Shown here one piece after another: positions 1 through 64,000 of a DNA stretch of 64,000 bases. Every line of letters starts with the position of its first letter. Positions within the stretch are counted from its first letter, which is position 1. Both the position numbers and the translations under genes were made by a program. The notes beneath the pieces were generated by a model. It searched no databases, was not told where the DNA came from, and worked only from the letters and a program-made list of their open reading frames with translations. Origin of the DNA: Mesodorylaimus sp. YZB2_4 (Eukaryota > Nematoda > Enoplea > Dorylaimida > Dorylaimidae); NCBI GenBank assembly GCA_030248295.1, contig JASANH010000072.1, forward strand, positions 248,001-312,000. Direction: 5' to 3'.

Positions 1-469
1 AGGGCTGACCAGAGGATGGCTCAAGCCACAGGAACCAACCCACGCAGTCCACGGACACTTATTGAGATCGTTTACTGTCCCACACCAATAAGGCCGTGTA
101 GACTCACAATTCGGGGAGCAGCCGCACGTGTCGGCCGTCAAAGGGGTTCTGACGGACCTGAGCCCGCAGTGCTCACAGAGCAAGTTCGGACCAGGAACTC
201 AAAACTAGTTCTCTAATGATGCCTGCAATCAGACCAGTCACTCGACCTACCTCGCTCTCGGTCTCGTGCTGGCCCTGAATTAGGAGAGGCTGTCCGGTTC
301 CCTGAACAAGTGCACTCATAGGCCAGAGGGCATAGTACATGCCTATTACATGTGGCAGCACTTCTAATGAATATGCTCGTGTGACGTTGTTGTGATAACA
401 CACGCATATATGCTTTTTCGACCCAAGTAAAATGCAGTAAGCTTGATGTCACGCTGGGTTGATAATAAA
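1..469. other. No recognisable gene
   Basis: Only short open frames without recognisable domains, start context or splice structure. Nothing here could be tied to a known family. Confidence 0.5.
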
Positions 470-600
470 AATAACGATATTTAACGCGTTAACGATATTT
501 TTTGGAACGCGTTAACGATTAACGGTAACGATATCTTTTTGGCAGGATATCGTTAACTGTAACGATAAACGATATCTTTTTTCGCTAACGATATCAACAC
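470..600. repeat. Cluster of AACGATAT / GTTAACG palindromic motifs
   Basis: The unit TAACGATAT and its reverse complement recur about eight times in 130 bp, mixed with GCGTTAACG and the palindrome GATATCGTTAAC. It ends exactly where the open frame of the downstream gypsy element begins. It could be a degenerate satellite or a foldback terminus. Confidence 0.6.
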
Positions 601-603
601 TAG

Positions 604-3600
604 ATCCGAGCCATTGAAAGTGGTCAGAAACCATTTTCGTCCTGCGGATGTGAACACACAGACCTACAGTATGATAATGTGAAAACGGCATTGAGAAATT
701 ACTACAAGCCGAAGGTAACTGTGTTTTCGGCCAGGCTCGATTTTATGAAACGCAATCGAGTAAATGGCGAGTCATTCGGTCAGTATGCTAATGCGCTTCG
801 GGAATTAGCAGATGCTGCCAAGTATGGTGCGAATGTCATTGACTTTCAGCTACGGGATCGCTTCGCGGCGGGTATTCGTCACGAGAAAGTAGAAATTGAG
901 ATCCGTCAAAAGTGGCCCACTGGACGTGAAGGGAACAACGACGTGACATTCGAGCAAGTAGTTAGCTTAGCGGAAGCTATCGAAAGAGCCAAAAATGAGT
1001 GCGCCAAAGGCCGAGTAGAAGATGTTTCGATTAAAAAGACGTCTTCTCGTCCAAAGCAGATGGAGTCTGGGCGGAAGTTGAGAAAGGATCAGTCATCGGC
1101 TGGTACTTGCGGACGATGTGGAGGTGCTAGACATAACGATGAGTCAAAGTGTCGAGCTGCCAATGCAACCTGCAACGAGTGTGGACAGCTGGGTCATTAT
1201 GCTCGTATGTGCCGTAGCGCCAAACATCCCCGGAATCGTGCTAGCAAGAAAAGCAAGTCAAAGCTGAAAAGAGTGTATGGCGATGAATCCGGCGATTCTG
1301 AATCAGAAGGCACGAGAGAGACCGATGATTCAACGGATGGTATGTCGGCTTACAAAGCGAGAAGGAAAATTGATGTTTCGTCTACGAAGGCAGTGGTCCG
1401 CACAAAGCTGAACGGTCGGCCAGTGACTATGGATTTCGATACGGGGGCGCTACAGTCCACGATTGGAAGTGAAACGTGGAAGGCTATTGGCAGCCCTCCT
1501 TTAAAGCCGACCAAGCCACTACATGTGTACGGAGGACCGCCATTGGAATTGCTGGTGGAGACGACTGTTGACGTGGAAGCTTTTGGACAGCTTCATGTGT
1601 TCAAAGTCGTCGTTGCGAACGTAGACGATGTGCCTTCATTCGGTTATGACTGGGCTTTAGCGTTCGGGCTTTTTGAGAAACTGAAAGGCCTGGGCATCAA
1701 ACAAGTACGAACCGAGGTGACTCAAAGCGAGGCGGTTGGTGCCATGAAGGCTATTTCAACATCGGCAGCAACCGTGAAGGCGAAGGCACTCATGGAAAAA
1801 TACAAACAGCTGTTTTCAGAAAAAGGAGGACTGATCAAAGAACACAAGGCCGTAATACGATTGCGAGAGGGAGCGATTCCAAAGCGATTTCGAGCCCGAC
1901 CAGTTCCATTTGCGCTGCGTAAGCGTGTGGAAAAGGAATTAGAACGTTTAGTAGAAGCGGATGTTTTGGAAAAGATAGATCCATCGATTACACCAGTCGA
2001 GTGGTGTAAGCCTACCGTGAATGTGGAAAAGAAAACCGGCGAAGTGCGAATTTGTGGCGATTTTAAAGTGACAATCAACATGGACTTGATTGTGGATGAA
2101 CATCCAATGCCAACGTTTGAGGAAATAACCGCCAAGCTAAACGGAGGTAAGAAATTCTCCGTCATAGATTTAAAAGATGCCTTCTTGCAGCTGCCAGTGG
2201 CGGAGGAGTCTCAGAAATACCTGGTAATCGCGACTCATTTGGGATTTTACCGTTATAAACCTTGCCCATTTGGCATTTCATCCGCGCCTCAATTGTTCCA
2301 ATCTATCATGGATCGAATTCTGTTTGGCATTCCTAGGACTGTTTGCTATTTGGATGACATTCTTGTTACTGGATCCACCGACGAGGACCATCTCAAGAAT
2401 TTGCGGGCTGTATTCGTTCGATTGGAGTGTTCAGGACTTTGTACTCGTCCTGACAAGTGCAAATTGATGCAGGATTCGGTTGTCTACCCGGGCCATCGCA
2501 TTGACTCATCCGGAGTGCATCCAACAGATGATAAAATTATTGAAATCCGTGATCAGCCAGCACCCAAGGATGTTACCCAACTGCGGTCATTCCTAAGTTT
2601 GGTGAATTACTATTCTCGGTTCATTCCACATCTTCAGGGTATGTGTGCCCCGTTACATTCACTTCTTCACAAGGGGGCAAAGTGGGAATGGTCACACGAA
2701 TTCGATTCAGTTTTTCACAAAGTGAAGGAATATTTAACCCGCGATGCTACTCTTGTCCATTTCGACGAGAATCCGAAATTAGTTGTGGCTTGCGATGCAT
2801 GTGAATACGGACTAGGTGCTGGTGCTGGATTATTGCAACGTTATCCTGATGGTACTGAACGACCGATTGCATTCGAGTCTCGCACTCTTCGAAAATCAGA
2901 GAGGTCTTATGCATCGATTGATCGGGAAGCTCCAGCTTTGGTTTTTGGAGTGACCAAGTTTCATCAATACACCTACGGAAAGCGGTTTATTTTAGTCACT
3001 GATCATAAGCCACTGCAGCATATTTTTGGACCTAACAAGGAGTTACTAAAAACAGCAGCAAATCGTCTGACTAGATGGGCTATTCTGCTAAGTGGATATT
3101 CGTACGACATCGAGTATCGACCCGTCAAGGACAATGCATCAGCTGATGCGTTGAGCAAATTGCCGCTGCCTAATGTTGGAAGATCGACTGAGGAGGAAGA
3201 GATTGCTAGCGACATTCGGCATATTAGCGAACGACGATTGGAGGATCTGCCTGTTGACAGCAAAGAACTGAGAATCAAAACAGGTACGGACCCCGTTTTG
3301 GCGAAAGTTATGAATTTTATGGCAACTGGGTGGCCTGACAAGCGACGTGTCCCTCCGGAATTAGCTTCATTCTATGAAAAGAGAAATGAACTGTCGTTGG
3401 ATAAGGGAGTTATCATTTGGCATGGACGTGTGGTTGTCCCAAAAGCTTGTCGACAAAAAATTCTGGCGATGCTTCATTCTGGGCATTTGGGGATTGTGGC
3501 TACGCGTGACCTAGCACATCATTACGTGTGGTGGCCACAAGTTGATGCCGAAATTGAGATATTCGTCAAATCATGCCAAGCCTGTCAGCAAAACCGAGTT

Positions 3601-4596
3601 TGGCCTGCGGAAGTGCCACTGTACTCGTGGAATGTACCCGATGGACCGTGGGAGCGTGTGCACGTGAACTTTGCTGGACCAGTCGACGGGAAAATGCTTT
3701 TTATTCTCATCGATGCATTTTCCAAATGGGTTGAAGTCAAGATCATGAAGAAAGCAACATCAGCTAAAGTGATTAACGTTTTGACTGAATGGTTTTCGAG
3801 ATTCGGATCGCCATTGCAACTTGTCAGCGACAATGGGCCTCAGTTTATTTCATCAGAGTTCGCTCAGTTCTGCAAACAATAGGGTATTACCCATATTAGA
3901 ACCACCCCATATCACCCGAAAACTAATGGACTAGCTGAAAGATTCGTTCAAACCTTGAAAAATCGTTTAGTAGCGACTGATAAAGGGACTTTAGACCAGC
4001 GATTACAGTCAGTCTTGATGGCTTATCGCATGTCAGCGCAAAAGACAACTGGACAAACACCATCGGAACTGTTTCTGAAACGGAGACTACCTAATTTATT
4101 GGATAGGTTAAAATCCGATCCCAAACGCCTTATGCAGTTGGAGGTTACTAAGCAAAAAGTGGCGTACGATCAGAAAGCCTAGGAGCGCTCTTTTGTGACA
4201 GGATCACCAGTGTGGGTTCAGAACGAAAGAACTGCAGGATGTGCGGAAGGTACGGTTAAGCGTCGCACTGCTATGCATTCCTACGAAGTGACGGTCGATG
4301 GTGCAGTGAGAAGGAAACACGCTGATCAACTTCGTGAGCGTGTGGCGTCATCCGACCATGTGACTGATGCGCATCTTGGGGAAACTGCGACGGAGCCGGC
4401 TGCAGCATCACCTGTAATGGAACATGGTTCTGGAAGTCCGTCAGTCTCTCCACCCACTGAAACGCCCAGTGTTCGTCGATCCGAGCGTCAGCGCCGTCCT
4501 GTGGCTCGCTATGGTTATGACACATCGACCAAGGTGACTCGTTTGGAAAATGAAGCCAAGGGACGCAAAGCTATTGGCTTGGGGGAGAAGATGTGA
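604..4596 (+). pseudogene. Ty3/gypsy gag-pol polyprotein, 5'-truncated, two in-frame stops
   Basis: The frame is open from 604, just after a stop, and enters gag without a plausible ATG, so the gag N-terminus and 5' LTR are missing. Order seen: capsid-like region; two zinc knuckles (about 1108-1212, the second a classic CX2CX4HX4C); retroviral-type protease with FDTGA at about 1435-1449; reverse transcriptase with YLDD at 2347-2358; RNase H (DACEYGLGA); integrase with an HHCC finger (about 3470-3595), SDNG and a distal E in NGLAERF; then a basic C-terminal tail. The reading frame is unbroken except for TAG at 3880-3882 and 4180-4182. The first integrase catalytic Asp, expected in the HxDFAGP motif, is Asn (AAC at 3667-3669). 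RT order before RNase H and integrase places it in Ty3/gypsy. The element is not autonomous. Confidence 0.93.
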
Positions 4597-4811
4597 TATA
4601 AGTGATTTGAATATCGCGCGCGCGTGTTATACGCACCGATTCTCGTATGATGTTTCAATATGATTCACGCGCAGACTAGAGGAGGCATAGGAGCGGAGTG
4701 AAGGCAGGCGGTTGAGTGTTGGTTGAGACTTTGAGGTAAACGGTCTGGTTGGCTCAGTGTACTTCAATGCGCAGTCTGAATACCAATACGCGTAAGATCG
4801 ATAACGCGACA
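4592..4811 (+). repeat. Putative 3' LTR of the gypsy element
   Basis: A purine-rich tract (GGGGGAGAAGA, 4581-4591) directly precedes TGTGATATAAG. A matching end, GCGACA, lies at 4806-4811, giving a 220-bp TG...CA segment that overlaps the last codons of the polyprotein. No partner LTR lies upstream of 604, so the ends cannot be confirmed by alignment. Confidence 0.5.
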
Positions 4812-5029
4812 TTACCCTCTGTGTGTCTCCACTAGGAGCACCTCCACATGAGGGCATCTCGTGCCAGCACCAGCATCCCTGGATGATACTGGGCGAGAAG
4901 AGGGACCTTCCCGACTGGTGTTTTGGAACCAGTTTCCTTATTCTTTACTTGTTCGGCATCCGAGTCGCCCAGAGCCAGGTTGGCAAGGCCAGCGACGGAC
5001 TTACTAAACAGCCGTCCTCAGCCACAACA
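4812..5029. other. Intergenic, no gene recognised
   Basis: A 90-codon frame crosses this stretch, but it resembles nothing known and runs into the tRNA-like repeat that follows. Probably the body of that repeat. Confidence 0.4.
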
Positions 5030-5098
5030 GAACTGTGGCCTCCCGGTCAGGGTTGTTGGCCCAAGCAATGTGTGACCAACGCCTTAACTAAGTGAGCC
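5030..5098 (-). repeat. tRNA-like SINE head (degenerate)
   Basis: On the minus strand the sequence begins GGTGGCTCACTTAGTTAAGG, close to an RNA polymerase III A box. A G/C-rich anticodon-like arm and a poor B box follow. Pairing is too weak for a functional tRNA, so a tRNA-derived SINE is the likelier reading. Confidence 0.35.
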
Positions 5099-5099
5099 A

Positions 5100-5410
5100 C
5101 CGCGGCTTTCTCGGAGTAATTTCTGCGTAAGGGTCCATTTATAAGTTCTTGGCAACTCTGCTTAATGGGTGGGGCTTGCCATAGTCTGACCGTGACTTAT
5201 GATCTGACCCTGGGCCAGGGACATGGTCACATCAGTGGATGCTAGCATTCGACAACAGGTTTTAACTGTTTAAAAAGTCATAACCCTTACGTTCCTCCAA
5301 CCGTAGTGAAGGATCTGACAGAAGCTGGTTTCCAGCTCTACACAGTATGACTTTGTAGCGGTATCATGTGAGGACTAGATGATATCGGGAACGAAATTGA
5401 AGTCCGCAAA
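5100..5410. repeat. Dispersed repeat, copy 1 (partner at 17.87-18.30 kb)
   Basis: Ordered short matches to 17,870-18,300 in the same orientation: GAGTAATTTCTG; an AATGGGTGGG block followed by GCCATA; and a TATGACT block followed by GTATC. Spacing is similar in both copies, so this is an old interspersed element. No coding capacity was seen. Confidence 0.5.
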
Positions 5411-5640
5411 CCACTGCTCACAGAAATTTAAGCAGGCCATTCACACATTCTGACGTCTTTTACGAGCAAATATGAATAACAAATTCAAATTTTAGCATTT
5501 ATGAATTTTTGCCTGTAAAGCTTCGTGAGTTATCTTGCGACGGGTGAGTCTTTTATTAATTTTTGACCATTATGGATAAAAAATATTGGGAAACCTTGAA
5601 CATAAGTGGAAAATTGACGGATTTTTCTTATTTGAGGATT

Positions 5641-7165
5641 CTATCGCAGAAAATATCCAACTCCTGATGGCTGTACTCTCATTTTGCATTCGGTCATAAA
5701 TTCTGATGGCGCCAGGTTTACTATACCAAAATCAGGATGCGTACAAAGTTTTAAAAATTGTGTGAAGATTTTTAATTGGAGCGAGAAGTCGACAATCATC
5801 CGCGAAAGCATCCAAGGAAAAGTCAGGATATCGATATTTGAGCTCCACAAGCAGAGGATCCATACAGGCGATAAATAATACAGGCCTAAGCACGCTGCCT
5901 TGAGGGACGCCACTAACCACTGGCAAGTCAGCTAAGGCGCAGTCACGAATTGTGACATGCTGGGTTCGATTCGATAAATAGGACTTGATCCACGCAAGCA
6001 ACTCGACTGGAACACGATGATGATTTTGGAGTGTCGACAATAAATGGCAACGGGGAATCTTATCGAAGGCTTTTGCCAAATCGAAATAAACCGCAAGGAC
6101 GAACTTATGATTAGGACTATCCGACCAATCATAGATCTGTTGCGCAGTAGAAATGAGCGCAGCATTTGTTCCTCGACGCTTCCAGAACCCATGCTGGTCA
6201 GGCGAAATCTGAATAAATTTGTGCAGCAATCTGTCCACATGTTTTTCTAATAATTTTGATAAAATCGACAGAAGCGATATCGGCCTATAATTACTGATTA
6301 ACGGCTTGTCCCCTGGCTTTGGTATTAGGACAACTTTTGCTGATTCTCGCATCGATGGAAAAATGCCCGATTCAATTGATCTATTGAACAAAGCCGCGAG
6401 AGCAGGGCAATGTGATGTTGCGATGTTCTTCAAAATCGACACAGTGAGATCGTCTCCACCAGGTCCGCTACGTGACTTCAGTAGACGTATGCAGTTCAAA
6501 AAGAATTTGCTAGGCACTAAATAGTCGGATTCATCAATAGTGACCGACGGGAGGTGCTCAAATATACCATAGTCAGTAGATTTAAAATTTCTCGCAAATC
6601 GCTCATTGAATGCATTTAAAATAGCAAATGAACCAAAGATAGGGCAGTTTATATCATCCCGTAAAACTGTAGGAATCGATTGATCATGTGTTGATAGTGT
6701 CCTGAAAGCGGCCTAAAAGTCGTTAGACGACTGATCATCAGTGAAAGTGTTGACAATGAAATCTCGCTTTGCTTTAAAAATTTTTTCTTACATTTGCGTT
6801 GCAAATTTTTGAATATGTACTCATTAGTAAGATTGCCATCTCGCTTTCAACGTTTATACGCCGCATTTTTCTCTTGTATGAGGCGAAGCAGACAGCTGTT
6901 CATCCAAGGACATCGCTTGTCCATGCGAACCAAACGTTTGGGCACATGCTTGTTCAGAACTGAATTCGGAGAGCTAGCCAATTGTTGGCAGGACTCATCG
7001 ACTGTTGACGACGAGTTTACTGCTCAAGGTCCAGGGTCGATATGTGATCATTAACTTCAGCCCAGTCCACTCGTTTGATCAGCGGAATGGTACGCCTGTC
7101 AGGCACTCGTTTCTTTAAAGCACCCGAGGCAAGAATCGATAATGTCGAGTGATCAGAAGTGGAAG
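5641..7165 (-). pseudogene. Non-LTR retrotransposon (CR1/jockey-like LINE) ORF2 fragment
   Basis: Read on the minus strand from 7165, the relic starts with the end of an apurinic-type endonuclease (TSDHSTLSI). It continues into the endonuclease-RT linker and gives a 261-codon open RT segment at 6517-5732. RT landmarks are SNYRPISLLSILSKLLE, DQHGF, FDLAKAFDKIP, SGVPQGSVL and FADD (usual form YADD). A TAG interrupts the frame near 6713. A frameshift near 5745 moves the thumb region into another frame (5641-5913). It is a diverged relative of the LINE at 7.85-10.34 kb. The 5' and 3' ends are missing and it is inactive. Confidence 0.88.
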
Positions 7166-7649
7166 AGAGTGGCATCAGAAGTGGGAATGAAATCTCTCCC
7201 GAAAAGGTCAGAGAAAAGGAGTCAGAGAAAATGCTTGTCGGGTCAGGTTTGGGTTTTGGATTTTAGGTTCCGAGGCAGGTCGGGAACACTTTCCTTACCT
7301 GATCGGACCTAGGGGCTGAATTCACAAAAAGCGCGGTGTGACTGAAAAGAATTGGGTGCAATTCGATCGAGGGTGAAGGGGCACACATAATGGCCTGAAT
7401 TCAAACACGATCGCCCATAACTAGGCGCGGTGGGGGCCTAACCCATTTAAGGCCACAGGCCAGGCTAGCTTAAACGCTGCTCGATGTTAATGGCCAAAAA
7501 ATTGCTACTGTAGTAAAAATCTAGCCATAATGATGCAGGTGCGTGTTTTCTCGCTTTTTATAATGTCGCAACTTTGTCGCTTCCCACGCGACTGTGATTA
7601 TTAGCGGACTCGGCCATATAGGGCCGTAATTCTGTCAGATGCAAAATGG
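7166..7649. other. Intergenic, no gene recognised
   Basis: No long frame, no repeat partner in the window, and no RNA-like fold noticed. Confidence 0.4.
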
Positions 7650-7735
7650 GTAGGGTTGGTTGCATACAAAATACGCATACTGTCCGCAAAGTTTGTGCAT
7701 CGTATTGAAATTTGGATGCGTATACAGTATGCGTA
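7650..7735 (-). repeat. Interspersed repeat rich in GCGTATAC, copy 1
   Basis: Shares GCATACAAAATACGCATAC and GAAATTTGGATGCGTATAC with the reverse complement of 51,040-51,205, and the second block with 23,545-23,675. Short palindromes of the GCGTATACGC type are scattered through it. It is an interspersed element of unknown class. Confidence 0.6.
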
Positions 7736-7737
7736 CT

Positions 7738-7852
7738 AAATTATATATTCTAAAATTATTATTATATAATTATTATATATAATATATATTATATATATTA
7801 TTATATAATTATTATTATTATTATATATTATTATTATTACATATTCTAAAAC
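7738..7852. repeat. AT-only microsatellite (ATT/ATAT)
   Basis: About 115 bp of pure A and T, dominated by TAT and ATT units. It ends the LINE reading frame abruptly. The sequence TATATTCTAAAA stands on one side and CATATTCTAAAA on the other, so the array may have expanded from within the LINE. Confidence 0.85.
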
Positions 7853-10340
7853 TGATCTCACACAAGCATCGTAAACTGTGCCAAGAACTGAAGGGCCCAC
7901 ATGACGACCAAGTTTTCGACGCAAGGCACCCAACATGGAAGTAGCTTTTCGCACAACGCTGCTAACATGTTCGCTAAATTTCATGTCGTTAGTGAAAAGG
8001 ACTCCCAAATACTTAACCTCGTTGTATACAGTTAGAGGCTGACCGCGCAAAAAAAGTTTTGGTTGACGAGTGAGCTTACCATGACCATAGCGAAAAATAA
8101 TAGCCTAAGATTTCGACAGATTAAAATCGAGACCAGCCAGATCGACCCAGGAGGATACAAAGTCGATGGCAGGCTGGATTAGATGTTCGGCGTCATCGAG
8201 GGAATGTATGGGAGCCAGGATACAAGTATCGTCGGCATACGCTTGGTTCCTGAATTCTGGGAAGCTCTCGTTGAATCGACGGAGAAGTGCATCGAAAAAG
8301 GCCACGAATAAAGTAGGACCGAGGATGCTGCCTTGCGGGACGCCAGAAGTCACTCTAGTAAGGCTGGACGAGCATCCATCGACCACTACTCGTTGGGAGC
8401 GACCAGTCAAATACGACGAAAGCCAGCGTATCAATTTAGGAGGTACTTGATGATCATGTTGCAGACCATTTAATAATAACGTATGACCGACTTGATCGAA
8501 AGCTTTCTTCAGGTCCAGAAAACTGCCCACCACGAATTTATACTGCTTGGAGTTTAGGGAGTCGTGGATAAATTGGCTAGCAGATATAAGGGCACTGTTT
8601 GTTCCTAGACGCTTCACGAAACCGTGCTGATGATCAGATAATGACAAAAAGGGGCTGATCAGTCGATTAATGTGACGCTCGAGAAGTTTCGACAGAACAG
8701 GAGGAAGTGAAATCGGCCGATATGATTTCAGACTGTTCTTGTCGCCAGATTTTGGGATCGGGGTCACTTTAGCGATCTTCCAAGAGTCAGGGAAACATTC
8801 TTCATCGAGCGATCGATTGAACAATAGGGTTAAAGCGGGAGTGATCGAGGGGGCGATGTTTTTGATAATGGGAACAGTCAGGCCATCATCCCCCGGGGCG
8901 CTGTTTCTTTTCAATCCACGGATGTCCTGGAATACAGAATGTTCACCTATCATAAGGTCAATACTATGACCGTCTTCATCAGATGGCGGATGAAATAAAC
9001 TATAGTCAGAGTTGTTGAGGTTCATTGCAAATTGATTGTTCAATGCCTCAGCTTTCTCGCCAGGACTTAATAAAGGGCGATCAAATTCGTCGACCAAGGC
9101 AGGAATTTTTCGAACAGAAGGCGCCAGCCGGTTATAAGCAGACCAAAATGCAGCTGGAGAATCAACGTTTGAAAAACTGGATTTAATGAAGTCGATTTTC
9201 GCCTTACGAATTCCTTTTCTACACTGCGAGCGTAGTGACAAAAATATATGCCGATCGATTGTCGAACTGCTCTTTTTCCACGATTTATAAGCCAAATTTT
9301 TGCGACGAATCATATCGAGCAGGTCAGAAGTCATCCACAGAGTGCGTTTATCGTACCGAATGTCACGCTGAGGAATCAATTCAAGCAGAAGCTTGCTGAC
9401 AGAATTCGTAAAATCAGAACAAGCGTCAGTGACAGTAGGGGCAGATGACACAAGTTTGCACAGATCCAACTGTCCGATGCGGATATTGACCAAATCCCAA
9501 TTGACGCGCTTTAATAACCATACTCGACGAGTGTCTGGTGGACGATGGCAAGGGCGGCCATACAGCGACACGGAAATCGATGAATGGTCTGAAGTTGCGA
9601 TGGGCGGTAAGACGTTAGTTGAAACATGTCGGCTGGGATTACCGATGATCACCAAATCAAGAAGCGATCTATCCTTCCACGTTGGGCTGCTCACCGTTTG
9701 AATCCCGCCGAGAGCCGATAGCATGTGTACTAGACGGCGACGAGCAGGAGAGTCAGTTAGATAGTCAACATTCAAATCACTAATAATGATTACCTGATGC
9801 AGACCACGGCCAAATGAGCGAAGTACGTAATCACATAAAGCATCGACCGCAGCGGGGGAAGTTTTCGGAATGTAAACATTGATGCAAACGATGATGCGTC
9901 GTCCAGAACCTATCCGCACTGTCAGGACCTCAAGGTCTTTATGGTTGATTCCAATTTCCGATGGAGCTTTCAAACGAATCCACGGTATGGAATGAGCCAA
10001 ATAGAACGCCACGCCGCCGCCACCTTTCTTCCGATCCTGTCGAAGATGATCGAAACCAGGTACAGAAATTTCTTGGTCAGAAATTGTCGAATCAAGTTTA
10101 GTCTCAACGACGCCATAAAAATCATATCGCCCAGCTAAAAGTTCGGACTTAAAATCTTCACGTTTTCCAAGGAGGCTATTGATGTTACAGAATCCAAAAT
10201 TCCATGTAGCCATTATAAAAATCAATAGAAACTTTGGGGGATGCATAGCGCAAACCGGTTTTACAGAGGCGAAAGAAAACACCGAAGAGAGAGAACAGAG
10301 CCCGACCGCTCTCCGTGCCATCCCGACATCCCCCTCTCAA
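7853..10340 (-). pseudogene. CR1/jockey-like LINE ORF2, endonuclease plus reverse transcriptase
   Basis: A 738-codon frame runs from 10321 to 8105 on the minus strand. Endonuclease landmarks are NINSLLGKR, VVETKLD, ISDLNVDY and SDHSSISVSL. RT landmarks are APGDDGLTVPIIKNI, SYRPISLPPVLSKLLE, HQHGF, DLKKAFDQ, SGVPQGSILGP and AYADD. A TAG at 8105-8107 interrupts the frame. The same frame then continues through the thumb region to about 7853, where an AT-rich microsatellite replaces the rest. The stop and the lost 3' end make it defective. No ORF1 was found, so the 5' end is probably truncated as well. It lies head-to-head with the BEL element. The junction is somewhere in 10,320-10,345, and the LINE probably inserted into the BEL copy. 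Confidence 0.92.
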
Positions 10341-13300
10341 GTTGTCAAGTTGTCTGTGAATGTCGTTCCTCGGATTACTGGTAGCTTGCAGCGGTCGGCG
10401 GTCGGGCTTCAGCAGCTGGCTAGTCCGTTATACAAGTCTGTGCCTTTGGCTGACTCATTGCCTAATGGCACTGAGAATATGCAGTTGGACTTGCTCGTTG
10501 GGGGGCGATTATTATTGGGATTTCATTTCTCCTCAAAAGATTGAGGTCTCGCCCGGTCTGTATCTGGTCGCGTCTACTTTGGGCTGGATTTTGACAGGCA
10601 GGCAGGCGGGAGGTGATCGGACGTCTCCGTCGATCACTACACTGTTGGCTTCGCAGCTGGTGCTTAGCACAGAGTCTTCTTCATCGTTGTTGCTTGAAGA
10701 TCCTACACTAGCGGATAATATGGCAGTTTCCAAACTCTGGGATTTGGAGACTTTGGGCATTAAAGACCGTGTGGAGGATGTTGGAGATGAGGAGGCTCTA
10801 GAACAGTTCAATAAGACGATCGAATTTCGTGATGGTCGATATTTCGATACTTGGCCTCGGAAGGACAAGGCAGTTGATCTTCCGACGAATTTTCAACTTT
10901 CACTGGGAAGGTTGAATAGTCTTCTTCGTCGTCATAGGGAAGATTCTTGGTTTTTTGAGCGTTATCAAGCCGTTCTTGATACGCAGTTGGCGAGTGGCAT
11001 GATCGAGAAAGTCGATGACTCCAGTGTGACTGGGGACATCGTGCATTATTTGCCACATCATGCAGTCATCACGCCGCATAAGGCAACTACGAAGCTGCGC
11101 GTGGTGTATGATGGTTCCGCGAAGTCCCGAAAGGGCAGTCAGAGTCTGAATGACTGCTTGTTGCGTGGCCCCGTGTTTTTAGAAGATGTTTGTAATTTAC
11201 TTATTCGATTCCAATTGAGTCCTGTGGATTGGTGGCCGATATTGAGAAGGCCTTCCTGCAGGTGGGTCTGCAGTCGCCTGATCGGGATGTGACGCGGTTT
11301 TTGTGGTTGGATAATCCGCAGATTCTATCCACCGAGAATAATCTGGCGCTTTATCGGTTCACGCGCGTACCTTTTGGTATTATTTCTAGCCCGTTCTTGT
11401 TGGATGCTATCATCAAGTATCATCTAGCCAGGGATGGTAGTGGGGTAGCTGACACGATTTCGAAGAATATTTATGTCGACAACATTGTTGTGGGTTTCGA
11501 TTCGGACGGAGCCGCGTCTGCGTTCTATTCGGAGGCGAAGCGCATCTTTGAAGGTGCGTCAATGAATGTGCGCGAATGGGGTTCGAACTCGGCAAAATTT
11601 CTGGCTCAGGTGCCGGAAGTTGATCGGGTCTCTATTTCTGTTGTATCTGTGCTCGGATACCTGTGGGATATGGCTACTGATAATTTATCTATTGCCGCTC
11701 TTTCGAATTCGTCAGGTATTGACAATGAATCGCTTACGAAACGTATGGTGTTGCAATACATCGCTTCATTTTTTGACCCGCTGGGGTTCTTTTGTCCAGT
11801 CTTCGTTCCCGCGAAGGTGTTCTTGCAACAGTTGTGGGTCTTGAAAGTAGATTGGGACACTGCTTTGTCTCCGGAGATGGTCTCCACATGGAAAGGCATT
11901 GTGTCTGAAATGCGATCCTCTTCGCCGTTGAGCTTTCCTCGGTTTTGGGGTTTTCGACAAGGTTCGCAGGTTACGTTGCATTGTTTTTGCGATGCATCTC
12001 AGTCGGCTTACGGTACGTGCGTGTACATGTGCTTTAAGACTGACGGTGTCTTGGGCATCCGTCTCGTATTTTCTAAGGCCCGTTTGGCGCCTTTGCGTAG
12101 TCTTACGTTGCCGCGATTGGAGCTTATGGCTGTCAATATTGGGAGCAAAGCTTTATTGTCTGTTGAATCGAGCTTACCATTTCCTGTGCGTGAACGGTTT
12201 ATTTGGACTGACTCGCAGTGTGTGTTACACTGGTTATGTTCTAACAAGCCGCTTACCGTGTTTGTTCGAAATCGGATCGCTCAAATTAGGTCTGTGGCTG
12301 GGGTTCACTATCGATATGTTCCGACCAGAGAGAACCCAGCCGACTGCGCCTCTCGTGGGTGTTCAGCGTCTGGTTTGGTGGAGTCTCAGCTGTGGTGGCA
12401 TTGCCCGGTTTGGTTGACTGATAAGTCGTCATGGCCACCCACTGATTTTCTCCGTGCTCCCAGTGACTCAACTTGTGCTCAGGTTGCTCTTGAAGAGCAG
12501 GCCGTATTGGTTTCGGCCGTGGTAGACGTTGAGCCCCTTGTGGCATTGAGTGCAGTTGTTTCTCTTCTCTAACTAAGCTTCTTCGCGTAACCGCATATGT
12601 AATGCGATTCATCCAACGGATTCAACGGCGGTCCAGTGGACTCGATTGCGTTAATGGCGTCGGATATCGAGGGCGCAAGGACTCTCTGGATTCGGTTTGT
12701 GCAGCGGAAGCGCTTTGCAGATGTTTTCTCTGCCTTTGAGAATAAAAGGTTTCATCCATTGATCTCTGAGTTTGGTCTTTGGGTTGATGAGAAAGGTATT
12801 TTACGATGTGGAGGTCGTCTATCCAATTTTGGCCTTTCTGACGTCACTATTTTTCCGACTCTTCTCCCAAAGAGCGACCCTTTGACGACATTGGTTATTC
12901 GGCATTTCCACGAAACATTGTTTCATGTGGGTGTAGCGCACACCTTAGCTGCGATTAGGAAGGTATTCTGGATACCGTCTGGGAAATCGCAGGTCTTCAA
13001 GCTTATTCGGTCATGTTTGCGTTGTCGTCGGTTTGATGGAGGACCGTATAAGGTGCCTCATATGCCTGCCTATCCACAGTGCCGCATTGTTGCCTCACCA
13101 GCATTTACCTACACGGGTCTCGATTATTTCGGTCCGCTGATGGTAAGGGATGTGGGGAAGGTATGGATTTGTCTGTTCACGTGCTTATCGACGCGGGCAG
13201 TGCACTTGGAAGTCGTGGTGGACATGACCGCTGAGGAATTTCTCCTCGCGTTTCAGCGTTTTGTTGCCCGCAGGGGTAAGCCTTCTGCGATTTGGTCTGA

Positions 13301-14199
13301 TAGTGCCGCTAAGTTTAAGTTGGCGCAGTCGGCTCTCGACCTCGTGTGGAGACGCATTATCCGCGATGAGACGGTTCTAACTTACATCAGTGACCAGTCG
13401 ATCAAGTGGAACTTCATCGTCGAGAGGGCCCCCTGGCGCGGGGGATTCTATGAGCGTTTGGTGCGGATCGTCAAGCAGTGTATGCGAAAGAGCTTTGGTC
13501 GACTATGCTTTAGTCGCACTCAGCTTTAGACTCTGGTTTCGCAAATCGAGGCTGTAGTGAATTCGCGTCCGCTAACGTATGTCGGCTCTGACTTCGCTTC
13601 TGGTCAGGCTCTGACTCCTGCTCATTTCTTGTCGCTAAATGTGGGTACTGGAATGCCTGTAGTTGATCTGGCGGAGGCGCAGGACCCAAATTATGTGCAA
13701 GGGTTGTCTTCTTCTGATACGTAAGTTGCTTGACTCATGGAAGAAGGGTCAGAGGCATTGGGAACGTTTCTGGGAGCAGTGGGGCGATCAGTATTTGTTG
13801 AGCTTGGGAGAACGACCGCAACGTTATTTAAAGCAAGCTCGTGCGCGGTCTCCATTTGTTCCCGCGATTGGAGATGTTGTTTTTGTTGAAAATGAAGGCC
13901 CAAGTGGGTCCTGGAAACTAGCTCGTGTTCTGTCCTTGCAGAAGGATTCCGATGGGGAAATCCAGTCCGCGAAAATTGTATTGCCCACAGGGCATTCTGT
14001 CTTGCGCTCGTTAGCTCATTTGTACCCGTTGGAAGGTAGTAGCATCACTGACTCGGAGCAAGAGGCTCCTTCAGCGGAGGTGCCAGCTGCAGTCAGAGCC
14101 TCATCCACGACTAGTCGGAATCGTCTGGTCAGAGCAGCTGCTGCACAGGCTTTGGAGCGAGTCAGGGGTAGCCTTGAGGCGGAGGGCCTATCGGATTAA
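10341..14199 (+). pseudogene. BEL/Pao retrotransposon pol remnant, multiply frameshifted
   Basis: Begins in the C-terminal part of a Pao-type aspartic protease region (LDLLVG, then WDFISPQK and LGWILTG after a frameshift in the G-run near 10,500). RT follows: KLRVVYDGSAKS, a frameshift near 11,225, VADIEKAFLQVGL, and YVDN at the catalytic box. RNase H follows (CFCDAS, LPRLELMA, WTDSQCVLHWL, NPADCASRG). More frameshifts lie near 12,565 and 12,640. Integrase shows H...H and CLRC, LDYFGP, SDSAAKF and WRGGFYERLV; a TAG at 13527-13529 and a frameshift near 13,720 precede the C-terminal domain that ends at 14199. This domain order and the LPRLELMA box identify BEL/Pao. Gag is absent because the left end stops at the LINE. 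It is not functional. Confidence 0.92.
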
Positions 14200-15073
14200 G
14201 GATCGTAGTTTATCGTGGCAGGTATGCTGTAACAGGGCTCTTTTGGGCGTGAATCACCCAGTAGCGCCGTAAAGGGATCTGTTCAGTTGCACGATGCTCT
14301 CTGACATTTGGTTGTTCAGGGCAGTCCCCTGACTTTGGCTCAGCCGGTCTCAGACATTTTTCGTTTGTTTGGCCATTTTACAGGTGTGAGCTACACAAGG
14401 CTTCTCATAATCCGTTCTGAGTCGATTGTTGCTGCTGAGCAAAGTGTGTGTTTCGTCTGTGAGATAAGAGCGTTAGGATTTGGTGCCTTATTTCATGTTT
14501 AGGATGGGACAGGGGGGGTACGAAATTTGGGGATTAGTGTGGGGTTGTACAAGAGTGAATTTTTGGGTGGAAAGATATTTTGGGGTGTGATATGGAATGA
14601 TATCTCGGATGCAGGTATAAAAATATGTTCGTGGTATTTACGACGGTGTTCATGCTAATTAACACGTTTCTTTGTGTGCTGATTTGCCGTTATGTGGCTC
14701 ATTTTGGTGGATGTTAGATGATTGGGGTACTGCGTGGGAATGGTGTGAGGGTAGGTTTTTTGGGTTGAGTAAGGGATTTGTGTGCATCAACCTAGTAGCT
14801 TATGCTTTCTGCGTTTCCAACCACCTTTTTTGGCCTGGGGAGTGTCGCGAAGATACACTCGCGAGTTCTTGCGCACTTATTCCAGTTTCTTCTTTATTGA
14901 CATTGTTGGACTACCTGCCCTTTGCCCTTGTAATAAGACCACCTATCCACCTCACTCTTTAATAATAGGAAATATACCGGTTTTGTTTGTCATGTAATTG
15001 CAGTAGGCCCTTGTTTATGGTTTGCTGCTCACTTGTTACTTTGGGTTCAATAGCGAAAGGTTGTGCCTCTCTC
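14200..15073. other. BEL 3' flank, possible LTR remnant
   Basis: T/G-rich sequence after the BEL pol frame. A GGGACAGGGGGGG tract at about 14,507 could be a polypurine tract, and TATAAAAATATG at about 14,617 looks TATA-like. LTR ends could not be fixed because no second copy was found in the window. Confidence 0.3.
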
Positions 15074-16605
15074 AAGGCCGATTTATACTAACGACGGCGA
15101 CGGCGACGGCTACGGCGCACATGGGGTAAAAGTAAGTTTCAGGTAAACTGTAGCGGTTCTTGGGCCGTCGACGGTTTTTTTTGACGGCGGCGGCAGCGGC
15201 GAAGTGTAAATTGCCAAAAAAGAATTGGCGGCGAGCAACTTTTCGCCGTCGTTGGGCGAGTCGACGGCGCGCCGTCGCGGCGAAGTCGGAGAAAAAGCAA
15301 ACTTTTCTCCGGTTTCGCCGTCGATGTTTCAAGAATTCATTTCGAATCGATCTTGACATCAAAAATTCTTACTTGTTGGATATAAGGGCTTTGAATATCG
15401 GAGATTACGAATTTCGACATTAAAAAATTCTTCAGGTTACGTGAGTATAAAAATTTTCGTATTTTTGAAGTATTTTTCGCCGTCGCTTACGCGATGTTGG
15501 CTTAGAATAAAAGTTACTTTGCAAAGTTTAGACTCGAATTTTTAGATGAAGATTTGCTAGATTTAGAGTAGTAGGCTCAAAAATCTTTTGCCAGACCCGG
15601 GTTGTCATGGTTTTAACGATTTTTATGAATACCCAGTCATAGGCTGGAATTTTGGTAGAAGTCTTTTCCTCCTATTGGGCCCTTCGGCGCTTTTGCCGTT
15701 TGGTCCCCAGGCGAAGGCTGGTATAAGGCTGGCTGGAGGCTAATATCAGCCTAAGCTTAATTCTTATACCAAACTTAGGCCGAGTACCAAGCCTAAGCCG
15801 AGTATCAGTCTAAGCAGAAGTCATACGTCAGCCTGAGCCTAAGCCTAATACCAGCCTAAGCTAAACCATGTTGGGGACCAAACAGCAAAAGTGCCGGCCC
15901 TTCCTTAGTGGCTTCCTAGCTAGTTACTGTACATACTTTAGGGTTGGTGGAGTTGGAAGATAAACGGTGTCTTCAGCCAATTACATTCCTACGGTACTCT
16001 AATGTCCACGCATAACTTTTTAGGCGTTTGGTCGTTCACGCGTTGGATCGTTTGAGAATACATCAGGCTCATTGATCAAATGAGTGACAAGGATATTGAC
16101 CAGGTCATGAAACGAGCAGGCATTCAGGGTATGTGACGATTTAAAAGGTATCTGGAATAAATTGTGATGGGATAATAATAAAGTTGCGATGATGTCTATC
16201 AGAAATGTCGATTAGTTAAAAAATCCATCATTTCTACGATCTAGCGAAGACTTTTTGACACGTCTGATTAAACATGTTCAGCGGAAAACTTCTTTCAACT
16301 CTTAAAGTTTTAAACAGCAATGTCAAAACCAAAGTATCAGTTTCTCCCTTCGTCTAATCTATGCATCTTGGCGGTTACATATTTCTCGAGTTTTAAGTTT
16401 GATATAGGTTTCTAGGTCTGATTTTGAAGTACATGGCGATGTCTGCTAAGCCCGCGTTGTCTAGTTACGCTCCGGCGCCGTTCGCCATTCCAGGTTCGCC
16501 GCTCGCCGTGCGCGGCGCCGGATCCGCGGCGCGAGTGTAGCGCAAGTCACTTATACTTTCAAGCGGCGCCGTCCGCCGTCGCCGTCGCGAGTATAAATCG
16601 GCCTT
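15074..16605. mobile_element. Non-autonomous DNA transposon with GC-rich terminal inverted repeats
   Basis: The left end reads AAGGCCGATTTATACT followed by repeats of CGACGG. The right end is the reverse complement (AGTATAAATCGGCCTT preceded by CGCCGTCG units). The flanks GCCTCTCT on the left and GCCTTTCT on the right may be an imperfect 8-bp target duplication. No transposase frame is visible inside. Internal CGCCGTCG-rich segments could form further stem-loops. Confidence 0.65.
15685..15896. mobile_element. 212-bp MITE nested in the larger TIR element
   Basis: Terminal inverted repeats run from CGGC(G/A)CTTTTGC to TTTGGTCCCCA, about 25 bp with three mismatches. A perfect 6-bp direct repeat GCCCTT flanks the element at 15,679-15,684 and 15,897-15,902. 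The inside is made of degenerate AGCCTAAGC units. It is too short to code for anything. Confidence 0.8.
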
Positions 16606-17611
16606 CAGCCTTTCTAATCCACACGACGCACGGCCTCCACGTCATTCTGCTCCATGTCGTGTTGTAGTGAGGTTGTGTTGTCCTTGTGATTTGAATGTGG
16701 CGCCATTATTGTCCTGCGTATCAATGTTGTATGCTAGTGAGCGGGTGTGCGTGAGGATGAGCGAGTGTGGATGGAGTTGAAGAGTGGAAGGCGGTCGCAT
16801 CGCTCTGGTTAGAGTGAATCGTACAGCCGACGTGAGCAGTCGGGTCATATCTTGAGACGAGCATTAAAAAGAGTCTGCACGATGTCGGCACCATTCTTTT
16901 TCGGTAAGTCTGATTAGGCCTCACCTAGGTCGAGTCCCCATACCCGGTATAGGACGTTCAAGAGCTGGGAGCCCATCCTTAGAGAAGGAACGTCGTTACA
17001 GTGTTAACAACATCTACTTCCACTGCGCCTACACGACACTCTGTGCACACTGGCGCCCTACTCGAATTTTTACTTCGCTTTTCAGCAAATTCAGACATTC
17101 AACGCTAATGTCCATTTTTTAAAAAATCTGTTATTAGACAACGAAAACGTTAGCCCATCCACCCTACTCTAACCAAATTAAAGGCAAACGAGGTTGGCTA
17201 GGCTCCCTTGGCGGCACATGCTTAAGTAGGTTATACTTATGCAGACGTGATATATCTACGTTTATGTTGCGCTCAGGGCGAGGCTCACAATCGTACTTCC
17301 ACACTCACCCAGAATGCACGCCTCTGTGATGTATTCGGTGCATCGTGGAGTCGTGGTGTCGACTCCCTGCGGGATTTTATTCTTTCTGCTTTTCACCAAA
17401 GGCTAGTACCCTTATCAATATACTTATCCGTATTCTGGAGTAAGCTCGGAAGTTGGTGGTTTTGGAACACGATTGCCATGTGTTACCTCAAACATACTTG
17501 GGAAAGTGAGGACTTGCTGCAGTAAGGTTGCATCTGTCTTGACAGGGCACGAGTACTGTATATCTAGCACACGCCCTGTTGCACTTTTTATTAGTGACAG
17601 TTAGACCCCGG
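16606..17611. other. Intergenic, no gene recognised
   Basis: No domain-bearing frame. A TGGCGCCC at about 17,050 resembles a primer-binding site, but no LTR could be matched to it. Confidence 0.35.
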
Positions 17612-17705
17612 ATCGGGTCAGGTACTTTCGGGTCGGGTCGGGTCGGGTCAGCTAAATTTCGGGTCGGGTCGGGTCACTTTTTTGAAAGATCGGGTCAAAC
17701 GGGTC
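17612..17705. repeat. (GGGTC)n pentanucleotide repeat
   Basis: At least ten units of CGGGT or GGGTC occur in about 95 bp, interrupted by short unique spacers. Confidence 0.85.
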
Positions 17706-17869
17706 AAAAATACAGAAATTTTGCAAGTTACTACTATAAGCAGCTACAGAGACCTTTTCGTAGTTGTTCGACTCCAGGATTTGCAGTATATGCTTCATGC
17801 ATGCATGCACAAAGTCTATTATTCCAGTTCTCATTCTGCGTAACTTCCGAGAATGTCACACAAGTTGTA

Positions 17870-18300
17870 AGCTGTGGAAATGACCAATTTTTCTGAGTAA
17901 TTTCTGGAAAGGGAGGTCCATATGTGAGAGTTTTCATAAACATTCTTTTCAACTCTGATGAATGGGTGGGACTAGCCATACTCTAACATAAGAAGGAATT
18001 GATAACTTTTAGCAGGTCGTAGGGGTATCTACAATCACATTTGATTCCTGAATATGACATAACTTCCTGGGTATACCAGGCTGGAAGAGCAGTATAGTCT
18101 GTACCCGAACACCAAATATGTACCAATAATAGCCCTCTTGACCACCATCCATGTTACCATTGCAGAACAGTTTGCTATGTTCAAAAGTGATAGGTACCCT
18201 TACAGTATATCCCTTCATCAGTACTGGAGGTTCTGACCGGAGCTAGTGTCCAGCACAATATGACTGTGTAAGCAGTATCTTTTGTGACGACTAAATGCAA
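17870..18300. repeat. Dispersed repeat, copy 2 (partner at 5.10-5.41 kb)
   Basis: Carries the same ordered short blocks as 5,100-5,410, in the same orientation, but about 100 bp longer. The extra length lies in the middle. Confidence 0.5.
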
Positions 18301-18716
18301 TTCTAGCCTGGGGTTCATATATATTTAGGTATTTCTTTGTTCAACCAAGGACGAGCTGTCTCTGACTCCAAAAGTCATGACAGAGTTGTCTCTATTTTTC
18401 TCGCCTATTATTCGGATTGGTTAAATCTTGTCTCCAGTGAACAGACCCTAGTCGCTTTTAGATCTGAGGTTTTAAAAAATTATTTGACCGCTATTGTGGG
18501 GAATATGAAGGAACGTTATTGCATTTACCCAGGATGACTAGGGAATAACAAAAGATGAAGATTCGCGTGCGTTAGATGTCTCTATCTCATATTTTCTCAC
18601 AGTCAGCTTTCCATTAACGCCACCACGTTCTGAGCATTCGTGAATGGTTTTTATGGCGAGGAACTTCAACTACTAATACCGAATTCGGGTCAACCCGACC
18701 AGTTTTTAATGGGCAG
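18301..18716. other. Intergenic, no gene recognised
   Basis: Short frames only. No repeat partner noticed. Confidence 0.35.
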
Positions 18717-19076
18717 CTGGAAGCCCACACTTCCAGTTGGTCCGCGTCCTACTTCCAGTGGGCAGTGGTCAACTGAAAGTAGGGCGCGTGGCGACTGGAT
18801 GTTCAATTTGGTTCACGTCCATCATTAGTGGACATAAGCTTTGGCACGAGCATGTGGTCGCTTCTGAAGAGCGAGCCAACTGGAAGTATGGCGCGTGGCG
18901 ATCGGAAGTGCGAACTTCTATTTGCCAAACGACCTACTTCCAGTGGGCAGTGGTCAACCGGAAGTAGGGCGCGCGGCGGTCGGAAGTGCGAGCTCCCATT
19001 TGCCACACGCCCTACTTCCAGTTGACCACTGCCACTGGAAGTAGGACGCGGACCAACTGGGAGTGTGGACTTCTAG
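18717..19076. repeat. Foldback repeat built on ACTTCCAGT / ACTGGAAGT
   Basis: The arm 18,717-18,798 is inverted-repeated at 18,996-19,076; the shared core runs from CAGTTGGTCCGCGTCCTACT through CAGTGGTCAACT, with few mismatches. The loop holds further direct and inverted copies of CGGAAGT/GTGCGA units. It would extrude as a long hairpin. No coding potential was seen. Confidence 0.75.
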
Positions 19077-19084
19077 TTGGACAT

Positions 19085-19765
19085 AAAAAAACTGCAACTG
19101 GGGGCCCTTTTGCTCCCAGCTGCTACTTCCAGTAGAACTCCAACTGGAAGCAAAAACGCTTCAAGTTGGAAGTCCGAATTTTGACGTGACCCCCCCTCCC
19201 CCCAAATATGCTGCCAAAAAGATTCGGACGTGGCTTATTGAAAAGAGCACTTTTTTCTCGGCAAACCCTTGATATCTTGAAGAAAACGGCCTTTTTCTGT
19301 AATTGACAAAATTCGATCAAACACAAAATGTTCATGCAAGAACTATCTACTTTATTTAAATCTGATGCAAAGTGTGCGAATAGAGCACACCACACTGAAG
19401 AATGAGGAGCCAAGGACGAGCGGATCAAGAACTTTTACTTTACTTACATTTAAAGTGAGCTAGGGCTCCTCAAAATTACCAGATGACCTAGATTTTTGAC
19501 CAAAAATGCCTTTTTTCCCTCAACCTCCAAAATTGTCAAATCAGATCCGTTTTTTTCTACTCTACTTCGGTGCAGAATTCAAAGACGAGTTGAACGAGCG
19601 TACGCAAAGCTTTGTTGCTTGCCGGGATCGTGTAATAATTAAGAAGACAGTACTTGGACACAAGGGCTTAGTACAAATCAGCTTTTTCTTATTTCCAGCA
19701 TACACATAGCAGCTTTGTGCAGCGTTCACTTCATAATTCTCATGTCAACACTCTCCTAATTACAG
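19085..19765. other. Intergenic, no gene recognised
   Basis: AT-rich sequence with short frames only. A C-rich run lies at about 19,191. Confidence 0.35.
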
Positions 19766-19769
19766 CCTA

Positions 19770-21325
19770 TATAGACTTATCGATGCGCCCTTCAAGTTTA
19801 GAGTAATCGACACATTGATTAAAAATATCTGCATGCAGCGATTCGACGATGTCCTGAACGTTTTGATCAAACATCCGCTTTAGAAATTTGTCATAACCAA
19901 TGTGATCGTCGTAACTTGGATCCGCCTCATCGTCATTGGCTGCGGACTGCCCGTCAGATGCCATAGCCTTTTCACGGTTTAGTGCAAGCCTGGACTAACA
20001 ACCTTTGAATCTGTACTCCTTTAGCCAGTCCACTTCAGCTGGAAACAGTGGGCTTTTTCTCATGAGCTTGGCGATGTCTTTTGGATCATATTTCCTTGAG
20101 CCTGTAATGTCTTCGTTGAACTTCTCCTATAGAAACTGTTTCTGGGCTTCGATAAAGCGCTTCACTTGTTACCTATCTTTAAGCCCAACCTAACTCTAAT
20201 GAATAAATAGCGCCCACGGTTGAATAATCTGCTCGCTGGCTTTTTAGCGCTGTGAATACACTGGGTGCACTCGAAAATAGCTTAGCTCTATCAACATCGC
20301 GCACATAGTTTTCAACGATGTAGGCCTTCAAATACTGCCGCTCTTCTCGCTTTGTGTGTTTCCCAATGCTCACGTGCTTCCACCAATTTTTGTAGGGCTG
20401 TTATAGTTTGATACAGCCTACTTCATCGCATGGGAATAATCTTATCCGATTTGTACCTTCCAGCGCTCGTGGATCGTCATCTGCACATTCTGAGGAGGAT
20501 AGGCCTGATACATAGTCATCACCTTCCATTTGATCGTTGTCATCATCATAAGGAACAAGGCTATTTGCCCACTCTTGCACTCATGCATCTGGTCACAGCC
20601 TTTGCGTGTCGGGTATGCGGTCTGGTTTAAGTCCAATCCTTGGTGTTCCAGATGCAACTAATCAGTGATAAAGTTGTCCCTGAGTCCATCAAGAATGTAT
20701 GGGACTTCAAAAAGGCAGCTGTGCGAGGTGATTGTAACGAATAAACTAGCCATTTCCAACCTTGTAAGCACGCCTGGCTTTCATTTCAGCCCTATAAACT
20801 CGTACTCATTCAACTTGCTTATGCTTGGTACAGATGCTCTTCCTCGTCGTCCTGGAAAGTAGAGTAGACACTACATACATATCAGATCATTTGCAGCGTT
20901 CAGGTACCTTTGGCACCTCTAATGCTGCATGGATGAAAGCGGCCGATTTTACTCCTTCATGCGAACTGGCTACCACAACGAAGTCTGCTGCAGTTGTGGA
21001 TGCTTTGCCTGCAGCAACATGCATTTGTGGGAATATTGTTGGGAAGTGCATAGTGCTGGGAATGTTGCAGTTGGCTGGACGGAGGTGCGGAGGCACTGCG
21101 GGCTCGGCGCCAACTGTACATTGAAAGACCGATATTTTCGACTGATTGATTGATTTCGTTCCCCCTTTGTGCGCTCGTAGCTGGCACAGCTAGATTAGGA
21201 ACAGAGGACGATGCTACTTTCGCCACTTTACTTAGCACGGGAGCGATTGTAGCTTGCATACTTTTTCGATCATCGTCTGCAAATCGTAGGTGGATTGCCG
21301 TTGTGACTTTTTGGGTATCCGGCAT
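19770..21325 (-). pseudogene. Fossil protein-coding sequence with a C2H2-type zinc-finger motif
   Basis: A coherent but broken frame can be followed on the minus strand. From about 20,560 down it reads acidic sequence, then FPCDEVGCIKL, a stop, and WWKHVSIGKHTKREE, which together give C-X4-C...H-X4-H. YVRDVDRAKLFSS and an ALKSQ region follow. After a frameshift come NEDITGSRKYDPKDIAKLMR, FPAEVDWLKEY and an acidic tail ending near 19,770. At least four stops and one frameshift interrupt it. An upstream 122-codon frame (20,957-21,325) may belong to it. The family was not identified with certainty; the style recalls multicopy zinc-finger ORFs of aquatic invertebrates. It is not functional as it stands. 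Confidence 0.5.
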
Positions 21326-21336
21326 CCGGCCGTTGT

Positions 21337-22040
21337 GAATTTGTTCCAGAGGTGTCTTACCTGGGTGTTATCCTCAGCTCTGACTTAAAATTCTCAGAAC
21401 ATGTTTCTAGTATTGTAAAAAATTGTAATGTTATGATTGGGGCTCTCAGACGCAAACTTGGAAATCATTTATCTCCTAAAGTCTTTGGTGATGTCTATTC
21501 TGCTTGTATTCGGTCTATTCTTGAATATGGCTGCGTCGCATGGGCACCCACTCTGAAAGGGGATATGTCTAATCTTGAGCGTGCACATTTATATGCCTTG
21601 AGGCTGTACTTAAACGAGTTTACTGTGTCCTGTGCAGAGGGTCTGCGCAGGGCTGGTTGGTCCTCACTTCTGGATAGCCGTAACTGTTTGAAGCTGTGTC
21701 AGTTTTACAAATTCTATCATGGCTATCATGACTTTGGAAACGCACGTTTTTTTGCATCGATCTGAGTTGCGTTCGAGTGCTAGGACATGTGCAGGACATC
21801 ATTTGATTATCCCAAGGCACTTTTACGAGGGTTTTAAACAAAGTTTCATCTTTTCGACCAATTTCTTTACGGAATCAGTTGTCTGAGGTAGTGGCGCTAT
21901 CTGTCTGGCCCCTTTTTGGACAAGGTTTATCTGGGCTAGTTTTTAAGTAATCGTGTTCACCTTATTGTATTTCTGTGTTTTATACTCCCTGAGTGCGCCT
22001 GTGGTGCTTGAGTATAAATAAAGTATGATATATGATATAC
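21337..22040 (+). pseudogene. LINE 3' end (RT thumb/C-terminus, 3' UTR, short tail)
   Basis: Starts inside the C-terminal part of a CR1/jockey-like ORF2 (YLGVILSSDLKFSEHVSS, GALRRKLGNHL, ACIRSILEYGCVAW, LERAHLYALR). This matches the same region of the 7.85-10.34 kb LINE (YLGVLFTNDMKFSEHVSS, GALRRKLGRH). Two frameshifts (about 21,760 and 21,870) precede the C-terminal stop near 21,948. The 3' UTR ends in a short TATGATA-type repeat typical of CR1-like tails. It is a 5'-truncated dead copy. Confidence 0.85.
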
Positions 22041-22049
22041 GTTTGGTTT

Positions 22050-23001
22050 TTGGTTATGCGATTGGTTTCGGCGGATCGGCAGGTTGGGGATTCTGTCGCA
22101 CCTGTGCCAATTCTTGTCGGAGTCGTTGAATCGTGGCAACGTGCTCGCTGCCACGATTTGATTAACGACGAGCGTTTTGTCGTTGCATTTCGGTGACTTC
22201 ATAAGCGGCCAGTGACAGCTCGTTGTCTTATGCTTCACACCATTCAACCAGTGTCTCGCGTGGAGCTTGGGACAGATCGTCAGCAGGTGAAGGAGGCGGG
22301 ACGATCATCTGGCCTTGCACTAGCGGATCGGCAAACTGAACATGCCGTTGCTGAGGCTGTAAGCCAGCATTCAAAGATGCGGCTTTCTTATTGGCATTGT
22401 TGTTAGGGCGTGTCGTAGGATCGGCTAGCTGTTAGGTGTTCGTTGGGCGACCCCACGTCTGTGCACGAGCGTCGTACACTAGCCGCTGTCCCGTGACCGG
22501 GGTGTAGATACTTGACATCAAGAGGGATCATTAGATACTCGTATAAATCGACAAAAACCCCTCTGTCACTGATTACTACTTTGACGAACGGACGTCAAGC
22601 AGGTTGAACCCTTCTTGTGGCTACGGCGGGTCGTTGGCTCGTGGATCGGGATTCTGCTGCGCATAGGCAGGGCACACCGTGATAAGGTTGGCCTTAGGTT
22701 GCTGACCACCTTGGGCAGAGGAACGGATATCAGATTGCTTACTCTGCTCAGCTTTCGTTTTGGCTAACTCGGTCTGCATCGCCTGAAGTTGAGATTCAAG
22801 AATGGCGCGCTGCATACGATCTTGCTCGAATTTTGCTCGTTCTTTGGTCCATTGGTGCGCGCTCGTTGTTCGATCGTGTCGCGAATCGCTGTGGCGTCGC
22901 TGGTCAGTCAAATATACCCTGAACTCTTCATAATTTAATGGTGTAAAGAAACAGACGCTTCCTATTGGCATTTTCCTCATATAGTTTAGGAGGATCTTCA
23001 T
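22050..23001 (-). pseudogene. Unrecognised coiled-coil / Pro-Gln-rich coding relic
   Basis: The best frame, 22,621-23,001, gives 126 codons. It has an RVYLTDQRR segment, then a charged heptad-like stretch (ERAKFEQDRMQRAILE, then LQAMQTELAKTKAEQ) and a Pro/Gln tail. Further along the minus strand (22,050-22,430) another frame gives a PPPSPADD segment and IQRLRQELAQVRQNPQ, interrupted by two stops. The composition resembles a retroelement gag or linker region, but no zinc knuckle or other diagnostic motif is present. Function unknown. Confidence 0.35.
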
Positions 23002-23544
23002 CGAGAAACCTCAGAACTCCTAACAAGTGAATCCCTTCGCGGATTTAAATACAGATTTTTTCACCCATTCCTCTTGGTCCCCTACATAATGTACATGAGA
23101 AATCCTTACCGAGGGGGGCTGAATAAATTAGCGTAGTTACAGAATCGCTCCAAACTATCATACCCATTCCTTACCGTGGAGCCTGGATAGGGACCACAGC
23201 ATGCAAAGTTGCACAAAAACCTTCTCTTTATAAGGCTCTTATGAGAGCTTGATGGCGACATGAAGAACAATCATAAAAGTAAAAAAAATAGAAGTTTAAA
23301 GGAGACAGATTTGGCTATGAAGGATTATATGTATACAGTAAGGTAGCCCTTCCTTCTACGCGCAAAGCCAGTTTATACTTGGAATGAGGCATGACCTAAA
23401 CACGCTAATGCCTTAAAAATAATAACTCTGATCACGAGACAAGAAATAATCATTAGAGGATGTGAGCACATTGTCTCTATTTATCGTCGCCAATGTTCGA
23501 GAAAATGCGCGGATTTTTATGATTTAGCTCAAGCTGCTTTTATC
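23002..23544. other. Intergenic, no gene recognised
   Basis: Nothing recognised on either strand. Confidence 0.35.
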
Positions 23545-23675
23545 GGCGTACGCATTAAATGTATTGTGTACAAGCCAGTTTGCGTACGCGTACATGCGTA
23601 CACCGGTTTAAATGCGTATTCGTATGCGTTTGCGTATACGCATCCAAATTTCAATACGACACCAACTGTGGACAA
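23545..23675 (+). repeat. Interspersed repeat rich in GCGTATAC, copy 2
   Basis: Contains GCGTACGCGTACATGCGTAC and GCGTATACGCATCCAAATTT, matching 51,050-51,160 in the same orientation and 7,650-7,735 in the opposite one. Confidence 0.65.
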
Positions 23676-24948
23676 AACAAGTCACACGAAGGAGAGACAG
23701 GCTCCTCCTGCATCAACACCAAGAATGTCAGACAGGCCTAACAAAAGACGAGATCGACATCAACTTCCTTACAGCACCGTTTTTTTCTCGTCATTTTTAG
23801 TCTTGATGTAGTTACAAAGCTTCACCAAAGTCGGATTCAACATATCGGCCGGAAAGAGAACGACCACGTTCTCTATCCCCTGAAGGTTCACAAGTTCCTG
23901 CTGTCACTGGAAGCAGAGATACTGCAACTTACCTTGCTCATTCATGCATGCCGTTCTCCTCAGAGTTGATCCAACTGACAGAGCCATTCGGCGAATCAGC
24001 GTCACGATGCATCGAACTCGAAGAACTTGGCGACGGACTAATGTAATCACCCAACAGTAACTTGCTTTGACGTCTATTGCGCCATGCACTTATCTTCCTT
24101 CTTCAAAAACTTTAGCTGTGATGACAAGCTTGAAACTTACCCTAGTGGGGCCAGCCGCATTCGAAATTCCCCTTATTTTCGAATTACATTCATTACTTTC
24201 GAGCCGAAACTTCCTCTTTTAACTTTGGGGCAAATAAGTTTTCTTGTTTGAAAATAGGGAAAAGGACAAATTACTAAGTGATAACAACCAGCCGACTGCG
24301 CGCGACGGCTGTGCACATCAAAATCGAACGATAAGGCGGATCGATGGTAAGCCCGTCTGTTTTTCGGAAGAAGCCCTGGCCATGGGGACTGTGTTCAGTC
24401 AGCCCTTACTCACAGTGCTCGAAAGAAGCTCTCTAAGCGACACTTTCTCCACATCTTGGTAAATCGGACCTAAATCCTTTGTTAGTCAGCACTGTTGTCG
24501 TCGGCACGTCATATAAAATTTAGCGCTCGCTGCCCACGCATCCCGTCAGCTATTCAGTAATGGTAGTAGCGGTAGCAGGTACCATCACTGAATGGCTGAA
24601 TGTGGAGAAGGTGCGAAAATCATGCCCCAGTTTCGAAGACAAAAGCTAATCAGGTAGACATGGTGACAAGGAGATAATGTCCAACAGTTGTCAAGGAGGA
24701 GCTTCTGAAAAATTAACATTCAGTCGAATGCTGACATCCTCACACAATTTCTGTACTCGCATCGGGAAAGAGCTAGAAAGGCGGTTGGTTGCGACTAACC
24801 AGAGGCCTTATCGGTGCATTGATCGATCGAGAGCCACTAGTCATCTCCCAACTATTAAGGCGATGCGTTTGTATCTTCTCATTCAATCTAGTTTGCTGTC
24901 AATGCTTGCACCATCACGATCAGTCGAAGGGCAGTGCTTATTGTTCTG
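23676..24948. other. Intergenic upstream of receptor gene 1
   Basis: Short frames only. A small inverted repeat (TTCAGTAATGGTA with TACCATCACTGAA, about 24,553-24,595) could form a hairpin. Similarity to the 41-kb locus begins abruptly at 24,949. Confidence 0.4.
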
Positions 24949-25090
24949 AGATTCTTGATAAAGTTTGTGACCCAGAGGATTTTAATCATTTTTGTGTGTG
25001 CAGTAGACAAACTGTACGAGGACTGTGAGAGGGGTTCACGCGTGACCGATCCGACAGAAGTGGCTCACGGATCCATGGGCTAATTCCAGC
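24949..25090 (+). promoter_or_regulatory. Conserved 5' leader of receptor gene 1
   Basis: Nearly identical to 41,107-41,257. Both carry GTGTGTGCAG followed by TAGACAAACTG, a good splice acceptor (at 25,002 here) that could close a 5'-UTR intron or take a trans-spliced leader. Both also carry a minimal upstream ORF, ATG GGC TAA (25,075-25,083), just before the signal-peptide ATG. No TATA element was identified. Confidence 0.5.
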
Positions 25091-28000
25091 ATGATACAAG
25101 TTCAAAGCAACATGATCAGATTTCTTGCGGTTGGCGTGGTGATATTTTTGATCAGTGACTCTGGCGAAGCTTGTAAGTGTTGTTTAAAATAGAGCACTTT
25201 TATCACAACGAGAGCAATTACAGAAAGACCATAAAACTTGTGTCCCCACTCACTTGTCACAGTCATACCCTATAAAACGCAATAGCTCTCACTTTTGCTG
25301 GGTGGTAAATAAATATGTTATGTTGGAAGATATATTTATTTCACATATTTTTCGACCTTCCAAACTCCCAAACTCGCCCATCCAAAAGTTGTAATAGTTG
25401 TTGTGATAGGGGCCTCAGGGCGTTCAAACTATTTGCATAATACAGTACATCTAATGTGCTCCGAATGCACAGACTTTTTGATATTATGTCTGTAAGGACC
25501 AGGATGAGACTGACAATTTATGTTCATGTTCCTGTTTTACCACATCACCAAACGCTTATGCGCACTCGAGGGCGAAGGAACACATTTTATCCGAAATTAT
25601 TCATGTACAGGCCCGTGAGTCGAACACTCGCCCATAACTGCGCGCCTGGCGTGAGAGGCAGACACCTACCACACACGAAGCCACGAAGACTCGTGTGGCC
25701 GATTCTACTCAACATAAGTCTCATTGTCAGTAGGTTGGCATGGTAGCTCTGAAGGAATAAGCTAGCATCGACACTCAGGCTGCGCCTCCTGACTTCACAC
25801 CAAGCATCACCCAGCTGCCTCGTACTGGATCTTTTTTTTCATTTTTCCCACGAACCCTCCTCTCGAACCGAGCCCTCAGTAAGTAATAAATTGGGTACAT
25901 CACTCACATGCTACCTCACTTGGCGCTTAGCCAGTGGCCGAACAGAATCATTAGGGCCCTATCGGTTGGCACCGCGTAGGCTGACTCATTGATCGAGCCT
26001 GACTCGGATCAAAACAATAATCTGACAGCAGGTGATGCACTGTATAGAATAGCAACTCTCTTTAGCTTCGAGACAACAACAAAAGCCCGCTCTAACAAAA
26101 CTCATTTATTTCGGTTTTGCTTGACAGGTTTTTTCTCTTTTTGCGCACAGGTAACGCCACGAATGTATGCGCTGGAAACCAAACCACAATCACCTACATG
26201 TACAACGATATCTGCTACCTGATTAACTTGGATGATGTAGACCAATGGAGGGGATTGACCAAACGCTGCCCGATCCTCACTGCTGGATATTCCAGACCCG
26301 CCATATTTAAAACTACAAACGACTATCTCAATGTCATTTCAAACCTACGGCAAAAAATGAATGCAAGCAAAACCGCTAATAATTTGGTCTGGTTGGGAGC
26401 TCTTACCGAATCTAAACCACCGAGTCGGTTGTCGGATTTTTGCTGGAAGGTTAATGGAGAGAATATTGATGGAGCACAGGTCACGACAGAGGCTATTCCA
26501 GTAAATACGTCAATCGTGGCTGGCGGTCCTCCATATGCTCTGGCTGCTGATCCATTCGACCCATTCAATTTTTACGCAGTGATGGTAACTGAAGGAAATA
26601 AGGACAGAAAGTTTCCCATGATTTGCGAATTGGGTATGGGATTTTATGACTTGACAAAATCGCGAAAATTTTTTATTTTTCATTGCAGGCTGCGGTCTGA
26701 GAGAGATGAATTGTCCACTAAACTCAGACTCATGTGGTGGAAAAGCATGTCTGTTTGGAAAAGCTGATATCACAATGACATCGACCAACTCAACGACTCA
26801 AACGACCTCCATGAGTAGCACTACAGAAAGCACGCAATCAACAAGCACATCTACAATAAGTACTGTTGATGCTACAATCTCGACAACTTCAGTCAAAGTG
26901 TCCAGCCCCTCATTAATCACCAGCATCTACCGAACAACCTCTCTAAATGGTATGACAACTGAGAGTCCAGCATCAACAACCACATCCACTACAAGTACTG
27001 CTAATGACACAACTTCGACTACATCAGGCACATTGCCGAACCCTTCAACGATCAGTAAAATCGGCCAAAGGACCTCAACGACCAGCAAAACAACAGAAAG
27101 CCTGCCATCAACAAGCACGTCTCCGATGAGCACTGTTGATGCAACAATTCCAACAACTTCATTCGAAGTGTCCAGCCCTTCATTGATCACCAGCATTTAC
27201 CAAACAACCTCTCTAAATAGTATGACAACTAAGAGTCCGGCATCAACAACCACATCCACTACGAGCACTGCTAACGACACAACTTCGACTACTTCAGTCC
27301 CATTGTCAAACCCTCCAACGATCACTAGCGTCAACCAAACGGTGTCACCAAGCAGTACAAAAACTGAGAGTCCTCATTCAACAAGCACATTCACCGCAAG
27401 CGCTGCTGATGCAACAACTTCAACACCTCTAGTCGCATTGTCAAACCCTACAACGATCACGAGCATCAGCCAAACCACCTCCACGAGCAGCATAACATTG
27501 GGGAGCCCACCATCAACAAGCACATCTACAATAAGTTCTGTTGATGCAACAATTTTGACAACTTCAGTCGGAGTGTCTAGCCCTTCATTGATCACCAGCG
27601 TCTACCAAACTGCCTCATTGAGTAGTATGACAACTGAGAGTCCAGCATCAACAATGACATCCACCACGGGCACTGCTGCTGGCACACCTTCGACTATTGC
27701 AGTCATATTGTCGAACCCTTCAACGATCACTAGCGTTGACCAAACGGCGTCACCAATCAGTACAAAAACTAAAAATCTTCATTCAACAAGCACATTTACC
27801 ACAAGCGCTGCTCGTGCAACAACTTCCACACCTCTAGTCGCATTGTCAAACCCTACAACGATCACGAGCATCAGCCAAACCTCCTCCACGAACAGCATAA
27901 AAATGGGGAGCTCACCATCAACAAGCACATCTACAATTAAATCTGTTGATGCCACAATTCCGACAACCTCAGTCGAAGTGTCTAGCCCTTCATTGATCAC

Positions 28001-31000
28001 CAGCATCTACCAAACCGCCTCATTGAGTAGTATGACAACTGAGAGTCCAGCATCAACAATGACATCCACTACGGGCACTGCTGCTGGCACACCTTCGACT
28101 ATTGCAGTCATATTGTCGAACCCTTCAACGATCACTAGCGTTGACCAAACGGCGTCACCAAGCAGAACAAAAACTGGAAGTCTTCATTCAACAAGCGCAT
28201 TTACCACAAGCGCTGCTGATGCAACAACTTCAACACCTTTAGTCGCATTGTCAAACCCTGCAACGATCACTCGCATCAGCCAAACCACCTCCACGAACAG
28301 CATAAAAATGGGGAGCTCACCATCAACAAGCACATCTACAATTAAATCTGTTGATGCCACAATTCCGACAACCTCAGTCGAAGTGTCTAGCCCTTCATTG
28401 ATCACCAGCATCTACCAAACCGCCTCATTGAGTAGTATGACAACTGAGAGTCCAGCATCAACAACCAAATCCACTACGAGCACCGCTAATGACACAACTT
28501 CTTCTACTTCAGTCACATTTCCAAACCCTTCAATGATCACTAGCGTTGACCAAACGGCGTCACCAAGCAGTAAGAGTCTTTCTCCAACAAGCACATCCAC
28601 TATGAGCGCCGCTGATGCAGCAACTTTGACACCTTTAGTCACATTTCACAACTCATCAATCACTAGCATGGGACAATCGGCCTCACTGAGCAGTAAGACA
28701 CATGAGAGCCCACCATCAACAAGCATATCCACTATGAGTGCTGTTGATGCCACAATTTCGACCACCTCAGACACAGTGTGGAGCCCGTCAACGATCCCTA
28801 GCATCGACCAAACAACCACTGTGAGCAATAAAACAACAGAGAACCCGCCATCGACAATCATAACCACTATAAGCGCTGCTGATTCAACAACTTTGAGTAC
28901 TTCAGCCACAGTGCCGAGAACTTCATTGATCACAAGCATCTACCAAATGGCCTCACTGAGTGGTATGACAACTGAGAGTCAAGCATCAACAATGACATCC
29001 AATACGAGCACTGCTGCTGACGCACCTTCGACTATTTCAGTCATATTGTCGAACCCTTCAACGATCGCCATGAGCAGCTTAACAACAGAAAGCTCACCAT
29101 CAACAAGCACCTCTACAATAAGTACTGTCGACTCCACAATTTCGACATTTTCAGTCGGAGTGTCCAACCCTTCAATGATCGCTAGTATCGACCAAGCTGC
29201 CCAGCTAAGTAGTACCACCACTGAGAGTCCGACATCAACAAGCACATTCACCATGAGCGCCGCTGATGCCACAACTTTAGCTTATTCAGTCGTTGTGTCA
29301 AGCCCCGCAATAATCACTAGCCTTGACCAAACTGCCGAGCCGAGTAGTGCTACCACTGAAAGTCCGCCATCAACAAGCACATTCACCATGAGCGCCGCTA
29401 ATGCCACAACTTTGGCCGATTTAGTCACTGTGTCAAGCCCTTTAATCACTGCTAGCATCGACCAAACCGCCCAGCCGAGTAGTACCACCACTGATAGTTC
29501 ACCATTAACAAGCACATTCACCATGAGCGCTGCTGATGCCTTAACTTCAGCCAATTCAGTCACTGTGTCAAGCCCTGCGATAATCAGTGGTATTGACCAA
29601 TCGACCATACTGAGCCACCAAGTTACAACAAACATTAACAAGCAACAGCCAACAAGTAAGAGTCCACCATCAATAAAAACATCTACCATGGGCGCTGCTA
29701 ATGCCACAACTTTGGTAGATTTAGTCACTGTGTCAAGCCCTTCAATGACCTCAATCATTGACAAGGATGACAAAAGCAAAACAACAGGAAGTCCTTTACT
29801 GATAAGCTCATCCAGTATGACTGCTGGTGGTGGAACCGCTTTAGTCACTGTGTCAAACTTCTCAACGATCACTAGCATCAACCTAAGAGCCTTGGCGAAC
29901 AGCACGAAAACTGAGAGTCCATCATCAAAAAGCGCATCCACTATGACTGCTGCTGCTACCATTGCACATTCATCACGATTGCTGTCGTTGCCAGCAGCCA
30001 CAAGTGTTAGCGACCTTGTATACTCAATGTTATCAGAAGAAGCCGCTTCCCCCAGAATTACAACAACTTCAAGCCTCGTCTCTTCTGCTCCTCATACAAG
30101 CTCTCCCGCTCAAACCTCACCTGTCCCCAATATATCCTCCCAAACACGTCCTCCAGCTCGGTCGACGTCAAGTGCGAGTTATATCCTTACTGCTACGACT
30201 TTAAATGATGCACTTCCGACTTCAAAACCACGCATTCCTGTTTCTACTTTTACTGTTCCTCCCAAAATTACAACAGCGTTTGCATTACCTACAGCAAACT
30301 TAGCACAAAGAGGCAAAAGCATTTCGACCACTTACACAACATCTTCGATTGAGGTACCAACGCCAACTTCGGCATTAATTTCCATGAATCCGCCAGTGTC
30401 CAAAACTAAACTGAGTAGCTTTGTCAATTCTACAACGTCGTCAAGCCTAGATTCGGCAACCGTTTTGCTCACAAACCACGCCATGATACCTGCGGAAACA
30501 TTTGACATCATTCCCTCCATAGTGACCAATCCCCAGACGATCGGGAGTGACAAAACTATCGGCACGACTTCCTCTACTTCAACCTCTAGTGCCACAACAT
30601 TGCGCACTGCGGGCACTTCTAGCAAAACTCTATCCTCTTCAACCTCTGTCGCCCGAACGACTGTTCCTGCAGGCACTTTAACGAGTAGCGCAGCTTCACC
30701 CAGTACAATAACCGACGCCTCGACAAAATCGAATAAAAAGCTACCTAGCCCAAAATCCACACCCTTATTGCCAGTAACATCGCCAGCTGCTTCATCACTG
30801 ATAGCAGCTACGCCCGCACTGACGATCTCTTCGCCAGTTGCCCTAACTAGCGAATTAATCCTTTCAATGATCCATTCATTGCCAGCAACCGATGCAAACG
30901 CAGAAGAAAAATTCGCATCCGCATTCGAATATTTTAACGAGAGTTCAGCCCAGGTGCTAATACATACGACAGCATCTCCAAAAAGTGTGATCAAGCAAGC

Positions 31001-33070
31001 AAGCACAGACCAAACAAAGATGGCAATTAACACAGGTTACACTGTGGGCAGTGCCAGTTATCAGCCACCTCGCACGCCCGCCAGCTTCTTCGAGGCAACC
31101 AGCCGCATACATCAAAAAGATGAAGACCAGATTTCCAAAACAGCATCATGGAGCATGTTCGAAGAAAATCCTGTTACGAAATTCCCAACTCCTACGACTG
31201 AAAAATATCGAAAAACTGAAATGCCGTCATCTTCTAGTAACAAAATAGCCTCATCAATGGGACAAGTGACTGACATTTCACCATATTCGGCGGATACAGC
31301 TGAGGCAACCACTGCAGTGGCAGCACGTACGGCTCATACGAGCGCAATGACTGCAGTCAATGATCAATGTAACTGGCTGTTGATCCATGCCTTCATCCTT
31401 CTTCACCACGAAACCTTTGATTTTAGGGTTTTGCGATAGCATCGAGTGGGGAGGATACAGCGCATGCAATGCAGAATGCGGGTATTCAGTGAAAATTCGA
31501 CAAAGAAAGCGGACTGCCTTCGTGGGCCTTAATGTTAACTGCCCAAACGAGACAATTGTCTGTGATGTCCAGCCTTGCGTAAGTGCCAAGAACGTATGGA
31601 ATATGCAGAACATGATGTTCAGATATTTCCAGAATCCGATGAGTCACGTCGAAATAATTGTCAGCGATGTCATGATGAATATCGGATGCATATGGATTCT
31701 GGTCAGCCTGGCTTTGGCGATAGTATCTTACTTCACTCTCAGGTAAATCGAGAGGGGTCTCCCGAACACCCATGAGTAAAGGTGTTATCAGATAACCTGA
31801 CAGGACCTTGAGGTGACTTTACGAGCAGCTCACAATAATGTATAAGCATTTTTTTGCTGATCTCGAAAACTAAGATTATGATCTTTTTGCACACTGACTG
31901 CACAGAAAATCAGAGAATTTGATGATGCTGCTAAATACTGTATACTCAAAAAAATTAAACTTGGTGGCTCATTTTATAATTGCTTTCGTATAAACAGCAA
32001 AGAAAAAGGATTCATGACAAATACGACAGAAGTACATGAAAATGTCATGCAGCATGGTGAATTTTTAGACATCATTATTTTTTGCAAGTTGTTCAAGTCA
32101 ATCAGGACATCAGCCTCTTCATGGCTCATCTGCTCGTTTCATTTTTGTCGATAAGGAACGATCGCCGTTACAGCCATGTTAGTCGCTACGTGACTATGAA
32201 ATTTTTTAATCGACATGAGCCCAAAATAACTTTCTGACTCTTTCTTTATTCTAGACTGTTTGCAAGCTGGCAGCCCTCGGCTTGCAGTATTTCTTCTCAG
32301 TCACATTTACACTGCAGGGCATTGAGGCCTTGCACATCTACACTGTCCTAACCGATGTGGTTGTGTCAGACCAGGCCTTGTTCAGCCCAAAACGAGCGAT
32401 GGCAGTTGCGTGGGGTGCGTAGAAACCTGCTGATCAAATTCAAGCTTCTTGTTAATTGACTTCTGAACGCCCATTTCAGGTGTCCCAGCTATTATAACTG
32501 GGGTGACAGGGTCGGTAGCCTTCGATAGACTTATGTCCAGCTTCTCGTAAGTCTTTTTCGTGTTCATCAAACAAGCTCTCGCAATATTTTTCCGCCCAGG
32601 TGCTGGATTAATTTGGGAGATACAGTTTTCCTGGCCACTTTTGTGTCCATTGCTGTTGTGGCTTTGCCGACTGTAATTATTTTGGAAGCCACTGGACATG
32701 GGAGAACTAAGAGAGAGACGGCTGTAGTTACATCATGCAGGTACATAAATTTGTTCCATTTTAAAAACTGTCGGTCAGATTATGCGCTGGTAATTCTAGA
32801 GTTGCGCATGGTGGGCTTTGCGCAGTATTCGGGGCCCAGTTCGCATCATGGGTTATGTCCGCCACAGCAATTTATTACCAGCGAATTTACATGTTTGCGA
32901 CAGTTTTTGGACTCAACGCCGCATCGGGAGTATTTATCTTTACTTATCACGTATTTTCGAACAAAAATGTATGCACTTCGATGCTTTTTGCAAAACTCCT
33001 TCTTATTTCTTTGTCTTTTTAGGCCCGTATTTTAGCCCGAAAGATGTTCAATTGGATTAGAATGCGTTAG
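25091..33070 (+). CDS. Receptor gene 1: lectin-like / mucin / TSP1 / 7TM (class B GPCR-like), about 2,066 aa
   Basis: My exon model, all GT-AG with consistent phases: 25091-25172, 26151-26633, 26689-31368, 31427-31578, 31633-31742, 32069-32177, 32255-32414, 32480-32546, 32600-32740, 32800-32968, 33023-33070 (TAG). Exon 1 is a signal peptide (FLAVGVVIFLI, GEA then Cys). Exon 2 (residues about 28-188) is C-type-lectin-like: five Cys, NNLVWLGAL, FCWKV, FPMICELG; no EPN/QPD or WND calcium motif. Exon 3 holds a 4-Cys box (CGLREMNC, CGGKACLFG) and a Ser/Thr mucin stalk. Exon 4 is a TSP1 repeat (EWGGYSACNAECGYS). Exons 5-10 give seven helices with class B hallmarks: Cys at the start of TM3, WGVP in TM4, CW before TM5, LNAASGVFIF in TM7. 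The cytoplasmic tail is only about 16 residues. No GAIN/GPS module lies between TSP1 and TM1. It is probably a cell-surface receptor; its ligand is unknown. Confidence 0.85.
25540..25692 (-). repeat. tRNA-derived SINE in intron 1 of receptor gene 1
   Basis: The minus-strand head has GTCTGCCTCTCACG (a tRNA-Glu-like anticodon arm) and a B-box-like GTGTTCGACTC. The body shares TGTGTTCCTT and a GAGTGCGC block with the SINE at 34,140-34,316. It is absent from the 41-kb and 56-kb copies of the locus, so it inserted after duplication or was lost there. Confidence 0.65.
25832..26075 (-). repeat. Truncated solo LTR (BEL-type family) in intron 1 of gene 1
   Basis: Matches the LTR at 54,020-54,338 and the solo LTR at 56,322-56,858: CATTTTTCCCAC, ACATCACTCACATGCT, GTGGCCGAACAGA, and the terminal TTCGAGACA. 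The first 75 or so bases and about 300 bp of flank present in the 56-kb copy are deleted here. Confidence 0.75.
26790..30050 (+). repeat. Mucin-type tandem repeats of gene 1 (45-aa units)
   Basis: About 24 degenerate 135-bp units lie in frame within exon 3. The consensus protein unit starts S(N/S)PS(T/L)ITS and carries DAT(I/T)(S/P)T near its end. A 405-bp higher-order repeat (three units) is tandemly repeated across about 27,300-28,480, with very similar copies. The long minus-strand open frames here (for example 29,282-30,001) are by-products of the codon composition. The stalk is rich in potential O-glycosylation sites. Confidence 0.92.
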
Positions 33071-34139
33071 AGGTGACTCTATTTTCAGTTGCCAGCTCAC
33101 TCATTTGTGTAGTAAGCGAACCTTTCTCACATAGAAATTCAACGAGAAGCAGGCGCGGAGGAAAAAATATGCGAATGATATTCACGCTGAGGAAAACGCC
33201 GGAGTAAAAAAGATATGTATGCTGTCATGCACCTAGCATTTTTTATCCATAAAGACTAACCACTGTGTGAAAACTAGTTTACGCACTTCGCGTTGTGATG
33301 CTATTTTTGGCACCTGCTGCGGTTATTTGCTTTAGTAAAGCAGTCGAATGTGTAATCGCCAGTCGTCATGTGCTTTAGCTGGGCAGCCTAATGGTGATCC
33401 GCTAAATGCCGCTAATGGCCCGCAGTTTCTGAATGGCCTTAGGAAAGAATTTGGCGTTTGCCTATCGAGTTACATGCCACGAACAAGTTTAAATATATTT
33501 GACCGTATCTTTGCTTCCCCAGATCAACATGGAGCTTGAGTTCATTCCCTGAACGCTTCATGGACAGGGGAAAGTACAGAAAATACATCAAGTTTTAAAT
33601 TATGTTGAGGCTAACTTTTTTGAATCAGTGTCGGATTTTCCCTCAGCTTGTTGGTCGGCCTCGAACAATATCTCGCAGACGGCTGGCCTAATCGCAAAAT
33701 CGCTCTTCTCCCTTTTAATGCTGTCATTTATACCAAAAGTTTGACGATACTTAAAGGTGACCTAAAGTTAGCAGACTGAGTTCAGAAAATTAAATATCAG
33801 TAAACAATCAACATGTGCGCACGCGAACACTGACGTCCAGAATTTTGCGATTCGGTTGAAGTATTGGTGATTCCGCAAAGTCTGTTTTGCTGCGTGGGCA
33901 TTTTCAGGGCCCACCGGTTCGGCTTCGACCCAAAAGTTGGCGCACACAATCGAAGCAGCTTTGACGAACATCCTCGGGTACCTGAAAAGAGTAGAAATGC
34001 CTGTAATCAATACAGCTGCTTTTGAATAACACTGATGAGCAAGGCCGTCAATGTGTTTGTACAGCCGTAGAGATATGGATGAATTATCAAAGAAGCGTTA
34101 AATTTTTTTGCGGCTCCAGCTTTATTCTAGCGCAGACTC
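33071..34139. other. 3' flank of receptor gene 1
   Basis: The first 320 bp or so are nearly identical to the 3' flank of gene 2 (63,522-63,840), marking the right edge of the duplicated block near 33,390. Beyond that nothing was recognised. Confidence 0.55.
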
Positions 34140-34316
34140 AGCGCGCAGCGACTGCTTGATGTCATGTTATGTCATACTTCATCCATAGCCAAGCACTATA
34201 CAGCGCACTAGAGGGATAAGGAACACATATTTGACAATCATTTTGTACCGCGGCGAGAGTCGAACCCTTCCCTGTAAGTGAGAGGCAGACGCCTTACCCA
34301 CTAGGCCACGACCCCA
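34140..34316 (-). repeat. tRNA-Glu-derived SINE
   Basis: On the minus strand: GTGGCCTAGTGGGTAAGGCG (A box), GTCTGCCTCTCACTTACAG (anticodon arm, CTC), GGGTTCGACTC (B box). A body with GTATAGTGCT, ATGAAGTATGACATAAC and CATGACATC follows. The body matches the plus-strand SINE at 43,074-43,225. Acceptor ends do not pair well, so it is not a working tRNA gene. Confidence 0.8.
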
Positions 34317-35045
34317 GTAATGTTACTAGTAGAGTGATTGGCGGAGGAAAGGAAAACCATATAAGCATTACCAATCACGCTTCAGCAGACCTCTCCATCA
34401 TTGACCTAAGCAGTCCTCTCCATCATTGACTGCGATATTGAGGTAATGAACCGGATCGAAAAAGATGGGTCGGCTCCTGAAAGTAATTATAATCCCACAC
34501 TGAGCCACACTTTTGGTTCAGGTAATTACTGGTTACCGATAGCTCAGGGAGAAGGGGATCTCAGGGAGCAGCGCGTCGCGTTGCGGGCGAAGACAGTTTG
34601 AAAAAGGGCTTCGAGTGTAAAGGTACGTGTTAGGATGCCAGAAAAGAACATAGATACAACTGGATGGGAGTCCAAAAGTAAACAGCAGTATCCTACCTCA
34701 ACACCAGGTTGCTCTTCCTCGCACATCTCACGATCAGTCAGAGACACAGTGTGACTAGTATATATATGTGTATTGCACTATACTGTAGGCGCTATCTATG
34801 CCATTGTTTAGTAGTTGGTAGAAGTTTTGATGTTTTTCGGGAATTGGCACCGAGCGGATAGTTGGTTAGTCATTAAACGATGTTCACTCGATGACCAGTT
34901 TTTGTGCAGATGAAACAGCGGCCCTTTAATTGCTTCTTGCGCGCTTCAAACGTGTTGAATTTCTTTCATTCATCTGACCAGTGCGATCGTTGGCAGTAGA
35001 TGCATTTGTTTGAACTTTCGCGGCTGGCTGAAGTTTTGGCCCCCA
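34317..35045. other. Intergenic, no gene recognised
   Basis: No recognisable coding or repeat structure. Confidence 0.35.
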
Positions 35046-35054
35046 GGCGAAAAG

Positions 35055-35935
35055 GGGTCACACTAAAAGCCGCTTCCGCTCCTTGGTCTACTGTAAACAC
35101 CGCTCCCTATAGTTACGTGTCCTGCCCCTCCAGCGCCAGGCTCTCCCGCTCCTTGCAGAAAATAGTAACCGCACTAGTTTGAAACAATTTTTCTTTGCGC
35201 AAGTTGTGTTTTTTTGAGACTCCAACGTATTTAGCGGTCTTTAAAGCCATCTGAGCGCAAAACAAAATGATGAGTATTGGGAATCTGTAAAAATATTTTT
35301 TTATTTTTTGTATTCTTCAACTCATTGTCCCATAAAGACGGTGATAGCGAGTTATAGAAGATGCGCAAGTGAAGACAGTGGTTACATAGTGCAGGTCGGA
35401 ACGCCAGTCCCGCATGAAAGCACTATTTTTATCCTGATGCGAGTAATGCAACATGACTTAATTGCAGTACCTACTCCATTCGCAAAAGAAATACGGTGAG
35501 CACCATTCAAGCTTGACACAGTTCATGATTGAATTGCGAGAGCACACGAGTCGGAGCTTGAAGCTTTACCTACCCTACATGAAGCAAGGAGACTATTGGC
35601 TAACTATAAAACAGCAGCTACAGTAACGCCCGCCGAATCCATGCATTGCATTTTTCCGTGTCTAGATGGTTATTTAGAGTATGGATGGTTGCAGGGTACC
35701 CACGCTCTAATCGTCAGTTCTTTAAAGATTCGGACAACAAACATTAAGTTCAGTTCATTAAATGTTCGTTTGGTCACGATCAACCAGCCAGCTGTAAACA
35801 ATTCTGTTTTTAGCAGGCCGCAGGCCTCTACAAGCACACTGCATAGGCTACCTATATCACTAAAACCCGCTCCCTCTTGGAGCGGGGGAGTGGCATTTAG
35901 TAATCAAGGAGCGGGAGCGGCTTTTAGTGTGACCC
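35055..35935. mobile_element. 881-bp non-autonomous DNA transposon with perfect 9-bp target duplication
   Basis: Terminal inverted repeats of about 30 bp start GGGTCACACTAAAAG and differ at one base. The direct repeat GGCGAAAAG stands at 35,046-35,054 and 35,936-35,944. No transposase motif is visible in the internal frames. A 9-bp duplication fits Mutator-like elements; assignment is by duplication length only. Confidence 0.85.
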
Positions 35936-35944
35936 GGCGAAAAG

Positions 35945-37190
35945 CGAGCCCGTTTTTGTGTGAGAACTGACATTTCGTGAACCATCCTTAGTCGAATCGT
36001 AAGCGCTTACCTTAGGAATAGAGTATGAAACTATAGACGAGGGGTGGGGTGCGTATATGTTGCGTGTAAGGCCTGCGGAAAGTACAGTGGAGAATACTTC
36101 ACGCGTGAAAGCTGGCGCGGACGCGTGCGTGAGAGAATGGGGTGAGGGGGTCGCGTGAACACGTGACGCCACTCTGCGTGAGCCTCTCAGCAGATCAGTC
36201 TGCGTACTGGGGATGGCTTTGCAGTGTCACTCGTGAAATCGAAACACCATATTTTGTGTTTACAGCAGATCGGTTATTTGGAAATCCTGGTCAAGAATGT
36301 TTTTTAATTTGTCCCAAAAAACATCTACAGTAACCGCATCGACTTTATAATGAAAAATAATAATATGCAACTTGTACAGTAGGCAGTTTTTTATTATATC
36401 TTTTTGAGCTGTCATGATTTTGAAAAATGACGTAACATGTGCAGTCTTCTATGGTATCTAGTCTCAATCATTTAGTCCCCCCCCCCCCCCCTCGTGATCA
36501 ATCCACTAAGCATTTCATTAAAGTATTTATTTTCTTCATGCATTTCATTCCTCGCTTCGGGTTGCAGTCGCGAAGCAAACCTTCGATCATCAAACCTTGC
36601 AGATTTGATGATGCTCATTGCGCATTGCGAAGCACATTTGAGTATTTGCATTGAATATTTGTCTGAGAACTTGTTAACACACCCTGTACAGGGCCATGCT
36701 GGAGTCCTGTGCAGTGACACTTGAAGTCTAAATTTAGGAAGGAATATCTCACGAATGGTAAGCCCTGGGATAAAACTTGAAAAAGCATTTGAAAGCTCAT
36801 CATCTTGCAGTCAGTTTGATATATTTAAAATCTTTCTAAGACCACGGGTTAAGTACATATGGGCCATATCGCCCAAGTACACATTTTTATGTGTGCAGCA
36901 CGTATGTTCATAGGGAGGGAATGAAACAGATATTTGACTTTTGCATCACCATACACTCATTAGGTAGGTACTTACTAAGTTGACGGGTCTCGCTACACAC
37001 AGCATACCTCATAATTGATGGTATTGGCGTGTCCAGCAGGCTCACGATCCTCTTTGATCTGTGGCTGCTTAGCTGCGTAGCTACCAACAGGAAGGCCTTT
37101 TTAGATAATCTAGATTTTTCACTTCATTCGGAAGTTAATGACTAATAGGGGTGTTCGAATTTTTCTGAACCTTATGCTAATAGTTATGCC
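35945..37190. other. Intergenic, no gene recognised
   Basis: Contains a poly-C run of about 14 at 36,478-36,491. No coding sequence recognised. Confidence 0.4.
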
Positions 37191-37342
37191 ATTATGTGGG
37201 AATACAGAATGATGTATGAGAATCTTAACGGGGCTACAAAAGTTTTGGCTATCGCTTATCCAAAGGCTTTCTCTCCACCATTAGTTTGCCTCCGTTTGCG
37301 TTTTCAATTTTGCCTTCTATCTTCTGATATTCAGCTGACTGT

Positions 37343-38218
37343 TTGTATCATGAATCAATCTTTTGTACAAGTCCACCTGGCATCACGAAAAGTGCGCCAC
37401 AATCACCAGCCACAGCTGACACAAATGAGACCACACTCATACCCTTTTATTATGGGGCAGTGCAAGAGCGAGCGACAGCATCTGTCAACTTGGCGAGAAG
37501 AAGTACAGCCAAGACAGCCAAGCACACGAGGACGAGTTTGCTTGACAGTATTTCTGGCCACCCGCCTAGCACACTCGACAGTTTCTTGAATTCGAGAAGC
37601 ATTTCAACTTCAAATCAATCGTACAAATTCACTTTAGCTGACCCCATATCCCAGATAGCATCATGGAACATGCATGAAACGACTTTTTTAAGCAAATTGC
37701 TGCAAGGAACGTCGAATGTAATTAACCCATTCCCTGCAATTCTAGAACCATGGGACTCAATGACACAGCGACCATGGTCAACGATACACCTAACTGTCAG
37801 CCCGTTTTTTAACCATCTCTTTTTTAGATTATCCTAATCTCATGCATATTTTTAACGACTATCAGCTCAGCTTTTCAGAATTTTGCAACAGCATTGCCTG
37901 GGAACCGTTCAGCGCATGCACAGCAGAGTGCGGGTATTCGGTGAATACGTCCCAAGATACCCCCTATTCGGTGAATACGGCCAAAGAATACGTACTGCTT
38001 TGATTGATCCCGACTTTTTTGCCCCAACGAAACTGTCGTCTGTGATGTGCAGCCATGCGCGAGTGGAAATGAGTCACCCATGATTTAGGGTGTTAAATGC
38101 TTGCAGATTTTCTAGAACCCAATGACAGAATTATTGCCAGCGATGTCATGATGAACATCGGATGCATATGGATTCTAGTCAGCCTCGCGTTAGCCATTGT
38201 CGTTTTCTTTGTTCTCAG
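37343..38218 (+). pseudogene. Relic of a third receptor copy: stalk end, TSP1 and TM1 exons
   Basis: 37,343-37,837 encodes a Ser/Thr-rich segment with LADPISQIASWNM, corresponding to the KTASWSM region near the stalk end of gene 1. After an acceptor at about 37,880 the TSP1 exon reads FCNSIAWEPFSACTAECGYS. It then has an internal tandem duplication (TATTCGGTGAATACG twice), a stop, and a frameshift before the CDVQPC end. The TM1 exon (38,116-38,218) keeps VMMNIGCIWILVSLALAIV and its GT donor but has a 1-base frame error at its start. TM2-TM7 exons and a lectin exon were not found nearby. It is dead or only partly retained. Confidence 0.75.
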
Positions 38219-38664
38219 GTAAATTAAGAGGCACGTGTCAGGTTTTTACACACAGCTGTACGAGCCAGGTACAGTATTTGGGCATAAGCACGTGGGCCAA
38301 TATGGATTTTAGGCTAGTTATTCCTGTCACACACAGAGGGTTTGACATAAAAAAGTCTGATCTAAACTTCCTATCCAAGCAGGCAAGAATAGCTTGGTTT
38401 GCTCGATAGTTCGCATTTTCTTTTGTTTTGAATACATGATCAGTAAGGGTTCTTGTGCGTTTTGCGTTGCGCATTTATTTTCACACGTGATATCGAGGGG
38501 GAGGGTTAACGTGCTATAGACTGCTGCAGTGGCACCCGCGGGAAATTTAAAAGTGCAAGCTGCCGAAACTGTGACTTGGTTTATTCAATAATCCATTGCA
38601 TGGTGCTGTCTTAAAACTCTGCAGCAACATTGTATTGGCTCCTTCACTTACCAGCGCCGCGTCA

Positions 38665-38750
38665 AAATTTAGCTGGCCCCATAATCAAACTAGCATCATA
38701 GAACCCAGAGCCCCGACTTTCCTGGCTGTACTCGCACTGTGGCCCGTGCT
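38665..38750 (+). pseudogene. Small duplicate of the receptor stalk-end sequence
   Basis: The sequence AAATTTAGCTGGCCCCATAA and the following bases are a diverged copy of 37,635-37,720 (LADPISQIASWNM region), with a TAG in place of the Trp codon. It is a short internal fragment only. Confidence 0.5.
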
Positions 38751-41106
38751 TGATGCCTGGTAAGGTCCCTCCCGTACCCTTGCCAACCAAAAACTCCATC
38801 TAGACAAATCAAGCCCTAAAAATTTTTTTTTTCAAAGCTTCGTTCGATGCCGAACGAAGGCTTTCTCTTTATTTAAAAATATGAGTACGTCTAACCGGCC
38901 CTGAAGCAAAATGTGTACCTCAACAGCAACTGATCTCTTAAATCATTGTAAAAGTCGACACGGCTACTTTCAATGCCGCACCCGTACCGCCATACCAGGG
39001 GGTTTTACAGTACGGCTGACGGTGGCAGGGTCGACCCTGGCATAAAACATGCACGAATTCACACTTTCAGCCAACTGCTTTGAAAGAACAAATTTACTTT
39101 TTTTCTGATTTACGTACTCTTTTTGCGCTGGACCATTTCGCAGATCTCCTGCAAGGCAAAATTTGAATTTCTCGCTGCAAAGCCGCTTATGAAAGTTGTA
39201 TATAGGTAAAAAGTTTATCACTTCAAAACTTGCGCGCGGCCCGTCCTCAAAAGATTCTTTAAATTGAATAGAAAACAACTTCTGTACTTTTTTTGAAAAG
39301 AAAACCGGTTTCAGTAAAGCCATGAATCAGGAAAACTGTCAACCAAAAATTGCTGTCATTACGACTAGCGCGCAGGTTTTCAAAGTGAGGGACTTTTTTT
39401 TCATGCAAAATTGTCATAAACGCCTTGAAGCGGGAAATTGGAATTTTTTGATGTATAGAGTCCTTGAAGTTGTATATTCTCGTCCATGAAGATTTTCACA
39501 AAGCCCGTATCTTCAGAGATCGATAGTTTGATGTGAAACTGTTAATGCGCTACGGAGGGGGAAGGTGGATGTGAACGCTTAGTTGCACCCACATTTTGTC
39601 TGCTGTCTGGAGCATTGCTGTGCTTCTGTGTTGCTCATCCTTTTAAAAATCTTTTTATCTTAAAAAAACAGCTGTATTATAAATAAAAAGTCATTAGCAT
39701 GCATAAAATATAACTTTTGGAATTTTCTCGAACGCTCAGCGTTGGATATGACAGAAAACAATATTGCTGCACCCTTTTGATTCGCAATACCTGGAGAGCT
39801 AAAATTCAAAAGCAGTATGCTCTTCATCATTTATTTTTGAGCAGGGAGAGCCCGAAAAATTTTAGCTGCAAATTTTGCTGATAGCAGTCCCGATCCACCC
39901 ATCGTTTGGATAGATCGGTTCGGGCAAAGAGCGAAGCTTTTTTAAAGCGAATACTTCCTGTATGGTCCGCCGAAGTGGGCGTGTATTTTTAGGGGATATA
40001 GGCGAAATGAATGAGAAGTGTGTGGGGGGTTATGGAGTCAAAACAACGCAGTTTTTAATGCACGTCCTTTGATATAAATGGTCCAACATGAAGCGTTGTC
40101 GGCATCAAAATTTATTGCCCTCTTTTCATATATAGTACGTTATTTCGCACTGACCCGCGTGAAATACTCGATATCGAGATATTTATCAAAAGCGTCATCT
40201 AAAGTGTGGACCCTGTAGAATATGGGTGCGCAAATTGAAGCAGCGGGAGAGGGGAGCTCTAATATGGTCTATTGGATCAAATTCTTTTGTAAAATCATGA
40301 CATTGCAGGTAAGACTTTGGAAAATCGAATTAGCTCGAATCGAATCGTTAGCTGAATTAGACCACCTGACAATCAGCAATCTGGATCCTAGCAAGGCCTT
40401 GATGGTTGCTAAGTCACTTGACAATGGCAAGTTCGCGCCCACGCAGGGTTTCCGAAGCGACTAAAATAATCTGCCACTGAAAGCTTCAATTCAGGAAGGC
40501 CGTAACTAATCGTGAGTATGTGCTTATGTTAATTGCGTAAAACCTACAGTATACGTGGGAGTAATCTGACTGAGTCTCTGGCTTACTGTTATCTGTAATA
40601 TTCGTTGTGGCAAAGAGGACGAACAAACAAGTTTCCTCTAAATGTACATGGATGTGGAAAAAGGACATTCTTGGCCTTATAGGAAATTTGATCTAATCGG
40701 GTGCCTAGTCAGACTGAGGCTACAAATGGGAAAAAAGTCGCTAGAACCGCAGGGGGCCATATTTATCTTGCATTTAGACCCATCAAACGCAGCAGGGCTG
40801 GAAGTAATACACAGTACACAGTATTTCCGACTAGCCAACAGTTTTCACAAGCAGAAGACTTGTGTCAGTTTCCATAATCTTCTGCATCTTTCCGGACTCT
40901 ATCTAATCGAGTTCAAATTGATCCTTTTCTCAGCAGTAAAGCCTAATGAATGTGAGCAACAGCAACAAAAAAGATTAGGTGTATGGATTAGTAATTTGTC
41001 ACAAAAGCATACTCTGTTGCTTGGCGCAACGGCCAGTCAACCACTCTTTCATGGTATTAGAATGAAATACTTGTTCTAATGGATTTCGTATTGAATTTTC
41101 CGACAC
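38751..41106. other. Intergenic, no gene recognised
   Basis: Two open frames, 117 codons at 38,970-39,323 (minus) and 145 codons at 40,642-41,079 (plus), show no domain, signal sequence or repeat partner. I treat them as chance frames. Confidence 0.4.
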
Positions 41107-41257
41107 GGAGATTCTTGATAAAGTTTGTAACCCAGAGAATTTCAGTAATTTTTGTGTGTGCAGTAGACAAACTGTGCGAGGACTGTGGGAGGGGCTCACG
41201 TGTGACCGATCCGACGGAAGTGGCTCACAGATCGATGGGCTAACTCTGTCATCCAGC
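41107..41257 (+). promoter_or_regulatory. Conserved 5' leader, copy at the lectin cassette locus
   Basis: Matches 24,949-25,090, including the acceptor-like GTGTGTGCAG and the two-codon upstream ORF ATG GGC TAA (41,235-41,243). Confidence 0.5.
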
Positions 41258-44200
41258 ATGATGCAAGTGCAAGGCAACATGATCAGTTTTCTTGTGGTTG
41301 GCGTAGTAATATTTTCGAGCGGTAACTCTGGCGAAGCTTGTAAGTGTTGTTTAAAATAGAGCACTTTTATCACAACGAGGGCAATTACAGAAAGACCATA
41401 AAACTTGTGTCCCCACCCACTTGTCACAGTCATATCCCATAAAACGCAATAGCTCTCACTTTTGCTCGGTGGTAAATAAATATGTTATGCTGGAAGATAT
41501 ATTTGAAGCACCCATTTTTCGATTTTTTTGCAATAGTTTTGTTCTTCTTTGACTTTTAATTGCCTGTAACAAAAATGCGCGTTATTAGGCCTGCTTGGCG
41601 GCGACATATGAGCGCCGGGGTCTGTTCGCGAACATACTCACCGAACCTGCTCAGACCAATTCCCACCGCTCACTTACATCCTTCTGTCGGGTCCTTTTCC
41701 ACGACAGAGCACCCAGAGTAACATGTGAGGATTGAGAGTACGTGCGATATTGGGAACTATCAAACGTGATCAGAGATAAGGCCCACGTTTGCAACAGGTT
41801 CATGAGTAGGGCAACAATTGTCTATCGTTATAATGATTATGAGCTTGTTCAACGGTGAAAATTATTTATCTGTGAGGACTGATCAATGGCGGCCAGCAGG
41901 AAGTCAGTTTTTCAGCTCCTGGAGATAGTGGATATCTCAGGGACTGTTTTGTGGAGAACGTTATTATACTTGCAGGGCAGGTCTCTCTTTCAATTGCGCA
42001 ATCTCCTACTAGGGCTGGAATTTTGATGAATGTGCAGCTTCGTAAGACCTTTTAGCAGCAATAGGGCACAACGAAATTCAGACACTGGGATGATTTGCGT
42101 GCTTGGTGCTTTTGACCCAATGCGTGGAATTTGTAAGTGCTTATCAATATTACTTCATGGTGAAGATGAATTTGGTGACTTATTCAAAGGACAGAATTTG
42201 GGTCTGCAAAGAAATTCGTTGAGCACTGGTTTTTCTCCTGGTGCAGATGTTCTCCACATATCCTCAGATTATCCAGCAGTTAGCCGAAGCAAAATAGGGC
42301 AAGGAACCTAAGTAACACATGCTCGGAATGTTAAACACACAAGTATATAGTGGCAGATAATATTTCAGTTCACATGCAGGAAAACTTTTTTCTCTCGTTC
42401 AGTCCCTGTTGGGGCATATTCTAAAAACAGTGTACAGAGTTTCAGCTCTTTGTCGTGAGTCAGTGAGTCATGAGTTGTGTCGTCTGCCAGATGGCCTAAA
42501 AACTGAGACATGCAACTTCAGGCAGGAAAATTGTAGTGACAACTATTTGAAGCCGAGTAAATTTTGAAGTTTCATTATAACTGCTCGTAAGAGTTGGCTT
42601 CATCTTGTGATTTATACATGAGGAAATGATCTATAATGTTTGACGTTTCGAATTCAACTATGGCTGAGCAGAAGCGGTCTTTAGTGCAAGAAATATACCA
42701 TTAATAAAAAACGAAAATTTACCTGTATAAGCTAAACCACAGGGATAGAAATCGGCACGCCACACCTGCCCATCAGTGATTTCTGTGTGGCAGCGTCACA
42801 TTTTGTCCAGTTTGAGTGCTTTAGAGTGCCGCAAGTTAGACTTCGCATCATGGTTGATTCTTGGCCAAACACTGACAGCGCATTTTAAGACCAGAAACTT
42901 GCACGGCTATGAAAACGTCGAAAAACAAGAGCTTGATATAGCTAATTCATAGTCAGGGATATAAGCTATAGGATTTAGCATGAGGGTATAGCTCGATTAT
43001 AGTCATCTGTTCGGTGATGTTCTTATATCTGACGTGTCCCAGGCTTTCGAGTGTTGACCCTCAGATGGTGCAGAGTCCGGGTGGTGGCACAGAGAGGTAA
43101 GGCGTCCGCTTTTTACAAGAGGTGGCTCGACTGGGTAAGAGATATTTGCCAATTTATGCGTCCTGTAGGCCTCGAGTTCACTGTATAGTGCTACACCATG
43201 AATAAAATATGACACGACGCGACATATCACTTCGATTGTTACATTTTAAAATCATTAATCATATTGAACGACTGCCTGACACAGACTGGCACTTATTTGG
43301 CAGCCTAATCAGCTCATTATGCTACAATTCAGTCTGCATATTGCCTAAAAACTGGCCGCTTGCCATACTTCTTATCAGCGCTTTTACCGAAGAGCGATTC
43401 ACCCTCAAAAACATTAATAAGCGCGTGAAATACTACACGTTAAAAAACGCAATGCAGCATCGCCGCCTCTTCAGCAGTTTAAAACGTACCCCCGGCCCTC
43501 CGGTTTCAGGAGTGCGGAATCCTTTTGCACTGCTGTAAATTCAAAATTTTCGAGACATGATAGAACGCGCGTGGAATGCAAGAAATCGCGCGCGGAATCC
43601 CGCTGCGTCAACAAGATTTCCTGAAACCCTGAATAGCGTTAGCAACAAACGCTCACCCGGCTAAGCTTTTGGAAAATCGACTTCATGAGCTGCTTTCAAG
43701 CATCTGGCAATTGACAGCGTGAAATCACTGTGCCAGTAGAGGATTTTCGTATAACTTGTCATCCTGCTCCCTGAGCGACTGAAAGCTGAATCTGCTAAAG
43801 CATTAGTCTAACAAAAGCGCCTTCGCGCCTTTGCCAAAGCGTTGTAAGCGCCTTTAAATAACTCACTCAACTTCTGCCCTTAATTATTTTGAATCACGTG
43901 AAAGAGATTTGATTCTCACATTGTTTGATAACGATCGAAATATTACTGATGATTATATGGGAACAAGGTTCGGATTAAATTATAACTTATGCCTGTCTTC
44001 GATGACGATTTAATGCAAATCATAATGTACTTCTGAAAAACGCTAGTGTTTGAAGCAAAATTGGAGTTCTTTCGCTGATTTTGATGTTCCATATTCTGAT
44101 TTTATCTTTGCAACTTTGTGTCAGGCTGAGCAGGTTAGAAACATTACTCACCAATTTAAATCTTGATTATCGCATTTAAAAACGAGCGTCAGTAGTCGAC

Positions 44201-45558
44201 GAGCCTGTGAATAAATTTTTGCTAGGAGCAGATTTGAGGATCAGCCCACAATCGATAATCGGTCACAAGACTGTGGGCTGATCACATGACCGCCCTTTGA
44301 TCACAATGTCCATGTCTGTGTGCACCCGATCAAACTTTAGTTAGATAGGCTGATCACTGCGTTTCTGGCCACACGCTCGAATAAGGACCAAGCAGCTGTG
44401 CAGGGTCCGATCAAGAAGATCTTAACTGGCTAGCTCCATCCAAGACCCATCACCCATCAGATGTTTTCCTCTTCCCCTGCGCAGGTGGCGTAGTTCAGTG
44501 GAAAAAGTCGGCTCTCAGCATAATTTTTGAATTTACCGCCAGTTACTGCGTACATGCGGATCACAATACAGTTTCGCAGCTCGTCGAAAAAAGTCCTGCT
44601 GGTTGACCCTTAATAGTATAGTCCAGGTTGACTTCTGATAGTGTTATATACTGACTGCATGAATGAGGTGTTCCATATTTCTAGCTCACTTTAAATGGCA
44701 CAAAGACAAAGAATTAGTTGTTTTATTTGACTGGTCGCGTGCATTTGACTGGTCGCATATTCTATGCATACATACAGTATACGCATGATCGCATATGTCT
44801 GCAGTATACGTGTTGCAGGCAATATTTCCATAGTATGCAACGACAACCAAAGTCAAATAGCCTACATGTACAATGATATTTGCTACATGATTCAGTTGAA
44901 AACAGTCGACACGTGGGTGAATGCAGCCGCCAGCTGCCCCATCACCGAGCTCGGTCACTTCCGTCCTGCAAATTTTGCTAACGCGACGAGTTATCAAAAG
45001 GTTATCGAAAACCTTGATCGGAAGATGAATGGGACTAGCGTAGCAGGTAGCTTAGTCTGGCTGGGGGCTCTGGCATCGACTGATGGACGTCTACTATATG
45101 ATTACTGCTGGATTTTTGTCGATGGGGTTATCCTCCAGACTGGGCCCCAGATCACTTCTGAGTCAATTTCAGTCAACACAAGTCTACTCACCGCTGGATC
45201 ATCTCCGTACGCCCTCGCTGCAAATTTTTCTGCGCCGTATAATTTTTACGCTGTTAGAAATGATGACGTTGGAAAGAAGTTTCCTATGATCTGTGAGCTC
45301 GGTGAGAATACAGTATACCTTACGAATAAAGTCAAGTCAAATTTATAGGCTGCTTCTAAACCACAGGCTGCGGTCAACTGTCAATCGATTGTCCAACTCC
45401 GTCGTTCAGGGGCGCTTGTGATGGGCACACATGTCCGTTTGGAGTTTTGAATACTTCGTCGTCTGCCTCAATAATATCAAGCACGACGAGCACACCGACG
45501 AAAACCTCGATTGCAGCAAGCTCCAATGTCTCTTCAACTGCTACAAGTTTACCGGAAT
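41258..45558 (+). CDS. Signal-peptide exon and lectin-like cassette, possibly the 5' part of receptor gene 2
   Basis: Exons: 41258-41339 (82 nt, signal peptide with FLVVGVVIF and GEA), 44819-45301 (483 nt), 45367-45558 (192 nt). The second exon is a lectin-like domain with MYNDICYMIQL, GSLVWLGAL, YDYCWIF and FPMICELG, exactly as long as the matching exons of genes 1 and 2. The third exon holds the 4-Cys box (CGQLSIDC, CDGHTCPFG) and a short Ser/Thr stretch. It ends in GAAT before a consensus gtaagt donor, phase 1. If the donor were unused, the frame would stop after three more codons. Phase 1 fits gene 2 exon 2 at 56,936, so these exons may belong to gene 2. A separate short secreted lectin-like gene is the alternative. 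Confidence 0.65.
41930..42640. repeat. Left arm of a 700-bp inverted repeat
   Basis: Reverse complement of 55,257-55,958 over about 700 bp, with scattered substitutions and indels. This arm carries a decayed version of a candidate exon: stops and an 11-bp insertion near 42,040. Confidence 0.8.
42641..43073. other. Intergenic, no gene recognised
   Basis: Nothing recognised. Confidence 0.35.
43074..43225 (+). repeat. tRNA-derived SINE
   Basis: The plus-strand head has TGGCACAGAGAGGTAAGGCG (A box) and GTGGCTCGACTGGG (B-box-like). The body shares TGTATAGTGCT and ATGAATAAAATATGACAC with the SINE at 34,140-34,316, aligned to its distal end. Confidence 0.7.
43226..44818. other. Non-coding stretch before the lectin cassette
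   Basis: No exon recognised. A short inverted repeat (ATCAGCCCACAA with TGTGGGCTGAT, about 44,236-44,283) could form a hairpin. If the 41,258 exon splices to 44,819, this is intron. Confidence 0.4.
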
Positions 45559-45899
45559 GTAAGTGCTGACTAAGTGTGTTGAACGAGAATACTTGTGCTG
45601 TATAGCACTGCTGCTACTGGCACCCGATCAGGGTGAAGTCCGACGAAAAGGAGGGGCATTTTTTAGTGAACAGGCATAGCTCACGAGTGATAACTGAAGA
45701 CTCTTTCTGAACGCCTTACAGCTTGAAATTAACCATAAAATCTGAACGCCTTCAAATCGAGATCTGAAAGATTGCTCAACACCAATACAAATCTCCTCAT
45801 TAAAGCGCACTCTGTGTAGGCTCGAAAAAAATGGATGAGAAAAGGAATGTTTTAAAATATCAAGAACCCTCGAGCATGCAGTAAAACGAGCGATAATAC
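45559..45899. other. No gene recognised
   Basis: Follows the donor at 45,559; intronic if the cassette splices to gene 2. Confidence 0.35.
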
Positions 45900-46060
45900 A
45901 ATTGGGATCGCTGCAAAGTCAAAAAATAGCGCTTGGCACGAGTGTAGGTAATCGTAAGCCTGACTGGTGTTGGAGGGGGAAAATACTGCGACTGGAGCAG
46001 GCTAGTCTTGCGACGGCTGAAATATCAACCCGAGCTTTGAGTATCGATAGCGATGTTCGC
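45900..46060. repeat. Diverged relative of the MITE at 56.6 kb
   Basis: Shares GACTGGAGCAGGC, AGTCTTGCGAC, GGCTGAAA and GAGTATCGAT in order with 56,617-56,832. Termini are not recognisable. Confidence 0.5.
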
Positions 46061-46375
46061 ACTGGGATCCTGATCTCTGGCCGCAGTCCACGCCGGGCCC
46101 TCTCTCACATACGCGGCCCCGATGCACTTCTTCATGACGGTTACAGTTCAGAAGACTGCGGACCAACATCCTGGCGCAATATAAGAAGATCCTGGTCACA
46201 TGACTGCATGTGAAAAAGAGCTTGGGTGAATATGACCAGCGGCGACACAGAGATGCGAAAATGAGTCGTCTCTGTGAATGCGAGGAGCAACCGCCATTTT
46301 TCTTGTTTTCGATTTCTGTTAGCCGTGTCTTCCCCGCTCGTTGCAGACATCGTCATGCCCCGTTGCGAAAGTTTC

Positions 46376-46456
46376 GGAACTCGCGGACTTGAACCTGAAG
46401 AGGAAACACCATTAGATGAGAGGCGGGGGTGCTAACCCTTGAGCTATCGTTTTGCT
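46376..46456 (-). repeat. tRNA-like sequence (pseudo-tRNA or SINE head)
   Basis: On the minus strand there is a good A box (TAGCTCAAGGGTTAGCA) and a perfect B box (GGTTCAAGTCC), spaced as in a tRNA. The acceptor and T stems do not pair, so a pseudogene or SINE head is favoured. Confidence 0.5.
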
Positions 46457-46554
46457 CAAGCATGAAAGGAAAGTGGTCGATCATATTGGAACCGCCCTAA
46501 TGGGCTGACCGAGGGGGACGCAGGGGTCGGTGGTGGGGACAACTGGTGAGTGCC

Positions 46555-46626
46555 AGCCCCGCCCCGCGCTTGTTAGGGCGGGGCTGTGCCTTCTAGCCTC
46601 CCCCCTGGCCTAAGCCTAAGCCTAAG
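46555..46626. repeat. GC hairpin followed by (GCCTAA)n
   Basis: AGCCCCGCCC and GGGCGGGGCT (46,555-46,585) form a strong stem. About 20 bp later three GCCTAA units follow (46,608-46,626), the telomere-type hexamer known from nematodes. Confidence 0.6.
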
Positions 46627-47259
46627 AATACGGAAACACCACCTCCAATATTCACTCAAATTCGCCAAAATTAATTTTCACGAATCAGCAGCCAGATAAC
46701 GTAACAGTTTGGCCACAGTAGCCAAAAAAACACAATATATTATGCCCCAACTTTCGACCACAAAAGTTACGCCAAATAATCTCAAACATTGATTGATGCA
46801 TGCCAAAGCGTTGTTTGTGGGCCATTTTGACGTGTGTCCATCCTCCTTTCACAGCATTCGTACACGCCCCAGATTCCTCATCGACAAAATGGAATGCAGG
46901 AAAACCTAAAGCTGTTTAAAAAATCGATGCGTCTTCAAATTAAGTCCCCATATTTACTAGCCTTTCGTTTCTTGCCAGTGCTGGGATCGACGGTGGTCTT
47001 CGAATATATGTGTCACGAGCTTGCCGCTTCAAATTTCGGCCTGATCCAGTAGGAGATCGTAAAAGTTCTTAACTGACTAATTTATGCAAGAAATCCACAC
47101 AAGTCAACGAAGTATCGTCAAATAAATTTTTGAATCGGTATATGTTTAATTTCTCCATTTCAGCCAACTAATCATGAACACAACATATCACAACCTACGA
47201 AGTACCTAGAATAGCCAGGCTAGTGAGGACACGTCGACGAAGTGCGCAGGACTGGCTGC
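46627..47259. other. Intergenic, no gene recognised
   Basis: Nothing recognised. Confidence 0.35.
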
Positions 47260-47969
47260 AGGGATACACTATATGCGCCGAAGGCGCTGGATCGACTGCT
47301 TGGACTCATCACGGTGCTGAAAACGGATGTCGCGAATGATATTACCTATTTATGACACGAATATGCATGATATCGAAAAACGGACAACGGCATTGAGAAG
47401 GAAATAGGATGAGTTGGGCCGTTGAAAACGGGCAGCTCGATTTGTTAAATTTTTCAAGAATTTAAATTTGCTGCTTCGCAGGTACAGAAGGCCACTTACG
47501 TCAGCAAGTTAATGTCTGCTGGAGACGGTACTGAAAGAATGCCAAAAAAAGACTGGAAGCTGATAATACATGAATTAAAACACATGCGAAGCAAGACTGA
47601 AATGATGCTGGTACCACTTTCATCGACTTTCAACGAAGAAAACCGCCTGGGAAGGACTTCAAGGGTTGTATTTATGCAAAATGAATAATCTTGAGTTTAC
47701 TATAATTCCACACACATCTACAGTACGCTGCCCACCTGCAAACTTTGACACAGCGCGGGAAATTTGAATTCTTGAAAAATTTAACAAATCGAGGTGCTCG
47801 ATTGCAGCGGCCCAACTGATCCTATTTCCTCCTCAATGCCGCTATCCGTTTTTTGATATCGTTTATATTCGCGTCACAAATAGGTAATATCATTCGCGAC
47901 ATCCGTTTTCAGCACCGTGATGTGTCTAAGCAGTCGATCCAGCGCCTTCGGCGCATATAGTGTATCCAT
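47260..47969. mobile_element. Foldback DNA element with long terminal inverted repeats and 10-bp target duplication
   Basis: Arms of about 220 bp (47,260-47,475 and 47,760-47,969) are reverse complements, starting GGATACACTATATGCGCCG and including CGCGAATGATATTACCTATT. The direct repeat GACTGGCTGC stands at 47,250-47,259 and 47,970-47,979. The spacer of about 285 bp has no coding sequence. Long TIRs and a 9-11 bp duplication are typical of Mutator-like elements. Confidence 0.85.
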
Positions 47970-47979
47970 GACTGGCTGC

Positions 47980-48573
47980 GGGACGCTGCACTAACTAGCA
48001 GGATGTGTTTACTATCCCCGCACGCTTTAGAGGACACGGCTAACGGAGACACGCATTTTTTAGTCAGACGAATCTGCAAACAAGGAAGCGCCAGACTAAT
48101 GCTCAATGCCTGCGGTAACTAGTGCACAACTTGACCAAAACTGCGAAGCTGTTATCGCGCTTGTTTATGTTATCAGCTTGTAAAGTGTTATTTCAGCTGA
48201 ATCTGGCCCGTAGATCGCCAGTGCCTCGAATGATATCAATTTTAGGAGCATTTTTTCCAGCTTGGCGCTCAGATTTCTTTGTGCATGCATACACACGCAA
48301 ATTTCCAGCTTGTCATCTGACCATCGCGCTTATCTTTCACGAAAAATGAATAGCCTTGGCGACACAGGAGATCTTATCCTTTTTGACTTTTCATTAACTC
48401 CAGAGTCAAGTTTTGAAACCCATACAAACCTTACTGCACTGTATGCACGGCCGAAAGGAATGGAAAGAAGTTTCCCGATTAGGCTACTTCTAGCTGGCCT
48501 TTATGGCACTTTTTTACTTTGTCCACAGTGAACCTTGCGTATCCACGTTTACTATGTTAGCCGTGCGCGTGCT
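47980..48573. other. No gene recognised; short similarity to the 48.6-kb open frame
   Basis: On the minus strand 47,980-48,060 reads SKHILLVSA, echoing WKHILLVSA at the end of the open frame at 48,574-48,930. The frame is otherwise broken. Confidence 0.35.
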
Positions 48574-48930
48574 TCATAATAGCGTCAGCCACTCGGCACT
48601 AACGAGCAAGATGTGTTTCCAACCTGAAACTTGCTCTAAAGCTCCATCGACAAATCTTGTTCCGTCACGCCAATGCATATACCCAATTCTCAGAGGCTGA
48701 AGATTTTCCTGCAAGATTTCTACTGGGAGACTCTTCTTTGTCGGCCAATAGTCCAGACCTAGCTCCTCCATCCGGTTGAAGGAGTTTGTTACGAATCGAT
48801 TTTTGACGTCTAGATTGACGTTGTTGAGTGCTCTGCATTGAATAAAAAAGCACTGCTCTTCACGGAAGAGGACTCGAGCGATGACGACATCGCATTTAGA
48901 CCAGCTTGACCTGAATAGTTTGAGGCTTCA
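48574..48930 (-). other. Unrecognised open frame, possible exon
   Basis: About 118 codons are open on the minus strand, without an obvious start: CDVVIARVLFREEQCFFIQC, NNVNLDVKNRF, RMEELGLDYWP, GYMHWRDGTRFVDGAL, SGWKHILLVSAEW, stop. The composition looks protein-like, and a decayed partner lies at about 47,980-48,060. No family recognised. It may be an exon of an unmodelled gene or a transposon fragment. Confidence 0.3.
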
Positions 48931-49514
48931 AAAGTAAAATCATATCTCGAGTTGTTTTTGTTTTATAAGGACATTCTGAACAAACATCCATGCTACTCAT
49001 ATTTAACAGCTACCACAACTGAAATCCTTTCTTATGAAAACGGATATTTCCACAGCGTTTTCACTTCCCACTAATATTTCTGTCGGCCGACCCCAAACTT
49101 TTTGTATATCTGGTCGTGAGTCAATCATTTTTCTCGGGTTTCGCATAATAAAAATGGCAAGATGGCTTGTAACTCTAATTAACTATGAGGAGAAAAAAGG
49201 AAGCATCAATGCAGAATATTGATCTCATCCCATTTATTACACTAGAATACTTGGAGCCAACACCGTAATAGTGACTGCACATTGTTGTTTGCCTTCGGTT
49301 ATTAAGAAAACCACCGGCATTAGTTTCGGATTGGACAGTGCAGATCGGATGATCTGATCCAAAGTTTTGAATGTTGATTTCTTGGACGGAAAGGATACCA
49401 GGCTCAAAACCCTGTCCCCCAGGAGATGATCCATATCCGACCCGAACCGATGTGATCGTATTGAATCGGGTATAATCCGATCCGATTTGACTGCGACACC
49501 CAGAGCAATTGGCG
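48931..49514. other. Intergenic, no gene recognised
   Basis: Nothing recognised beyond short frames. Confidence 0.35.
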
Positions 49515-49580
49515 CGTCACGTCAAAATGTCGAGCGACAAAATGTCGAGCACGTCAAAGCGTCGGGTGTGAAAAATGTCG
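49515..49580. repeat. ACAAAATGTCG repeat, left member of an inverted pair
   Basis: GTCAAAATGTCGAGCGAC, GAGCACGTCAAA and GTGAAAAATGTCG are repeated as the reverse complement at 52,415-52,480, with a few mismatches. Confidence 0.6.
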
Positions 49581-51039
49581 TCTACAGTATGCAAAATGTG
49601 ATACGACAAAATGTTGTCCGAGTCAAAATTTCGCTGGAGCTAATTTGTGGGGGGGGGGGGGGCGGGACTGTACCTCTCAGAATAACTTATGCTTAGGCTG
49701 AGACAGCAATTAGAAATTATCCTGCTCGATTTTCAGTCTTTTTCGTGCCCTGCTCCTTCTACGGTTGGTACAAAATACTTGATTTGAATGCGTATTGCGT
49801 ATATTTCTTAGTATGTATAGCTAATGATATATCTGGTCCTGAACTGCAAATAACTGTATGTCAATAACTGAAATGGCAGCTTCCACAACAGACGTTAAAC
49901 ATCGCAGAACTTGTCGCTGCCGCTTATGATCAGCATAACAAACGTCTGTGGGGAGAAATTTCTGTTAAGGTTTGATCATGGGTTCTTTCCCAGGGGCCTA
50001 TCCTGGTTTAGCCGGCAGCCCAATAACCCTGGCCAGAAAGGGCTAGAATCCCTTTCTAACTGGTGCCTTTTCTGAGCCATTGTCGCGTTTTGGCAAGTGT
50101 TCCTGTACGGCCAGTCCCGATTCAGCCAAAATCTCTGTACAGCAAGTGCATATGGTAGGGAGTGTTCTCTTTTGGGTGCATGCATCCGCACCCATGACGT
50201 GGTTGGAAATGGTCGAAATGCCAGCAGATCATAATCGAGAACTAAACCTGTAGGTGATTCTACAAAACTGTCACAGTGCCATCCTGCTGCGTTCTTCGTA
50301 GACTCTCAAAATGTCAGAATATGTTATCGATTGAATGTTGGTTTGGTTCCAAATACACATGCCAGATCATGCTATTCATGCTCCTCACCATGTGCTGGCG
50401 CAAGAAATTCAAGCTTGCTCGAATCCTTGGTTCACTAAGCGCATTTCGTAAAATGGGGTTTGAAGTGAGCTCGTTCTTTTAAAGAAGCTACCTTTTCTAA
50501 AAATATTTCGGCCGAATCAGTTTTCTAGTTGAAACGGGACTGGCCAAAGGAAACTCTGGCTGAAACAATACCCTGGCCGAGCTAGGAATTTTCCTGGCTG
50601 AAAGGGATTACAATCGGCACAAGATACCGGGATCAGGATCATTTTCAGGGCACAAGTTGCCGTATATCCTTTTTAGAAATCCAAGAACCTAGCACAGACT
50701 TTGGCTTGGTGGCCCTGGAACCTACACCCAGCAAGCGACCGACTTTGAGCTTCTTCCACAACCTTCTAGGCTAGCTTCGAGTAGCTACAGCGGCGGTCAC
50801 TCACTCACTGTATTAAAGCAGCTCTCTTGCAGGCCGACTATTTGCAAAAATAGGTTTTCTAACTATGAGCATTTTCCTCATGTCCTGTGTGCGCGTAGAC
50901 TTTCTTTGGAAGGATCTTATTGGGAATCCTAATCAGTCATGTTAAATAGTCAGTTACTCTGCGGAATCGAATGCAGATTCTCCCGCCCCGCCACAATATA
51001 TGTGTAAATCAGAAATCCAAATACCAGAATAAAAAAAAA
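49581..51039. other. Non-coding, with GGCTGAA/GGCCAG foldback sequences
   Basis: A poly-G run lies at about 49,649. Segments around 49,990-50,125 and 50,510-50,620 share GGGACTGGCC and GGCTGAA blocks in inverted orientation, suggesting a decayed foldback element. No coding sequence. Confidence 0.4.
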
Positions 51040-51205
51040 TAACCAGAATACGCATTGTATGTATTGCGTACCAGCAAGTTTGCGTATGCGTATATGCGTA
51101 CACCAGGTCGAATGCGTATGCGTTTGCGTGCACGTACACGCATCCAAATTTCGATGCGTAATACGCAAACTTAGCGTATACGTATTTTGTACGCTACCAA
51201 TTGTT
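51040..51205. repeat. Interspersed repeat rich in GCGTATAC, copy 3
   Basis: The longest of the three copies. It contains GCGTATGCGTATATGCGTAC, a CACGCATCCAAATTTCGATG block and GCGTATACGTATTTTGTACG. It is internally palindromic. Confidence 0.65.
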
Positions 51206-51850
51206 GCTCCTTTCTCATAGCAGTAATAAACTTAAAGATCGTCGGATGACAAGCTCCGACCAGCTCTAATAAACCCTGATGCTAGCTAGCCTTCGACTGC
51301 GTTGTCGGTTGGGAAGACCATCGACAACGGCTTCATAATAGTTCCTCAGAGGGATTGGGAACCTCGCCGTTCACGCCCAATTCACTTACCCTCAAAGTAG
51401 TCCAGAAGTGGATGGACCTCCTAGCGCATCTCGACTTTCAGAGCGAGCCCTACTCATTCTACGCCAAAGCTGGGCGTCGGGCAAAGCTCCTTGGCAAGCA
51501 TTGATCAACTCGCAACACAGCATTGTCAGCACAGCACAGCAATGCATGACCGGGTTTTATTGTTTACTTTTGGCCAAAGCGCGTTAATGAGGCATCTTCT
51601 TTTAGGCGATCTTAGGCGATCTTACGCGATTTTTGTTTGCATAGCTGCATGATTGATTGCCGACATTATTGTAGGGTAAACAACGATTCCGCGTCAACAG
51701 CGCGAACGCAATGTTCCCGGAAGTAGGGCGGCAATAACTGGGCATCGCTGTTAACAGCGCGAACGCAACTTTTTTACCAAATGAAAAATGAGAGGACATT
51801 TTTTTTCGTGACTAGGCAGTTGGCCGCATCGGTATATGCAGTAACAAGTA
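51206..51850. other. Non-coding; repeated AACAGCGCGAACGCA motif
   Basis: AACAGCGCGAACGCA occurs twice in direct orientation (about 51,697 and 51,754) and once inverted near 52,370. No gene recognised. Confidence 0.4.
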
Positions 51851-52095
51851 CAGTCGAGTCCGCTTAATATCACCAGCTTCGGACGGGAGGAAAAATTTGA
51901 CAATATCCAGATGGTTACTAAAACCGAAGTACACTGTAAAATGGCCGAAACTTTACTTTTATAAGTTTCATCGCCATTTTGTACCATTTTCATATACGTA
52001 TTCCTAACCTTTTGAAATACGAAACGCTTTTTCAAAACCTGTGATAATAAATGGAGTGTGACATTATCCGGTGTGACTATAACTGGACTCAACTG
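51851..52095. mobile_element. Tc1/mariner (pogo/Tigger-type) MITE, 245 bp
   Basis: The left end is CAGTCGAGTCCGCTTAATAT. The right end, read inverted, is CAGTTGAGTCCAGTTATAGT. Both are flanked by TA. The end sequence and TA target fit pogo/Tigger-type elements. No transposase inside. Confidence 0.7.
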
Positions 52096-53234
52096 TAATA
52101 CCCATTTCCGTTTTGAAAACGCCAACGAGTAAGCGATTTCGTTGAATGCTCACTATAAACCCGCTCAGGAGCACCAAAGTTGTCCATGCTGATAGCGTCA
52201 AAACAATTTTGCGAAAAGAAACGTAGTTTCCAAAAAACCTTGATGAACGGAACTGGTATTGCGCGTTCCCTACAGTACGCTACGTACGTGACGTCCTTAA
52301 GCCTCTCATAAGGCCATTCGCGCTGTTAGCAGCGAAATATTTCTATTTCCACCCTTCTCCACGAAAACAATGCGTTCGCGCTGTTGACTCAGATCGTAAA
52401 CGATTGCCTTGCCGACATTTTGCACACACGACGTTTTGACGTGCTCAACATTATGTCGGTCGACATTTTGTCATGTAATCCTGGGTCAGCTGCCATCGGT
52501 GCCATGCTTGAAGCGTAGACTGAAAGCCTCGACATGTAACAAGGTGTTATGTTAAAGACCCCAGTAGAGATACTACTTTACTGGTCGATAACAAGCAGAG
52601 CAAGTGAGTAGTAGGTGCGCTGCGCTAGTAATACAAGCTGGTAACATTCTCGTAGAAGTAACCTTTGCGGTAGCCTGATCATAAGCGGTGCGTAACAAAG
52701 CGGCGTGAGATTATGACCCTGGAAAGGATGCAAACTACAAATGCCTTCACATCACACAAGGGAACATATACCGCCAACCATCAACTCGAACTTTGCAAAA
52801 CCAAAAATTTTAACATCTTTCCATGTGCAAAAGAAAGCTGTGTGGAAAATATTAGAGGCGTCATATCTGGCCAGCAGTGGTCAGCGCCTGGGAATTTTGG
52901 ATTTTTGTGTGGTACGGAAGCCGAGCGTGAGGATAACCACGCGGGATCCTTTAGAAACTTGGTCTACTATTCGAGGTTTGGGCTTCAAGTTCAGGCTTTC
53001 AACTATGGGGTTCAAGCCTATACATGGAAATATAGCACATTATAGGTAAAAAAAGTCACTTTTGGTCAAAAAAACATAACTTCCTTTTTTTGGGCTTAGA
53101 ACAATTTTAAAAATACAAAAATCACCGCTACATTCTGAGAAATCTGAATCTTTTTTAATATTAGCTTATCTGTGACCGTTCATGAGATATTCAACAAAAA
53201 CCGTCCGTGTCAGTCACACAATCGATTATGGTCC
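52096..53234. other. Non-coding; right member of the ACAAAATGTCG pair at 52,415-52,480
   Basis: The segment 52,415-52,480 is the reverse complement of 49,515-49,580. Two overlapping 100-codon frames at 52,713-53,049 show no domain. Confidence 0.45.
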
Positions 53235-53930
53235 AATTGTTAAAACAGTCCAACACTGTTTTTTTTTTCAATGAAATAGTAGCCTAGGATCACATTCCCA
53301 TCATCGGCTGTCACAGTCATGCCTTGTACAGCTGCTTTAGCTCGATTGGTCAAGTGAACCATCAAATAATTCATTTTGTCAATGTCTGAAATCGATTCAT
53401 TGTCGTGAATTGACGACTCGAAACTGTCCTAAAATTCCTGCCATTTGGTCACAGTGCAATCGAAAGTAGGCAGCTGCAGTTTTGGCAGTTTAATTCTGCC
53501 GACCCTGTCGGTGACGGATTCGACCACACTTTCGGGAGTCGACTCTCGCCCTTTGCTGTTCTCGCTCTCGGGCGACTCGTTCATCCTTGACGTCTCGAAC
53601 ACGACTGATGCGTCTTAATGCGCAATCCAATTCTGCTATTTCACCGTTAGTGTAAATCAACAACTCTTCATCTCTCTCGAAATCTTGGTCGAGTGCACCC
53701 ACTCCTTCAGTTCCTTCCGGTAATTCTGCGGCCTGCTGATGGAGATCATAAAAAGTCGCTCGTTGAGTCGTCAATTGATTCAAATAAATCTCGAATTGCG
53801 TCAACGCATTCGCTCTCTCCTCAGCATCCCTGAATTCATAGGTAATCTGAGGTCTTTCATCCAATAGAGAACGAAGGCTTCGTTGTTGAGGCCTAAGAGC
53901 CCTCATCAAATTTCCAGGTGTCTTGGGCAT
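53235..53930 (-). pseudogene. BEL/Pao gag N-terminal region
   Basis: The minus-strand frame starts with ATG at 53,930 (MPKTPGNLMR). It runs through RSLLDERPQITYEF, ANALTQFEIYLNQLTTQRA and FERDEELLIYTNGEIAELD, matching the coiled gag N-terminus usual in BEL/Pao. After a frameshift near 53,497 it continues as KLPKLQLPTFDC, TKWQEF, a TAG where Trp is usual, DSFESSIHDNESISDIDKMN and LTNRAKAAVQGM. It then ends in a poly-T region. The rest of gag-pol is missing. The 5' UTR, primer-binding site and LTR lie immediately upstream (higher coordinates). Confidence 0.85.
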
Positions 53931-53997
53931 TCCAAAAACTCAAAAATCGGAATCAATTCAAATACAATCAAATTTAAATCAGAACATGGACGACAAC

Positions 53998-54338
53998 CAC
54001 GTTCTGCTACCAATTCTTCTGTTGGGGCAGAAGTTCAGTGGAAGCATTGTTTTCCCAACAGAAGAGAATGGCTGGCTTGGACTTTGTCTTTTTTCTTTTT
54101 CTCACAAACCGACAGCTCGGACCAAGCCTTTACTCGAACAGTACTTTATACATCGTGTACACCGCTCACATGCTACTCACTCGGCGCCTGGCCGGCGGCC
54201 GAGCGGACATATTAGCGGCTTGTCAATCAGCGCCATGTGGGCCAACTCATCAATCGAGCCCGACTCAAATCCCAAACATAATCAGACCCCATAGATGCAC
54301 TGTATAAAATGGTTACTAATCAGACTCGCTTCGCGACA
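53998..54338 (-). repeat. 5' LTR and primer-binding site of the BEL gag fragment
   Basis: On the minus strand the LTR (54,338 to 54,020, 319 bp) begins TGTCGCGAAGCGAG and ends CTTCTGCCCCAACA. Seven bases later comes TGGTAGCAGAACGTGG, a tRNA-Met-like primer-binding site. Related LTRs sit in intron 1 of both receptor genes. Confidence 0.8.
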
Positions 54339-55256
54339 TGCTTTGCAGAAAAGTTTCACTCTGGTACCTTCCTGCGAGATTCACATGTCTGGTCAGCAGA
54401 AGCCACCCAGCTAGATCTACAGTAGCTACCCATTCTTGAGGCCCTTACATTTTTGGAGTGTTAAACGGCTGTGCACCTTTTGCGGTCTATCGTCAATAAC
54501 TAAAGGGATTATCATCCTGGAGCCAGACGCTGTATTGCAAGATTCGCATATCCTTGGCGTTCTCAGAGAGCGAGTGAACATTTGACCGTAATATATTTGA
54601 TACAAATGGGAAAGGACGTCCCTATTTCGTGTGCACTCGCTAATTTATGGATAGGCAATGCGGAATGAGGTGCCGGACTTGCTCCTCCTGCTTGATTTTA
54701 TCACGATCACCAAAGCATCAAGCAGAAGCATGCAACATCCGCTGCTTATGGAACAACACCTTCTCGGAGTAGCATCTGGCATGGCCGGTGACAAAAATGC
54801 ATTTTCGCTGTTTTATTGCCAAGTTCTTTAATAACTTCTGCTGGTCAATTGTTTGTTTTTGGTAACTTCTGCTGACCAGACGTGTAAATCTCACAGGTAG
54901 GTGCTCGAGCAAAACTTTACCGCAAAGCATAATGGCTTGGGGACTTTAGAGGGAGCTTGTTTCACGCCTTCCAAAGGCTTTATAATGGACTCGATTGCAA
55001 GTTTATGAAATTACAGCATTTCAGCTCTGAGCCCCAGAGTTCACTGGGCGCTGCACCTAACAAGTACCATACACAGTAATGAAAAACTGGGTCATCCACT
55101 GCACAAGGTAATATAGATCAGGAAAAGAAGATTATCCTGTCCTATCGACTCCCCACCGACACGAGGCAACAGAAAGACAACGCCCTTGTGATCCAAAAGC
55201 AGTGTCAGCAAGGCTAGCGTCGGCACATTGGCAGATCCCCGCGTATACAAGCAAGA
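54339..55256. other. Intergenic, no gene recognised
   Basis: A direct or inverted TAACTTCTGCTG(A/G) motif near 54,830-54,880 is the only structure noticed. Confidence 0.35.
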
Positions 55257-55958
55257 AATAGATCATTCCCTCATGCATAAATCATAAGATGGAGCCAACT
55301 CTTACAAGCAGTTATAATAAAACTTCAAAATTTACTCAGCTCCAAATAGTTGTTATCACAATTTTCCTGCCTGAAGTTGCATGTCTCAGTTCTTAGGCAA
55401 TTTGGCACACGACAGAACTCATGACTCACTGACTCACGACAAAGAGCTGAAACTCTGTACACTGTTTTTAGAATATGCCCAAACAGGGACTGAACGAGAG
55501 AAAAAAGTTTTCCTGCATGTGAACTGAAATATTATCTGCCACTGTGTACTTGTGTGTTTAACATTCCGAGCATGTGTTACCTAGGCTCCTTGCCCTATTC
55601 TGCTTCGGCTAACTGCTGGATAATCTGAGGATATGTGGAGAACATCTGCAGCAGGAGAACACCAGTGCTCACCGAATTCATTTGCAGACCTAAAGTCCAT
55701 TCTTTGGATGAGTCACCAAATTCATCTTCACTTTGAAGTAATATTTTTATGCACTTATAAAATCCATGCATTGGGTCAAAAGCGCCAGGCACGCAAAACA
55801 TCCCAGTGTCTGGATTTCGTTGTGCTCCATTGCTGCTACGAAGCCACATTCATCGAAATTCCAGCCTGAGTAGGAGATTGCGCAGTTGAAAGAGAGACCT
55901 GTCCTGCAAGTATGGTAAGATTTTTCACAACACAGTCCCGACATCCAGGCTGCGCGAT
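55257..55958 (-). repeat. Right arm of the 700-bp inverted repeat, with a candidate exon
   Basis: Reverse complement of 41,930-42,640. Read on the minus strand, an acceptor (ATACTTGCAG, about 55,904) opens a frame of about 53 codons: GLSFNCAISYSGWNFDECGF, NEIQTLGCFACLALLTQC, stop. The left arm has stops in the same frame. A second 84-codon frame (55,849-55,595) overlaps. It may be a decaying host exon carried in a duplicated segment. Family not recognised. Confidence 0.55.
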
Positions 55959-56321
55959 TGCGACCTCACCTCCCGACTCCACACCAACCATCGCCTAGCT
56001 GCCTCGTAGTGCCATATGAGGATACAATTGCTCACATGAGTCGAAAACTGCTGATAGACGATCAAATCATTTAAAATAAGATTGCTCTATCGGTGCGTCT
56101 GAAAGACAGAAAGCTTGGCATATCTCTCCACTGTGTAGCATGGAAGCTTAACTTGATAGAAGCCGCATCACTTTTCAGACCTCTTACCCTGAAGAAAAAC
56201 TGACAACAAGTTTATATGCCTGGATTATGACTGGCAACTCAGCAGGAATTCTGTGCCGATTAGCTGGAGTTTGATGTGTGCATATAAATAAGCAGTTTCC
56301 TAAGTGGTTTGCTATCTTAAC

Positions 56322-56858
56322 TGTTGGGGTAGAAGCCGAGCGGAGGAGTTTCTGTTTGTTTTCCCAGCGGAAGAGAACGACTTTGATCTTTTGTTTTTTT
56401 CATTTTTCCCACAACCCACCTCTCGAACCAAGCCCTCACGCGGTAAGTTATACATGGGGTACATCACTCACATGCTTCCTCACTTCGCGCCCAGCCAGTG
56501 GCCGAACAGATTCATTAGAGCCCTATCAATTAGCACCGCGTGGGCTGACTCATCAATCGAGTCTTACTAGTATCAAAACAAAAATCTGACAGCAGGTGGT
56601 GCATTGTATGGAATAGTGTAACCCCACTCCACCAAATGTAACCAGGCCTGGCAGGCGTAGGAGGGAGGCGGCCGACCGAAGTCGGCGGGACAAAAACTCC
56701 GACTGGAGCAGGCAAGTCTTGCGACTATACCTACGGCTGAAACGTCAACCCAAGGATATGACGTCTCCCAGCCAGGGGAGAGTATCGATTACTCTCTCCC
56801 ACTCGCCATGGCCTACCAGGCAGGGGGTTACAAAAGTAACTCTGTTTAGCTTCGAGAA
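56322..56858 (-). repeat. Solo LTR (BEL-type) in intron 1 of gene 2, split by a MITE
   Basis: Without the 216-bp MITE it is about 320 bp, the same length as the 54-kb LTR, starting TGTTGGGG and ending in TTCGAGAAA (terminal ACA mutated). It is in the same place relative to exon 2 as the truncated LTR of gene 1, so it predates the gene duplication. No internal retroelement sequence is attached. Confidence 0.75.
56617..56832. mobile_element. 216-bp MITE inside the solo LTR
   Basis: Ends TGTAACCCC and GGGGTTACA. The gene 1 copy of this site is empty (GAATAG runs straight into CAACTCT), which fixes the insertion boundaries. Flanks ATAG and AAAG may be an imperfect short target duplication. A diverged relative lies at 45,900-46,060. 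Confidence 0.8.
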
Positions 56859-56935
56859 AACCAACAATGGCTAGCTCTGATTAAACTCATTTATTTCGGT
56901 CTTGCTTAACAGGTTTTTTTTGTTCATGCGCACAG

Positions 56936-59900
56936 GTGACGCCAAGAGGGTATGCGCTGGAGACCAAAAAACCATCACCTACATGTACAACGATATCTGC
57001 TACCTGATTAACTTGGGTGATATAAATCAATGGAGACGAACAGCCGGACGTTGCCCGACCCTCACTGCTGGATATTCCAGACCCGCCGTTTTTGAAACTA
57101 CGAAAGACTATCTTGATGTCATTTCGAACCTACGTCAGAAAATGAATGCAAGCAGAACTACTAATAATTTGGTCTGGTTGGGAGCTCTTACCGTATCAAA
57201 AGCACCGAGTCGGTTGTCAGAATTTTGCTGGAAGGTTGATGGAGAGAATATTAATGGAGCACAGGTCACGACAGAGGCTATTCCAGTGAATACGTCAATC
57301 TTGGGTGGCGGTCCTCCATATGCTCTGGCTGCTGATCCATTCAACCCATTCAATTTTTACGCAGTGATGATAAGTGATGGAAATGCAATGAAAATGTTTC
57401 CCATGATTTGCGAGTTGGGTACGGGATTTTATGACTTGACAAAATCGCGAGAATTTTTCATTTTTTATTGCAGGTTGCGGTCTAAGGGAGATGAACTGTC
57501 CACTAACCTCAAGAGCATGTGATGGGAAAGCATGTCTGTTTGGAAAAGCTGATATCACAATGACATCGACCAACTCAACGACTCGAACGACCTCCATGAG
57601 TAGCACTACAAAAAGCCCGCAATCAACAAGCACATCTACAATAAGTACTGTTGATGCTACAATCTCGACAACTTCAGTCAAAGTGTCCAGCCGTTCATTG
57701 ATCACTAGCATCTACCAAACAACCTCTCTAAATGGTATAGCAACAATGAGTCCAGTATCAACAACCACATCCACCACGAGCACTGCTAAAAAAACAACTT
57801 CGACTACTTCAGTCACATTGTCGAACTCTTCAGCGATCAGTAGTATTGGACAAACGACCTCAACGAGCAGCAAAACAGCAAAAAGCTCGCCATCAACAAG
57901 CACTGTTGATTCAACAATTTCGACAGCTTTAGTCGAAGTGTCCAGCCTTCCATTGATCACCAGCATTCACCAAACAGCCTCTCTAAATAGTATGACAACT
58001 AAGAGTCCAGCATCAACAACCACATCCACTACGAGCACTGCTGATGACACAACTTTGACTACTTCAGGCACATTGTCGAACCCTCCAACGATCAGTAGTA
58101 TCGGCCAAAGGGCCTCAACGACCAGCAAAACAACAGAAAGCTCACCATCAACAAGCACGTCTACAATGAGCATTGTCGATGCCACAATTTCGACAACTTC
58201 AGTCGAAGTGTCTAGCCCTTCATTGATCACCAGCATCTACCAAACAACCTCTTTGAAAAGTATGACTACTAGGAGTCCAGTATCAACAAACACATCCACT
58301 TCGAGCACTGCTAAAGACACAACTTCGACTACTTCAGTCACATTGTCGAACCCTTCAGCGATCAGTAGTATCGGACAAACGACCTCAACGAGCAGCAAAA
58401 CAGCAAAAAGCTCGCCATCAACAAGCACTGTTGATTCAACAATTTCGACAGCTTTAGTCGAAGTGTCCAGCCCTCCATTGATCACCAGCGTTCACCAAAC
58501 AGCCTCTCTAAATAGTATGACAACTAAGAGTCCAGCATCAACAACCACATCCACTACGAGCACTGCTGATGACACAACTTTGACTACTTCAGGCACATTG
58601 TCGAACCCTCCAACGATCAGTAGTATCGGCCAAAGGGCCTCAACGACCAGCAAAACAACAGAAAGCTCACCATCAACAAGCACGTCTACAATGAGCATTG
58701 TCGATGCCACAATTTCGACAACTTCAGTCGAAGTGTCCAGCCCTTCATTGATCACCAGCATCTACCAAACAACCTCTTTGAATAGTATGACAACTAGGAG
58801 TCCAGTATCAACAAACACATCCACTTCGAGCACTGCTAAAGACACAACTTCGACTACTTCAGTCACATTGTCGAACCCTTCAGCGATCAGTAGTATCGGA
58901 CAAACGACCTCAACGAGCAGCAAAACAGCAAAAAGCTCGCCATCAACAAGCACTGTTGATTCAACAATTTCGACAGCTTTAGTCGAAGTGTCCAGCCCTT
59001 CATTGATCACCAGCATTCACCAAACAGCCTCTCTAAATAGTATGACAACTAAGAGTCCAGCATCAACAACCACATCCACTACAAGAACTGCTGATGACAC
59101 AACTTCGACTACCTCAATAAAATTGTCGAACCCTTCAACGATCAGTAGTATCGGCCAAACGACATCAACGAGCATCAAAACAACAAAAAGCTCGCCATCA
59201 ACAAGCACGTCTACAAAGAGCACTGTTGATGCAACAATTCCGGCAACTTCAGTCGAAGTGTCCAGCCCTTCATTGATCACCAGCATCTACCGAACAACCT
59301 CTCTGAATAGTATGACAACTAGGAGTCCACTATCAACAGCCACATCCACTTCGAGCACTGCTCATGACACAACTTCGACTACTTCAGGCACATTGTCTAA
59401 CCCTCCAACGATCAGAAGTATCGGCCAAACGACCTCAACGAGCAGCAGAACAACAAAAAGCTCGCCATCAACAAGCAGGTCTACAATGAGCACTGTTAAT
59501 GCAACAATTTTAACAACTTCAGTCGAAGTGTCCAGCCCTTCATTGATCACCAGCATCTACCAAACAATCTCTCTAAATAGTATGACAACTAAGAGTACAG
59601 CATCATCAACCACATCCACTACGAGCACTGCTGATGACACAACTTCGACTTCTACAGGCTCATTGCCGAGCACTTCAACGATCACTAGTATTGGCCAAAG
59701 GGCCTCAACGACTAGCAAAACAACAGAAAGCTCGCCATCAACAAGCACATTCACAATAAGCACTGTTGATGCAACAATCTCGACAGCTTCAGTCGAAGTG
59801 TCCAGCCCTTTATTGATCACCAGCATCTACCAAAAAACTTCTCTGAATGGTATGACAGTCAAGAGTCCAGCATCAACAAACACATCCACCACGCGCACTG

Positions 59901-62900
59901 TCGTTAACACAGCTTCTACTTCAGTCAAATTGTCGAACCATCTAACGATCACTAGCATCAGTCAAACGACCTCTGCGAGCAGCAGAACAGCAAAAAGCTT
60001 GCCATCAACAAGCACATTCACAATAAGCACTGTTGATGCCACTATTCCGACAACTTTAGTCGGAGTGTCCAACCGTTTAATGATCGCTAGTATCGACAGA
60101 ACTGCCGAGCTGAGTGGTACTACTCGTATCACTGGGAGTCCGCCATCAACAAGCAGATTTCCCATTGGCGCTATCGATAGCACAACTTTGGCCGATTCAG
60201 TGACTGTGTCAAGCCCTTTAATTACCACTAGCATCGACCAAACCGACCAGCCGAGCAGTATCGTCACTGAGAGCTCGCCGTCTCCAAGCACATTCACCAT
60301 GAGCGCCTCAGATGCCACAACTTTGGTCAATGCAGTGACTGTTTCAAGCACATCAATAATCACTGGCATTGACCAGTCGGCCTCATTGAGCAGTACGGCA
60401 AGTAAGAGTCTACCATCAACAATAACATCTACCATAAGCGCTGCTGGTGTCACAACTTTGGTTGATTCAGTCACCGTATCAAGCCCTGCGATAATCAATG
60501 GTATTGACCAATCGACCACACTGAGCCACCTAGTGACAACAAACATAAGCTCTCCCGCTCAAACCTCACCTGTCCTCAATATATTCTCCCAAACACGTCC
60601 TCCAGCTCGGTCGACGTCAAGTGCGAGTTATATCCTCACTGCTACGACTTTAAATGATGCACTTTCGACTTTAAAACCACGCATTCCTGTTTCTACTTTT
60701 ACTGTTCCTCCGAAAATTACAACAGCGTTTGCATTACTCACAGCAGACTTAGCACAAAGAGGCAAAAGCATTTCGACCACTTACACAACATCTTCTTCGA
60801 TTGAGGTACCAACGCCAACTTCGGCATTAATTTCAATAAATCCGCCAGTGTCTAAAACTAAACTGAGTAGCTTTGTCAGTTCTACAACGTCGTCAAGCCT
60901 AGATTCGGCATCCGTTTTGCCCACAAACCACGCCATGATACCTACGGAAACACTTAACATCATTCCCTCCATAGTAACCAATCCCCAGACGATCGGGAGT
61001 GACAATACTATCGGCTCGACTTCCTCTACTTTAACCTCTAGTGCTACAACATTGCGCACTGCAGGCACTTCTAGCAAAACTCTATCCTCTTCAACCTCTG
61101 TCCCCCGAACGACTGTTCCTGCAGGCACTTTAACGAGTAGCGCAGCTTCACCCACTACAATGACCGACGCCTCGACAACATCGAATGAAAAGCTACCTAG
61201 CCCAAAATCCACATCCTTATGGCCAGTAACATCGCCAGCTGCTTCATCACTGAAAGCCGCTACGCCTGCACTGACGATCTCTTCGCCAGTTGCCCCAACT
61301 GGAGTGCTGACAATCCCTTCAACGATCCATTCATTGTCAGCAACCAATGCAAACGCAGGAGAAAAATTCGCATCCGCATTTGAAAACTTCAACGGAAGTT
61401 CAGGACAAGTGCCATTACAGATGACAGCATCTCCAAAAGGTACGACCAAGCAAGCAAGCACAGACCAAACAAAGATGACAATAAAGACAGGTTCGATGAG
61501 TTATACTCTGGGCAGTGCCAGTCATCAGCCACCTCGCACACCCGGGAGCTCCTTCGAGGCAACAAGTCGCGTGCATGAGAAAGATAAAGACCAGATCTTC
61601 AAAACAGCATCATGGAACATGCTTAAAGAAAATCCTATTACAAAATTCCCAATCTCTATGACGGAAAAATATCGAACGACTGGAACGCCATCTTCTGGTG
61701 ACAAAATAACCTCCTCAATCGGACAAGTGACTGAGATTTCACCATATTCGGCGGGTACAGCTGAGGCAACCACTGCAGTGGCAGCGCGTACGGCTCATAC
61801 GAGCGCAATTACTGCAGTCAATGATCAATGTAACTAGCTGGTGATCCATGCCTTCATCCTTCTTCACCACGGAACCTTTGATTTTAGGGTTTTGCGATAG
61901 CATCGAGTGGGGAGGATACAGCGCTTGCAATGCAGAATGCGGGTATTCAGTGAAAACTCGACAAAGAAAGCGGACTGCCTTCGTGGGCCTTGATGTTACC
62001 TGCCCAGACGAGACAATTGTCTGTGATGTGCAGCCATGCGTAAGTGCCAAGAACGTATGGAATATGCAGAATATGATGTTCTGACATTTCCAGAATCCGA
62101 TGAGTCACGTCGAAATAATTGTCAGCGATGTCATGATGAATATCGGATGCATATGGATTCTGGTCAGCCTGGCTTTGGCGATAGTATCTTACTTCACTCT
62201 CAGGTAAATCGAGAGGGGTCTTCCGAACACCCATAAGTAAAGGTGTAATCAGATAACTTGGCAGGACATTGAGGTGACTTTCCGAGCAGCTTACAATAAT
62301 CTATGAGCATTTTTTTGCTGATCTCGAAAACTAAGATTATGATCTTTTTGCACACTGACTGCACAGAAAATCAGAGAATTTGATGATGCTGCTAAATACT
62401 GTATACTCGAAAAAATTAAACTTGGTGGCTCATTTTATAATTGCTTTCGTATAAACAGCAAAGAAAAAGGATTCATGACAAATACGACAGAAGTACATAA
62501 AAATGTCATGCAGCATGGTGAATTTTTAGACATCATTATTTTTTGCAAGTTGTTCAAGTCAATCAGGACATCAGTCTCTTCATGGCTCATCTGCTCGTTT
62601 CATTTTTGTCGATAAGGAACGATCGCCGTTACAGCCATGTTAGTCGCTACGTGACTATGAAATTTTTTAATCGACATGAGCCCAAAATAACTTTTTGATA
62701 CTTTCTTCATTCTAGACTGTTTGCAAGCTGGCAGCCCTCGGCTTGCAGTACTTTTTCTCAGTCACATTTATACTGCAGGGCATTGAGGCCTTGCACATCT
62801 ACACTGTCCTAACCGATGTGGTCATGTCGGAGCAGGCCCTGTTTAGCCCAAAACAAGCGTTGGCAGTTGCGTGGGGTGCGTAGAAACCTGCTGATCAAAT

Positions 62901-63521
62901 TCAAGTTGATTGACTTCTCAACCTCAATTTCAGGTGTCCCGGCTATTATAACTGGGGTGACAGGGGCGGTAGCCTTCGATAGACTTATGTCCAGCTTTTC
63001 GTAAGTCTTTTTCGTGTCCATCAAACAAGCTTTCGCAATATTTTTCCGCCCAGGTGCTGGATCAATTTGGGAGACACAGTTTTCCTGGCCACTTTTCTGT
63101 CCATTGCTGTTGTGGCTTTGCCGACTGTAATTATTTTGGAAGCCACTGGACATGGGAGAACTAAGAGAGAGACGGCTGTAGTTACATCATGCAGGTACAT
63201 AAATTTGTTCCATTTTAAAAACTGTCGGTCAGATTATGCGCTGGTAATTCTAGAGTTGCGCATGGTGGGCTTTGCGCAGTATTCGGGGCCCAGTTCGCAT
63301 CATGGGTTATGTCCGCCACAGCAATTTATTACCAGCGAATTTACATGTTTGCGACAGTTTTTGGACTCAATGCCGCATCGGGAGTATTTATCTTTACTTA
63401 TCACGTATTTTCGAACAAAAATGTATGCACTTCGATGCTTTTTGCAAAACTCCTCATTCCCTTGTCTTTTTAGGCCCGTCTTTTAGCGCGGAAGATGTTC
63501 AATTGGATTAGAATGCGTTAA
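56936..63521 (+). CDS. Receptor gene 2: lectin-like / mucin / TSP1 / 7TM paralog
   Basis: Exons 2-11 by my model: 56936-57418, 57474-61829, 61888-62039, 62094-62203, 62530-62638, 62716-62875, 62934-63000, 63054-63194, 63254-63422, 63474-63521 (TAA). Every exon except the mucin exon is exactly as long as in gene 1, phases agree, and no stop interrupts. Intron 3 even contains a TAG in the exon 3 frame, harmless only if spliced, which supports the model. The domains are as in gene 1: lectin-like (VWLGAL, FCWKV, FPMICELG), Cys box (CGLREMNC), mucin, TSP1 (EWGGYSACNAECGYS), then seven helices with WGVP and LNAASGVFIF. No signal exon lies just upstream of 56,936. The nearest compatible one is 41258-41339, 15.6 kb away, giving about 1,958 aa, or about 2,183 aa if the 44.8-45.6 kb cassette is included. 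Confidence 0.8.
57580..60550 (+). repeat. Mucin-type tandem repeats of gene 2
   Basis: About 22 in-frame units of about 135 bp. A 525-bp higher-order repeat (four units, one shortened by five codons) occurs three times in tandem over 57,712-59,286. Parts of two copies are identical at the protein level. This is a different higher-order unit from that of gene 1. Confidence 0.92.
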
Positions 63522-64000
63522 AGGTGACTCTATTTTCAGTTGCCAGCTCACTCATTTGCGTAGTAAGCAAACGTTTCTCACATAGAAATTCAACGAGAAG
63601 CAGGCGCGGAGGAAAAAAAATGCGAATGATATTCACGCTGAGGAAAACGCCGGAGTAAAAAAGATATGTATGCTGTCATGCACCTAGCATATTTTATCCA
63701 CAAAGGCTAACTACTGTGTGAAAACTAATTTACGCACTTCGCGTTGTGATGCTATTTTTTGCATTTGTTGCGGGTATTTGCTTTCGTAAAGCAGTCGAAT
63801 GTGCAATCGCCGGTCGCCGGTCGAATGTGCCTTAGCGGGTCAGCAGTAACCCGCAGGTCAAAGCGCCCCCTTGATTCTCAGGCTCGACTCCCTCACCTCC
63901 CAGGTTCTAATGGTGAGTCTGCGCACGCCAATAGCAATATCACTGATCCAGGTACTGTGCTCACCATCAGGAGTCTAGGCTGGACAATCGGTGACAGAGG
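63522..64000. other. 3' flank of receptor gene 2
   Basis: Matches the 3' flank of gene 1 up to about 63,840, then diverges. No gene recognised to the window end. Confidence 0.5.

Follow-up and report, generated by a model that had tools for sequence, protein, structure and literature searches.

We identified in the nematode Mesodorylaimus sp. YZB2_4 a multi-gene family of putative receptors which, by sequence, combine a diverse C-type-lectin-like domain (CTLD) head, a long mucin-like stalk, one TSP1 domain 19 residues before an adhesion-type 7TM, and a short tail. We consider it slightly better than an even chance that these are GAIN-less adhesion-type (class B2-like) receptors, for which TSP1-gated activation and a contact-recognition role are proposed. 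At least 30 related multi-exon loci, each defined by three or more exon matches, were found in the 145-Mb genome. Elsewhere in this assembly, COX1 lies at C73:253316-254668; a telomere pattern of Hypsibius gave 0 matches, as did Lipocalin_7, which was silent in the controls too, and the Lipocalin matches had no diagnostic value. Gene A, on which most of the analysis was centered, lies in the window, i.e., the whole 64,000-nucleotide stretch of contig JASANH010000072.1 that was analyzed.

Based on genomic DNA and paralogue comparison, gene A consists of 11 exons on the + strand with GT-AG introns throughout, read in a single frame of 2066 amino acids plus a stop. This accords with the first-pass annotation, which had given 11 exons and about 2,066 codons in one frame. 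The same annotation had placed a separate linker exon between the TSP1 exon and TM1; the direct adjacency of TSP1 and TM1 held, but the linker shares the exon at 31633-31742 with TM1. An alternative model of gene A, lacking the 54-bp intron after TSP1 and including a 34-nt exon, was rejected because the paralogues contradict both features. The exons are as follows.

25091..25172, + strand: exon 1, signal peptide (hydrophobic N-terminus)
26151..26633, + strand: exon 2, C-type-lectin-like head (CTLD fold)
26689..31368, + strand: exon 3, a hinge rich in Cys (GCGLREMNCPLNSDSCGGKACLFG) leading into a mucin-like stalk rich in Ser/Thr (composition, repeats)
31427..31578, + strand: exon 4, single TSP1 domain (Pfam TSP_1, PDB profile match)
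31633..31742, + strand: exon 5, NPMSHVEI linker and TM1 (spliced model; constant linker length)
32069..32177, + strand: exon 6, TM2 (paralogues carry the same 109-nt exon)
32255-32414, 32480-32546, 32600-32740, 32800-32968 and 33023-33070, + strand: exons 7 to 11, TM3 to TM7 and tail (spliced model, Pfam 7tm_2)

By spliced alignment, the core introns of gene A were recovered without a stop or frameshift in 17 of 18 loci, the sole broken one being at 37.9-38.2 kb; the aligner accepts GT-AG introns only, and a defect may escape it through a tiny exon, two of which were needed at L034 (1 of the 17). The last exons of L027, L028, L033-L036, and L069 are doubtful, sitting behind unusually long introns.

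It is improbable that this model falsely joins two adjacent genes, with a separate TSP1-7TM receptor gene lying behind a CTLD-mucin gene whose product is secreted or membrane-bound. False lectin-domain fusions are a gene-prediction error documented for lancelets (PMC4967905). Besides, 11 of the 30 family loci have no detected upstream CTLD exon. TSP1 was present at 26 of the 30 and a CTLD exon upstream at 19, although the count of 19 has no chance control and, in a same-strand array, such an exon could be a neighbor's. However, in gene A only 58 bp separate the mucin and TSP1 exons, so that a promoter, start, and signal peptide would not fit, and only 55 bp separate the CTLD and mucin exons. 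The in-frame read-through of A at the mucin-TSP1 junction is interrupted by a stop in B, yet A, B, L010, and two diverged loci, L069 and L070, agree by eye in the donor, acceptor, and phase 1 of this junction, where the exons lie about 60 bp apart. Furthermore, the order of CTLD, mucin frame, and TSP1-7TM recurs in L069 and L070. Mucin-like open frames also continue into TSP1 in two further paralogues; these frames may hold in-frame introns and are thus evidence for closeness only.

The head encoded by exon 2 was predicted to adopt a CTLD fold, with 11 to 15% identity to known CTLDs such as LOX-1 and struthiocalcin. A Pfam scan of 23 family CTLDs found no lectin family, and the head profile gave a weak match to four canonical CTLDs of the same genome (probability 10.6, E 0.0029) and a best PDB match to LY75 at E 0.17; after these weak results, the fold model settled the CTLD identity of the head, as had been anticipated from the letters of exon 2. 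The family heads have in common with LOX-1 and struthiocalcin the fold and the outer cysteines. By eye, the inner cysteine pair is missing in the head of copy A and present in distant paralogues. EPN/QPD and WND are the sugar and calcium motifs of calcium-dependent C-type lectins and, unlike in those proteins, they are absent from the heads of A, B, and C708. Thus, "lectin" here names a fold, not a shown activity.

The stalk of gene A comprises 1533 residues (23% Ser, 22% Thr, 0 Cys) and contains repeats of 45 residues with a 135-bp period; no Pfam family matched it at E 0.1. The TSP1 domain of gene A scored 20.4 bits against Pfam TSP_1, slightly under the cut-off of 21.6, and TSP_1 matched all 14 aligned family members; in the PDB, the profile matched thrombospondin-1 (2.1e-10). 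The alignment included 14 of 17 members, with the near-duplicates B, L010, and L035 excluded and some doubtful last exons trimmed. In it, W7, C13, C17, R26, R28, C38, C45, and C50 were invariant and C2 nearly so, and the domain has the six cysteines and the W and R layer of TSP1. Of 17 members, 16 have a TSP1-to-TM1 linker of 19 residues.

Pfam 7tm_2 scored 49.8 to 53.2 bits versus a cut-off of 20.6 and was found in 14 of 14 members. The 7TM was nearer to adhesion than to secretin receptors (ADGRL3, 3.8e-16; GLP1R, 3e-5), and ADGRL3 and ADGRD1 were the nearest solved 7TMs. Of the class B/adhesion marks first read in gene A, the TM3 Cys, WGxP, and an SCW preceding TM5 are present, as is the short tail, and the HMM result is of the expected family. 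Among the 14 members, 50 columns were invariant, 41 of which follow the last TSP1 Cys and include the TM3-ECL2 cysteines and WGxP. In an alignment made by eye, numbered partly after PMC13197933, W6.53 and G7.50 align, and the residue taken as G6.50 is replaced in the family. Only five stretches in the 7TM part of gene A passed a rough hydropathy scan (mean above 1.5 across 19 residues), and the count of helices therefore rests on homology. With regard to the ectodomain, HMM search at E 0.01 found no HRM, the hormone-receptor domain that class B1 receptors carry before TM1, in the 14 members scanned, and the Pfam family of the Mth ectodomain, which marks Methuselah receptors, was absent from the ectodomain pieces scanned. 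The long ectodomain of adhesion modules (CTLD, mucin-like stalk, and TSP1) is in keeping with an adhesion GPCR.

GPS and GAIN models matched at none of the 30 family loci; together with the lack of any Pfam family in the stalk, this upholds the observation of the first-pass annotation that no GAIN/GPS module is visible. A conventional adhesion GPCR whose GAIN has diverged beyond detection would be a most improbable explanation. Sequence conservation of GAIN is low, as described in PMC11697300, but the same models detect other receptors of this genome: GPS lies beside 7tm_2 at seven other places, one of the seven being under the Pfam cut-off. The constant 19 residues between TSP1 and TM1 and the absence of Cys from the 1533-residue stalk of A also argue against a hidden GAIN. 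At the point reached after 17 residues of the ADGRL3 chain, the family is five residues past the last Cys of TSP1. Judged from these sequences, a tethered agonist (Stachel) before TM1 is absent in the family, with no room for one, and the family receptors would be unable to use a Stachel.

Six further features of the window lie on the + strand: four assigned to gene B, a fragment of a third copy, and one CTLD exon of unsettled ownership.

41258..41339, + strand: signal-peptide exon, probably exon 1 of gene B (71% amino acid identity; 90% DNA identity including upstream DNA, 41108-41522 versus 24948-25355 of gene A)
56938..57420, + strand, approximate ends: CTLD exon of gene B (79% amino acid identity to A)
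57440..61837, + strand: hinge and mucin open frame of gene B, 1465 amino acids
61890..63518, + strand: TSP1 and 7TM exons of gene B (96% identity, 0 stops, intact with the post-TSP1 intron spliced)
37881..38219, + strand: disrupted TSP1-TM1 piece from a third copy (stops in exon; full receptor not recovered)
44815..45303, + strand: additional CTLD exon, not assigned to a gene (51% identical to exon 2)

Gene B (56.9-63.5 kb) is apparently an intact second copy. A stop in copy B was considered as a pseudogene mark and rejected, since it falls inside the intron after TSP1. The first 14 kb of the window are dense with retroelements, and orphan exons are present. That the family consists of nonfunctional, decaying tandem duplicates is very unlikely: the broken copy, the orphan exons, and the retroelements would fit such decay, whereas the freedom from stops and frameshifts of 17 of 18 spliced loci, within the limits of the aligner, and purifying selection speak against it.

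Indeed, dN/dS of the TSP1-7TM part was 0.12 to 0.40 in 10 pairs of five copies (A/B, 0.20; A/C39 copy, 0.13), and that of the 7TM alone was 0.17 to 0.35 among recent copies. Chance origin of gene A is excluded by this constraint and by the homology of the 14 members. In the CTLD heads of recent copies, dN/dS was 0.62 (A/B), 0.54 (A/C708), and 0.58 (B/C708), and the head differed from the base for A/B (Fisher p 0.02) and A/C708 (0.013), but not significantly for B/C708 (0.58). Older head pairs gave 0.16 to 0.26, near the base value (7 of 12 pairs with usable dS; five saturated), and no pair exceeded 1. Between A and B, the 3' half is 93% identical including introns and the 5' half 75%, with dS also unequal (0.08 versus 0.19); the contrast between head and base is in part gene conversion or recent shared ancestry. 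Tandem copies with faster-changing heads on a conserved signaling base suggest a repertoire that may serve contact recognition (of microbe, food, mate, or self/non-self).

The 7TM might instead be mainly a membrane anchor of a nonsignaling glycocalyx or adhesion molecule, which we regard as rather unlikely. The very short tail, the absent tethered agonist, and the nonconserved G taken as G6.50 are consistent with an anchor, but an anchor would need neither the invariant columns past TSP1 nor the purifying selection on the 7TM described above. For a signaling receptor, the absence of GAIN/GPS and of space for a Stachel strand implies activation without a tethered agonist. A stiff glycosylated stalk would keep the head above the cell surface, and engagement of the head or a pull on the stalk would displace the TSP1 domain; being tethered too near the 7TM for free swinging, TSP1 could then move the extracellular loops and TM1 to an active state. 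More tentatively, the family may be a lineage-specific innate-immune or self/non-self repertoire of tandem receptors, in which fast-evolving CTLD heads on mucin masts act on one conserved 7TM, with TSP1 as a mechanical or allosteric trigger replacing the GAIN switch, a possibility that we regard as doubtful.

The family resembles adhesion GPCRs such as ADGRL3 and ADGRD1: the 7TMs are homologous, the ectodomain is long and modular, and the TM3-ECL2 cysteines and the WGxP of TM4 are shared. It differs from them in having no detected GAIN/GPS or Stachel space, a TSP1 directly on TM1, and a very short tail. ADGRB/BAI receptors also carry TSP1 in the ectodomain, as several repeats followed by HRM and GAIN, whereas the family has one TSP1 beside TM1, with neither HRM nor GAIN found. 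To our knowledge, ADGRA1 has no giant CTLD-mucin-TSP1 ectodomain. Human ADGRA1 (GPR123) is, like the family, an adhesion receptor without GAIN, and GAIN is present in 84 ADGRA1 homologues of 47 species, according to PMC11697300. In the sponge Amphimedon, 12 of 40 adhesion receptors likewise have 7tm_2 without GPS; unlike the family, these are described, in PMC4302439, with partly short N-termini and possibly incomplete models. No match at E 0.001 was obtained in protein databases with a 335-residue piece and a 14-row profile, where only proteins of about 180 to 590 residues were visible, or with a 1000-residue piece, the word filter being liable to miss distant relatives in each case. Among the matches listed from the open-licence PMC literature, no paper on a CTLD-mucin-TSP1-7TM receptor was found.

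The GAIN domain with its tethered agonist has been described as the hallmark of adhesion GPCRs, while Stachel-independent signaling has been proposed with growing evidence (PMC13062082). With a selected, amplified 7TM and TSP1 in the place of GAIN, the family would make such signaling directly testable, and it may illustrate a route from an adhesion receptor to an expanded recognition family. The same genome has separate CTLD/EGF-7TM genes, also without GAIN; under the more tentative repertoire reading above, GAIN gating would have been lost more than once in the lineage.

Gene A, the receptor gene at 25091-33070 on the plus strand, is predicted to encode 2066 residues in one frame over 11 exons with GT-AG introns, which bears out the first-pass annotation of one continuous frame of about 2,066 codons in 11 exons. 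A signal peptide is followed by a C-type-lectin-like domain (CTLD) filling exon 2, a Cys-rich hinge, a Ser/Thr-rich stalk, one TSP1 domain, seven helices, and a short tail. The stalk is ~1530 residues long, contains 23% S, 22% T, and 7% P, has 15 N-glycosylation sequons, and largely consists of 45-residue repeats (135-bp period). A crude hydropathy scan marked five stretches in the 7TM part, and the predicted helix count of seven rests on homology. A further candidate exon of 34 nt was rejected, as the paralogues showed it to be false.

The introns linking CTLD, mucin, TSP1, and TM1 are 55, 58, and 54 bp long, and the paralogues exposed that the last one reads open in gene A by chance. Two neighboring genes might have been falsely fused into this model, as false domain fusions are a recognized hazard (PMC4967905, excerpt); however, the phase-1 donor and acceptor at the mucin-TSP1 junction are kept in gene A, in gene B (a second, apparently intact copy at 56.9-63.5 kb of the window), and in the copy on contig C708, and reading by eye shows them in the diverged loci L069 and L070 as well. 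The read-through frame, by contrast, is not kept, since gene B has a stop there. Besides, judging from the sequence, the 58 bp between mucin and TSP1 is too small for a promoter, start, and signal peptide.

The predicted receptor of gene A has many relatives in the 145-Mb genome assembly of the same animal (G000). A protein search (120 of 191 candidates scored) listed family matches in at least 61 clusters, at least 30 of them with three or more exon matches; these counts are lower bounds, and the C708 copy may be an alternative haplotype, not a further locus. The 30 loci lie on 12 contigs, mainly C39 (9 loci) and C83 (8 loci). TSP1 adjoins the 7TM in 26 of them, based on a TSP_1 genome search (150 of 214 candidates scored), the protein search, and spliced alignments, and was not detected by these at four (one on C215 and three on C39). 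Nineteen of the 30 loci have a CTLD-family exon no more than 16 kb upstream in the same orientation (a count without chance control), and in an array the owner of such an exon could be a neighboring gene. Using a spliced aligner that allows GT-AG introns only and is able to dodge defects, we obtained TSP1 to TM7 at 17 of 18 loci, with matching core intron positions and no stops or frameshifts, the exception being the broken copy C at 37.9-38.2 kb of the window; L034 required two tiny exons, and at several loci the last exon is uncertain. In genomic order, three CTLD frames at L069 and four at L070 precede the long mucin frame. Eight of 14 inner branches were well supported in a tree of 17 members, in which C39 and C83 were mixed within two subgroups.

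Retroelements adjoin the receptor array at 604-13529 of the window:

604-3882, retroelement frame encoding RT, RNase H, and integrase
5732-6712, minus strand, RT frame of a retroelement
8105-10336, minus strand, RT frame of a retroelement
11196-13529, Pao-type peptidase-RT frame, then integrase frame

Three features lie in the interval 37881-45303: a broken TSP1-TM1 fragment, a signal-peptide exon accompanied by a duplicate of the DNA upstream of gene A, and an unassigned CTLD exon. This arrangement suggests that the first exon of gene B lies ~15 kb from its second.

The last TSP1 cysteine and the TM1 cysteine are 19 residues apart in 16 of 17 members (two read by eye) and 22 in the other, a spacing into which, as far as the sequences tell, neither a GAIN domain nor a Stachel strand (the tethered agonist of adhesion GPCRs) fits. 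Upstream of TSP1, the gene A stalk contains no cysteine and matched no family in a Pfam search. Six-frame profile searches of the genome found GPS at 12 places at E of 1 or better, seven of which adjoin a 7tm_2 match (C58, C72, C130, C249, C2, C16, and C1, the last under cut-off), and six GAIN matches on four contigs (C58, C72, C130, and C249), one over cut-off; none fell at a family locus. Because these matches lie elsewhere only, the method detects GAIN receptors in this genome but not at the family loci. All this accords with the earlier claim that no GAIN/GPS module is visible. As for the other earlier claim, that a lectin-mucin-TSP1-7TM order is no familiar receptor class, text searches of open-licence papers turned up no receptor of this order. 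Protein database searches found no relative. BAI receptors share TSP1 with the family, although they retain GAIN, which was not found in the family. Since GAIN was looked for and not found, the family is a GAIN-less variant of adhesion GPCR, not a canonical one. Human ADGRA1 is likewise a GAIN-less adhesion receptor (PMC11697300, excerpt). Among the adhesion receptors of a sponge, 12 of 40 lack GPS (PMC4302439, excerpt), as the family lacks a GPS match.

A different receptor design was seen at L083 (G000:C1:2479900-2484000), where positions 186-3545 hold two CTLD-EGF frames, followed by one of 548 aa in which EGF-like motifs immediately precede a 7tm_2-like 7TM; its Pfam matches included Lectin_C (1.7e-17) and 7tm_2 (18.7 bits, under cut-off), with GAIN and GPS absent among them. 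Further weak 7TM matches (21-26%) each lie within one long frame, 370-1287 aa in length (C885:773, C130:773, C253:738, C731, C159, C343, C688, C24 [two], C103, and C278), three at nearly equal distance from the contig start and two (C24:680777 and C253) with CTLD matches within about 5 kb. These are perhaps a multi-copy, intron-poor 7TM family, possibly repeat-borne.

The architecture, constant TSP1-TM1 spacing, and 7TM conservation are evident in the predicted proteins. In an alignment with ADGRL3, read by eye, the W and G that we take to be W6.53 and G7.50 are kept, and the presumed G6.50 is replaced. The numbering behind the 6.50, 6.53, and 7.50 assignments comes partly from PMC13197933 (excerpt). 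We infer that the head would bind something at a distance, that the mucin stalk would pass on the binding or pull, and that TSP1, kept near the membrane, would directly shift the 7TM. This mechanism would have precedent in Stachel-independent coupling, since published views admit such coupling (PMC13062082, excerpt).

The TSP1-7TM base showed dN/dS (NG86) of 0.12-0.20 for nine of ten pairs; the remaining pair, B/C708, gave 0.40. Heads were compared in 15 pairs: the recent copies gave 0.62 (A/B), 0.54 (A/C708), and 0.58 (B/C708), and of the older pairs seven gave 0.16-0.26 and five were saturated in dS. For the recent copies, a Fisher test on head versus base counts, rounded and from pairs that are not independent, was significant for A/B (P = 0.02) and A/C708 (P = 0.013) but not for B/C708 (P = 0.58). 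Because genes A and B are 93% identical in the 3' half, introns included, and 75% in the 5' half, and head dS is also higher than that of the base, part of this contrast reflects gene conversion or recent exchange. The head has 46 variable positions (31 of 84 coil versus 15 of 76 helix/strand residues), with 8 of 11 varying in loop 145-155. Since dN/dS exceeded 1 in none of the base and head pairs examined, rapid head change is suggested, with selection as its cause unproven.

Elsewhere, G000:C21:899552-951984 carries a dense tandem array of 40 Lectin_C matches in about 52 kb. Fifteen COX1 matches with internal TGA (several also with TAA or TAG), at G000:C73:251445-254668 and on 10 further contigs, are either mitochondrial DNA copied into the nuclear genome or pieces of mitochondrial sequence that were misassembled.
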